NCBI GenBank assembly: GCA_028015205.1
Contig: CM051520.1
Coordinates: 10,140,501 to 10,204,500, forward strand
Length of the DNA: 64,000 nt
Source: Mytilisepta virgata
Taxonomy: Eukaryota > Mollusca > Bivalvia > Mytilida > Mytilidae
Reading direction: 5' to 3'
A program made the position numbers and the translations under genes. Under the pieces are notes generated by a model. That model saw only the letters and a list, made by a program, of their open reading frames with translations. It searched no databases and had not been told where the DNA came from. Positions 1-64,000 of this stretch are shown piece by piece. The number at the start of each line of letters is the position of its first letter. The first letter of the stretch is position 1.

Positions 1-126
1 TCCTTCATAAGTTTCTAACTGATGCCAAAATGCTTTGTTAGGCATGATACAGCTTCTTTTGTCCTTTACATAATCAAAGGCACTTTGTCTGGACATGTTG
101 TACTCCTTCATCAGGTAGGCAATTAC
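1..126 (-). CDS. ssh: ssh coding exon 14 (end of phosphatase domain, cut by window edge)
   Basis: Acceptor TTTGACAG at 134-127, then VIAYLMKEYNMSRQSAFDYV and on to LETYEG at the window edge, matching VIAYAMKEYGWNLDRAYDYV of Slingshot. It is 42 complete codons in the window with no donor seen, so the exon continues to the left. Confidence 0.95.
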
Positions 127-3100
127 CTGTCAAAAGAGATTTACCTGTCAGGTGATCAACATTGGTACATAAATTTATTGCTACAATATTATATTAACAG
201 ATGTAAGCATAGAAAATATATAAAATTCTACATTTTTTTACTAATTATCACACTAAATACTTCTGTACAGAACTCTTTGTCAACTGAAGAGCTGTATGCA
301 AATCTTCTCCACCAGGTCACCTAATTTCCTTTAAAAAATGTATTATCATGTTTAAATAAAACACCTGTGTAATCTCGATATTCCCCAATGTAATCAATAT
401 AGACAGGTTTCAATGTGAAGAAAAAGAGTAGTCATTATCATACAGGGGCACTACACTTGCTAAGTTTCTCAAACACAATATTTCTCTACAACTGCATTTT
501 AATTTTCTTCCCTGAAATATTAATTTTTTATAATATCAAATAGCTGAAACTGGCCGTTGTCCGTGCTTTGTGTGTATGTGTGGTATATTTTCGTGGTATA
601 GCGGAAATCTGTTGTTTTGAATAATATCTTGTATCCTTTCATTTTTTTCATCTGAATAGCAGATGGTAACCATTTGCTGATATTTTCATAAAACAAACTG
701 AGGAACATTGTAAATATTTCATTACTACTCACTGTAGAAGCTGAACGACTTATTCCCATCTTACAGTGTACCAATATTCTACCATTTTTCTCTCTGAAAG
801 GAAAAGAAATTGGGAACTTTGTTGCATATTCTGTAGGAACTCATTATCAATGTAAACAAAATTTTTTTCCTATTAACAAAATGATGATATTTCCTATGGT
901 TAAAGCTCAGAATCAGTTAAAAATATATTCACCCACCTACCTCAGTATTCATAAATTTAGAATTTGTTTTTCACAGACTAAAATTGCTCTTATTTTGCTT
1001 TGATATTCAGACCCGTACAATTTTATATATAATTTATGTCATTTATTTCTTCAACATACAAGTATAATATCTTTTCTTAATGTCTGGAAATTTTTTTACA
1101 AATTTAACATTTCTGAAGTGAGGAAAGTCAAATTAATAATTTTATGAAACAAAATTTACTTGACTTGTACACTCTTCAGTAACCAAATGATTTCCAATAA
1201 TTTTTTTCTTACTTTTTAAGAAACATGTACATATATGTGTATCAATAGATAATTTACCTGACTTTTTAAGATTTCTACATGTATGTTTATCAATCAATAA
1301 ATTTACCTGACTTTTTAAGATTTCTACATGTGTATTTACCTGACTTTGGAAATAATTCTATGTGTATTTTCCCAATGTTTTAACAGATCTGTTTCCTCGC
1401 AGTCCCATTCCTTTATGTTATAATAATGTAATATTCCAGGGAAAAAGTTGTCAATCTCTCTGCTGATGTTCATTATATGATGTACCCTGAAATGTAACAG
1501 ACATAATGAAACAGGTTCTTCTCTGATCTTCATGTAATTGGTAATGTGATAATTTACTATTACATGGAAAGAGTCAACAACATCTTGTTTGTTTGTTTAG
1601 CACATTTTGGCTATTTCACAACAGCTAGTTTTTATTGTTGGAGGAAGCCGGAGTACCCAGAGAAAACGACTGATCTTTGGTAGGAAAATTGGCAATCCTT
1701 GTCAATTAAGATTGGAATCGAACACACCCCGCCACAGGTGAGATTCGAACTCACAACCTCAGTGTTGACAGGCTAGTGATCATTAGTAGTCATGACGAAC
1801 TACTAGACCTCTCGTCCACCGTGGCCTCTGTCTGTTATTTAGTGTACCCTGAAATATAATAGAAATCATTAACATTTTCTACTCTGTTCTTGTAATATTT
1901 GAAAAAGTTGTCAATCCCTCTAGTAGTGTTCATTATATAGTAAACACTGAAATGTATAAAACATTTTCTACTTTAATGTACTTGGTAATGTAATAATTCT
2001 GTTCAACATTTTGTGTTTATAATCTGTTTACAACCTTTTTGGTCCTCAGCGCCACATGTTGAGTCATAATTTCACAATATACGTATATAATGTGCACTAT
2101 AATAAGTTTGTTTCAATACATATCCATTCCGTCAATATTCCAGATGTTGTCGTTGACGGATGTCATGAATGTTAATCAGAAAAATTTTACATACCATACG
2201 AGCTGAGTATTTCTTGTTACTTCAACTCTGTAATCTTCAGAGGTTACAGGACAACTGGATGAAGTTGTATATCACACTAAACAACTATTTTATTTCATTT
2301 AATAGCCATGATCGGGGATAATTGTACAAAATTATTACGTCCTCTATGAAAAAGGAAGCATTATACCTATCTTTTCAACAACATAAATTATGTCATACAC
2401 GAAAATTCTGATTTAGGACAGAACAGAAACGATTCGGAACAAAAGTATTGTAACCTAGTCTATTCATTTTAATCATAATTCTGTACATAAATATAACGTA
2501 CTTATTATGAGTAAGTTCCTCTATGTTAGAAGCATTCCATTCAGATCCTAGATAAAGATAATCTTTAATTAATGTCGGTGAGTCCATCTGTCCTAGGATT
2601 GTCAACATTTCCTGATCTATGTAACTTTTCCACTTGTCAAGTTTCATATTCATCTGTTCTTCCAATTTCGTTCTTAACTGAAAAATGAATTATAAACATA
2701 GTGCTGATCTGCAGCAATATTACTAATGATCTGAAGACATCTTTTAAAATATTTAATGCAAGTTTTTACAGAAAGAAGCAAATTTTCTCTCTCAATTTCA
2801 AACAACAAAAAACCCTACCAATTGAATATTCCATTCTTGGGTTGACAATTTGGGATATCAATTATTGTATATTACAGCAAGCTTAATCAGATTAATTTCT
2901 TTCTCTGTATTATTTCATTAATGAGACATACAGACATGAAAATCAATATTAAATTTTTTTATAATTTCACTAGTTAAGGTCACTTCTTATAACAGCACTG
3001 TAAAAATATCCCTGTGATGAATAAAACAGGTCTCAATGAATTATTTTCTTTTCTTGCTACTTCAACAACCTTGAATAACTTACATATTTTGATGTTGCCT

Positions 3101-6100
3101 CGTCTAAATCTTCCTTCATCATAACATTTTTTAATTCTGCTCTAACAGTCTTCAAAAAGGCTATCTCATCACTAAAAAAGTTTGATAATGTTATAATGTG
3201 ACCAGAAGTAGTATGACGACTTAGAATCCACACATAACATTACATTTATATGCGACCTTTTTTTTTCATAGCGGGTGTTTTTTTTAACAGAGGCAATGGC
3301 GTAGAATCCACACATAACATTACATTTATATGCGACCTTTTTTTTTCATAGCGGGTGTTTTTTTTAACAGAGGCAATGGCGTAGAATCCACACATAACAT
3401 TACATTTATATGCGACCTTTTTTTTTCATAGCGGGTGTTTTTTTAACAGAGGCAATGGCGTAGAATCCACACATAACATTACATTTATATGCGACTTTTT
3501 TTTTTTCATAGCGGGTGTTTTTTTTAACAAAGGCAATGGCATAGGGACTGTACCAGTACTGTTGTTTAACACGATAATTATACAATTCTTAAGCCAAATA
3601 TATTTATCCTCGCACTCTGAATGAAGTTCGGGGATATTTGTAATCAGTCCGTCCATTAGACAATCTTGTCTCCAGAGCTTCTTGTTCATTTTTAACTTCA
3701 TGCATTTAATTTCTGTACAGTATTCTCACAAACTGTATGTAGATGGGCAATAAGGTTTTAGAATTTTGATTTTCAAAAATAGGGGCCCACAGGGGTTGAA
3801 TTTCGAAAATTGGAAATTTAAACTTGTGACCTAAACTCCTCATTCATTTCTCATTTTATGCTTTTAATTTCTATACAGTATTATCACATACTGTACGTAG
3901 ATGCACAATAACGTTTTCGAATTTTGATTTTTAAAAATTGGGGTCCTAATGGGTTGAATTTCAAAAATTGGAAGTTTAAGCTTGTGACCTAAACTCCTCA
4001 TACATTTTTCGTTTTATGCTTTAATTTCTATACAGTATTTTCACATACTGTATGTAGATGCGCAATAAGGTTTTGGAATTTTGATTTTTAAAAATTGGGG
4101 CCCACAGGGGTCGAATTTCGAAAATTGGAATTTAAGCTTGTGACGTAATTTCCTCATTCATTTTTCAGGTCATGCATTTAATTTCTATACCATATTGTCA
4201 CATACTATATGTACATGTAGATGTGCAAAAAGGTTTTAGAATAGGGGTTGAATTTCGAAAACTGGAAATTTAAACTAAACTGCTTTTAAATTTTTCATTT
4301 TATGCTTTTAATTTCTAAACAATATTGTCACATTCTGTATGTAGATGCGCAATATGGTTTTAGAATTTTGATTTTGACAACTTGAGGCCCACAGGGGTTG
4401 TATTTTGGAAATAGTGAATTTAAGCTTGTGCCTTAAACTCCTCTTTCATTTCTCATTTAGATTTAACAAATTTATTTGTATATATATAATATTGTTCTTA
4501 ATTTTTTTTAGATACGCGAAAAGGTTTTTATATTTGAAAATCTATTAAGGGATCAAATTTTGGGACTGAAAATGGTGAAATTGCTAATTTTGCTTTGTCT
4601 CTCGAAATACTCATTCATTTTTTGTTTCAGTGATTTCATTTGTGTATAATATTGTTCTTCACTATGTGTAGATGTGCAATAAGGTTTTCAATTTTGAAAT
4701 TTGATTCAGGGTTCAAATTTTCAGACTGAAATTGGTAGTTTTTTACTTCTGCAGTGCAGGGATTGACATCATTTCTGATGGCACCAATTTCTAGTGGTTT
4801 TTGTAGATGTTAAAATTTATGATTCCATACTTACTCATCAGTGGGTAGTAAGACAGGTTCTGCTTTGAAAAATAAAAGATCTTCTGTAAAATGCCTGAAA
4901 GAAATTTAAGATTCAAATTTTATTCATCCAAATACAACAAAATATTAAGCAACATACTTTTTAAAATTTGGGCCTTGTATTTTTGCCATAATTGTCATCA
5001 TGCTGTCATTTTATTTAACAATTTCATGTTGTATCCATCAATATATCACATAGACGAACCTACCAACTTGATTTCTGGGTAGAAATATGGGTTATATGTG
5101 GAAATTTATGTAAATTAGGTCTCTAGTGCACTTTTCCTATTAGTGATAATAAGAGTTGGAGAGAAAAAAAACAAAAAACTACCAACTCGATCAGAACAAA
5201 CCTATGTCTGTCTACTAGATATATATGCCAGAATCATATTTTGCACAATGGAAACATTAGTGCTATGGGAACTGTGTCATCAACATATATATTATTTACA
5301 ACAAAAGCCCTGATTTGTGACATTTACATAGGTACAAGTTTGTTATGAAAAAGTAATGAATTATCTCCCTTATAACATAAAACTGAATACAACTTATTAA
5401 ATATAATATTGGGAAATGCTCTGACATTATACTAGACCCTTGTATAAGATAACAAGAGAACCAAACCTGTCTCAGATGTTCTTACTTACCAATCATTAAT
5501 CCTTCGGATATCTGAATTAATACTCGACTCATAGAAGGAGATCCATGTATGTGACAATCCAGTGGCAATGTACTTATTGTCTCTCGCTATAGCGACAAGT
5601 TTGTTTAGACTCTGCAGAGTAAACCTGAATTATAAAACAAAAACATTTATCTAGGTCACTGTCTCTAGCTATAGTGACAAGTTTGTTTAGACTCTGCAGA
5701 GTAAACCTGATTTATAAAACAAATACATTTATCTAGGTCACTGTCTCTAGCTATAGCGACAAGTTTGTATAGACCCTGGACAGTAAACCTGAATTACAGG
5801 GTTTGAAGCTAAGAAATCAGAGCAGTAGCCAAGTAGGCTACCAAATAAAAATTTGAATTAGTCTACATAAGAATTAGGGGCCCACAGGAGCGCATTAGCG
5901 TGCCTGCCACCTCGCGTAAGCGAGGTGCATTACGGCGAGGGGTCTTGCTGCTTAAAGCCCCCAGAAGCTCTGGGGGTAAATGGTGCAAAATCCTGCATTT
6001 AGGCAGTCTCCTGGCAGCAAAATTGTGTATTTGAAAGTCATGATTTTATATAGAAAAGTTTTGAAATTTCTGAAAAAAAACAGGAAATTTCACCATTTAG

Positions 6101-9100
6101 TTTATTTTTCTTGGCCTGGTCATTAATCCTCAACTGTAAATTGTTTGTTTACCATAATGGCATTTAATCATTGGGTCCCTTGGTTCCCTGTCATATTCAA
6201 ATTGTACCAAAACTAGAGTTGCAGACATGTAATTTTATTTGAACATTAAAACATTCAAAATTCACATTCATATTCATATTCCAGAAGGTCATTGAAAACA
6301 GAGATTTCATTTTCTGATTCATCAGTTTCATCATCAGTCGGTTCATCCACATCAGATGAGTTTTCATCACGAACATCTTGGTCCAAAATTGAAAATCATG
6401 CTGCACTTCAGTTTTGTGTCAGTGGGCTGTTCCGATTAACTGGTTAAACGGAACAGCCGAAGGACACCAAACGGAAGTGCTCTGGATACAGGAGTACTAT
6501 TTCCATAAAAAGAAGCAGAAGCATGCGCAAAAATTTAGTAAAGAAAGAAATATATTGTTAAAATTTATGTTTTTCGAATTTTTATTTACACTGAAAAAGT
6601 GGGCGACGGAATTGGATTTTTATATTGGCCCACACTGGAATTTGATATTCACTCGCCAAGTGGGCGACAGAGATGTAATTTTTATTGGCCCACACAGATA
6701 ATTACTCGCCAATGGCGAGTGGGCGACCGCTAATTTCAAACCCTGAATTATAAAACACATTTATCTAGGTCACTGTCTCTAGCTATAGCGACAAGTTTGT
6801 ATAGACTCTGCAGAGTAAACCTGAATTATAAAACAAATACATTTATCTAGGTCACTGCTCTTATGCTATATCTGCATTTTTTTGTGTGGAATGATGTATT
6901 TATTCATGTTGATAAGATGTTTTGTTGAGGTATGTTCAAAATTGGAAAAGTCTCTTCACAATATTTTTTTTAAACAAAAACAAAATGTATTTCATTGCAA
7001 TTTTTGAACAGTTAACCATATAAAGCATAGATACTGTTGCCTCTACACTGTACCCTATCCAACTACTAAAACATTAAATTAATCCAGGGGACATTGTGAA
7101 CTTGTCAAGTAAAAATTTTCTTTATGATGCATCTATTGTTTATAATCTTTCTAATATTTCAGTTTCCCTATAAATCTTAGAATTCTGTTACATCATATTA
7201 AATGTACTATTAGAACTAAATGAGATTAAGTGGCAAATCTTTGATCTTCAATCTTTAAATTTTTTTCTCCCTAATTTTCAATACAGAAAGAATAATTTCC
7301 ATTATAGCTAAAACATTTCATCACATACATTTCATTGGAAACATTCAATATATTGGTTGGAAAGAAATTTCTTGATCCCTTTCAGAGATCCTAAAACTCA
7401 TAAAACTCTATAAGACTTTAAATTAACAAAGTAAGTCTTGTTTTAATTGTAGTGTTAAAACTTAAAGAAGCATATAATACCTACAAGAAAAAATAAAATA
7501 AAGTAGATTCTTTTTTTTACTCACCACATGACCTGAACTGTTACTGGTTTGAATACGAGTCTGTTTCCTGCAGATGTAATACTGAATCCACTGTAAAAAG
7601 GGCAAAATATACAAATGTTAATAATGCATATTCCATAAAATTGTAAAACACACACACAAACATATCAGAAAAAATTTGCTGATTATTATTTGTATATAAA
7701 AATAACCAGAGGCTCCTAGGAGCCTGTATAGCTCACCTGATAGTGCATTAGCTATTACATATAGCAACCAGTTCCCACAGGGTTAAAAGTTTGGCTGTGG
7801 TAGCCATCTTGGTTGATACTTTGGGTCAACAGACCAATTCTGAAAGAAGACCATCTAAGGACCATTGCTGCTAAGTTTGGTTCCAACCTCTCGGTAGTTT
7901 CATACAGGAAGATTTTATAATGAATTTTTCATAGGGTCCAATGTTAAACTATGTTCGGCTGTGGCGGACATCTTGGTTGATCGTCCAGTTCATCGGACAC
8001 ATTTATGAAAGAGAACCATCTAAGGACCATTACTGCTAAGTTTGGTTGCAATTGGCTCAGTAGTTTCAGACAAGACAATTTTTAAATGAATTTCCCATAG
8101 GATCCTATGTTAAACTAAATTCGGCTGTGGCAGCCATTTTGGTTGATGGTCCGGTTGATCCTCACATTTCTGAAGAGGGCCATCTAAGGACCATTGCTGC
8201 AATTTGGTTGCAATTGGCTGAGTAGTTTCAAACAAGATGATTTTTAAATTAATTTCCCATAGGGTCCTATGTTAAACTAAGTTTGGCTGTGGCGGCCATC
8301 TTGGTCAGAGGTAGGGACCATCAGAAAAATATTTGAAAGAGGACCACCTTTTGACCATTCCACCACAGTTTGGTTCTAATTGGGCAAGTAGTTTCAGACA
8401 AGATTTTTAAGTGAATTTCCCATAGGGTCCTATCTTAAACTAAGTTCTGCTGTGGCAGCCATCTTGGTCAGATGTCGGGACCAACGGACACTTTTTTGGA
8501 AGGGGACTACCCAAAGATAATTTCAGCAAAGTTTGGCTGAGATTGGCATAGTAGCTCCAGAGGAAAAGATTTTTTTAATTTTGACCCCTTCTTTTTTAGC
8601 TCACCTGGCCTAAAAGGCCATGTGAGCTTTTGCCATCACTTGGCGTCCGGCGCCCGGCGTTGTCCGTCGTTAACTTTTTCAAAAATCTTCTCCTCTGAAA
8701 GGGCTGGGCAGATTGGATCGAGGCTTCATAGGAATGATATATGACATGTCCTCCACAAACGATCGTCATTTTATATTGATCCGATGAAAAACACGGCCAC
8801 TGTTGCTAAAAATAGAACATAGGGGTAAATTGCTGTTTTTTGCTAATAACTCAAAAACCATTATAGATATCGAAAATATGACGGGGTAAAATTGATCAGC
8901 ATGACAAGATCTACCTACCCTGAAATTTTGAAGGAAATTCCAAAACCCATTTAGGAGTTATTGCCCTTTTTTTGTCAAATTTTCAAAATTTTAACATTTT
9001 TCGTCATTTATCTCCAAAACTATTTGAGATAGAAGTGAAATGTAAATTTGAAAAATGTTTGCCATGTTGAGATCTACATACCCTGAAATTTTAAAGGAAA

Positions 9101-12100
9101 TCCCAAAACCCATTTAGGAGTTATTGCCCTTTTTTTGTCAAATAAATTTTCCCTGAACAATTGAACCAATTGCAACAACCTTGGTCAAATAGTTGATTAA
9201 TTGTCCAATGAAAACCACACTCCAGGTGAGTGATACATGCTCTGGTGAGCCTCTTGTTCTATTTTTAGCTTGGCCGCCATCTTGGTCAAAGGTCGGGACA
9301 GGACACCGGACACAATTTTGGAAGGGGGCCATCCAAGGACCATTCCACCACATTGGCCCAGTGGTTTCTGAGGAGAAGATTAAAATGTGGATTGTGGACC
9401 ACGGACGCCAAGTGATGACAATAGCTCACATATCCCTTTGGGTCACGTGAGCTAAAGTGTATTCAAATAGGAAGCACATAAAGAAATGTTAATATCCAAC
9501 AAAACAGAAAATAATTTACTTCCAAAGATGAATTGTTTTTATTGAATTTGGCATAAACAAACTGACGTTGCTTTTTCTCTCCCGATTCCATGATATTTTA
9601 CTCTGAAACTTTGAAAATGAGCATTTTTTTCCTAAAATCCATTTTATCTAGAATAAACTTTTAATTCCTACCCATCACCATCCAAGGCAATATGAGTATC
9701 AGCCCAGACCGGTAGAACTAAACCAATGGTAGCCTTGTTTTCTTCATCAAAGTCCACTCCAAGGATAACCGATTCCTCTGTATCCTGTTTACCAATACAC
9801 GATACAACTGCCATATACTTATGTCTGTCAGGGGAGTTAACTTCTAATTTGACTGCCTGTAAATAAACGTTATCAAAGGATGGAAAAAATAGAAATTTAT
9901 CATCTTATAGGAATTAATTCAATCTACCCAGTTCCATTTTAATATTTTCCACTGGATAACATTCATTGTTGAATTAAGGATGTTCACTGGTCATGTATTT
10001 GAATTTTTGTAAGATGTTCAGAATCCTCTGGTTTTATCGATTGGAATGCCATAAATTATTTTTACTTTTCATAAATCTTTTGCATACAGAATAATAAGCT
10101 ATTTGTAAAACACTTATAAAATCCTTGTTATCATTTAATGGTTTTTGAGAAATAAAACTTAATAATAAAGCTATGTAAAATCAAGAGACCATATTTTTCC
10201 CACCAAATTTTCAATGGCCTATGTCTCAAAAACAAGCACACAGACCTCTAATTTTTTTTTTCTCTTTTAGTTTCTTTATTAATCCAATATCAATATTTAC
10301 CAGTGTTATGAAAAGCTTGTTATTTTGAAACTGAGTAGCGAACATCCTTAAGACAAAGGATTTGGATCCTGTCTAAGCATCAACATCAATATGAATTCTG
10401 TAGAATTTACAATAATGAAAGTTGAGGCATCTGCACTATATAAGAAGTATACTCCTTATCCAAAGAAGTCTGTGAGACTTGCAATATACTGTAACTTAGT
10501 GCTGGGAGATAATACAACAAAAGTATCTCAATAATAATCTTCCCCAGCTAACATGTCAACTAGCATGAGAATAATACTCAAAAACTGTTATTAAAATGTT
10601 AAATTTTGCAAAAACTAAGGAGTATGTCCCTCATTCATGGCTCTGTCAGTAGATGGCTTTGAATTTTGAATCTACACTTTGACACTTTAGGTCAATTTTT
10701 CATTGACCACAACTGGTGGGTCATAAATGTAAACTGACAAAATATGCATACATGTATCATGTGCATCAAAACTGGTAACATAGAAAATCATTGGATTTTA
10801 AAATAGTGATCCTCTTCAGGTCAGCCAATCAAATTTGAGAATTTAGCTTACGAGATATTTCACCCCAATATAGTATATTCAGCAAAAAGTTGGAGAGGAA
10901 AATTTAAACTTTACAAGATCAGATGTGTATATCTTTGATGTCATGATTTCAAAGTTTGCTAAAGTTAAGTTACAAAGTGTAAGAAATATAATATATTATA
11001 CGATGTCAAAAAATTATCTGTGGACTTTTATAACTAATAACTATATACTGTTTGCCAATTTATCAGCTTATAATTAACTTACCAATGCTATTGTGTCTTG
11101 TCTTCTCAACAAAGCTATCATTGATTCTAAATGACTCTGTATGTCTCCTAAAATGAAACAACAGCACTGAAATACTGATTGTAAGGACTGCCATTGTGAA
11201 TCAAATCAACCTGAATAGTAGAAGTACATGTATAAAAGATGACTATCATTACAAACAACTGGAAGTCAAACGATGCCTGATAGAAAAGTGGACCTCTATT
11301 AAGGAATATTATTTTTGCAAAAGGACATTATTTAATGACAACTGGTATATTCTTAAATCGTTCAAAATTTGAGATTTATTCATTAGCAAGTTAATCATTA
11401 TTAATGTTGCCAAATAAATAGATTTTAATAAATGCAGCAGTTTTTAAAACAACTAATTAGATATACTCATCAATTAAAAATAATTATGCAATAATGTACA
11501 CTAAATATATCAAATATTATCATATATCACTTAAAAATTGTTGATTTAATTTGATAAATCTGTCGAGTGATAACTTTAATAAACTTATCCACTCAAAAAG
11601 GTTATGAAATGTTTGTTTGAATGAACTGAACTTTTTATTATTATTTTTATCTAAAATATCAATTTTGTTAATAAAAAGTATGAATTAAAACAGAGCATCT
11701 GATCCCTTCTAAAGAAACTAAAATCTTAATGACAGTGGTCAATATAAAATATCACTGCACATTATTTGAGCTTATAATTAACCATGCACATTTTTACAGT
11801 TTTTCTTGATATATACAAATCATGCATTATTCTGAGATAATATTACAGCAGTCTTTTTGGGGGGTTGGTAAGTAAATCTGTGTCTGGGTTGGTTTGTTTA
11901 CTATAATATGTGTGTATATACATTTTTCTTACCATGGCTACTTTTACAGATCTTTTTGGTATATGTTGATTCTACATCATTCTGAGGTAGTATGAGGGCT
12001 GCTCCTTTAACTGTGAAGTAACTCTCACTGAAACTACAAAAGAATTATCTATCAGTATCAAACACTAAAATACTTTCAAATTTCAATCTCAATGCTTTTA

Positions 12101-15100
12101 TTGAAAATCAAGTAGAATATGTCTAAACAACTGGTAGTAACTATGAGAAGTCAGGCAATGATAAAACCTCAAATATTTGTTTATTGGTGTTGAACGATAC
12201 ATTCAGAAAAACTGGCTGTATCAGTGACTGAGTTTTTATTCCAGATTTGAAATCATAACCTCATTGAACATAATAAGTTATGACAGAACACCAGAATAAC
12301 TCAGAATTAATACTAGTGTAAGTTTTACAAATATAGCACAAGGGAGATTTATAGGATAACTAATTCAAGAATTTGAATATCGCAAAATATTCAACGAGTG
12401 ACCAAAAAACACCTTAATTCACGAATGCGCGCAGCACATGAGGGTATTATTAGTGTTTTCCCATCAAAAGTTTAATATTTTCGATATTCAAATTCTTGAA
12501 TTAGTTATACTGTTTATTACATTGATAAAATAGACAAAAAAATTCTTCAAAAGTGTCATATTTTCCTTAGATCCCTTCCTGAATCTTTCAATGTCACAAA
12601 CGTCATTTCTCAGTAACACCCTTGATGACGTTAAATAAAAACCGATCTTTCACTGAGTGAAAATATTGAATTTATTTTCACTGGAAATTACAATAAATCA
12701 CCATCATCAATGTAATAACAATTAAAACTGGAAATTGATAAAAAAATTAACTATAGGTAACTGCTTTATCTGGTGATATTTCATGTTAAACCATGTAATT
12801 GTCTATGACATAAGCATGCTGAACTTCTTCAACTCACAGCCAGTGTGACTTGAATAGATTGTTAACTTTACCAAAAAATTAAGGTGATTTTTATTATAGA
12901 AAGATATATGTATTGCAGGTATATTTTGTAGCACCATCACCAACAGAGAATATATCTGTACATGTATAAAGATGTTATTTGAACACAGTCTATATAACCA
13001 GTTTCGTTACACATTTATTCTACTTTAATACATAAAATAAATGTAAATCATTAATGCAAAATGCAGCAAAGACTGAACTTTTGACAAGGTTTTCTCATGC
13101 CTTTTTTCAAACTGCAATGTTGACATTTTCCTTTTTGACACAAAAAATTAAGTTAGAAATTGTGCACAAATCTATCAATTAGTGTATGTGACAATAAATA
13201 TCAAACAGTTGTGTATTAACCAAGCATATAGCATAAGATATGCACAAAAAGAGTACTAAAACAAATCTTATTCACATAATTTTAAAGAAAGCCTCTTTAA
13301 ACAGGAACTGCTCATAAAAATATACATGTATATACTTATATAACCTTTCACAAATGAGGCAAATATCTTTTATGAACATTTTTGTAAAGCAGTATCTTCC
13401 CTTTGATGAATTGTTTCGTAAAAGTACATTTAAGTTTCACCGTCATAAAATCAAATATGTATGTCTGTAAATGCCCATACAGTTGACATGCTTTACATGC
13501 ATGTTACCAAGGACATCTTTGCATTATATAATACCCTTAACATAACTGACAAATGAAAAATTATAACTAGATTACAGTTATTAGAATTAATATTATGATG
13601 AAGCCTGAAAAGATGTTTACATCTATCACTATTTCATTACTGGAAGCTACCAATTACATTGAGTAGAACCATGAATCAGATATACCCCTATATGGCTAAC
13701 CCTCCATTGCTTAAATATCCCATGGATAAAAATGTTACAGTTCAATTTAAAATTTTCAATATTTAAAAGATTGAAGATGGAAGTTTAGGATTGGAAATGG
13801 AAGTTTGAGATTGGGAATAGAAGTTTGAGATTGGGAAAGTTTAAGATTGGGAATGTAAGTTCACGATTGGGAATGGAAGTTTGAGATTTGGGAATTGAAG
13901 TTCAAGATTGGGAATCGAAGTTTGAGGGGAATTGAAGGTTGAGATAACTATTTTGTTTCAGTTACATACAAGTTCCATTGACACAAGTTCAAAAATAACA
14001 ATAAAATTACTAGCCTTTTTTTGTTTTTCTTTTTTTTTGAGGGCACTTTAGTGCCTGAAATTATTTTGTAAAGAATATCTTTTATTCATAATTATGGGTC
14101 CATAAAGGGCATATAATCAAAGTTAAGTGATTTAATGATTCTAGTAACAACGTTCTGACATTGTACAGTTATTTTAGAGTCAAGTCCTAATTCTATTTTT
14201 AACAAAAAACTAATATTAGACTATTTTTCTGTTTTTCTGTATATCAAATTGTATGTGCATTTGGGTTTTGATGTTATATGTAAGTTGTAGATTATAATAA
14301 TCAGTCATGTTCTTAAATGTGAGATGGGACAATTCCACACGAGGGTTCACATTTTCCCGAAAATGAGGCTTGCCGAGTCTGAAATTGTCCAGTCTCTCAT
14401 TTTTTACCATGACTGATTATTTTTCTAAATTTGTCGGCCAAATATTTAAACAAAAACAATTGTACTTCAGGGATTTTCAAACTAAAGCTATCTGAAATTC
14501 GACGTTGTCACATCATTTGTGCAAAGTTGTGTGGTTTGCTGACTTCAGCATTGTGTTATTTGCATTGTTACGACAAGGGATGTCATGTGATGTGAGATGC
14601 ATGATTCTCACTAATGAGACAGCCCAGTACCTATTTTTACCCATGTGAGATATCCTTGTCTTTCCCGTGGGTGAGATAAGAATTTCACGCTTGTTTTCCC
14701 GCAAAATTTTCTCGGTTCCAACAATCGTGATTATTTACTGTTTGAGCGATATTTAACAAATAGTTTGAGTTTTTATTAGTCTTACCTATTCCATATTGTT
14801 TTATATTTAAAGGTTTCACTCGTCGGTGGCTTGAATTATTCAAAATACATCCAATACACAAAAGCACATACACACTACTTTCATGGGGAGATAACTCCGT
14901 TTGTTTACGTCGTCTGCTAAAAGTACATGCTTACGCTGTATGACACACTTGCTTGAGTAACTATTAGTGAGAAAAAGGATCAAAACACCGGTGTTAAAGT
15001 GCAAGACGGAAAAATCTCAGAATCCGCGTGAAAGATTTCCATTGGTCTCCAACTCGGCAGAGCCTCGTTGGAGACCAGAAATCTTTCCCTTGGGTGTCTG

Positions 15101-18100
15101 AGATTTTTCCGTCTTGCACTTTCACCGGTGTTAGATCCTTATAATCTCACAAGAATATCTGTCTCCAACATACAGAAATGTGAGAATATAAGGATCTAAC
15201 ACCGGTGAAAGTGCAAGACGGAAAAATCTCAGACACCCAAGGGAAAGATTTCTGGTCTCCAACAAGGCTCCGCCGAGTTGGAGACCAATGGAAATCTTTC
15301 ACGCGGGTTCTGAGATTTTTCCGTCTTGCACTTTAACACCGGTGTTTTGATCCTTTTTCTCACTAATATTAGCCATTTGATGTTTTGACAAGCATGTACT
15401 GTTAGCAGACGACGTAAACAAATGGTTGTGTATTGGATGTATTTTGAATAATTCAAGCCACCGACGAGTGAAACATTTAAATATAGAACGATATGGACAA
15501 TATGGAATAGGTAAGACTAATAAAAACTCAAACTATTTGTTAAATATCGCTCAAACAGTAAATAATCACGATTGTTGGAAGCGCGAAAAATGTGAGATGG
15601 GACAATTCCACCCAAGGGTTTTCCAGTCAGAAACGAGGCTTGCCGAGTTTCTGACGATAGAAAATGTGAACCCAAGGGTGGAATTGTCTAGTCTCACATT
15701 TTTTACCATGACTGATTATTTTTCTCGTATCCTCGGTCGAATATTTAAATAAATAAACATGGCTGCCATGACACGAAACGGCGCTCTATTAAACTAGACA
15801 ACCTAGTGCAACGTAAGTTACATATTTGAAAAGATTGTATGCATTTTGGTTTTGTACCAAAGGTACAAAACTTTAAAAAGATGTCTTTTCAAATTGAAGC
15901 GATGTTAATTTCGACATTGTCATACCATTTGTGCCAGGTTGTGTGTTTTCTGACGTTCTAGCATTGTGACATGACGTTTTTTTTGCATTGTTACGTCAAG
16001 GTAGGTCATGTGATGTGAGATGCATGAACCTCACACCGGTGTCTCACACGGAATATGACTGTCCCAAACACATAGAAATGTGAGAAAATGATATCTGTTT
16101 GTATGTTGGTCCTTGATAAGTTTAATAAAAATGTTATGTTAAATGAATGCATAATCCTAATATCTAGTCACTGTCACTGCTGGCATTTAGTACAAATTTT
16201 TTATTGTTATTGTTTAAAATTTCATATATTTCTTCAATACACTACTATGGCACTATGCATGAAAATGATGTATTACTTTATCATAAATAGAATTTTACTT
16301 GTGACATTTTTATAAAATCTTATGAAATGTTCAGAGCAATGACCTGACAAAACCCAATAAAAATTGCATTATTGGAAAATTTCATTTGTGTAAAAATTAT
16401 TTATTAGCTTCAAACTTAACATTTCAGTAAACATTTTAAACTTAATGACATACAAATTTTATATAAATATTATCAATATATAAACAAAATAATCTTAAAA
16501 GGTCTTCCTACATAAATATCCAAGTTATCTCAATTTGAACTTTAAAGGAAATATTTCTTAAGTGGGGTGGCCTTGAATATGATCACAAATTTTGTTGACC
16601 TCATATTAAAATTAATTTTTAAGTATTACAAGGATGAGTTTTTACGCCCAAATATCATAATCAATCTTAATGTGTTACAAGGATTTTTTTTAACAAAACT
16701 ATTCAGGGTCAGGTGAAAATGCATGTTTGTCCTGATTTCAATACAGACTACTTATAAAGTTATTTAAAATGACACTTGCATACAGTGGATTTAATATTTT
16801 CTTCATTTTTTTCAATAGTTTTTGTTGATTTAGTTGATGAGGGAACCATGAACTCCACAAATTTATATTTATATTTTTTTCCCCCAAAACCTTTAAAAAT
16901 CACATTATTTCATTTTCAGTGTGAAAAACTGATTCCACAAAAAAAAAAATTCATGATTCCACTTTCTAATTACTTTTACTTCCCTATATCTTAACTGTTA
17001 GAATGAGAGACCATTTTATCCATAAAAAAATCTATCTTCCTAAAATCTACACCAATGTCTTAATTCATTATATCAATCAGACCTACATTTACTTCTAAAT
17101 TTAATAACTTATTTATCAATCTGACATGTTTTTCTATTTGTTTTAATACTTCTATTGAATTTGATTGGCATGTTTGTTTGTAACTGTCTTAAATACATAA
17201 AAAAATGATGTCCAATCACACTGGTAATTGTTCCGTAATTAAGTATATATCTCTGTTCTGCCTGTGTGTTAAAGGAATAAAAACAACTGGTATGTGAGGC
17301 ATCTTAAGAATTTGTCCTCTGAAAGTTTCAACACCCAGTAACACATCTATCATGAAATAAACAAAGAATCTATGCATAGGACACAGATAATCCTCCTTCC
17401 AAACAAATCCTTGGATTCAACAAACCTAGAGATCACCTCAACTTGTCCTGTAACTTACTAACTGTAGAGCAACCAACATAACATTTACCTGTTGACATTA
17501 TCAAGAGGCTGTATATTCAGGATTGACAAATTTGAAACCTATCAAATTCAACATTGAAGCATACTCAAGTTATTTAGCAGAAACCTTACAAATTTTGCTA
17601 TTTTCCTATCAAGGGGTATAACTCTGGCATGGCAAATGTGAGGCCTCCTCAATTTTGAAACCTGACATGTGCTAAGTGGTTCTCAGCATTATGTTAAAAT
17701 GTTGAAGCACACATACTACATACAAATAAAGGAAAAAGTTAAGGCCCCCTCCCACCATGCCTCGTGACAAGGATATAATAAACTAGAGGCTCTCAAGAGC
17801 CTGTATCGCTCACCTGGATTTAACTTTTCACCTTGAACAGACCTAAAAATTTAAGTGTTGCAGTCAATTTGGCTGGTTTTTCTATAGGATTCTATGTTAA
17901 ACTAATTTCAGCTGTGGCAGTCATCTTGGTTGACAGTCCAGTTTCTAAAAGAGAACCATCTAAGGACCATTTCTGCTAAGTCTTGTTCCAACTGGCTAAG
18001 CAGTTTCAGACTAGAAGATTTTTAAATGAATTTTCCTATAGAGTCCAATATTTAACAAAGGTCGGTGTGGCAGCAGTCTTGGTTGAAAATCCGAGTGATC

Positions 18101-21100
18101 GGACATATTTCTGAAAGAGGACCTCCTAAGGACCAATGCTGCCAAGTCTGGCTCCAATATGTCAAGTGGTTTCAGACAAGAAGATTTTTCAATGAATTTT
18201 TCTACGGGGCCCTATGTTAAACTAACTTCGGTTGTGGCGGCCATCTTGGTTGACAGTCCGAGTCATCACATAAAATTCTGAAAGAGGACCCTATGTTAAA
18301 CTAAGTTCGGTTGTGGCGGCCATCTTGGTTGACAGTCCGAGTCATCACACAAAATTCTGAAAGAGGACCATCTAAGGACCATTGCTACCAAGTCTAATTC
18401 TAATTGGCTTAGTGGTTTCAGACGAGAAGATTTTTGAGTGAATTTCCCATAGGGTCCTATGTTAAACTAAGATCTTCTGTGGCGGCCATCTTGGTTCAGA
18501 GGCCACGAAATCGGACACATTCTAAAAGAGGACCTCCTAAGGACCAATGCTGCCAAGTCTGGCTCCAATATGTCAAGTGGTTTCAGATAAGAAGATTTTT
18601 CAATGAATTTTTCCATAGGGCCTTATGTTAAACTAAGTTCGGGTGTGGCGGCCATCTTGGTTGACAGTCTGGGTCATCGCACAAAATTCTGAAAGAGGAC
18701 CATCTAAGGACCATTGCTACCAAGTCTTATTCTAATTGGCTTAGTTGTTTCAAACGAGAAAATTTTTGAGGGATTTTCCCATAGGGTCCTATGTTAAACT
18801 AAGTTCAGCTGTGGCGGCCATCTTGGTTCATAGTCCACGAAATCAGACATATTTCTGAAAAAAAACCTCCTAAGGACCAATGCCGCCAAGTCTGGCTCCA
18901 ATATGTCAAGTAGTTTCAGACAAGAAGATTTTTCGATGAATTTTCCTATAGGGCCCCATGTTAAACTAAGTTCGGTTGTGGCGGCAATCTTGGTTGACAG
19001 TCCGGGTCATCGGACACACCTCTGTAAGAGGACCATCTAAGGACCATTGCTGCCAAGTCTGGTTCCAATTGATCAAGTGGTTTAAGACAAGAAGATTTTT
19101 CAATGAATTTTCCCATAGGGCCCTATGTTAAACTTAGTTCGGCTGTGGCGGCCATCTTGGTTAACAGCCCGGGTCATTGGACATATTTCTGAAAGAGAAC
19201 CTCCTAAGAACTATTACTGCCAACTTTGGTTGCAACTGGACTTGTAGTTTCATATAAGATGATTTTTGAAAGTCACCCCCCTTTTTTTCTATTTTTAGTA
19301 ACAGCAGACATCTCGGTTGGAAGTCGGGGATGCCACACATAATTTTGGAAGGGGGCCACCCAAGGACCATTCCACCAAAGTTTAGTCTCATTTGGCCCAG
19401 TGGTTTGAGAGGAAAAGATCTTTAAAGGAAAGTTTATGCTGGATGCCGTCTTTAATGGGCAGAAACTCCTATAAGGGGTCAATCAACGATTTTGGTCATG
19501 TTGACTTATTTGTAGATCTTACTTTGTTGAACATTTTTGCTGTTTACAATTTGTCTTTATCTATAATAATATTCAAGATAATAACCTAAAACTGCAAAAT
19601 TTCCTTAAAATTAACAATTCAGGGGCAATAACCCAACAAAGGGTTGACCGAATCGTCTGAAAATTTCACAACAGGTAGATCTTGACCTGTTGAACATTTT
19701 TACTCCTGTCAGTTTTGCTCTAATTGCTTTAGTTTTTGAGATATAAGACAAAAACTGCAGTTTACCCCTATGTTCTATTTTTAGCCATGTCGGCCATGTT
19801 TGTTGGCAGGCGGGGTCATCGGACACATTTTTTAAACTAGATACCCTAATGATGCTTGTGGCTAAGTTTGGTTCAATTTGGCCGAGTAGTTTCAGAGGAG
19901 AAGATTTTTGTAAAAGTTTACGGACGACGACGGACTCCAAGTGATGAGAAAAGCTCACTTGACCCTTTGGGTCAGGTGAGCTAAAAATTAACATATTTGA
20001 TATGCATCTGCATCTTAAGGATGCTTGGTCTTTTTTGTCAGATTTTCAGAATCCTTGGGTTTTATCCATTTCCTAAACATGAAATTTTTTGCCCATGAAC
20101 CCCCACTTTTTCTTTTATAATTCAATCATATATACTGTAAAATGGTATTTGACAAAATTTTATGAAATCCTTTTTATTTTTTCATACATTTTTGAGAGAC
20201 TGAAGCTTTCAATGCAAAGACAATGAAAAATCCAGAGAAAACCCATTTCCTGCAAATTTTCAAGGCCTTATAGCTCTAAAATGAGCACATGAAAATATAT
20301 ATTTTTCTTGCTTATTTGTTATTATTCATATGTTCTCTCAAACTAAAACATCTATTTCAAATCCTATTTATTTCCTATTAGACCAGCGATCATCCTTAAA
20401 TCCATATCCCCTACAACCTATTTGATCTCATTCATGCTACAAAATTAACCTGTAAATACTGTTAAAAAAAAGCAGTAAATTTTACCAAAGAGAAGTTTTA
20501 TAAATATACAACATTATTTTTTTTTGCTTTTCCTTGTTGCTAAAAGGCTTAATACACAATATTGACATTTATCAATAGTATAAAGATATTAACAGGGTGC
20601 AATATAAAAATATAGCCAATAATTCTAAGAACTTGTAATACTGTTTTGTGAAATAGCCTTGAAAATTTTTAAGTAAACAATCAAATGAAAAACCAATACA
20701 TGTATTTAGATAAAAATCGCAGATCATTGTTATTTCTTTGTAAAGATATAATTCAATCGATTACATAATATGCATACAGACCATTTATTATTCCTTAGCT
20801 ACAACATATAAAACTGTCTAAATATAGGGTTTATACATGTTAATTCTGCTGTATTGAACTGGGCATATCACAATGATTTTACTGGTGTACATAACTTAAT
20901 CTTGTATACGTACGTGGTTATGATCCATGACATTTGTTGGGGTATTGTGTGGTGAAAAATAATCCCCCGCCCCCCTCACAGTGACTTGCTTCCCACCTTT
21001 GCCCCAAAAAATTACTATGCACATCAGCTGCTTAAAAAAAGTCAATATTGTTATTAAAAAATTTTTAAAGGCATGGGCAAATTCTTGTGCTTCACAGGTT

Positions 21101-24100
21101 TCTTATGATATGTAAGAAGATAGTCAATATGACACAATATGGGTTGTGGTGTTGAGAAAAAAGGTTCAAGAAGATAGGAGTAAACACTTTTTTTATCTAA
21201 TTATAAGTGATTATTCAATAAAGACTTTTTATATAATACATGTATGAGAACATTTGGAGAGATAAATGAATCATTTCTATACATAAACAGGTGCCCTTTA
21301 CATGACAGGAAGTTGTTATGGCTGTTAAAAGTTTTAAAAGATACATGTAAATTATTATAAATGACATATATATTCAGTTTATTATGTAATATATTTTTGT
21401 CTGTTATAAGTGTTCTGTACATTTATGTTTACCATTATAAAGTTTGAACATGGATATTTACTTACTAACCCCTATAATACATACATGTAATGTCTTGCAT
21501 TTTAAGTGTGGGGCTCAACCTTTGTCCAAATATTACCTTACAGTTTCAAGTACTATTCACCCCTAAATCTGGTAAAATTGCTTACGATTTTATTTAAATT
21601 TTCAAAATTTCACCCCTGTATGATAACTGAAACTATAAATCAATTAGTACACATTGAAACCTTGGTCATAAGATGATGCTTATTTTTCTACCAGTAGTTG
21701 GTACATGCAAGTTTGCAAATTGCATCAACTCAAACTCCTGAGTTAACAACTAGGTACAAGTTCCTATTTCCATGCAGATATATGTGTTTGTTCATTCTTA
21801 GATCTAATTATCCTGCACTGTGCATATCATGCATACTCAAAATGTCAAAGAAAGGCATGCTTTGTTGGCAGTTAATTTCATCCATAAAGTCCGATGCATT
21901 ATTTCTCAATTCTCAACTTCATGCATCTAAATTTTTTAAATTTGCAACTATAAAAGTATTCTACAGGATTCTTCGACTACTACTCAGCTAAAATTTACAA
22001 TCTGTACATGCTGTTAGTTACAATCCTTACTGTCCACAAACATCTTATCAAAATATCACAAAACTTTGGCCACATCTACATGTACTTCTGTTATCCATGT
22101 CTCCCTGTTCTGTATAAAAGAGAAACTTTTCCTCCCGCTATTTACCATGAAAGAAATGACGTCTCCTCAGACAATTTAAATGTGGTTAGTCTCCCATCTA
22201 ATAGGATATGAATCCATGCAAATTGTCAAAAGTCATATGGAACTAGCACTATGTGATACTGAGAACCTCAAAGATACAATATATCAACAGTTATTAAAAG
22301 CAACATATGGAAAATACATGATTTCATAGAAGTAAGGAAAAAAGTTAGAAGTCTTTTTTTAGTTAAGCAAAATGAAAAAGGGAATTCAGATAAGGAAAAT
22401 ATCTGTCCATGGAATTTATAAACCATGCACAACAGTAACTAAGTCATGTGAAATTTTTAAAGTTTTTTTAAAGAAAGTGAAATGTAAACAATTTAACCTG
22501 CCACTATTCAAAGAAAGTCATAGAAATATAGCCAAGAGACACAAGCTTCAAGTATGTTAAAAACTTGGTAAGTTTCTAGTATATTTAAAACTTGGTAAAT
22601 TTCTCGTATATTTAAAACCTGGTAAATTTCTAGTATGTTTAAAACTTGGTAAATTTCTTGTATATTTAAAACTTGGTAAATTTCTTGTATATTTAAAACC
22701 TGGTAAATTTCTAGTATGTTTAAAACTTGGTAAGTTTCTAGTGTATTTTAAATTGGGTGAGTTTCTAGTATGTTAATAACACTAGTTGGCTCCAGAAAGT
22801 TTTTGAAGTCCACAACTCCAAAACATATCTATACTGACAAAAACAATCATATATTTTTGAAATTAGAGGTCTGAGAATTTCTACAGCCAACCAAATATTT
22901 TTCTTCATATATTTAAAGTACATGTATTATATTAAACACTTTTCAGCCAATTAGTTCATTTGGCATAGAAATATGTAAAACATAATATCAGGTCCATAAT
23001 AAGACCATCATAAAATTCTAAACACAAATATGATTGATTTTTAAACTAATGTCAAAATATTAATACCGAGCTTTGGACACAGATTTATACTCTTAGAAAT
23101 ATATAAACAGGGAATCATCGGACAAGAAAAGGCAAGACGAAATTGGTTTGCCACTGGAAAAGTATGGAGAGCAAATACACAAAATGTTATGCTTTTAATG
23201 TGCTTTCTCTGTTTCAATATGTACAATAAAAGGAGGATGTCTGTCAGATTGGCCTCAGTTTCCAAGCTACTATGACACCATGCACTGGATTTCTGAGGAT
23301 AAAGCTCCCATTCGATGCAATATCACAGTCTGTGCCTATGCAAGTCATATGGTCAGGATGTTTTATAATTGATACAATGTCAATCACTAATCTGCACAGT
23401 CAAACCTGTGTATAAACAGCACAATAGGGATATGAAAAAATGTCTTTTATAAACAAATGCCATTTATACAGAAGTTAACTTATAAGTTTGTTCAGGACAA
23501 TGATTTGCTTTAAAGAGGTATCCTTTTAATAAATCAGTTTTTTTTACCATATATACTGCCACATGTAGACCTTTTATTACATTCCATGCAAAAGAACCAA
23601 ATTTAGATGTTTTATATATTTTTTTTCATCAAATACCATTCCTGACAGAATTCCTGAACGAATTATATAATAAATCAATAATTCTATGTTATATAATCCT
23701 GTCTGTTTTTCTATACTGCTAGAGTAATGACGTCTGTAGAGATCAGATTCCATTAAACCTTACTGGAAACTCAAGAAACCAAGCCTTGAAATAAATTTAT
23801 CAAATTTCCTTTGTTTAGCATGTCCTATCAATCACTTGTCTTGGGACAATTACTAATGGTGAGAATAACCAAATTTGGGAAATTTCTGTCAACAGTTTAT
23901 TATTAAAGAAAAGATGATGTAAGACAATATAATTTTGACAATTTTTTCAGGAGGTTTCAGCATATCTAAGACAGATATCTGTAATATAATTGTTTTTAAA
24001 AATGAAATCTTGGATAAGTTATACAAATTCTTTATCTTATTTCAATAACTGTTCCAAGCCAAGAGTTTCTGAAAAATCCAAATTCATGAATTTATATCAA

Positions 24101-27100
24101 TTACAACAGGTGAATTATACATATGGGCACTGAACACACAAATACCTAACTTGGAAAAGCTGCTGGGATGTGGTATGGATGATACATAAACAGAAGCAAG
24201 GTAAAACTAAATCAGTCAAATACCAGTACGTGTTGGTAATATCCATTATACATGTAAGGTTTTGTTGCATTAAACATCTTCTTTATTGGATATAAACTAT
24301 GTTTTATTAAACAATAAAGTCAAATGATTATATGCATTGTTCACTGATGGGTTTTCAAGCAGTGAGAGTCCAATTAACTTCAACAATCACCTGTACTCAA
24401 CATCTTTTCTTTAGGTCAAAACAATCCTGCAAATGACACGACTTTATTGCAACATTTCTCAAGCCATGTCATACCATGGCATTAACTGCAGAAATGGACA
24501 AAATTCAAATAACATGGTCAAACACAAATCTATTGCATATAACAAAACAACTTCCCACGTGACAAACTGTTCAACCTATACAATAATACAAGTGTAGTTA
24601 GAAGATTAGCACTAATGGCATCTACACATTATAAATAGCAAGCATACAGAGAAAAAGACCATGCCGTTTCTCACCATGGTTTTAATTTGGAGATAAATCG
24701 TACTGTATGGAACAGCTTTTTCAGTCTTTTCAGGGCAGACTTGGATCTGAAATAAATGTTAGCATTATACAGAATAATAAACCTAGCCCAGCCTCTACAA
24801 GCTTTTCACAAACTATATACACAATGGTCAACTGCCAGTGATGGTTCAATTATTTATTTCTAAGTCTTACTTATTCAACAAGGAAAAACATTACTAAAAT
24901 TGGTTCCCAAGGGGTTAATGTACAAATGTCATGTTTAATATGTATATAAGAAAATCAGTCATTAAAGGCTGAACTTTCAATGCTAGATATGTGCTCCATG
25001 GATGTTTTATAAAAAACCAAATCTCCTTCCTGTAAACATCAAATATGCCTCCTGTAGAGTAATTCATCTAGATCCAAATGCAGCATACTCTATATATTTC
25101 TGTTATAAAATGCATTCACTAAGAAATAAATAATTGCTCTGTTCTCACAGGCATAGCCAGTTGTATATGGTGATATAGGTTTCACCTAATAATAAACTCA
25201 AGTACTTTACTTTCCTGCTCATGAAACACTTTGGCTGAACCTGGTACAATAATCACATTTTACATTTTTCATAGAATCAATTGATGTTCACCATTTCTGA
25301 AAATTTCAGAAATGATGAAAAAAATTACACAACACATGAACATCAAAAACCTTTGGATCTTAAAATTTTTTATTGGTTCTTTGGTAGTTATTACCGGTAT
25401 AACACTTGAACCTCAAATTTTTTTCATTGCCAAAAAACAATAGCTTAATCAAAACCAAACTGAGACTAAATCTGTAAAGACTTTTGAATTTCCTTTATAT
25501 GTTGCTGTGCTGAATCTGAAACTTACTGAGGCAAATTCAATTTTCCTTATAAGTTATCTCATTTGCTTTATTTATTAACTATTCTTTTAAATTTTTTATA
25601 TGGGCTAAAGAAAAGTTTAAATAACATTACAAAACAGCACAGCACCTTCAAAAACAGAAGTTTATTCAATTTGCCCTGGTGATTTTAGATATTTTATCTA
25701 TCAAATAAATGAATACCGGTTTGTATTTTGGCAAATATATATATATATATGTCTTGGAATGTCAAGAAAAAAGGTAAAAAATAAAAAGCATTAATTAGAC
25801 ATATAAAGCAAAAATGATTTTATCATACAACCTTGGGGGCAATTGTAAAATTTTTACACCAGTTCTAAAATTCATCACATTTGAGAATAAAAATTTTATT
25901 GCTCATTTTAGACACCACAATGTAAACAAGGAGGAGATAATCAATCAATAAAAATTGTCTGATGTTCTATTCGATCGTTTATTTATTCAAATTTTCTAAT
26001 GTCATGTAATTTAAATCAGGCATTAAATACTATGAAAATGTTCATAGTTAGTCTTTCTACAGTCACTGGACCTGGTGTTTATAATCTATTAAGTAAAAAC
26101 TGTATCAATGTCATACATTAAATAAAGATGTCCTTACAAAGAGGCCAACTAAAAATTGAACATAATTTACATAACATTTTTAAGCTTTAAAATCTTTAAG
26201 TGCCTTTAATGTGTTTAAAAGTAAAATTTCATCCATCATATTAAACCCTTGTCAATCTGACAAACAATAAATTGAACTCTTTTTAAACAAGATCTATATT
26301 TTTATATTAAGATATCTTTACAAACGATGTTTGTTGCCTAATTTCAATAGAAACACTAATATCTGATAAGAAAAAATTTTAAAAATCTTTTTTTTTAAAT
26401 TAAATTTAATCTTAGCAAAAGAATGGGTTATTTTGAAGCATATTAACTTAACAACAGACAGAAGTACATGTACATAGGGTTAAAGATCTTGCCAAAAAAA
26501 AAATATAAATTAGCAATCTTGTCCTAAAATATTTCACTTGCTTCTGCTGATGTTTTGATGAAAAACTCTTGATGAAAATTATTTTTCACATTTCAAATAA
26601 TTATAAAATATATCGAAGATTGGCCATTCAAGAAGGATATCAGAAATAAAAATTCATTAAAACGCAAAGAATTGAATAATATTTCGGAGACACAACCTTC
26701 TTCATCAGATGCAAATCTGATAACGCCAAGAGGTACAAAATTGTAGTTATTTACTTTTCAATTCTTACATTCATACCTTCCTGGTGGACATTCTAAATGG
26801 AAAAACTATTAAAAAACCAGTTGCTAGTCATTTTAATGGACATTCCATAAAAAATTTCAGTTTTGCCATTATAGAAATATCCAGAAAGGATGACACCACT
26901 TATAGACGTATCCGAGAGTCTCTATTTATTAAGTGTTGTAACACCCAAAAGGAAGGTTTAAATGTAAGAATTGAAAAGTAAATAACTACAATTTGATCTT
27001 GAACTTTATTCTCTTTCAGGGTCAGAGCTGTGACTCTGTTGCTAAGTAATGTAGTGTAGAGTTAGGTTGTTCTCATTTTATATCTCTTGGCATTGTCAGA

Positions 27101-30100
27101 TTGGCATCCAATGAAGGAGACTCCTTCTCGCTGGAGACAGTCTCCAAAATATTGTGCAATTTTTTGCGTTTTAATGCATTTATCTTCTCAAGAAAAATAT
27201 TTTCTGAAAATAAAAATGTCATTCCACAACAAACAAAAAATCAATATTTGCCTTTTGGCCTCCAAATGTTGTACTTAACTTTAATAAAAAAAAAATTGCA
27301 TAAAACATAGTGAATAATGACCTTCCACCATAAAAAACATGAAATAAAAACTGCAAACATGTTTAACAAGAATAACTGTGTCAGGTACATCTTACATGTA
27401 ACTTCATTTTTACCATCATATATAATATTAATAAGTCATAAGATTAATGTATAGTTAACTGTCATGAATAATCAATATCTGTACAAAGAGATCACAAGGA
27501 TGTACAAGGTATTAATCATATTAATCAGTTTTTGATGGTTATTATTTTCTATAACAACTCTATAAGGTTATGATCTTTCTTAATGAGTACTTTTCCTTTC
27601 TGCTGGCTGTTGTAGCATTATATAAAGCCAACATACATCAGAAAGGCAAAAAATAATTGAAAAATATGTAAATCAAATTTATTTGTATGAGCTTTAGATG
27701 TTTATTTAACAAGTACAAATAAGTTCTATTTTATATAAAGCAAGATCTATTTCCTGAGCATGCCATTTTTTTGGGGGGGGGGGTGGTCTCCCTTGCAGTC
27801 CAAGTGTAACTAGAAATTTGTTCACGGCTATTCTCTCTATTTAGGATCAATAAACAACAAAATGGATAACAGGAAAGGTAAAAAATGACATACCAATGAA
27901 TCAAAGCAACCCAACTGAAAGAACTCCAGACAAAAAAAAACATTAAAGAGCACAAAACACAAACATGAATACAACAGAGAGTCAGGATATTCTGACTTGG
28001 TACAGACACTGAACAGTGGTGGGTTAAACCAGTTTATGGGTACCAGTCTACTGGATGTGAAAGGCTCAAGTTTATTCTTTCACAAAGAAATTGCAGTATA
28101 ATTATCTTTGATTAAATGGAATCTTATAAAATGACTATCTTCCTCATTAACAGCAAAAAGCCTTTGATCTTTTCTTTCTTTTTGATTTTCTCTCAGTTAT
28201 CTATTTATATATATCACTTGCTCAAAAGCAGGATATGATGAAACATGTTAACACTACCTTTTCAACCTTTGCTTTGCTTCCTTCTGCTAGCTACATGAAC
28301 CTGTATGCTTTCTCTTTTTCTATAATACAACAGACTTTCTATGACTAATTTTATGACAGAGGACAGAATGGTCTGATACCTACATTTTCAGTCTGTCTTT
28401 ACAGGAGATCTAATCAGATTTTTTCATTAATGGTTCATAAATTGAATTTCACAAAACTTTTTTTAAAAATTTACTACCTTCAGCAATCTGTACAAAATAA
28501 ATGCACATGAACTGCATATGATCAGCCAATATTCTAGCTTTCTGACCTAGTCTAGCCCCTTCCCCATGACAAGCAAATTATTGTAACATGAAAGATCTAT
28601 GTAATTATAATATAGCATTGATATTAGATCAATGATAACATTATAATTTACCTATATATTACAAGTAATTACAGGTGTGTTATCAATAAAACCTGATTTT
28701 TATCTGAAACAAAGATTTTGATTACTTCAGTTTATCATGATTCATCGTCTACTTGGTTCTGATATTCTTGCGTCCAACATAAAGTGTCATTTTTTAGGAA
28801 TATCAAAAGTGTCATAAAGACGAGTTGCTATACTTCTTCTTTCCTTTAATTCTAACTAATTATTGCATTTTTCAATTCATCTAGCTTATTCGGCCTTGTA
28901 TTTTGATCTCACAGACTTCTGTTTTCCTTCTGTTTTCTTTTGCCAATATTTAGATGCCACAAGAGCAAATTTTTGCATTCAATGAACTATTTTAATTCAA
29001 AGACTTAAGCATAAAATATAACATCAAATTGAAGAAAGCAACATTGTTGGATCAGCTGTTTCAAAATATTTGATCCATGTTGACTTTTAGATTGTAACTG
29101 ATGTACTTATAAGTATATGTAGAATATTATGGGAAAAGTCACAAAAAATTTTTTTTCTTTTAAGGGGGGAGGAGAGGGATAATACAGAATCTAATTTTCA
29201 TAACATAGTGACCGTCAGTACAAACTTACCAATCGGTATTTTCTGTATGTAAGTATAGTCTTCACTTGGTACAAACTTACCTGTCAGTATTTTCTGTATG
29301 CAAGTACATGTACATGTACCATGTACAAAGACTTTTTACAAACTTAACCATCAGTATATGTATAAAATACAAAATCTTTCTTCATTATAAACTTACCTGT
29401 CAGTATTTTCTGTACGCAAGTACCATGTACAAAGACTTTTTACAAACTTAACCATCAGTATAGGTATAAAATACAAAATCTTTCTTCATTATAAACTTAC
29501 CTGTTAGTATTTTCTGTATTTAGATGATGTCTATCCAAAATTTCTTTGTACATAAAGTATACAGTTTTCTCTTGATAAAAACTTACCCATCAGTATTTTC
29601 TGTATGTATAAAATAAACAGTTTTCCCTCTGTATCTATATCTATTGTTCATGTTTAACATTTTTGTTCCATCCTTAAATTCTCCTTATTCAAGTAAACTC
29701 ATCCATTATTTTGGTCTAACAGATCAATTTTTGAGCACTACCTCTAACACAGTTAACTCCAAATCAATAATAACTACACTGAATTTATCTGTTGTCATTG
29801 TGAAAGTTTGTAAAACTTAATTATACACGGAAAATTATTTTTCTCAAGGTCAAATAACTTCACGACTGTAAACTTTAAATCTTCTATAAGTTGTGAATAT
29901 GTTGCATAAATGTTGTTTTTACTAAATCTCTCCTATAAATGAACACCGAAAGTCATACTGTTCTTTTACTAAATGTGGTCAAGTTGTAACATAAATAAAT
30001 TTCAATCAAATTCATACAACATCATTTAACTATTACAGACCTATAACAATCCATGTTTGAATAAATTATCATCTGACATTTATAGAAAATTTGAAATTAA

Positions 30101-33100
30101 AATTGTCACAAAAAATAATAAATTCATGTCACTAATTATAGATTTATTTAGGTAAATTTAAATCCATCACATGAATTATTTGACAAAGTACATATACATG
30201 AATATGTTTGAAAAGCACGATAAATTCTTAAATATGAAATTTAAATAAATTAGCACAACATTCTTTCTTCCTAAATTTTTCAATTTTTCACTTTAAAAAT
30301 CCCTCAAGCAATTTCTCGAAAAAGCAATAAAACTTATTTAACTTATACATGAAAAGTACAATATAAAGTCATTTTCCATAAACACTAGTACACAACATGG
30401 CTATCTACATTTAACAACAGCATAATAAAATAAATTGATCAGGTTTTGGTATTTGTCTGTAGATATACATTTGTACACTGCACATGAGAAATTTTAAAAC
30501 CTAATGTATGTATTGACAATAATCAGATAACGTTTTTATTCAGATCAACCTATAAGTATTGATTACTGAGAATCTTTCAATTAAAATGGTTATTAATAAT
30601 CAAACGGGGAACATATTATGTCATTATTTACATCTTATGGTCTCTTTAAGAAGAATTTAATGTCCTTCATAAAAGTATTTTAAAATAAAAATTCCTACAA
30701 GGAATACTAGTTAGAATAATGAATAAAGTGTTGAGGAGCTGAGTTTTTATATAATATGGACACTAAATTTAGAAAAGACAATGGTGTACATTTATAAGAA
30801 ATATAATTATAACTATGTTTTTGGGAGTCTGTTGACTTCTTTCCCCTATGTAATGACTTTTCCTGTCATTCCGTGATGTGTTTTTTTATCGGTTGTCTCC
30901 TGTTCACTTATTGTTAATCTGTATTTTCTGGACTATAAGACTATGTGGACTATAGGTCTAATTGATACATTGTACTTTCTCCATAGACTTATAATGGTAA
31001 AAAGGTCCTTTTAAAGTGAAAAAGTCTCGACCTGTAGGCAGGAAAATATGGTACATGTATTATGAATATGGTTTTTTCTTAGTAGTGTTTCCATGTGTCA
31101 TTTGAAGATTGGTCCAAATGTTGCTCCATATTTAAGACTTCAAACTAAGTCCCAAGTGTTATCAAACTTTTTCATTGTTCAGTCCAAAGCAAAGTTGTCT
31201 CATTGATACATACCCCATATGCTTACATTTTCATTCTTAATTCAGAAGGCAGAAATGAGCTTAAAGACAGACAAACATTTAGCTGTCAAATTTAAGTGTG
31301 GACTTTCTAGACATTCAATAAGGTAAAATAAATGGTTGTGAGATTAATATGTAAGCTGTCAAATTGACAGCAAACCTGGTTTTACTTCATCAATGTGTGC
31401 AACCACCTACCATACATCCCAAAACCAACTAGAAATACTGTGAGCAAAACCCACTACTTGATACCCCTGCCTTACATAAGATACATGAAAGGAAATGTCA
31501 ATATTGACATATGTCTTTGTTTGCCATCCTTTAAAACATTTTAAAGAGTTGTAGATGGCATAGTGGTACCACTATCAAATTTAATGCAAAGTCTATGTTT
31601 TGCTTTGGGAAACTCCTAAGTTGGTCAGGCAAAAATTTAATATAGGAAGTGCACAGTGGCAACATGTAATAAAGATTCTCTGAAAGTTTCATAAAATTAC
31701 CGTAATTAGTTTAGGAGTTCAAGATGACATAGTAGTACCCCTATCACAATGAATAACAAAGTCCATGTTTTGCTATGTGAGACCCCAAAAATTGGTCACA
31801 TCAAAATCTAAAATAGGAGGTGCACTATGGCATCATGTGATAAAGATTCTCTGAAAGTCTCATGGAATTCCCTTTAGTGGTTTAGGAGGAGTTGCGGATG
31901 GCATACTGGTATCCCCTATCACAAGGAATGGCAAGGTCCATGTTTTGGTATAGTAAACCCCAGATGTTGGTCAGATCAAAATCTAAAACAGGAGGTGCAC
32001 TATAGCATCATGTGGAAAAGATTCTCTTAAAGTTTCATCAAATTCCATCAGTGGTTTAGGAGGAGTTGCGGATGGCATACTGGAACCCCCTATCACAATG
32101 AATGTCAAAGTCCATGTGTTGGTATGGGAAACCCCAAATGTTGGTCAGATCAAAATCTAATAAAGGAGGTGCACTACAGCATCATGTAATAAAGATCCTC
32201 TGAAAGTTTCATCAAATTCCATACAGTGGTTTAGGAGGAGTTGTGGATTGCATCATGGTACCCCCTATCACATTGAAAGTCAAAGTCCATGTTTTTCTAT
32301 GGCAAACCCCAAAAATTGGTCCCATCAAATTCTAAAATAGGAGGTGCACAATGCCATCATGGAATGAAGATTCTCTGAAATTTCATCAAATTCCATTCAG
32401 TAGTTTAGTAGGAGTTGCGGATACAAAGGTCAGATGAACAGACGGACACAACGAATACTATATACCATGCTTTTTTCAAAAGGGGGGGGGGGGGTAATAA
32501 TAATAAGATTTTTCCACTGAAAATCCAGTTGAAAAGAAAGCGAACAGTGCTTTTATTGCTGTCCCTCATCTTGAACTTCTCTGAAGGATCTGAAACAACT
32601 AGCCAATTTTCATAGAATACTATCATCTTGTTTAGAATGTCTTTCCATTAAAGTCCATCTGTATTTATTTATTCCAGCGTCATTATAACTTTCTCAGGTA
32701 AAATTCAAATTATACTATTGACATAAGAAATATAATACAATTTTTTTCAAAATACTTTGTTGTTATTCAAATTTTTTAAGTTCAAACATTAAAATTTAAG
32801 TAATTATTTATTTTCCATTTTTAAATGGAATTCATATCTACCAACTATTGCAATTTGATTTTTGCTTAATACATTTATAATACCCTAATAAAATGTTATA
32901 CCTTTTCAACTAGACATAGCAACTAAAGTGAAAACAAGATCAACGATCAAGGCATAACATTACCTATTTAATTCAACTTGTGTTATTCAAATTATAATTT
33001 TACATATAGTGATGTAACGATGCAAACTAGGTAACACCCTTTATTCATTTTATATTTAACCTTGAAGCAATTAAAAGAATGTTATATCAATATTTGCATT

Positions 33101-36100
33101 TTCTCACAAATATTATTTTTGTTTACATCTGGCAAAATTTAAAAACATTGATAGACCACAGACCTACTCTTAAACACAAGATAACTAGAATCCTAACTGC
33201 CAGAGACAACAAGTATACTAGTACTGCATTCTATAACTAAGTTTAAGTCATTAACTCGAACTGCTGAAAAGAGATCAAGTAACATGCTAATCATACATTT
33301 TATGACCCTTTTAGACTCCTTGCTTGAACCTCCAGAACACAATGAAAACCTAAAATTTAACAGTTCATCTTCCAACAATGTAAAACATTGATTTAAGGAA
33401 AAAATTTAAATCCAGAATGCATAAATGTATAAGGAGATCAAATTAACAGAAAAATGTGATGCTGGGACAGACAGCATCCCCAAACTTTCAGTATAAAGTG
33501 CATGGATAACTAAATATATGTTATACAATGAAATGTGGGTTGTGATTATCATAATAACACCTTTTAATTTTAGATGTGTACATAACATTTAGTATATTGT
33601 GTGGATTTAGAAGGAAAAGGGACTAAAATTTAATTTTGTTTCAGTGGGGGTGTATTATGACACTGCAATAGCTATTGGATGTACATATACAAAATGTAGA
33701 TGTACTGTAATTATATATGTATAACCCAAATACACCAGGTAGTGGAGATAAAAAAGGAAAATATCTTAAAATCATTACAATTGTTTAGTTTGTCGTTTTC
33801 AGCACATTTGGCTATTTCGGGGTGGACAGTTTTTTTTATTAGGAGGAAGCCAGAGTACCCAGAGAGAACCATCGACCTTTGGTAAGAAAATTGGCAATCC
33901 TTGTCAATGAAGATCGGGGTCGAACACACCCCGCCAAAGATGAGATTCTAACCCACAAACTCTCATTACAGTTGTACAAACGTACTAATTATTCTACAAG
34001 GTCATAGACAAACAAATCCTCACACTTTCATGTACGGTGGCCACATATGTGATCCACATCATTAATAATTAATACATTTGTTGTAAGAGTTGTTAAAAAA
34101 AATTAATTAGGTACACTTCATTAGCTTAACATTGTTGAATCTGGCCTAATCGGTGTTAAAATTTTCCTCATCCGCTGGCCTCAGACAGGCCTTGACACCA
34201 AGTGTTGACCAAATGAACAGTAATTATTAATAACTAATATACATGTGTATAATAAAATCTCAGACTACAAACATGTACTTATTTTAATATTCAATTTTGC
34301 TCAGTCTTATGGTATCTGTATATTTCCGTATTTTGTAAATGTATTTCTACAGACTTTATCAGTTTATAAACTATACACATGTTCCGTAAGAAGAAATGAA
34401 TAATATATTTGAATAGTTTTTCAATCAAAAATCTTAAGAAAATTTCCTGTTAACCTTTACATAATAAAGCTACAAACTCAAAATATAATTTTGATTTTCA
34501 GACTTCAACGGAAATATTTATGTTAGTCAGTCTTGCTTGAAATTAACTCTTCAATTGGTCCAACACCTGTGACCTGTATAATTAAGGTGATTTAAGTGAG
34601 ATATGGGTACAGACATAATAATTAATGTAAACAATGACAACAGAAAACAGGTAATCATCAACATAAACAAAAGTCACAAAGGATCAATGTTTGGATGTCA
34701 ATTTCTATTGTTATTACCTGTATTAGTGCTCAAGGAAAACTTTTTGTCCCCATGCTTTTAAATATAGTAATTTGTGTAATATTTCAATTTAAATTGCACA
34801 ATATTTTAACTCTGTTGTTCTTTGTTCTGAATTCATAATGATTTGCAGAGGTACCCTGTGTGCAAACAGAATAATTTGTACATCAAAAAAATGTTCCAGT
34901 AAAAATGATGTGGTTAGTGAAGGATGAAATGTTGGTCTCAGTGACCTAATTCTTGTTAAAAAATTTGCTTAAAAAAGCAGTAAGTATCCACAATTGGATT
35001 GATTTCAATTTTTTTTTATCTTGATGAGGAACTGGGATATATTTCCAATGAAATTAAGTCAACTACAGCTACTTTTGCGTATATATACGTTTCAATTAAA
35101 ACATCACCAACACAAAGCTGTATTTGTACTAAATAAGACTGCTGTTCTAGTCACATTTGACCTGTTTTATAATAAAAACAATCACAGGTAAATCAAATTC
35201 CACAAATTTTGTAAATCAAGATGTAACTGACAAGAATGACAAGTGTAACAAGTGATGAAACCTAATCCCAATAATTACATTATAAAACACAGACTACAAT
35301 TTTCTGAAATGGATTAATGTTCATGTACAGTAATAAGTATTATTTTTAAAATTCCTTGTCTATATCTTTCCTTTATAAGATTAGCAATTCCATTTCAATA
35401 ACTGTTCAGACCATAATATAATATACATGTATGTGGACATAAACATAATATTACTTTAAATTTAGAAAAAAAATTAAGAATCAATCCTTAAAATACATTT
35501 ATTGTAATGTTTCCATCAAAACATTGTACTCAGATATGAAGCTTTCTAGTTTAGACACCCACATCCTGAGTACTGATCTTAAGAACTAAAATATTTTCCC
35601 CTTTTTATCCATTCCATAGATGTTTCTATAAATGCATAGAGGGAATGGCCAAATGGATGACAGTCATAAAAAAATCAGATGGAGATAAAAATGTATTATA
35701 TCATCATAAAGAATTGCAGAATTCCACAGTAATGCACAGGGACCCAACCATGCATAAACTATTTGGTGAAAATACTAATACAAAATTTTAAATAATGGTG
35801 TCATAAAATATTACATGTGTGGTGTGGAAAGTTTAAACCATCGGGTTTATTATTAAATATGGTATATCACATGATCAGAAATTTTTACTAAGAATGAATT
35901 TAAAGAATAATCTTCAAGGTTTCACAAAATATTTCATAAAAAACTTAAATAGCAATTCATCGAAATTGTTGATATTTCTACTTAAATTTTAAGTTCAATA
36001 TATATTCAGGTCAAAATATACATGTACATGTAAGATCATCCAGTCAAATATTATTACATTATTGACATATTCAGGTCAGTTCAAATTCCATGACACAGTT

Positions 36101-39100
36101 CTATAACAAGGCAAATTCTGTAGAGCTGGGCAGGTTAACACTGTAATAACAGATAACTTAATAATAATCTATCTAATCATACCTTCTAGATCTGTTTGGT
36201 GATTTTAAATTAGATCCATCTTCTGTGTCAACTTCTTCCTGTAATTAATAATAAAAAAAAGTTCAATATAATTAACATACAGTTTTAAAATTAGACATCT
36301 TGTTGAATAATTCAACTTTGTTTGTATCATAAGGACAGATTTACATTATTACAAGATGAATAATTTAGTAATGTAAATATTGGATGTTTAAAGATATAAC
36401 TTCTTTTTGTTGATTGATTTATAATTGTTTAATGTCCACGGGCAACCATTGCATGCATATTCAGGACGATAAACACTTTGATGTGATATGAATATGAACA
36501 CTGCATTGTGTTAGCATTGCACTCTCATTCAGATTTCTAATGACTAATGTGTAAGATCATGCTGACTCAAAGCCAACCATGTATTGCTCTTTTTTTTGAG
36601 ATAAGATGCACCTAAATGGACTAATTCTAATTTATAGATTTCTATGAAATTTTGCATTTGTTTTATTCCAACTAGAATATATGTAAAATGTACAAATGTA
36701 TATAAAGCTGCATCTTGAAAAATATTTTCTGCTATTCTTGACATGTTTAATCGGTGGGATAAAAACACATAATGTTTTTAACCACTTCATGATTAAATTT
36801 ATACGTTTTTTCTACAGTTATTGGAACGATAAACTAGAGAAGTCCCAAAATGACATCAATGTAAACAAACTACATAGCAACCACATTTTCTTGAGGTTTT
36901 TGTAAAAAAAATCATAGGAGAAACAGATTCTCCTTCAATTTACTCGAGAGTTATGGAATTTTTCCACCCTCTATAGTTAAATTTTAGATTTTAACACGCT
37001 CGCAAAGGCTCATGTGTTGAAAATCGAAAACTATCTCCGGTGGAGAAATTCCATAACTTACTCGTACCTGAAGGAAAATCTATATTTCTCCAATTCTTGT
37101 GATGTTCTATCTATTCTGGACCAGTTGTGTGAATAAATTTATCCCATGGGTGGTTTATTTTTTTTCCAGCGTTTTGATTGGGTGTTATGAATTGCCGGTA
37201 CTACTTTTAATTAAACTGTAATTGCAAATGCAATGTCTCAATTATTACTTTTCTATTTACCATACATTGTACTTATGTTATAAAGATTCAAATTACAAGT
37301 GATGCAGGCGGCGTATTAATTCATTGGAATTTTCTGTGAGGGGCAAGATGGGTACTCACAAATTAGTTTCAGAAGAATCATTGGAGAAAAAGACTCTACC
37401 ATTGTTTTTTCGTGGATTACAAGCCTCAAGTTTTAAAATGCGAAAATTTAACTATCTCGAGTGAAGAAATATCGTAATCCATTCAAAACATTGGTAGAGT
37501 CTATATATATATTTAATTTTTTGTATTTTGTTAATTAAGTTCATTTTAAAATTCCTTAAAGGAATTTTTTTTACTAAAACAGCTAAAAAGTATAAAATTT
37601 CACTTAAACTTTAAAAATTATCTATGAAAACTAGAATATTGTAATGTGATTATCATAAAGGTCCCCACTGCATATATATTGTTGTAGAGAAGAGAAAAAT
37701 ATTTCAAGTGACTGATAGGGCATTGTCAATATACAATTTCCACACAAACTTGGTTAAAATGGATAAGTAGAGGCTCTAAAGAGCATGTGTCGTTCACCTG
37801 GATCTACATGTACTATGGTTTTGGAAATTATGTAAAATAAGGTTAAAATCAAAATAAGGAGTAATAATTCCCTAAGCAGTCAAACTGATGATTTCAGTCA
37901 TACGATAAATTTGCTCATGTCAGATTTTCTCCATCTAAAGAGGTTTTCAAGATAATAGACAAAATATACATTTTACCCCTATGTTCTATTTTTATCAATG
38001 TCCGCCATGTTGGAAGGCAAAATCATCTAACACAATTTTTAAACTACAATGTAGATACCCTAATAATGATTGTGGCCAAGGTTGGTTTAATTTTCAGAAG
38101 AAATTTTTTGTAAAAGTTTACAAAAATGACAAAAAAATTGTGAAAAATTGTCTTCAAGGGCAATAACTCTACTAAGGGATCAATTGACAATTTCAAATTG
38201 TCATATTGACTTACATTGTATTTGTAGATCCTACTTTGCTGAATATTTTTAATGTTTACAGTTTATCTCTATCTATAATACATGTAATATTCAAGATAAT
38301 AACCAAAAATTGCAAAATTTCCTACAAATTAAGAACTTGGGGGCAGCAACCCAACAATGGGTTCTCTGATTTGTCTGAAAATTTCAGGGCAGTCACATCT
38401 TAACATGATGAACATTTTTACCCCATCATGTTTGCTCTAAATGCTTTAGTTTTAGAGATATAAGTGAAAGACTGCATTTTACCCCTCTGTTCTATTTTAG
38501 CCATGGCGGACATGTCGGGTGGTGTCGTCGGATATATTTTTAAAACTAGATACCCTAATGATGATTGGTTCCATTTGGCCAAATAGTTTCACAGAAGATT
38601 TTTGTAAAATTTAACAAATAACAAAAAAGACGAGCAGCAAGTGATGAGAAAAGCTCACTTGACCTACAGTATAATTCTCTAAAACGTATTATGAAACGAT
38701 ATACAAATACAAACTTTTATTGCTAATCACAGCACCCAAAATTGAGCAGAGCAATTACATTCAATTTAAGTACGCATACAATTATTTTTATGATTTTCAT
38801 TGATTATACCCCCCTCCACAATCATATTACATAAAAAAAGACAGCAACATTATAATATAACTGTGTGGAGGTACACAAGTCAGTGATTTTTCATCTTCAA
38901 TTTTATCACTGCGTAATTTACAGAAATGATTCCCATTTCTATTTCGAACTGATGTGACCTAATTGTAAATTTGCTCAGTATAGATCTTTTTGAACAATTT
39001 AAAAAATTAAGATATGGTTCAAATGAAAAGTAATTTTTATACAATTTATATAATCTAACAGTGTGCAGCTTGTTTTTTTGGTACATGTTATAAGTCTTTT

Positions 39101-42100
39101 CCGGTGTCATTAAAAAGTTCATTCTTCCAAGGATTGCAATAAATAGTGGATAATCTTTTAATAAAAATCTTTTTAAAATGTCATCAACCGACAGACCTAA
39201 AAAGCTCAGTGTACTATATATATACATGTAATCCAGATATCAAATCTACTGTTATGCTAGTCTTTTGACAATTGTAATGCTTCTTTTAGAAGTTTATTCT
39301 CAGAGCATTCTTATCCAATATTTTAATAAATTTATAAAAGTTTACACTGAAGAAAAGTGGAAATCTACATAATTCAGCCATGATTAATGAATTAGTACTT
39401 TTTCTTCGTACACCAAGAATACATTTACATGCTTTAATATTCATTTTTTCTATGGTATTTTCATTACATAATCTTTAAAATGATTAGTTAGATTTTAAGT
39501 TTATTGTGATTAAAGCAACCCCAAATTTCAGACCATACTGTAATAGCGACTGCCATGGGAGCATATGGGTCATTCAGAAAAGTCTTTGTTTAATGGGGGC
39601 AGCCATTGTGCAATCCGAAGTTTATTTATTTGTTAAACCAAATATGGCTACATTGTGCTACATACTAAGGCCAGAAAAAGTTTTGTTCGCCGGAAACAGA
39701 AGTAAATAAATTAAGGGATATAATTGCTTTAAATCATAATTTTAGAGTCAGAATCGAGATACCGGAAAAGAGTTTCTTGAAAAGGCTATTTCTGTGCTCC
39801 CATCATTGGCCACGCCAACAGCATTTTACAGATTGTTGGAATAAACAACATGATTGGGTTATAATGTAAAACATTTATTAGGCCCGATAGTCATAGTAAA
39901 AAACTGGGGAGGTAATTTATACTTAAGGTCAAGGCGAAGTAATTGAATGCCATCTAGTGTTCATTGGTTTACTGTTTCAAGGGTAACAGCCCCTTGTAAT
40001 TGTATTACGTCCCCGACTGATTGTCTGACGTCGTAGCCATTATGACGTTCACTCTGGAGGAGCAGTGGAGTCGCTCTAAGGTAGAAATAATGGTGTGTTC
40101 AGACGTCCAGTTATTACGCAACACAAAACTTTTTCGAAACGTTTCAAAACGCATTGTGCGGTCACACGTCATTGAGAATGTATATTAATAGTTTTTTATT
40201 TTGGTTACACAAAATTGATTTTAAGTTCTTTGGATTTTTCAAGGGTAAATATAGGTGCGAGTGAGGAATTTTTTTTTCTAATTGGATGGGTTTTTTTTTC
40301 AGGCGAATATAAAATTTAAGTGTGAAATAACTTTTTATTTTTAATCTGAATTAGGGGCGATTTTTGAGCTCTTATTTTTAAGTGAAGCGGCACAATCCAA
40401 CGACCTAAAAATCAGTTTGGTTTGGTCTAATTTGTCAGGGATTTTACGGCGAATAGTTTGTCCAAAATAATTACGTGGAGTTACAATTGGTCCACTTGAC
40501 GCACTGTGATTTATTTTAATATGTTACTGGACTATAAGGATACAGCTGCAATACAAATCATCCATCGACAACATGAAAATCAAACATTGTCATTCAACAA
40601 ATAATAAATAAAAGGAATAAGTAACGAATAAGGAATATGGAATAAGTAACGAATAAGGAATATGGAATAAGTAACAAATAAGGAATAAGTAACGAATAAG
40701 GAATAAGGAATAAGTAACGAATAAGGAATAAGGAAAAAGTAACGAATAAGGAATAAGTAACCAACTTGACGACCCTTAAAATCTGCAACTCCTTACAAAA
40801 AGCAAAAAAAAAAATAAATAAAATGATCAATGAATAAATAAATAAAAAATTAACAAAAACATAAAATTAAAATTAAAAAAACAACATCAGATGAAAGACT
40901 AGAGGCTCTCAAGAGCCTGTATCGCTCACCTGGATTTAACTTTTCACCTTGAGCAGACCTAAAAATTTAAGTGTTGCAGTCAATTTGTCCGGTTTTTCTA
41001 TAGGATTCTGTGTTAAACTAATTTCAGCTGTGGCAGCCATCTTGGTTTAGTCCAGGTCAACGGAAACATTTCTAAAAGAGAACCATCTAAGGACCATTTC
41101 TGCTAAGTCTTGTTCCAACTGGCTAAGCGGTTTCAGACAAGAAGATTTTTAACTGAATTTTTCTATAGGGTCCAATATTTAACAAAGTTCGGTGTGGCAG
41201 CCATCTTGGTTGACAATCCACATGATCGGACATATTTCTGAAAGAGGATCTCCTAAGGACCAATGCTGCCAAGTCTGGCTCCAATATGTCAAGTGGTTTC
41301 AGACAAGAAGATTTTTCAATTAATTTTTCCATAGGGCCCTATGTTAAACTAAGTTCTGCTGTGGCGGCCATCTTGTTTGACAGTCTGGGTCGTCGCACAA
41401 AAATTCTGAAAGAGGACCATCTAAGGACCCATTGCTACCAAGTCTAATTCTAATTGACTTAGTGGTTTCAGACGAGAAGATTTTTGAGTGAATTTCCCAT
41501 AGGGTCCTATGTTAAACTAAGTTCTGCTGTGGCGGCCATCTTGGTTTACAGTCCACGAAATTTGACACATTTCTGAAAAAGGACCTCCTAAGGACCAATG
41601 CCGCCAAGTCCTGCTCCAATATGTCAAGTGGTTTCAGACAACACAATTTTTCAATGAATTTTCCTATAGGGCCTATGTTAAACTAAGTTCAGCTGTGGCG
41701 GCCATCTTGGTTCACAGTCCGGGTCATCAGACACACCTCTCTAAGAGGACCATCTAAGGACCATTGCTGACAAGTCTGGTTCCAATTGGTCAAGTGGTTT
41801 AAGGCAAGAATATTTTTCAATGAATTTTCCCATAGGGCCCTATGTTAAACTAAGTTCGGCTGTGGCGGCCATCTTGGTTAACAGTCCGGGTCATTGGACA
41901 TATTTCTGAAAGAGAACTTCCTAAAAACCATTACTGCCAACTTTGGTTCCAACTGGCCTTGTAGTTTCATATAAGAAGGTTTTTGAAATTCACCCCCCCC
42001 CTTTTTTTCTATTTTTAGTAACAGCAGCCATGGAAGTCGGGGATGCCAGACATAAGTTTGGAAGGGGGCCAGCCAAGAACCATTCCATCAAAGTCTGGTC

Positions 42101-43758
42101 TCAATTGGCTCAGTGGTTTGAGAGGAAAAGATCTTAAAAGCAAAGTTTACGCTGAATGCCGTCTTTAAAGGGCAAAAACTCCTATAAGGGGTCAATCAAC
42201 GATTTTGGTCATGTTGACTTATTTGTAGATCTTACTTTGTTGAACATTTTTGCTGTTTACAATTTGTCTTTATCTATAATAATATTCAAGATAATAACCT
42301 AAAACTGCAAAATTTCCTTAAAATTAAAAATTCAGGGGCAATAACCCAATAAAGGGTTGACCGATTCGTCTGAAAATTTCATGACAGGTAGATCTTGACC
42401 TGATGAACATTTTTACCCCATGTCAGTTTTGCTCTAATTGCTTTAGTTTTTGAGATATAAGACAAAAACTGCAGTTTACCCCTATGTTCTATTTTTAGCC
42501 ATGTCGGCCATGTTGGTTGACAGGCGGGGTCATCGGACACATTTTTTAAACTAGATACCCTAATGATGCTTGTGGCCAAGTTTGGTTCAATTTGGCCCAG
42601 TAGTTTCAGAGGAGAAGATTTTTGTAAAAGTTAACAGACGACGACGACGGACGACGGACGCCAAGTGATGAGAAAAGCTCACTTGACCCTTTGCGTCAGG
42701 TGAGCTAAAAAAGGTTTGTTGTTTGTCCTATAATTATTATCTGCAATACATAAACGTTATTGAACGCTGGACGTCATGACGTTGCCTGAAAAAATCACCA
42801 AAATTAGTAGCTTGATTGTATCTTCAGCAGCAGATACAACGAAATCAAGCATGGGGACCCCCAAATATTTTTATATCATCAGAAAGCTGGTGGATGAGGC
42901 AATATAATATTAGTTTTTCAAGAAACTGTAGGATTAACATCAATGGTTTTTATAGACTTTTCGAGCAAAATTGTCGAAAAATTGATGTTTTCCCTATCTA
43001 TCCTATGTTAAAAGTTGATTTCAGAACGCATTTTCAAAGGGTTATAGCAAAAAAATAAGCATGGGTACCCCCATTTTTTATTTCATATTCCAATGTATTT
43101 TTACTAGCTTTACATATTGCCAAAAAATTAGAAAACTGTAGGATACTTTCAATTACTTCACCTTGACCTTAATTGGAAATTGAGCAATTGTCTAAGTTTA
43201 AAAATTACTTAAGCTGACCAAAATGAACAATTTCTCAACAGATGATAACCTACCTTTGTTGCCAATAGTCATACATATTGTATTTTTCACTGCTGAAATG
43301 CCTCAAATATTTTGCAAGATCATGTTTTAAATATTTTGTCTGCAATAAATATTTTTTGGCATAAAAAAAAAGCATCACCATGACTGCTAGGACATATCTA
43401 ATTGTTGTAAAACTGTAATTCAGTCCTGACTTTTTTGCTAAAATATGCTGGATACACAGTAAGTTTAAAATTAAATGTAAATGTTTGCCTTTTAACTTAG
43501 TAACTTCATTGTTATGTCGTCCTCTTATGGTAATATTCTGAGTTCTCATATTCATTTCCACCTATAAAAATAAAGGCATCAAAACCCTCAGCAACTAAAT
43601 GAATTAGAGTGGGTGTTTATTTTGCTAAGAGCATGACAATGTGTTGTAATATTGAATATTATTGTATTTGAAACACTTGACAGTTGACAAGGAAGAAAAC
43701 TCACAGATTCAGCAGTATTACTAGGGCTAGGAGATCTCTGGACGGTTACTAAAGCCAT
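1..43758 (-). CDS. ssh: Slingshot cofilin phosphatase, 5' 14 coding exons (partial, runs off left edge)
   Basis: Slingshot enzymes are dual-specificity phosphatases that remove the inhibitory phosphate from cofilin/ADF and so promote actin turnover; they act in the cytosol on F-actin. I joined 14 exons by GT-AG sites and phase: 1392 nt, 464 codons, no stop. In order: family N-terminus MALVTVQRSP (1-10); SSH-N region including FTVKGAA and QDTEESVILGVDF (about 62-270); DEK_C region (about 265-330); LYLGSEWNASN; phosphatase domain with REIDNFFPG, the presumed acid-loop Asp in EWDCEETDLL, and the HCX5R signature HCKMGISR with Cys412 and Arg418. Introns are long (intron 1 7.5 kb, intron 2 11.4 kb, intron 3 12.6 kb) and full of repeats. 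The end of the catalytic domain and the C-terminal tail lie outside the window. I cannot say which vertebrate paralogue is closest. Identity is from recalled family sequence; the exon structure is read directly. Confidence 0.95.
733..793 (-). CDS. ssh: ssh coding exon 13 (catalytic loop)
   Basis: 61 nt with acceptor CTTTCAG and donor GTGAGT. Reads EKNGRILVHCKMGISRSAST. HCKMGISR is the HCX5R active site, with nucleophile Cys412 and phosphate-binding Arg418. All catalytic residues are intact. Confidence 0.97.
1250..1339 (-). repeat. Repeated copies of ssh exon 12 donor junction
   Basis: On the minus strand the junction AAAGTCAG/GTAAAT of exon 12 recurs twice downstream in the intron (near 1303-1316 and 1254-1267), each followed by a similar ATGTAGAAATC stretch. 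A third weaker copy ends near 1212. Confidence 0.85.
1340..1486 (-). CDS. ssh: ssh coding exon 12 (phosphatase domain, acid loop)
   Basis: 147 nt with acceptor CATTTCAG and donor GTAAAT. Reads VHHIMNISREIDNFFPGI, then YYNIKEWDCEETDLLKHW and ISKV. REIDNFFPG and the Asp of EWDCEETDLL (general acid position in the family) are conserved. Copies of both its acceptor side and its donor side lie in the flanking introns. Confidence 0.96.
1598..1829 (-). mobile_element. tRNA-derived SINE copy
   Basis: On the minus strand, from 1826: a tRNA-like head with box A (GGTGGACGAGAGG) and box B (GAGTTCGAATCTC, 1743-1755), followed by a body containing the gtactccggcttcctcc core. It is the same body as the copy at 33789-34010. 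Inserted in ssh intron 11 in the same sense as the gene. Confidence 0.75.
1843..2000 (-). repeat. Two decayed copies of ssh exon 12 acceptor side
   Basis: Sequence at about 1843-1902 and 1903-2000 repeats 1441-1545, covering the intron end, the acceptor and the start of exon 12 (gaaaaagttgtcaat and tgtaccctgaaat are shared). Both copies have lost an open, full-length exon. Confidence 0.75.
2502..2677 (-). CDS. ssh: ssh coding exon 11 (DEK_C region and start of phosphatase domain)
   Basis: 176 nt with acceptor TTTTTCAG and donor GTACGT. Contains LRTKLEEQMNMKLDKWKSYI and LTILGQMDSPTLIKDYLYLG then SEWNASNIEEL, strongly matching the family's EMLLILGQMDKPS and HLYLGSEWNASNLEEL. Confidence 0.96.
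3084..3171 (-). CDS. ssh: ssh coding exon 10 (DEK_C region, first half)
   Basis: 88 nt with acceptor TTTTTTAG and donor GTAAGT. Reads DEIAFLKTVRAELKNVMMKE then DLDEATSKY, matching ERLIKAKLRSIMMSQDLENVTSKE of Slingshot. This begins the DEK_C helical region. Confidence 0.93.
3221..3540. repeat. 80-bp tandem array, 4 units
   Basis: Units begin agaatccacacat at 3223, 3303, 3383 and 3462 and are nearly identical apart from T-run length and a few bases in the last unit, so the array is young. It lies about 50 bp upstream (in transcription order) of ssh exon 10. Confidence 0.95.
3690..4720. repeat. 157-bp degenerate tandem array, about 7 units
   Basis: A unit with ctgtatgtagatg, gcaataaggtttt and ggggcccacaggggttg recurs at 3734, 3891, 4048 and 4205 (spacing 157 each) and then more irregularly at 4335, about 4510 and 4661, increasingly diverged. 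It fills most of ssh intron 9. Confidence 0.88.
4835..4894 (-). CDS. ssh: ssh coding exon 9
   Basis: 60 nt with acceptor TTTCAG and donor GTAAGT. Reads HFTEDLLFFKAEPVLLPTD. This is the variable linker before the DEK_C region; the call rests on perfect phase on both sides and the equivalent linker in homologues. Confidence 0.87.
5490..5624 (-). CDS. ssh: ssh coding exon 8
   Basis: 135 nt with acceptor AATTCAG and donor GTAAGT. Reads FTLQSLNKLVAIARDNKY, then SHTWISFYESSINSD and RRINDW, matching the SALQVLHKACEVAR and YYESCI region. The acceptor and the first ~50 nt are repeated several times in the upstream intron (see 5641-6860). Confidence 0.95.
5641..5796 (-). repeat. Tandem partial copies of ssh exon 8 acceptor end
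   Basis: Two ~82-bp units, each carrying the intron end (TTATAAATCAG or AATTCAG) and the first ~50 nt of exon 8 read on the minus strand, followed by a shared spacer. The second unit is interrupted at 5796 by the insertion 5797-6745 and resumes at 6746. Confidence 0.9.
5797..6745. mobile_element. hAT-like non-autonomous insertion, 949 bp
   Basis: Ends CAGGGTTTGAA and TTCAAACCCTG are inverted. AATTA occurs on both flanks (5792-5796, 6746-6750); a hAT would normally give 8 bp, so the family call is tentative. It contains two strong hairpins (5922-5941 with CACCTCGC arms; 5960-5978 with CCCCCAGA arms) and a 3' tandem stretch with repeated gggcgac and ttggcccacac. Short ORFs inside are not recognisable as transposase. 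Confidence 0.65.
6746..6860 (-). repeat. Further copies of the exon 8 acceptor unit
   Basis: Continues the array after the inserted element: one full unit (about 6761-6842) and a partial one. The insertion therefore happened after the tandem duplication. Confidence 0.88.
7525..7590 (-). CDS. ssh: ssh coding exon 7
   Basis: 66 nt with acceptor TTTACAG and donor GTGAGT. Reads GFSITSAGNRLVFKPVTVQV then MW, matching GGFSVSTAGRMHIFKPVSVQ. Phases join exons 6 and 8. Confidence 0.94.
7706..9455 (+). mobile_element. Helentron-like (HINE-type) element, copy 1
   Basis: Head with AGGCTCC/GGAGCCT hairpin followed by gctcacctg; tail with tccctttggg hairpin and cacgtgagctaa. The interior is made of ~165-bp units containing gttaaactaagttcgg and ggccatcttggt. 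It is interrupted by an opposite-facing copy (8597-9258). Confidence 0.65.
8597..9258 (-). mobile_element. Helentron-like element nested in copy 1
   Basis: Starts on plus with agctcacctggcc hairpin and ggcgtccggcg and ends ggtgagtgatacatgctc...gcctcttgtt, i.e. tail to head. It splits the cttttttctatttttag motif seen whole in other copies (e.g. 42000-42020), which fixes the insertion point within a T run. Confidence 0.65.
9672..9856 (-). CDS. ssh: ssh coding exon 6 (SSH-N core)
   Basis: 185 nt with acceptor TTTACAG and donor GTAGGA (a weaker donor). Contains KYMAVV, KQDTEESVILGVDF, ATIGLVLPVWADTHI and LDGDG, the most recognisable part of the SSH-N region, which in this family contributes to F-actin-dependent activation. 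Confidence 0.95.
9974..10351. mobile_element. TTAA-flanked MITE, copy 1
   Basis: TTAA at 9974-9977 and 10348-10351. The element 9978-10347 has inverted ends GGATGTTC / GAACATCC. Its body is similar to copy 2 (cagaatcc..tggttttat; caaattttcaatggcct against caaattttcaaggcct). TTAA duplication is typical of piggyBac transposition. Confidence 0.7.
10352..11082. other. ssh intron 5 stretch, nothing recognised
   Basis: AT-rich intronic DNA between the TTAA MITE and exon 5. I see no exon, RNA gene or clear repeat. Confidence 0.6.
11083..11147 (-). CDS. ssh: ssh coding exon 5
   Basis: 65 nt with acceptor CATTTTAG and donor GTAAGT. Reads DIQSHLESMIALLRRQDTIAL, matching the family's GDLPQHLQVMINLL region. 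The split codon joins exon 4 as Gly. Confidence 0.93.
11933..12033 (-). CDS. ssh: ssh coding exon 4 (SSH-N start)
   Basis: 101 nt. Reads FSESYFTVKGAALILPQ and on, matching the conserved SESFFMVKGAALFL region of Slingshots. Donor GTAAGA. The acceptor is probably TTTGTAG at 12034; an alternative TTTCAG six bases further in would remove the first two residues and keep the frame. Confidence 0.93.
12356..12508. repeat. Palindromic MITE-like element
   Basis: 35-bp arms (12356-12391 and 12474-12508) with one indel between them (ATAACTAATTCAAGAATTTG outer part), and an 80-bp GC-richer centre. Confidence 0.8.
13763..13935. repeat. Minisatellite gattgggaatggaagtttga
   Basis: About seven degenerate 20-24-bp units of gattgggaatggaagtttga. 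Confidence 0.88.
14292..14660. repeat. Direct repeat A, left copy
   Basis: Contains a self-complementary block (14301-14420: cagtcatg...catgactg, gtgagatgggacaattccac) followed by a segment ending gtcatgtgatgtgagatgcat. A diverged direct copy occurs at 15590-16090. Confidence 0.7.
14710..15590. repeat. Large fold-back (inverted repeat), arms ~400 bp
   Basis: The left arm (about 14710-15150) is the reverse complement of the right arm (about 15185-15590) with a spacer of ~35 bp around 15165. Shared blocks include gcaagacggaaaaatctcag, caccggtg, the ttggagacca segment and gccaccgacgagtgaaac. Apparent ORFs on both strands are shadows of the symmetry. Confidence 0.9.
15590..16090. repeat. Direct repeat A, right copy
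   Basis: Repeats the left copy (14292-14660) in the same orientation: gtgagatgggacaattccac, accatgactgattatttttc and gtcatgtgatgtgagatgcat. It therefore brackets the fold-back. Confidence 0.7.
16091..17782. other. ssh intron 3 stretch, nothing recognised
   Basis: AT-rich DNA. ORFs at 16088-16315 and 16776-16994 are short, lack recognisable motifs and run through T-rich sequence. Confidence 0.55.
17783..19985 (+). mobile_element. Helentron-like element, copy 2 (full length)
   Basis: Head AGGCTCT/AGAGCCT hairpin at 17786-17801 and gctcacctgg; tail TGACCC/GGGTCA hairpin and caggtgagcta. Interior units start (ctatgttaaac) at 18457, 18622, 18789, 18956 and 19123, so the period is ~167 bp; one half-length unit of ~80 bp starts near 18212. 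No ORF of transposase size, so non-autonomous. Confidence 0.72.
20015..20399. mobile_element. TTAA-flanked MITE, copy 2
   Basis: TTAA at 20015-20018 and 20396-20399; ends GGATGCTTGGTC / GACCAGCGATCATCC. Same family and length class (377 bp) as 9978-10347. Confidence 0.7.
20400..24674. other. ssh intron 3 stretch, mostly unrecognised
   Basis: Apart from the 27-bp array (22557-22775) I see only AT-rich sequence and short unsupported ORFs. Confidence 0.55.
22557..22775. repeat. 27-bp tandem array, 8 units
   Basis: Units of aacttggtaaatttctagta-tatttaa; starts of cttggtaa at 22564 and 22591, then 22618 and on, a 27-bp period. Each unit contains a ggtaag/ggtaaa donor-like hexamer on plus, which is antisense to ssh. 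Confidence 0.92.
24675..24746 (-). CDS. ssh: ssh coding exon 3, probable cassette exon
   Basis: 72 nt (24 codons) with acceptor TTTATTTCAG and donor GTGAGA. In the frame set by exons 2 and 4 it is open and reads SKSALKRLKKLFHTVRFISK and on, a basic amphipathic segment. Because its length is a multiple of three, exon 2 to exon 4 also joins in frame. Vertebrate Slingshots as I recall them lack this segment, so it may be optional. No other member of the family confirms it here. Confidence 0.6.
26625..27190 (+). mobile_element. Penelope-like retroelement fragment with inverted flanks
   Basis: Open frame 26784-26978 reads KPVASHFNGHSI and later YRRIRES, CNTQKEGLN, which resembles the end of the GIY-YIG endonuclease of Penelope-like elements. 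It is bracketed by a perfect 28-bp inverted repeat (26741-26768 and 26964-26991), and the symmetry continues outward (ctgatgaag/ccaatgaag, ctccaaaatatt, tttgcgtttt). The reverse transcriptase is absent. Family call is from recalled motifs. Confidence 0.5.
29220..29610 (-). repeat. Tandem array containing repeated donor-like motif
   Basis: The motif acttacc-gtcagtattttctgta recurs five times (near 29226, 29276, 29392, 29496, 29583). Two ~104-bp long units (29319-29422, 29423-29526) are nearly identical. Read on the ssh strand each copy gives GACAG/GTAAGTTT or similar. Confidence 0.85.
31552..32500. repeat. 174-bp tandem array with poly-G end
   Basis: Five units with gatggcatactggtaccccc, ccatgttttgctatgg and ggaggtgcacta start near 31557, 31726, 31900, 32074 and 32249. 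The array ends in gttgcggatacaaagg, ggacacaacgaatactata and a run of 12-13 G. It has the layout of another non-autonomous element with internal satellite units. Confidence 0.82.
33789..34010 (-). mobile_element. tRNA-derived SINE copy, diverged
   Basis: Shares the body of the 1598-1829 copy (aggaagcc.gagtacccagag, then tggcaatccttgtcaat and cgaacacaccccgcca). The tRNA-like head is decayed and box B is disrupted. Confidence 0.7.
36183..36238 (-). CDS. ssh: ssh coding exon 2
   Basis: 56 nt with acceptor AATTACAG and donor GTATGA. Encodes an acidic then basic stretch (EEVDTEDGSNLKSPNRSR, then a split codon), equivalent to the acidic region that follows the start in other Slingshots. It ends with two bases (AG) that complete a codon either with exon 3 or directly with exon 4. 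Confidence 0.85.
36917..37091. repeat. Palindromic MITE
   Basis: Arms 36917-36968 and 37039-37091 are inverted (agttatggaatttttccacc against ggtggagaaattccataact). The interior is also partly self-complementary, so the whole 175 bp could fold. Confidence 0.85.
37391..37502. repeat. Palindromic MITE, second member
   Basis: Arms agactctaccattgtttttt (37391 on) and its inverse ending 37502. The interior cgaaaatttaactatctcga resembles the interior of 36917-37091, suggesting one family. Confidence 0.78.
37768..38665 (+). mobile_element. Helentron-like element, copy 3 (no central units)
   Basis: Head aggctctaaagagcat and ttcacctgg; tail aaagctcacttgacc, truncated before the final ggtgagct. It lacks the 167-bp units and keeps the tail half with cccctatgttctattttta and aactagataccctaatgatg. 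Confidence 0.6.
38666..39922. other. ssh intron 1 stretch with LINE remnant
   Basis: Beyond the LINE remnant (38770-39480), the part 39500-39922 has short ORFs and a somewhat higher CG content but no feature I can name. Confidence 0.5.
38770..39480 (-). pseudogene. Decayed LINE reverse-transcriptase C-terminal fragment
   Basis: Minus-strand translation contains CILGVRRKSTNSLIMAELCR-FPLF (39440-39340) and, after a stop and frame damage, NCSKRSILSKFTIRSHQFEI (about 38985-38925). Both blocks resemble the C-terminal part of molluscan non-LTR retrotransposon proteins (LGV.RST...E.GRFPL; KFRLS.H.L.IE). Broken and incomplete. Confidence 0.6.
40614..40762. repeat. Minisatellite ggaataagtaacgaataa
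   Basis: About six imperfect units of ggaataagtaacgaataa with short extensions (ggaatat, ggaataagg). The open frame across it is an artefact of the repeat. Confidence 0.9.
40899..42710 (+). mobile_element. Helentron-like element, copy 4 (full length, nested)
   Basis: Same head, ~167-bp units and tail as copy 2, with strong similarity along most of the length. It is inserted into the larger TTAA-flanked element 39927-43168. Confidence 0.72.
43705..43758 (-). CDS. ssh: ssh coding exon 1 (start codon)
   Basis: Encodes residues 1-18, MALVTVQRSPSPSNTAES, which matches the conserved Slingshot N-terminus. The start codon is the plus-strand CAT at 43756-43758. The donor GTGAGT follows at 43704-43699, and the exon ends in phase 0. 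The 5' untranslated part continues upstream to an unknown start. Confidence 0.93.
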
Positions 43759-44040
43759 GTCTTCACAAAAAGGAATTCAAAATTTGGCTAAAGTAAAGCT
43801 ACATCTCAGTTCTGATGACAATAACAAAACAACAAAAACATTCACATTCTCTTCCTTCTTTAAAAGTGTTCGATTTCCGTCACATGCGTGTTTTGCCGGA
43901 AGTTCAAATATGGAAAATAAAACGTTCGACTGAATCAGACTTTTACTTCCTCCTAGCAACGTTGATGGTGGAATAGTAACAATTTTCAAAAAACGATCAT
44001 CGTTACGATGTTCCTTTAATACTCATATTTTCCCCATAGT
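43759..44040. promoter_or_regulatory. Probable promoter region upstream of ssh
   Basis: On the minus strand, this lies directly 5' of the ssh start codon. An ETS-type CCGGAAGT (43896-43903, read on plus) sits about 140 bp upstream of the ATG, and local sequence has more CG than the surroundings. No TATA box is evident. The plus-strand gene starts within about 3.3 kb, but its first exon is not identified. Inference only. Confidence 0.35.
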
Positions 44041-44838
44041 GGTAAGTAAATTAAGCGGTAAGGATCAGAATGCTCAAACTGTTAATACCTTGTTACTCTA
44101 TAAAGAGTTAACAGGAGATGTACAGATTAACACAATAATCAAATTCAAATGGCTGCAACTTAAATTTACCTGTGAACAGGTAATTGTTTTAATTGAAAAT
44201 ACAGATGATGTTTTTACAACAATAAGAAAAGAGGATAATGTGAAACATGTATGACCTGGAAAGCGAGCGAAGCAAAAGGTTTTTCGCCTTTCGGTATTTA
44301 CGGCAAAATGTGACACTTCATCTGTATATTATTTGGGTGCATTTTTTTTTTGACAGTAAACGATGTCAAGGTCAGGCACTCCTGTGGTAAAATACAACAA
44401 TCCAGAAACAAATGTTTTGTGTATAAGTCATTTAATGACCTCTCATAACATCTTGTTTCCCTCTAAAAATAGAACAAACACATGCGGTATTTATAAACAA
44501 AACAAAATTGCATCAAGTGGAGGAACACACATAGGAAGACCTGACTAATATTTTACCTTAGGTTCTTTATATTATACTCAAACATCATTCTCAGACCAAA
44601 ACATTATCATTTACAAACATGATACATGTAGTATAATTATTAACTCAATCCAAAATCATGGTTATCATACTTCCCTCTGTCTATATCACCCAGCTTAGCC
44701 ACTCTAATCTCCGTAATAAGGCTTTATGACGTATGAGGAGAAGTTATCAGTGAAGTCACGTTATCAAGCTTACCTCCAGTAGAACAACAAAGCCTAAAAA
44801 ATGCCTTACAGGAGCAACTAAAATGTACAGATTTGTAC

Positions 44839-45006
44839 GATAACCAGATTGTTGCGTTTTCTGTGTAAATATATTGTAAAATATCAGCCGCTCAACACAA
44901 TATGAATCGTTTAGGCTTGTTCTCTGCTCTCACAGGCCAAAGACCTTCATATTGTGGCTCGCAGCTGATATTTTACGATATTAATGTGCAGAAAACCTGA
45001 TAATCT
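44839..45006. repeat. Palindromic MITE-like element
   Basis: Arms of ~55 bp: ttgtaaaatatcagccgc with cacaatatga on the left, tcatattgtg with gcagctgatattttacga on the right. About 40 bp of unpaired centre. Confidence 0.8.
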
Positions 45007-45669
45007 ATATTTATTATTTTTTCTATTTTGAAATATTGTTGGAAGGCATTCATGTTACAAGTTGGGTGCCAATTTTAATTTTGAATATGATTTTAGTTAC
45101 AATAATGATTTAATTTTGACTCTGGAAATTTTAAGTATTAACGGATGAATTAAACAAGGATATAGAAACAAATTAATTCTTCATTTAATTGATTTTACAA
45201 TTTTCAACGATGAACCTTAAACAAGTGCACGACTCTTTTGTGTCTGTGTTGCTTATGTAAACGATACATGAATGACATCATTGACAAAAACATTTCAGAA
45301 ACAAATGGATTAAACGACTACAAGTACGCAAGTAGTCATTCACATTGTTTAGGTCAGAAAGAAATGCACCCTTTATTCTCTGAGATTTGATTCCAAGTGG
45401 TTTCTTTTGTATTTCTTTTACTTTGTGTATATTTTCATAGTTTAAAAAGTTGATGTAAGTCCATAAATAATTTATATTGTTCAAGTTACTATTTATTCAC
45501 GTATGATAACATTAGAAGTAAATGGCTAAACGAGATTTCAAATGGATGGTGCCATGTTGTTGAAACTTTTTTGACACCTCTACCTTAAAGTGTTCATTTT
45601 TACTTTAAAATATTAAATTTCTTTATTCATTGGCTTTGGTGATTAATAAAAATGATTTGGAAAATACAA

Positions 45670-45960
45670 AAATTTTAGAAAATCATTAGGTGAAAAATCT
45701 AAGTCTTTGCTGTACTATTAAACAAATTCCAAAGAAAGATCAGGCATATCATGAAAGAAATAGTAGAATAGAGAATGGAAACAGGAAATGTGTCAAAGAG
45801 AGAACAACCCGACCAAAAAGCAGAAAACAGCTCAAGGCTACCAATGGGTCTTCAATGCAGCGAGAAAATCCCGCACCTGGAGGTGGGCTTCAGCCGGCCC
45901 CTAAACAATAATGCATACTAGTTCAGCATCACGTCTGAACATGCTGATGTACACTGATAA
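45670..45960. mobile_element. Mussel-type interspersed repeat
   Basis: The stretch with gtgtcaaagagagaacaacc, ccaatgggtcttcaatg and gcccctaaacaa is one I recognise as widespread in Mytilus genomic and transcript sequence. Class unknown to me. The open frame 45690-45911 is within it and is not a gene. Confidence 0.6.
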
Positions 45961-47019
45961 CAGAACCTCTGCTCTCGTTTAAATAATGTTAGAAATTTGG
46001 ACTTCTGACTGGCCTCGACAAAAAAAATTGCAACTCAATAATTTCATACGTGATTATAAAAGGACTCACCCAGAAAAATTCTATGAGAAACCCTGCATTG
46101 TAGGAAATCCTAATTGTTATTTAAGATGTGGAGGGTTTTTCATCAATAAAGAAGTTAACGAAGTATATTGGACACATAGTAAAGTCATCTTAGGGGAGAA
46201 TTTAATGATGATTGTAATTTCTTTAAGTAAGGAATTTTTCGTCCTTTAAATTTATTATTGATTTTGCCAGGGTTTAGTTGCCTCAGTTTTTTACATAGCA
46301 GAATAACAAGCTTGAAATCCTTCATACACTTTTCAACTTAAAATTGACAGGAATTTTTAAGCATTAATAAGAAAACGTCCAACAGTTAAAAAAGTGAATG
46401 TGACAGCTAGCATCCCACAATATTGAAGTTTGAATGTGATTATGAAATCTGATGTGTGGGGATGATCTTCAGTATTTTGAGAGAAAACCCAACACAGCTT
46501 TTAAAGTTTGATTATTAACTTGTTTTATATTTCCAATGGTAAATTGACGACACAGATATCACATCCCTTGGATACAGACATTTACATGTAGGTAAATCAT
46601 GACAGTGTGGATCCTGCAATCTTCTTAACAATTTATGCATCAGTATTTGGATTAGGTTTTTGATTCTTTCATTGTTGTAAACATCTTGTGTACAAATGGG
46701 AATTTTTTTTTTCACATTTGTTTTAAAACAAATGCAATAACTTTAATAATTTTGTAATGTACCATGGGGAGGTTTCAAACAGTGAAGAAGGAAAACAGAG
46801 ATTTTTTTCAGAGTAACCATAGCAAAGTATAATATGTAAATAAACATTTATAACTGAGAAATCTTTGAAGAAGAATTTAGATTTACACAAACAACAATGT
46901 ATATTTCGGTTTGTTTCTTCTTGTTTATTATCTTTATTTTAATTATTGATCAAGCTGTTTCTTTTCTGCCATTTGAAGTCATTTCCAAAATAAATTTTTA
47001 GATATTATTTGTTTTATAG

Positions 47020-47638
47020 ACTGTAAAATGGCTGAAGTTTTGCCACCTAAACCTAACTCTGGACGAATAGGAAGTCCAACAAAGAGAGTCAGTATGACTA
47101 CTCCACAAAGTCCTGGTAGTGGGAGACAGTCTTTGACCCCAGGCAGTGGAAAACATACGCCAACTGGATCAGATTACATGAGGCCTGTCGTACGAAGTGC
47201 TGTAAGGAGATGGAAAAGACTTCATGAACAAAACATGATGGAAAAGTTGGTTGGTATGAGAAATGAGAAGAAAAACAGTACCAGAAGTTCTAGAGAGGAT
47301 GCAAGAAAATTGGCAAGGAAAATTCCAACTGAAATTCTTGCTAAACAGTGGTTGAATGATAATGAAGCTACCTTGGAAATAAGGGCCTATCTGGTCGACA
47401 AAGTTCTACCTACTTTGATTTTGGGAGTAGAAAAACTGTTAACAGAAGCAGACAAGAAAGGATTGACAGAAGAAAATGAAGAGGACCCTAATTTTAATCC
47501 AATCAATTTTCTTGCACAATATTTAATGAGAAACAATCCTAAATACAGCAATTTCTCAGAAGCATCACCATATGTTAGAGGTTTGAGAGAAGTGGCTGAG
47601 GAACTCCGGAGACAGCTATTTAATATTGAAGATAACAG
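47020..47638 (+). CDS. EFCAB5: EFCAB5-like exon with start codon (coding from 47028)
   Basis: Acceptor TTTTATAG at 47012-47019, then 8 nt before the ATG (aaaATGg context). Encodes residues 1-204, including the DPY-30-like pair. The donor is GTTTGT at 47639. Reading past the donor adds [12 protein letters not shown], which is intron. The acceptor implies at least one upstream exon, probably non-coding, that I could not locate. Confidence 0.88.
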
Positions 47639-50600
47639 GTTTGTTTATGTTATCATTATTCAGAAACTCCTGGGATGATGCCTCTGCTGGTGGACCCTAG
47701 GTCCCCGAGGGTATTCGCCAACCCAGTCGTCAGACTTGTCTGACATGATTATTCATTGATTTTTTACAGAAATTACCAGTATTTAGCAAAATTCAAAAAT
47801 AATAGAAATACTAAGGGTTCATTCCTTGTATTGCACATGGTAGATCTCCTTAGCTGAAATTTGGCTTCCTATTTCGGTATTTTTGGTTGAGTACTTCCTG
47901 TTTAATATAAGTTTGGTATTTGGTCTTCCAAATGTTTCGGTTTTAATGCTGCTGATGAGAGGTAACTCCTTGAAATGCGTCATATACAGCATAGTATAAA
48001 TTAACTATATCTGATATAAGTATCTTTGGATTGTTATTTTGAAACTCCTGGGATGATGCCTCTGCTGGTGGACCCTAGGTCCCCGAGGGTATTCGCCAAC
48101 CCAGTCGTCAGACTTGTCTGACATGATTATTCATTGATTTTTTACAGAAATTACCAGTATTTAGCAAAATTCAAAAATAATAGAAATACTAAGGGTTCAT
48201 TCCTTGTATTGCACATGGTAGATCTCCTTAGCTGAAATTTGGCTTCCTATTTCGGTATTTTTGGTTGAGTACTTCCTGTTTAATATAAGTTTGGTATTTG
48301 GTCTTCCAAATGTTTCGGTTTTAATGCTGCTGATGAGAGGTAACTCCTTGAAATGCGTCGTATACAGCATAGTATAAATTAACTATATCTGATATAAGTA
48401 TCTTTGGATTGTTATTTTTATCATGAAAAAAAAAGTGATCAACATCTCCATGTATCCAAGAATTTTTCTAAAACTAATGCTAGGGCTGTATATGAATTTG
48501 ATTGAAGTAAAGCATCAATCAAACTGATGCTAGGGTTGTCTATACATTTGATTGATATGTAAGATGTTTAAGGTCTCAAACTGATGCTAGGGATATCTAT
48601 AAATTTGATTGATATGTAAGATGTTTAAGGTCTCAAACTGACTCTAGGGCTGTCTATAAATTGGATTGATGTGTTAGATGTTTAAGGTCTCAAACTGATG
48701 CTAGGGCTGTCTATAAATTGGATTGATTTGTAAGATGTTTAAGGCCTTACAATGACTAAATTTAAGATGAAGAACAACATTGAGAGGGCTTTTCCATTAG
48801 TTGCAGTATTTACACTTGTATAAATCCCTTTCCATTCACTGGAAATGTAAAGAACCCAACAATATTCAACATATATATGAACCATCAACCAAGATGGCCA
48901 CCACAGCCAAACTTAGTTTAACATAGGACCCTATGGGAAATTCATTTAAAAATCTTCTTGTCTGAGACTACTGAGCCAATTGGAACCAAATTTAGCAACA
49001 ATGGTCCTTAGAAGGTCCTCTTTCAGAATTGTGTAAAATGACTCAGAGGATCAACCAAGATGGCCGCCACAGCCGAACTTAGTTTAACATAGGACCCTAT
49101 GGGAAATTCATTTAAAAATCTTCTTGTCTGACACTACTTAGCCAGTTGGAACTGAATTTAGTAGTAATGGTCCTTAGATTGTCTTCTTTCAGAATTAAGT
49201 CCGATGACCTGAACGATCAACCAAGATGGCCACCTCAGCCGAACTTAGTTTAACATAGGACCCTTTATGAAACTTAATTGAAAATCTTGTATGAAACAAC
49301 TGGACCAATTGGAACCAGGCTTGGCACCAATGATCCTCAGATTGTCCTCAGAATCGGAGGATCAACCAAGATGGCCACCACAGCCGAATTTCGGGGAAAA
49401 TTCATTCTTGTCTGAAAACACTAAGCGAATTGGAACCAAACTTGACAGATATGGTTCATAGGTGGACCTCTTTCAGAATTGTGTCCAATGACTCAAAATG
49501 TCAACAAAGATGGCTGCCACAGCTGAACTTAGTTTAACGCAGGACACTATAGGAAAATTCATTAAATAATCTTCTTGTCTGAAACCACTGAGCAAATTGA
49601 TACAAGACTTGGCAGCAATGGTCCTTAGATTTCTCTCAGAATTGTGTCAGATGACCTAGATGGACTGTCAACCAAGATGGGCATTGCTGTTTCCTTTTTT
49701 TTTTAAACTACTGAGCCAATTGGAACCAAACTTAGCAGCAATGATCTTTAGATGGTCCTCTTTCAGAATTATAGCTGTTGACCTGGCCTGTCAATCAACA
49801 TGGCCACCAAAGCTGAACTTAGTTTAATATAGGACCCTATGGAAAAATTTAATTTGCAGATCATCATACCTTAAACTTGGCCATTGGGAACCAGACTAAT
49901 GGCAGCAATTGTCCTCTTTAAGAAATGTGTTTGATAACCTTGATGTCAACTAAGATGGCCACCACAGCGTAACTTTGTTTAACATTGTACCTGATGGGAA
50001 AACCAGCCAAGCTAACTGCTACACTTAAATTTTCAGTTCTGCTGAAGGTGGAAAAGTTAAATCCAAGTGAGCGATACAGAAGAGCCTGTAGTTTTAATTT
50101 GTAAAAATTCATTAGAATTTTTGAAAAATTTGCTAACATAAGTTTTGATGGAACAATGTTTCAGTGATGTTTATTGGGTAAAATTAATGTTATTTAAATT
50201 ATTTCTCTGTAAATGGAGTGTGAGTTAGTGCAAATAATATACGTGTATGTAGACAAATTTTATATAATTGATTTAAAATTATCTGACATCAACAGACTAG
50301 CAAGAATCAAAACTGAAGCAAAGAGAAGAAGAGAAGAAAGAGAAAAATTAGAAAAGGCCAAACAGAAAGAAAAAGAAAGAAGAGTAAATACCTTAATGGG
50401 TCAGTTCAGAGAATGGAATTCTCACCCAGACGGAAAAGTTGAACTTTCATTGGTATATAATTTCTGTTTTTCTTAAATTGAGAGATACAATATATATACA
50501 TTATAGATTGCCATTTGCTTTTTAGGCCAGGTGAGCTTATGCCATCACTTGGCGTACGTCGTCTTCGTAAACTATTTCAAGGATCATCTCCTCAAAAAAT

Positions 50601-53600
50601 ACTGGGCCAAATACTTCAAAACTTTAAGTGAATGTTTCTAGTTTATAAATTGTGCCCACAGTTTTGATCCATAATCAGTTGCTAAAGCCATTGCTAAAAA
50701 TAGAACATAAGGGTAAACTGCAGTTTTTGTCTTGGATCTCAAAAACTAAAGCATTTACAGCAAAACTGACATGGGGTAAAATGTTCATCAGGTCAAGATC
50801 TACCGAACTTATTTTAACATAGGGCCCTACGGGAAAATTCATTGAAAAATTTTCTTGTCTGAAATAACTTGACCAATTGGAATGGCAGCAATGGTCCTTA
50901 GGAGATCCTCTTTCAGAAATGTGTCTGATTTTGTGGACTGTGAACCAAGATGGTCGGCACAGCCGAACTTAGTTTAACATAGGACCCTATGGGAAATTCA
51001 CTCAAAAATCTTCTTGTCTGAAACCACTAAGCCATTAGAACTAGACTTGGTAGCAATGGCCCTTAGATGGTCCTCTTTCAGAATTTCGTCCGATGACACG
51101 GACTGTCAACCAAGGTGGCCGCCACAGCCATAGTTTAACATAAGGCCCATGGGAAAATTGATTTAAATATCTTCTTGTCTGAAACCACTTAGCCAGTTGG
51201 AACAAAAGTTAGCAGTTAATGGTCCTTAGATAGTTCTCTTTTAGAAATGTTTCCATTGACGTGAACAGTCAACTAAGATGACTGCCATAGTTGAATTTAG
51301 TTTAACATAGAACCCTATAGAAAAATCAGCTAAATTGACTGGAACACTTAAATTTTTAGTCCTGCTCAAGGTGAAAAGTTAAATCCAGGTGAGCGATACA
51401 GGCTGTTGTTAGTCTCTTGTTTTATGAGTTATTGGTGTCATGCACAACAGTATGCAATGAAAATTTCAGTTTATTGATTAGGTTTTGTATTGAGTGTAAC
51501 GTGTGATACTGAAAATTATCAACAAGAAAAAGCATCATACAATGTTACAAAACCACAATAAAACAATTTTTCCTGTCGATTGAAATCAATAAGATTAAGA
51601 GCATTATGAAAACATGCTTAATGTCTGAAACATTTATACATATTCCACTCTTACCAGCGACTGTTGCTAGGTGCCATCTTGAACTTGTTCTGGGATGTGA
51701 TATTTTTCTCCATGTTCATGGCTGAATTATTTTCTGTTAATTTTTTTTTTTTGCAGAAATGTTTCTTTTACTGTAAGCCTGGAAATTTTCTCATCTTTTT
51801 TTCCACGATTTTGCAAATAAGTTCAATGAAATAATTACATTATTCAGATTCGGTGGACAATGAAAATATATTTAAATACTTATTTTTGGTGGTTTATTTT
51901 CATGTTTAGCTTACCTGGCCTGTAGGACATGTGAGCTAATGTCATCACTTTGTGACCCTCTTCCATCGTCTGTCGTCGTCCATAAACTTTTCACATTTTG
52001 ATCCCTTCTTTGAAACTACTAGACGGTTGACTTTTGGTTGAGATTCATCTCATCAACCAACAGCTATGGCTATTCAAAATTTCATTGAAACCATATGGGA
52101 AAGGACTCTATTGTCATTTGCTCAGGAACTTATGGGCAGATTGTAACCAAAAGTTGAGGAAACTCATATGGAAGGACAGTTGCAAATGATCCACCTTTTG
52201 TTAAGTCGAAAGTCAAATATCAAGGTTACTTTGACATTTTGGATTTCTTCAACAGCTTGTGGCTCCATAAATAGCTTACATTTTCAAATGGCCTAATAAA
52301 AGCCAGGTGAGCAATTTTCCTCCAAAAGGGAGGCACAATCCATTATCTACCCTTGGTAATATGATTAAGGGGAGATAACTGACTGATGATTGCCATAAAA
52401 ATAGTTAATATTGTATTGATTAGTTAACACACCAAAATGCTATAATTTTAGGGTATTTTGTTTTTTCAATATTGAATGTCATCAGTTTCATTCCAGGTCC
52501 AAAATGCATTAAGATCATTTGCAGAGATAGCCGAGACAACATTTCCAGAGGAACTCAGAGATTCCGCTAAACTTAGTCGAAGTTTGGAGGCGACAGATGA
52601 AAGTGGAAAATGTCTCACTGTAAAAGATTTCGCTGCAGTACGTTCAAAATTAAATAAGTTCAGAATTTTATTTTGGTTATTTTCTCTAACAGTGCTAAAG
52701 AATTTGTAATAACATAATAGAAAAAAAATTTGTAAATATCTCAACATAAACCGTGAAATTTTATCTTTTATTAGTGTTTTAGTTAGAAATTTTCTACAAA
52801 ATTCATTGATTTTTAAATGTAGCACACCAAATAGGTGAAAAACTCAATTATGTCCACTATTCTGTAATTCCATATCACAGAAATGTCAAGTATATGAATA
52901 TAAAAAAAGTCTAATGAGAAATAAATAAAACAACAGATGCTGCTGCTGAATTATGTTTCTCCAATTAAACTGGAATGGGGGAGGCAACAAGTTAATTTGA
53001 TGTGTATCATAATATATAATTTGTGTTCAAACACAAAATGGCATGCTTTGTGTTTCACTGCAAATGATGATTATCAGTTCAAATATATTTTAAAAAGTAA
53101 TGAATTTTTGTGTCATCCACTGTCTTATCAAGTAACGTAGTATCAGACAGTATCATGTGATCATCTTGGTGGTATTTATGTTTGCCTTAATCTGAAAAAA
53201 TTACTGTCATATTATGCAATACATAAAAACAACCCTTCTGCTTTGATTTATAATCAGTTCAATATAATGCTCAGTTGATTTAATTCACAAACTATAATAA
53301 AACAAAACAATAAATTAACGATTATTGTTATTTTATTTTGCAGTACCTCTGTATGTTTGTGGAAGACTTAGGCAGAGATTTATTTGACGAGTTTATGAAG
53401 CATTTGAGAACATGTGCGATATCATACAGGGCTGCAACTGAAAGAGAAAACAGGAGGATAGCACTTACAAATCTCTTTATATCATGTGATCATAGTGGTG
53501 TAAGTTACAAAGATAGATCAGATAGTCATAGTACATGCATAAATGATTTGAGTTAAACTTATTGTAACTGATTTTTATACGACTGCAAATATTTGCGGTC

Positions 53601-56600
53601 ATATTATCGTATGATCCTGTGGGCAGCATCATACATTGGCATCAATGTCCATAGACAGTTAGGTTTTCTTTTGTTCTAGAGAACATATCCTTATGGTATT
53701 TTACCGTAATGGTTCCCCATCATAAATACAGGTTGGGATTGATTTTGGGAAATCTGGCCCCGTCCATTTTTTTTCTAGCGGTCATTAAGGCTTTTTGATA
53801 ATTTTAGTGTAAATTTTTCAATATTTGTCAGATTTTTATGATTATTTGTTAATAATGTTCCTTAATAAAACTTGAAAATCTTGCATTTATAAGTCAATTT
53901 TTCACTATTTCATACCGTTCAAGAGACAAAAGGAACACACCTTAATTTTGAAACTTTTTTTTATTTCTTATCCAATTTTGAAGATTTTTGCTCACCTGAC
54001 CCGAAGGGTCAAGCTTTTCTCATCACTTGGCGTCCGGCGTCCGTCGTCCGTCGTCGTCCGTTAACTTTTACAAAAATCTTCTCCTCTGAAACTACTTTGC
54101 CAAATTGAACCAAACTTGGCCACAAGCATCATTAGGGTATCTAGTTTAAAAATTGTGTCCGATGACCCCGCCTGCCAACCAACATGGCCGACATGGCTAA
54201 AAATAGAACATAGGGGTAAACTGCAGTTTTTGTCTTATATCTCAAAAACTAAAGCAATTAGGGCAAAACTGACATGGGGTAAAAATGTTCATCAGGTCAA
54301 GATCTACCTGTCATGAAATTTTCAGACGAATCGGTCAACCCTTTTTTGGGTTGTTGCCCCTGAATTGTTAATTTTTAGGAAATTTTGCAGTTTTAGGTTA
54401 TTATCTTGAATATTATTATAGATAAAGAAGACAAATTGTAAACAGCAAAAATGTTCAACAAAGTAAGATCTACAAATAAGTCAACATGACCAAAATCATT
54501 GATTGACCCCTTATAGGAGTTTTTTCCCTTTAAAGACGGCATCCAGCGTAAACTTTCCTTTAAAGGTCTTTTCCTCTCAAACCACTGGGCCAATTGAGAC
54601 CAAACTTTGGTGGAATGGTGCTTGGGTGGCCCCCTTCCAAAATTATGTCTGGCATTCCCGACTTCCAACTGAGATGGCTGCTGTTACTAAAAAAATAGAA
54701 AAAAGGAGGGGGGGTGACTTTCAAAAATCTTATATGAAACTACATGTCCAGTTGGAACCAAAGTTGGCAGTAATAGTTCTTAGGATGTTCTCTTTCAGAA
54801 CTATGTCCAATGACCCGGACTGTTAAACAAGATGGCCGTCACAGCCGAACTTAGTTTAACATAGGGCCTTATGGGAAAATTCATTGAAAATCTTCTTGTC
54901 TTAAACCACTTGACCAATTAGAACCAGACTTGGCAGCAATGGTCCTTAGATGGTCCTCTTACAGAGGTGTGTCTGATGACCCGAACTGTCAACCAAGATG
55001 GCCGCTACAACGGAACTTAGTTTAACATAGGGCCCAATAGGAAAATTCATTGAAAAATCTTCTTGTCTGAAACCACTTGACATATTGGAGCCAGACTTGG
55101 CGGCATTGGTCCTTAGTAGGTCCTTTTTCAGAAATGTGTCTGATTTCGTGGACTGTGAACCAAGATGGCCGCCACAGTAGAACTTAGTTTAACATAGGAC
55201 CCTATGGTAAATTCACTTAAAAATCTTTTCGTCTGAAACCACTAAGCCAATTAGAATTAGACTTGGCAGCAATGGTCCTTATATGGTCCTCTTTCAGAAT
55301 TTTGTGCGATGACCCAGACTGTCAACCAAGATGGCCACCACACCCGAACTTGGTTTAACATAGGGCCCTATGGAAAAATTCATTGAAAAATCTTCTTGTC
55401 TGAAACTACTTGACATATTGGAGCCAGACTTGGCAGCATTGGTCCTTAGGAGGTTCTCTTTCAGAAATATGTCCGATCACCCGAATTGTCAACCAAGATG
55501 GCTGCCACATCGAACTTTGTTAAATATTGGACCCTATAGGAAAATTCATTTAAAAATCTTCTTGTCTGAAACCGCTTAGCCAGTTGGAACAAGACTTAGC
55601 AGAAATGGTCCTTAGATGGTTCTCTTTTAGAAATGTATCCATTGACCTCGACTAAACCAAGATGACTGCCACAGCTGAAATTAGTTTAACATAGAATCCT
55701 GTAGAAAAACAGCCAAATTGACTGCAACACTTAAATTTTTAGGTCTGCTCAAGGTGAAAAGTTAAATCCAGGTGAGCGATACAGGCTCTTGAGAGCCTCT
55801 AGTTTTTTAAATGGTTCTTCATAAGAAATACAATAAAATTTACTCACAGCATATTTGTGTTAGTTTTGTTGTTGCAGAGATAAAAGGGATTAAAGGGGCC
55901 AAATTTAGCCATTTTGCAGGACGCCTGATTTAAAGTTTTCCAGTAAAATTTGCACAGATTTCTTCTATCTTTTACAGTTTTTAAGGGGTTAAAAGGGCCA
56001 AAAATTCAATGTTTCTTGATATGTAATTTTTTCAAATTTTCATGAGAATATTTCTTTTAATTCACATTGGTGAATGCATCATTAGTATGTCAACAATTTT
56101 TTTCTATCTTTTATTGTTTCTGAGATACAAGGGGTCAAAGTTAGCAATTTTGGAGGAAAAATAAAATTTGTTTTTCATCCAATTTCAGTGGAGATTTTTT
56201 CTTTTAATTCATCTTGATGAGTACTTTCAGTAGTATGTCAACATATTTTTAATTTCTTTTACAGTTCTTCAGATTCAGGGGGCTAGTGGTGCCAAAAAAG
56301 CATGTTCTGGTCGTTACATCATGCTGCACTTTGGGAAGCCCTTTATTTAAGTTGAAGACAAAAATTAATTTTTATGTAAAGAAATTGCTGCTTTAAGTAA
56401 AGAAAATTATTTTTTTATTTCATCAATGAATAATTTGTATACAAATACATTAAAATTCTGTTAATTTCAGGTTGGATTGCTAGACAGACATAGAATTCTC
56501 AGTTTGTTTGAAAATTTCTGGGATTCTGTGAAGGATGAAATCAAGCAGCATATAAGAAATCCCAGGAAATGTAAGTACCAGAAGGAACCTTTTACAAATC

Positions 56601-59600
56601 AGGATAATCCCAAAAACTCTCCCCTCCCCTTGCACAATTCCTGTATATAGATGATTTTGAATTGAAAGAAATCATTATAATTTTGTTTTATTTTATATTT
56701 ATTTATTTACTTTTTATTCATCTGAAAGAACAAAATCTTTCATTTCAGTAGTTTTGGAATATGAATCCTTTTAAAGAGAAATCATATAAATATTACTTGT
56801 GTAATTGTTTTATACAATTTATTATTAGACATTAGGAATAAGTTTTCTAGCACTTAACATAAATATTTGAAATCTAAAACTTTACAGCAAGGTAAATATA
56901 CCTCATATTTCTATTGGATCTCTTAATTTTAAAAAGAACTGATTAAGATTGTACAATCCATATATTTTATTGAATCAGTGAAAGCTTTTTCAGCTTGAAA
57001 CAATCCATATATTCTATGGTACGTTTTCTATACATCATAACATCAAATATATTATTTTACTTATTTTTACTATATAGTTTTACTATCTACCTTGCCATTT
57101 ATGTATTTTCTATGAAGTATGTTTACTGATTGGCACCCACGTCAAATAATTTTTTGTTTTTGTTTACATTTTATGTACGGACTCGGTCTTGCTCTGGGTT
57201 TCAAAGAGTCAACACCTTTTTATTTTTATTTTTTAATATGCTCGTGATCAAGACCATTTGGTCGAAACGTTGGGTATTTTTAACTTTTTAGTTTGTTGTT
57301 GTTTTTTTTTTTTTTACGATTTTATATTTGGTTTTGCTCGACTTGTGTATTTCTTACATTTTAGTCGTTCTATGCCCCTTTTGACAGCTCACCATTTCCA
57401 TTTATTTTTCTTGATATCTCTTTTATTGAATGTTTTTCATTTGGTATTTTAAGGGCCTGTTGTTGAAGTTGATGAAGCTGTTGATAATTTGTCTGATGAT
57501 GAAGATGAATCCTCATCACAGAACACAGAAGATGGTACTTCACAGGAATCAGGAAATACTGCTTCACAGAAACCATCAGATACATCTGTAACAAAGACAA
57601 TATCAGAGGAAGTCACAACTTCGGAGGAAGGTTTGAAACAAATTATGACTTTGACTTTTTTGGGGGGGTTCACACAAAAATTAGCACAGTGGTAAAAGTT
57701 ACATATATAAAATGGTGTGGTGGATTATGATGGACGTGGCACTGTATGGTTATTTTGGTGTGAAGACAGAATTTGCAAAATAAACTCAAAATTTTGAAGG
57801 TTTAAATTTCAGCACATCACTTTAATGTAATAGAAAAGCTTTCACTGACTGTCTGATCATTCACATGCATGAATTTTTATTGCATGATCTCATTTACATT
57901 TTGTTTCTGTTAGTTTTTTGTTTATTTAATGTTTTCATGTAATTATTTAATGGGAAATATTTGTCAGATATCTCCCTTAATCAGAGGTACCCAAGGGAGA
58001 TAATTTCAATTTTACCCCTTTGGTCCTTAGTGCTACAGGGGTGTAATTCTATTTTCTCTTTGGTGCAATTTGATTTAGGGAGATAAATAATTAATATTTT
58101 TCATTGTTTATTTTTATTTGCTTATTAATGCAATATCAGCAAAAACAGAGGAACAAAAACCAACACCAGAAGAACAAACAATAGAAATGCCTCCTAACCA
58201 AGAAGAAAAATCTAAAAGCCCTCCACCAGCTACAGAACAGGAAAAGGCTGATGAGGTGAAAGTGACTGAAGACATTAAAGAAAAAGAAGTTAAGTCTGAA
58301 TCTAAACCAGAAGAAACAAAGTCAGCTGAGGCAGAACCTACAAAATCTGAAGAAATTAAACCAACAGATGATTCAAAACCATCTGAAGTCAAGGAACAAG
58401 TAGAAACTCAAAAGGTTGAGACTAAAGAAGAACAAATGGCAGAAAAACCGGAGACAGAGACTTCAAAGGATGAAGAACAAAAATCAGAGGCTCCAAAGGA
58501 AGAGGAACAGAAATCAGAGGCTCCAAAGGAAGAAGTACAGAAATCTGAGGCTCCAAATGAAGGAGAACAGAAATCTGAGGCTCCAAAGGAAGAAGAAGTA
58601 CAGAAATCTGAGGCTTCAAAAGAGGAGACAAAAACTGAAAAAACCGGGCAAGTTGAAGAAAAAGAGGGAGAGAATGTAAGTGCAGATGAAAAGGTAGAGG
58701 TAAAATCAGATGAGGCAAATGTTGAGGTCAGTACAGAGAAGGAAACAGAGGTAAAAACAGACAAAGAAACTGAGGAAAATAAAACAGATAAAGGAACTGA
58801 AGCAAATGGTGAGATGGAAGTTGACAAATCACAGGATATTAAATCTCAAGGTAAAAACAGATCATCTACATTATACTGCTCACCAAGAAATATATGTTAT
58901 TATGTATACTGTAACAGTGAACTGTTCGTGTAAATATTCTAAAATCTGTAAAGACAGATAAGGTAAAAAATTGAAGTGGAAAATGACATAACAGAAACTA
59001 TGCTATGCACTTAACATTTGCTAAAAGGGGTAACCAGATACACATTAAACATATAAAAACATGCACAAGGATTGTGGTGTGGAAGGAATGGAATTGCATG
59101 CTTAAGTTATGTTTTAGTTTTTGAGGTTTCCTTTCAAAAACCCTTTTGCATGGTATTGAAATGCATGAACATTTTTGTTCGCCTTAATTTCATTTTCTGT
59201 TTAAATATGCTTTTTTTTTAATGAAGATGAAAATTATGATTATAAGAAGTTTTATTAAGTGTGACATTTTGATCATTTATGACAAAGAATAATAGAAGAA
59301 AGTGTTGCATTGACAGAATTAGAATAACTTAATTGTGATTTTTTAAGTTATATATGTGCATTATACAATATACCCTCTCTCTGGTAAGATCTGGAAAACA
59401 CCACTGTATACTAATCTATTTATAGGAGACAAAGTGAAAGTACATGCAGAACTGATATAGAATTGTCAGTATGTTTTCATATAAAATTTTTCCCTTTTTT
59501 CTTGCCTGGAAATATGCAAAATTTCAGTTGCCAAATTTTATTTTTATATGTGTAGATATAGTTTCTATTTTTCAATTTAACCATTGAAAAATTCTGTTGA

Positions 59601-62600
59601 AGCTTATAACTAAAGGTTTAATGAGGATTTTTATACAATTTTTTATTGTATACTGACATAAAGAAATCTGTTTAAAGCTACAGAATCAGAAGATCTAACT
59701 GGAAGAGAACCATCGGAACAAACTGTAAATTCTGAGGCACCTATAGGAAGTGTGAAGTTTGCTAAGGGAACTGAATTTGAGAGAGAAAGAACAGGTAGAT
59801 TATATAATACTGTCAAAAATATTTTGTGATCAGAGGAATTTTAAGAATTCAAGAGTAAATATAGAGTATAGAGCAACTCTTTCAAATCAACCTTATTAGT
59901 ATCTTTTGAATAAAAGAGTTTGATATAGCAAGAGTCTTTTATGACACGACATGAAATGTTATTGTTATAAATAGGGCTTATTTTTTATACTGAATATGTT
60001 TTGTCTGACCATAGACTTTATCATAGGGTGACAAATAGTTTTTCCTGGTTTCCTCTCATTCTCCAGCTTCCTCTACAAGTAACAAGTGGCCACCATCAAA
60101 GTAACATAGGACCTCAGTAGACAAAACTTACCTACTATAAACATTGACATTTGTACAGCATTGAATTTAACAGTGCCTATTGTCATATATTTACAGTGAT
60201 GACAGCTAGAAGTCAGCAGTCAGGAACATCAGCATTTGATGAGAATGTATTAAATGTTTCACAGTTTGTCCAGCTAACGGAAACTTTCCTAAGTAAAGAT
60301 GAAAAACCAAGACAAAATGCATTTATAACGCTTGCTCAGTTTATCAGGGAAGGATATGAAGAAACAGAGGAGGAAAAAATGGAACGATTGGTTAAGGTGA
60401 ACAATTGATTCTTCCTTAAAAATGTGATCTTTCTTCAAACACATCTGGAAATTGTTTAAACCACTGTTATAAAATATCATTTGTTTGAATTTACATGTAT
60501 TCGTTTGGATGAATTTTCTGATTTCCTGATCTTAATAATATCAGTTATTGGGATTTCATGTACTTAATTAATGTAAATAAATAACTGAATGTGTTTCTTA
60601 GGAATGTTGCCTTATTCTACTGTCGGTAAATTTGGTACCTAAGCATAAAGTAATAACTTTTTATTTTAGGCACGTAAAGAAGCTCTGTCATCTCAACGTA
60701 AGCAGATGATGGATCAGTTGTTTGAAAAGTGGGATAACGATGGATCTGGTTTCCTTGACTTAGAAGATGTGGAAAATATTATGATTAAGTACAAAGACGG
60801 TCAAGAGAATGAAGCTATAAATAAAGGTCTGGAATATTAATATACAAGAGTTTCAAGTTAATGCATATTTGACTTCACAATAAAAATATATTCAGCTCAC
60901 AATTTTCATTGAGACAATCTATGCCTATTCATCCCAGAGGTAATCTAGCATATTTTGTTCATAATAAGAAATGTGAAGTTAGTGCAAAATACTTCAGTTC
61001 TCTAAACATGTTGTAATGGGTTAGAAATAGTTGGAAGATTTCATGATCATGATTGTAAAATGTCACTGTAAATTCAGAAATTTCATTTCGTATTGCTAAT
61101 CTTTGTTAAATGAAAATATTGTGAGTTTACTTATGCATGCAGTTGACCTAAAATTGAATTCGCTATGATATGGCTGCAAAAAGTGGCATTAGACACCATT
61201 CAATCAATCAGTCATAGTTAGTAATATATAACTGACAAAAATTAAAATGCAAGTTTATCGTGACACATTTTTTTTACAAAAACGTTGGGATAATTTAAAA
61301 ATTTCAGAATATGTTTGAAATCAACCAAAGATTCCTAGGCAATATAATCCATCAAAACGTACTTGACTATAAAAAATTACATGTATTTTATGTTGAAATT
61401 TCATATCTAAGTTAAATTAGAGTTCATCTATAATCTAATGCTGAAATAGCACATATCTGTTGTTTTTAGCAGTGAAACGTCCTCAAACCAAAAAATCCTC
61501 CCAATTTGAAAGTAAGCTAGAAGGAAATTTAGATTAATTCTGTAAACTACCTAGACATGTAGTGATTGGTGTGTTGGTCTAAAATGTTTTAAAATTTTTA
61601 TCTTTAGATTTTGAAATATTATAAATATTTTAGTACCACATTAGCTATATTACAGCATAAAAAATACATGTATATTCTTTTCTTTTGAACAACTTATTAA
61701 CTTTAATGTTTTCAAAAAAATAAGGATGGGAGATGTTTCATTATATATATCAGGGTATTAGCAGTACTAGCAGGGTTCATGGTTTGTTTTGTACATGTAG
61801 TTTTATTTTAGTATAACTTGTTTTTAAATGTTGATTTAACTTTTTCTTTCTATAGTGATAATATATTTATATTTTAATATGAAATGATGGATAAGTTTCA
61901 TAGAGACTTGTCCAAAATCTAAAATCCTCACAGGCATGCAACCAACTCCATGTAAAGAAACAGCACTTATCTGCTGTTCATCATCTTAAAGTAACAGTGA
62001 AGCCTTCAGTACAGAAAACAATCTCACACCTTATTGCAAATTTAAGGCATACAGTTCTGAGGTTAATTATTATACCCCCGCTCTACGGAGTGGGTGGTAT
62101 GCTGGATTCACCTTGTCCATCCATCCATACGTTCAAACTGAAACTTTTCCCAATTTTCATAATTAAAAAAGAGTGGGGGTATACTTTGCACGATAACGCG
62201 TGCCTCATGTTTTTGCTGTTGTATTTTTATTTTTATTTTCAATTTCAATATAAATTTTTTAAACAAATGTCATAGGGCTTAAAATATGTACATTCATTAT
62301 TTATAATGTTATTTAAACATTTAAAATTAATTGCATGTTACCTTTGCTTACAGCTAAAGCCAAATTGAAGAAGACTTCAAAGTATGCCCAAGATAATAGA
62401 TTAACCAAGAGGGAATTCCGAACATTTGTAAATGCAGTTACAGATGAAATTTCTGGTGCCGATTCATTTGATTATTATATAGACTTCTTAACAAACAGTG
62501 TAGAGGTAAGTGATTGGATTTCAGTAGAAAATGTAAGGATATGAAGAATGCATCAATGAGACTAATATCCTGTTAAAAACATATACCATAGAACAGAAAA

Positions 62601-63212
62601 GTTTTTTCATCTACAAAAATAAGGCTAATCTCTTCACTACAAGAGAATCTGTCATTTAGTCACAGAAAACACTAGATTAAATAACGAACAGATACATATA
62701 ATTCAAAACTTTGGGTCTGAAACCATTGTTCTTAAGGCTATATATGATCATTTAACATGTGTAACAACTCAGAGGTTTACATAAAAGAGGATGCATGGGC
62801 AGAGAGTTTTCAGCATTCTCACATTGCCCTGAGTATTAACACTGATACAAACATCATTAATATCTTAATGTGCATAAACTTTTGAAAACTCACAGAAAAT
62901 ATCTTACCGCTATGATCTAAATAAAAATAAAGTATATTACTGATTTCTGTTATTACGATTACAGTAACAGAATTAGGTTACATCAGTTTTCATTACAAAG
63001 TAAATACTTTAGTGTTAGAATGAAAGAGACAATATTTGTCTGTTCACTTTGCTCCATACTATATATGTTCATTGTACACGCAGAGAACATATGCTGAAAG
63101 AATCAGAGGAGAGGCTAGAAAGAAATGGCTGCATCAAATTGTCACTGCTGCAGAGACAAGTGGAGCAAGTATGGAACCTGTGTATAAAACTGTTTTCCAG
63201 GCCTTGTATAAG
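47028..63212 (+). CDS. EFCAB5: EFCAB5-like EF-hand protein, first 13 coding exons (partial, runs off right edge)
   Basis: Thirteen exons join by GT-AG sites and phase to give 2850 nt, 950 codons with no stop. In order: Ser/Pro-rich N-terminus (1-50); basic helix; [14 protein letters not shown] (98-111); a DPY-30-like pair of helices, [10 protein letters not shown] and [14 protein letters not shown] (121-170); charged coiled coil (about 206-235); a degenerate EF-hand (loop 352-363); RNPRKWPVVEV (384-394); an acidic Lys/Glu repeat linker (448-684); a good EF-hand loop [12 protein letters not shown] (812-823 from DND); and the [12 protein letters not shown] helix (912-923). The order of blocks agrees with what I recall of vertebrate EFCAB5, a poorly characterised protein. 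An axonemal or scaffold role is inference from the DPY-30-like motif. The rest of the protein lies beyond the window. Confidence 0.85.
47946..47992 (+). ncRNA. Hammerhead ribozyme, unit 1
   Basis: Stem I ATGCTG (47946-47951) pairs with CAGCAT (47987-47992), 6 of 6. Core CTGATGA is at 47952-47958. Stem II G-AGG / CCU-U (47959-47971) has 4 pairs including a G.U next to the core. GAAA is at 47972-47975. Stem III A-TG / TA-T has 3 pairs with a five-base loop. The cleavage-site base would be A47986. All invariant core bases are present. Confidence 0.78.
48324..48370 (+). ncRNA. Hammerhead ribozyme, unit 2
   Basis: Same fold as unit 1, with core CTGATGA at 48330-48336 and GAAA at 48350-48353. The G at 48360 adds a C-G pair to stem III (four pairs, loop GTC). 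Predicted cleavage follows A48364. The two cleavage sites would release a 378-nt RNA. Confidence 0.8.
48467..48760. repeat. 57-bp tandem array, about 5 units
   Basis: Units ctgatgctagggctgtctat, aaattggattgatttgtaag, atgtttaaggtctcaaa, starting at 48524, 48581, 48638 and 48695 (spacing 57 exactly), plus a diverged first unit. It starts ~40 bp after the retrozyme dimer. Despite ctgatgc there is no hammerhead core. Confidence 0.92.
48866..50092 (-). mobile_element. Helentron-like element, copy 5 (tail-truncated)
   Basis: Read on minus: head with gctcttctg and gctcacttgg, then at least six units with the ggccatcttggttgat motif. The tail half is missing. In intron 1 of the EFCAB5-like gene. Confidence 0.65.
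50296..50452 (+). CDS. EFCAB5: EFCAB5-like coding exon 2
   Basis: Acceptor CATCAACAG and donor GTATAT. Reads [20 protein letters not shown], a charged coiled coil, then [25 protein letters not shown] corresponds to QFDEW in vertebrate EFCAB5 as I recall it. Residues 204-256. Confidence 0.88.
50521..51420 (-). mobile_element. Helentron-like element, copy 6
   Basis: On plus runs from ggccaggtgagct...cacttggcgt (tail side) to aaatccaggtgagcgataca (head side). Fewer units than copies 2 and 8; the tail hairpin is partly lost. Confidence 0.62.
51908..52315 (-). mobile_element. Helentron-like element, copy 7 (short, diverged)
   Basis: Starts gcttacctggcc-tgta-ggacatgtgagct, a tail-type hairpin, then catcactttg, ending near ccaggtgagca. 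The interior is diverged and has no clear 167-bp units. Confidence 0.5.
52497..52637 (+). CDS. EFCAB5: EFCAB5-like coding exon 3
   Basis: 141 nt, phase 0 at both ends, acceptor CATTCCAG and donor GTACGT. Reads [20 protein letters not shown] and ends [10 protein letters not shown]. Residues 257-303. Placed by phase and by its position between recognisable neighbours. Confidence 0.87.
53344..53499 (+). CDS. EFCAB5: EFCAB5-like coding exon 4
   Basis: 156 nt, phase 0, acceptor ATTTTGCAG and donor GTAAGT. Reads [20 protein letters not shown] and ends LFISCDHSG, the first half of a degenerate EF-hand loop that exon 5 completes. Residues 304-355. Confidence 0.9.
53570..53985. mobile_element. Fragment of hairpin-ended mussel repeat
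   Basis: Begins with GACTGCAAATATTTGCGGTC (one mismatch palindrome, 53581-53600), then gtcatattatcgtatgatcc and further on ggttgggattgattttggga. I recognise this start as a common mussel element; the rest is diverged. Confidence 0.5.
53990..55804 (-). mobile_element. Helentron-like element, copy 8 (full length)
   Basis: Tail gctcacctgacccgaagggtca at 53990; head ggtgagcgatacaggctcttgagagcctct at the right end (two pieces joined by reading). The interior mirrors copies 2 and 4 in reverse. In intron 4 of the EFCAB5-like gene. Confidence 0.72.
55870..56290. repeat. Degenerate ~130-bp tandem repeat, about 3 units
   Basis: Repeats of tcttttacagtttttaaggg, gtcaaa(g)ttagcaattttg and gagaatatttcttttaattc. 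Located in intron 4 of the EFCAB5-like gene just after the copy 8 element. Confidence 0.6.
56471..56570 (+). CDS. EFCAB5: EFCAB5-like coding exon 5
   Basis: 100 nt, acceptor TTAATTTCAG and donor GTAAGT. Reads [20 protein letters not shown] and ends IRNPRK plus a split Trp. With exon 4 it forms an EF-like loop 352-363, whose position 12 is Arg rather than Glu, so calcium binding there is doubtful. Confidence 0.9.
57170..57300 (+). mobile_element. Possible Penelope-type terminal fragment
   Basis: Contains GTGATCA (57244-57250), a GACC/GGTC stem (57252-57255, 57260-57263) and GAAA (57264-57267), a layout like a mutated hammerhead core of Penelope-like elements. No coding remnant seen nearby. 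Confidence 0.3.
57454..57630 (+). CDS. EFCAB5: EFCAB5-like coding exon 6
   Basis: 177 nt, acceptor TATTTTAAG and donor GTTTGA (weak). Starts with [10 protein letters not shown], continuing RNPRKW, then a Ser/Glu/Asp-rich stretch ([11 protein letters not shown]). Residues 389-448. Confidence 0.85.
58140..58850 (+). CDS. EFCAB5: EFCAB5-like coding exon 7, acidic repeat linker
   Basis: 711 nt, acceptor AATATCAG and donor GTAAAA. Residues 448-685 are almost entirely Glu, Lys, Ser, Pro and Thr. At about 58470-58640 there are five imperfect copies of a ten-residue unit [10 protein letters not shown] encoded by 30-33 nt repeats. It is predicted disordered. Antisense open frames here are shadows of the low-complexity codon use. 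Confidence 0.9.
58851..59677. other. EFCAB5-like intron 7, nothing recognised
   Basis: AT-rich intron. The frame of exon 7 continues 27 codons past the donor by chance before a stop at about 58931-58933. Confidence 0.55.
59678..59794 (+). CDS. EFCAB5: EFCAB5-like coding exon 8
   Basis: 117 nt, acceptor TTTAAAG (poor pyrimidine tract) and donor GTAGAT. Reads [20 protein letters not shown] and ends [10 protein letters not shown]. Residues 685-723. It is a symmetric exon with phase 1 at both ends, supported by phase on both sides. Confidence 0.75.
60197..60396 (+). CDS. EFCAB5: EFCAB5-like coding exon 9
   Basis: 200 nt, acceptor ATTTACAG and donor GTGAAC. Reads [20 protein letters not shown], then [13 protein letters not shown] and [11 protein letters not shown]. 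Residues 724-790, helical and leading into the EF-hand exon. Confidence 0.88.
60670..60826 (+). CDS. EFCAB5: EFCAB5-like coding exon 10, EF-hand
   Basis: 157 nt, acceptor TTATTTTAG and donor GTCTGG (weak). Contains a good EF-hand: helix [11 protein letters not shown], loop [12 protein letters not shown] (residues 812-823), helix VENIMIKY. Position 12 is Asp, which is less common than Glu and can change metal selectivity. Confidence 0.92.
61470..61511 (+). CDS. EFCAB5: EFCAB5-like 42-nt micro-exon 11
   Basis: 42 nt, acceptor TGTTTTTAG and donor GTAAGC. Reads [14 protein letters not shown]. Phase 1 at both ends, so the frame survives whether it is used or skipped. The acceptor is good and the phase fit exact, but no homologue supports it. 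Confidence 0.6.
62067..62280. mobile_element. Short hairpin-started repeat (tatacccccgct type)
   Basis: Starts ttatacccccgctctacgga then gtgggtggtat (imperfect hairpin) and ggattcaccttgtccatcca; a gggggtata recurs inverted near 62174. A common molluscan repeat start; only a short copy here. Confidence 0.5.
62354..62505 (+). CDS. EFCAB5: EFCAB5-like coding exon 12
   Basis: 152 nt, acceptor GCTTACAG and donor GTAAGT. Reads [20 protein letters not shown] then [11 protein letters not shown] and [11 protein letters not shown]. Residues 857-907. [11 protein letters not shown] looks like the second helix of an EF-hand pair whose loop is lost. Confidence 0.88.
63084..63212 (+). CDS. EFCAB5: EFCAB5-like coding exon 13
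   Basis: 129 nt, phase 0, acceptor TACACGCAG and donor GTAAGT. Reads [20 protein letters not shown] and ends [11 protein letters not shown]. Residues 908-950. Its last ~50 nt plus donor are repeated in tandem downstream to 63493. The next exon is outside the window. Confidence 0.9.
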
Positions 63213-63493
63213 GTAAGTTGCAAAAGGAGCATGTATGGAACCTGTGTATAAAACTGTATTCCAGGCATTGTATAAGGTAATTAGTCACAAGTGGAACAAG
63301 TATTGAACCTGTGTATAAACTGTTTTTCATGCACTTTATAAGGTAAGTCACAAAAGGAGCATGCTTGGAACCTTTGTATAAAACTGGCTTTAATGCATTG
63401 TATAAGATAAGTCACAAGTGAAGCAAGTATGGAACCTCTGTATAAAACTGTCTTCCAGGCATTGAATAAGGTGATTGACAAGTGGAGCATGTA
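63213..63493 (+). repeat. Tandem copies of EFCAB5-like exon 13 donor end
   Basis: Four further ~64-bp copies of the last part of exon 13 plus its donor follow the exon (start near 63227, 63292, 63357, 63421). The donor is gtaatt, gtaagt, lost (gataagt) and gtgatt in turn. A sixth copy is cut at 63493 by another repeat. Confidence 0.9.
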
Positions 63494-64000
63494 TCAGAGA
63501 TTTAGCTAGCGCTCGTCACTTTCGCCATTGACGAATGATTCTTGAAAGTGGCGAATGTTTTCCGTATGCAATTCGTCACTTGAAATTTCAAATCGCCAAA
63601 AAAAATTTCGTTAAGGCGCGTACACGCATCCTGGACGCGCTAAAATTGGACTGGACATGTCATCCTTCAATCTCATGCGTCCCTGGGACGCATTTAAATC
63701 CAATCAGCTGCGTCCGAAGACCATAATTTTCATAAAAGATCTCGAGCCGCCATTTTTTTCTTGGAGATCAAAGGGAACGGGGAGAGAAACGACAAAAAAT
63801 TAAGATAGAAAATGGCGGTAATCGGAATTCTCGTGATATTTCATTGGCCACAGTGTTTTTTACCGACCGGTAACAATGTGTGTAGACCTCATTTAAAAAT
63901 GAATTTAGCGGACTTTGACCTACATTACAATTGGAAATTTTGTCAATATTGATTATTAAGGTGTTAAAACAAGGTCAATAGGAGGATTTTAAGAGTATGT
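63494..64000. mobile_element. Unclassified repeat beginning CAGAGATTTAGCTAG
   Basis: Abruptly interrupts the exon 13 array. Near the edge are inverted and direct repeats of cgtcac, ggcgaa and gcgtcc motifs. The start resembles a hAT-type terminus but the other end is not in the window. Confidence 0.35.

Follow-up and report, generated by a model that had tools for sequence, protein, structure and literature searches.

In the 64-kb stretch of DNA analyzed here (the window), a non-autonomous metazoan non-LTR retrozyme has probably inserted as a dimer into an intron of a mytilid EFCAB5 gene, a reading to which we give a probability of roughly 0.8. The element is a divergent member of an already published kind of mussel retrozyme, and its self-cutting motif is unusually built. 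The features of the locus are given below.

47028..47638, plus strand: EFCAB5 exon with the start codon and a Dpy-30 motif, from protein matches
47639..50295, plus strand: EFCAB5 intron with the insertion, 2657 bp, GT at 47639 and AG at 50294-50295
47650..47656, no strand: left target-site duplication TTATCAT, perfect, abutting the dimer
47657..48417, plus strand: retrozyme insertion, 761 bp (2 x 378 + 5), head-to-tail
48418..48424, no strand: right target-site duplication TTATCAT, perfect, abutting the dimer
47663-47758 (first copy) and 48041..48136 (second copy), plus strand: conserved, structured domain common to the public repeat family, from tblastn, HMM, fold z -2.1 and a hairpin deduced in relatives
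47946..47992, plus strand: unit 1 hammerhead, predicted cut after 47986 (AUA^C), alternative register after 47981 (GUC^A)
48324..48370, plus strand: unit 2 hammerhead, G at 48360 bringing helix III to four pairs, cut predicted after 48364
47987..48364, plus strand: predicted 378-nt self-cleaved unit, placed by inference from the motif positions

The best EFCAB5 protein matches among 46 are two Mytilus galloprovincialis entries, and when five of these 46 proteins were aligned to exon 1 the identities were 87.0% (P0044) and 87.5% (P0045) for M. galloprovincialis, 73.7% for Crassostrea gigas (P0046), 68.8% for Ylistrum balloti (P0050) and 61.8% for Sinanodonta woodiana (P0057). Judged by these protein matches, the host gene is EFCAB5 of a mytilid mussel, probably of a species other than M. 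galloprovincialis. The element starts 18 nt past the splice donor and lies in the sense orientation. The original prediction of a metazoan retrozyme, in a mussel host, within an intron and in sense orientation is supported by the EFCAB5 matches together with the family homology described below. A large part of EFCAB5 could be followed over 47028-63276, where 10 of 12 tblastn pieces match P0044 at 76-93% and the other two at 38-53%; an acidic repeat-rich stretch at about 58100-58900 matches only P0045, at 22-35%.

Relatives of the element were sought using a 47-aa reading frame of a common mussel repeat as the query, and 43 clusters were obtained at E<=1e-3 among 46 candidates, all of them ENA ORFs. 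With tblastn, among the matches listed (P0001-P0029), 27 of the 29 ORFs match the dimer at E<=1, the best being P0020 at 5e-5, and P0007 and P0026 have no dimer match at that threshold. A profile HMM of all 43, run on the six-frame translation of the window with stops read as X, matched both units with per-domain E-values of 3-4e-5 and had no further match in the window at E<=1. The homologous stretch is short, with about 20 residues in its best part. The strings VVSTSVLT (5/43) and SQHFGVDMNI (2/43) fix the hairpin GTCAGCACTTCGGTGTTGAC in the relatives, and the fold of the conserved 96-nt domain has a z-score of -2.1 against 300 shuffles. Twelve of the 43 family ORFs enter from unlike sequence, from about 5 nt before to 40 nt after the matching cut, though these edges are not proof of 5' ends because an upstream in-frame stop biases them. 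When a 51-aa frame across the window hammerhead served as the query, the collection searched yielded no candidate with three words in common, and nothing close to the window subfamily turned up there. Searches for mussel relatives as DNA, with two patterns in viral_contigs and one in genome_contigs, gave no match, and a literature search for the motif letters found no paper. One hammerhead-pattern match each in viral_contigs and genome_contigs was taken as chance, with no CTGATGA within 60 bases upstream. Plasmid blastn gave no match, and the three Sulfolobus virus records returned by phage blastn, covering 16% of the query, were likewise set aside as chance.

The members of this family represent two different reading frames of one stretch of DNA, and in combination these fix most of its letters. 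Using only observed strings, namely TDESYVDETRVWR (1/43, P0039) and MSLM.TKRASGVLN (from P0007, one column being masked where the two members would otherwise conflict), the DNA of the relatives could be deduced as ACNGATGAGTCTTATGTNGACGAAACGCGCGTCTGGCGT, with one core base (N after AC) left unfixed; the 3' half of the motif is carried by more members (DETRV in 6/43, TKRASGV in 10/43). As deduced from these two frames, ACNGATGAGTCTTATGTNGACGAAACGCGCGTCTGGCGT has the layout of a canonical type I hammerhead bar the one unfixed core base, which is T in the common mussel repeat. A deduction with strings drawn partly from outside the 43 ORFs returned the same letters plus the missing base; of those strings, LMSLM, ISIMW and the full TDESYVDETRVWRTKL were each found in 0 of the 43 ORFs.

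Each unit of the dimer contains the motif 5'-ATGCTG CTGATGA GAGG-TAACT-CCTT GAAA TGC..TAT A^CAGCAT, with CTGATGA cores at 47952 and 48330, a stem I of 6 bp, a stem II of 4 bp followed by GAAA, and a stem III of 3 bp in unit 1 versus 4 bp in unit 2. A strict descriptor (at least 5 pairs in stem I, 4 in stem II and 3 in stem III, with H before the cut) matches these two sites only on both strands of the window and has no match on either strand of first-order Markov sequence amounting to 4,260 windows, a simulated set in which a relaxed descriptor gives 214 parses. The claim that both units carry full type I hammerheads is in this respect confirmed by the descriptor, whereas the covariance-model check that had been proposed alongside it came out negative, the Rfam hammerhead models matching nothing at gathering score, nor at E<=10 in an 881-bp stretch. 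Two CyaR matches from Rfam (E 7.2) were rejected as chance. Comparison with the relatives reveals that three of the four stem II pairs have changed on both sides and are still paired, that the fourth, adjoining the core, has gone from G-C to G.U, and that the stem I pair adjoining the core is A-U in the relatives and G-C in the window. Since the changed stem II and stem I pairs stay paired, the window motif appears to have been kept as a hammerhead, and these two-sided changes, from one comparison, are the best evidence for this.

The predicted place of the cut departs from that of the relatives. The window reads GAAATGCGTCATATA^CAGCAT, and in both units GCGTC still stands where the relatives have it, yet stem I begins five bases later. 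The cut seems to fall at AUA^C, five bases further on than the position corresponding to GUC in the relatives, and this register is preferred because in unit 1 its folding energy is better than that of the GUC register (-4.4 versus -2.1). AUA is a permitted hammerhead cleavage triplet. The passages of PMC6155905 that we consulted say nothing on AUA as a cleavage triplet. We have also to consider that the dimer is retrozyme-derived but carries a crippled hammerhead, in which cleavage was lost or became very slow and the copy moved via an uncut transcript. Relative to the family layout GAAA..GCGTC^, about five extra bases (ATATA) stand between GUC and stem I, and the G.U beside the core points the same way, as does the greater stability of an alternative hairpin: nearest-neighbor folding gives the hammerhead -4.4 (unit 1) and -7.1 (unit 2) against -11.8 and -12.6 kcal/mol for the preferred hairpin. 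The related canonical motif, with some letters filled in from outside the observed ORFs, is also not the minimum free energy fold (-5.7 versus -9.2 kcal/mol). Against a crippled motif, the change is common to both near-identical units, and therefore an RNA carrying it was mobilized; moreover, helix III comprises 3-4 pairs in the AUA register, where its folding energy is better than in the GUC register. We regard crippling as possible but doubtful, and its odds and those of the retrozyme reading are not exclusive because it is a sub-case of the latter. Our preference, guided by the folding models, is for a moved cut with a longer helix III over a damaged motif. Of the original description of the hammerheads as intact and potentially active, the retrozyme layout stands; intactness and activity are at most suggested, as helix III, the cleavage triplet and the G.U depart from the related canonical hammerhead, and the altered helix III puts activity in question. 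Pairing of two strands through helix III could reach 8/11 positions in a unit 1-unit 1 duplex, 9/11 in a unit 1-unit 2 duplex and 10/11 in a unit 2-unit 2 duplex, and by analogy such duplexes would suit the paired action reported for amphibian weak-helix-III motifs in passages of PMC7229834. As a tentative proposal, which we consider rather unlikely to hold in full, a mytilid lineage may possess a register-shifted hammerhead, in which bases added behind the former GUC lengthened helix III, the cut moved five bases to AUA^C, and A/G lap-to-lap differences at one helix III position tune solo versus paired action.

The insertion has clean ends. TRF gives a 378-bp period with 2.0 copies and a 99% match over 47656-48418, and the units differ only at 47661/48039, 47662/48040 and 47982/48360, the first two being adjacent and at the left edge, so that A at 47982 versus G at 48360 is the sole internal difference. 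Both the predicted pair of near-identical 378-bp head-to-tail units and the 7-bp TTATCAT duplication flanking it are borne out, and one internal difference per 378 bp backs the suggestion of recent mobilization. The units have a GC content of 36.5% and are non-coding, the longest ORF wholly within the element being 61 aa, and no LTR, PBS or PPT was seen in the element on reading its sequence. Beyond short pieces, there is no further copy of the unit in the 64-kb window, the next best match having an E-value of 0.04. A 7-mer was common to 329 of 20,000 random zone pairs of about equal size, and the TTATCAT repeat alone is therefore moderate evidence; it is better evidence when one also considers how exactly it fits the dimer. 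A plain satellite, or a tandem duplication that arose through processes at the DNA level, with the hammerhead as a passenger, would be in keeping with a tandem, non-coding element in a window rich in other tandem repeats, but is quite improbable given that the 7-bp duplication flanks exactly the dimer, that no similar place occurs elsewhere in the window, and that the homology is to a public repeat family found on many contigs. An assembly artefact, one unit doubled by the assembler, is suggested by the near identity of the units but is very improbable, as three positions distinguish them, including two at the left edge.

Several other repeats occur in the window. A 57-bp minisatellite (AAACTGATGCTAGGG..) of about five copies occupies 48471-48783, starting about 46 bp past the right TTATCAT, and the CTGATGC in it does not qualify as a hammerhead core. 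Six tandem arrays of a repeat of about 166 bp, in both orientations, have a GCTGTGGCGGCCATCTTGGTTGA-like sequence in common and lie at the following positions.

7787-8561: array of the ~166-bp repeat
17943-19267: array of the ~166-bp repeat
40993-41984: array of the ~166-bp repeat
48879-49349: array of the ~166-bp repeat
50803-51326: array of the ~166-bp repeat
54752-55694: array of the ~166-bp repeat

Near-identical dispersed ORF-like stretches are found at 19611-20045, 42379-42630 and 54065-54316 and probably represent a further repeat family whose sequence reads as ORFs.

Both ends of the retrozyme insertion fall at nearly one position in the unit, 48 nt downstream of the predicted cut, where the circle would read TTATTTT/GAAACTCC; by simple arithmetic for one event, random ends would coincide within 6 nt in about 13 of 378 cases. 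Ends at this distance from the predicted cut imply a template that extended over the ribozyme junction, and as they lie at nearly one point, copying started and stopped nearly there. These end positions fit copying of a circle or of an uncut linear multimer. Target and circle are alike at 11 of 13 bases at the insertion point, a weak signal that we do not rely on, since 655 of 20,000 random draws within the window, those adjoining the element being skipped, score as well. The sense unit folded as a circle has an energy of -84.2 kcal/mol with a z-score of -0.9, 40 of 200 shuffles being as stable, and an exceptionally self-paired sense circle is thus unsupported, which speaks against the "highly self-paired" description; the antisense unit has a z-score of -2.1 against 200 shuffles.

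The anatomy, the homology to a public family with a canonical hammerhead, the orientation and the near identity of the units are established in the window; the cleavage, ligation, enzyme used and present activity of the element we infer. We hypothesize that read-through transcription of an array would give an RNA in which each hammerhead cuts, that a host ligase would close the monomer into a circle, and that a borrowed reverse transcriptase of LINE or Penelope type would copy the circle about twice from one point, the product then being set into the target with a 7-bp duplication. Being recent, dimeric and clean-ended, the insertion offers a way to examine how such circles are copied into DNA, and the position of the ends away from the ribozyme cut, with start and stop nearly coinciding, bears on that question. 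The sense site 18 nt past a splice donor also offers a test of whether an intronic ribozyme pair can free a circle without harming splicing.

The window element can be placed among known systems. Plant LTR retrozymes carry type III hammerheads in LTRs and measure about 700 bp, whereas the window element has type I hammerheads in 378-bp units. Penelope-like elements carry a reverse transcriptase gene, and no ORF longer than 61 aa is found inside the window element. The minimal hammerheads of Penelope-like elements and Terminons, as presented in passages of PMC7229834 and PMC7761336, resemble it in type I topology and in a proposed shared transposition machinery; unlike these, the window element is without a long coding frame and has a helix III. 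The amphibian repeats with type I hammerheads (newt, axolotl), 330-350 bp long according to passages of PMC7229834, resemble it in a weak helix III that is likely dimer-aided, and differ in host. The related public motif, deduced as GAAACGCGCGTC, has its expected cut after GUC, with TGG next and a 2-bp helix III, unlike the window motif with its predicted AUA cut, helix III of 3-4 bp and different helices I and II.

The closest likeness is to the metazoan non-LTR retrozymes, whose tandem units of 150-450 bp include the size found here (378 bp x 2). Such retrozymes have many dispersed genomic copies; the 64-kb window contains this one copy, and the related family counts 43 ENA clusters. Passages of Cervera & de la Pena 2020 (PMC7229834) describe metazoan retrozymes as dimers to large multimers with a GC content under 45%, and the target duplication, when present, as exceeding 4 bp; that of the window element is 7 bp, with no LTR, PBS or PPT seen on reading the sequence. 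For M. galloprovincialis, the same passages report some 5000 type I hammerheads, which form two families and usually lie in repeats of 350-390 bp. They describe self-cleavage as slow (about 0.1 per min), circRNAs on northern blots as abundant, most notably in gonad and mantle, and circularization by RtcB as far better than self-ligation. A review, in the part drawn on here, notes that a borrowed reverse transcriptase has been proposed to copy the circle into multi-unit cDNA (PMC7761336). The public family identified above is presumably the published M. galloprovincialis family, and the window element is like the non-LTR retrozymes of that mussel, as passages of PMC7229834 present them, in unit length (350-390 bp), type I hammerhead, tandem arrangement, low GC content, non-coding nature and mussel host.
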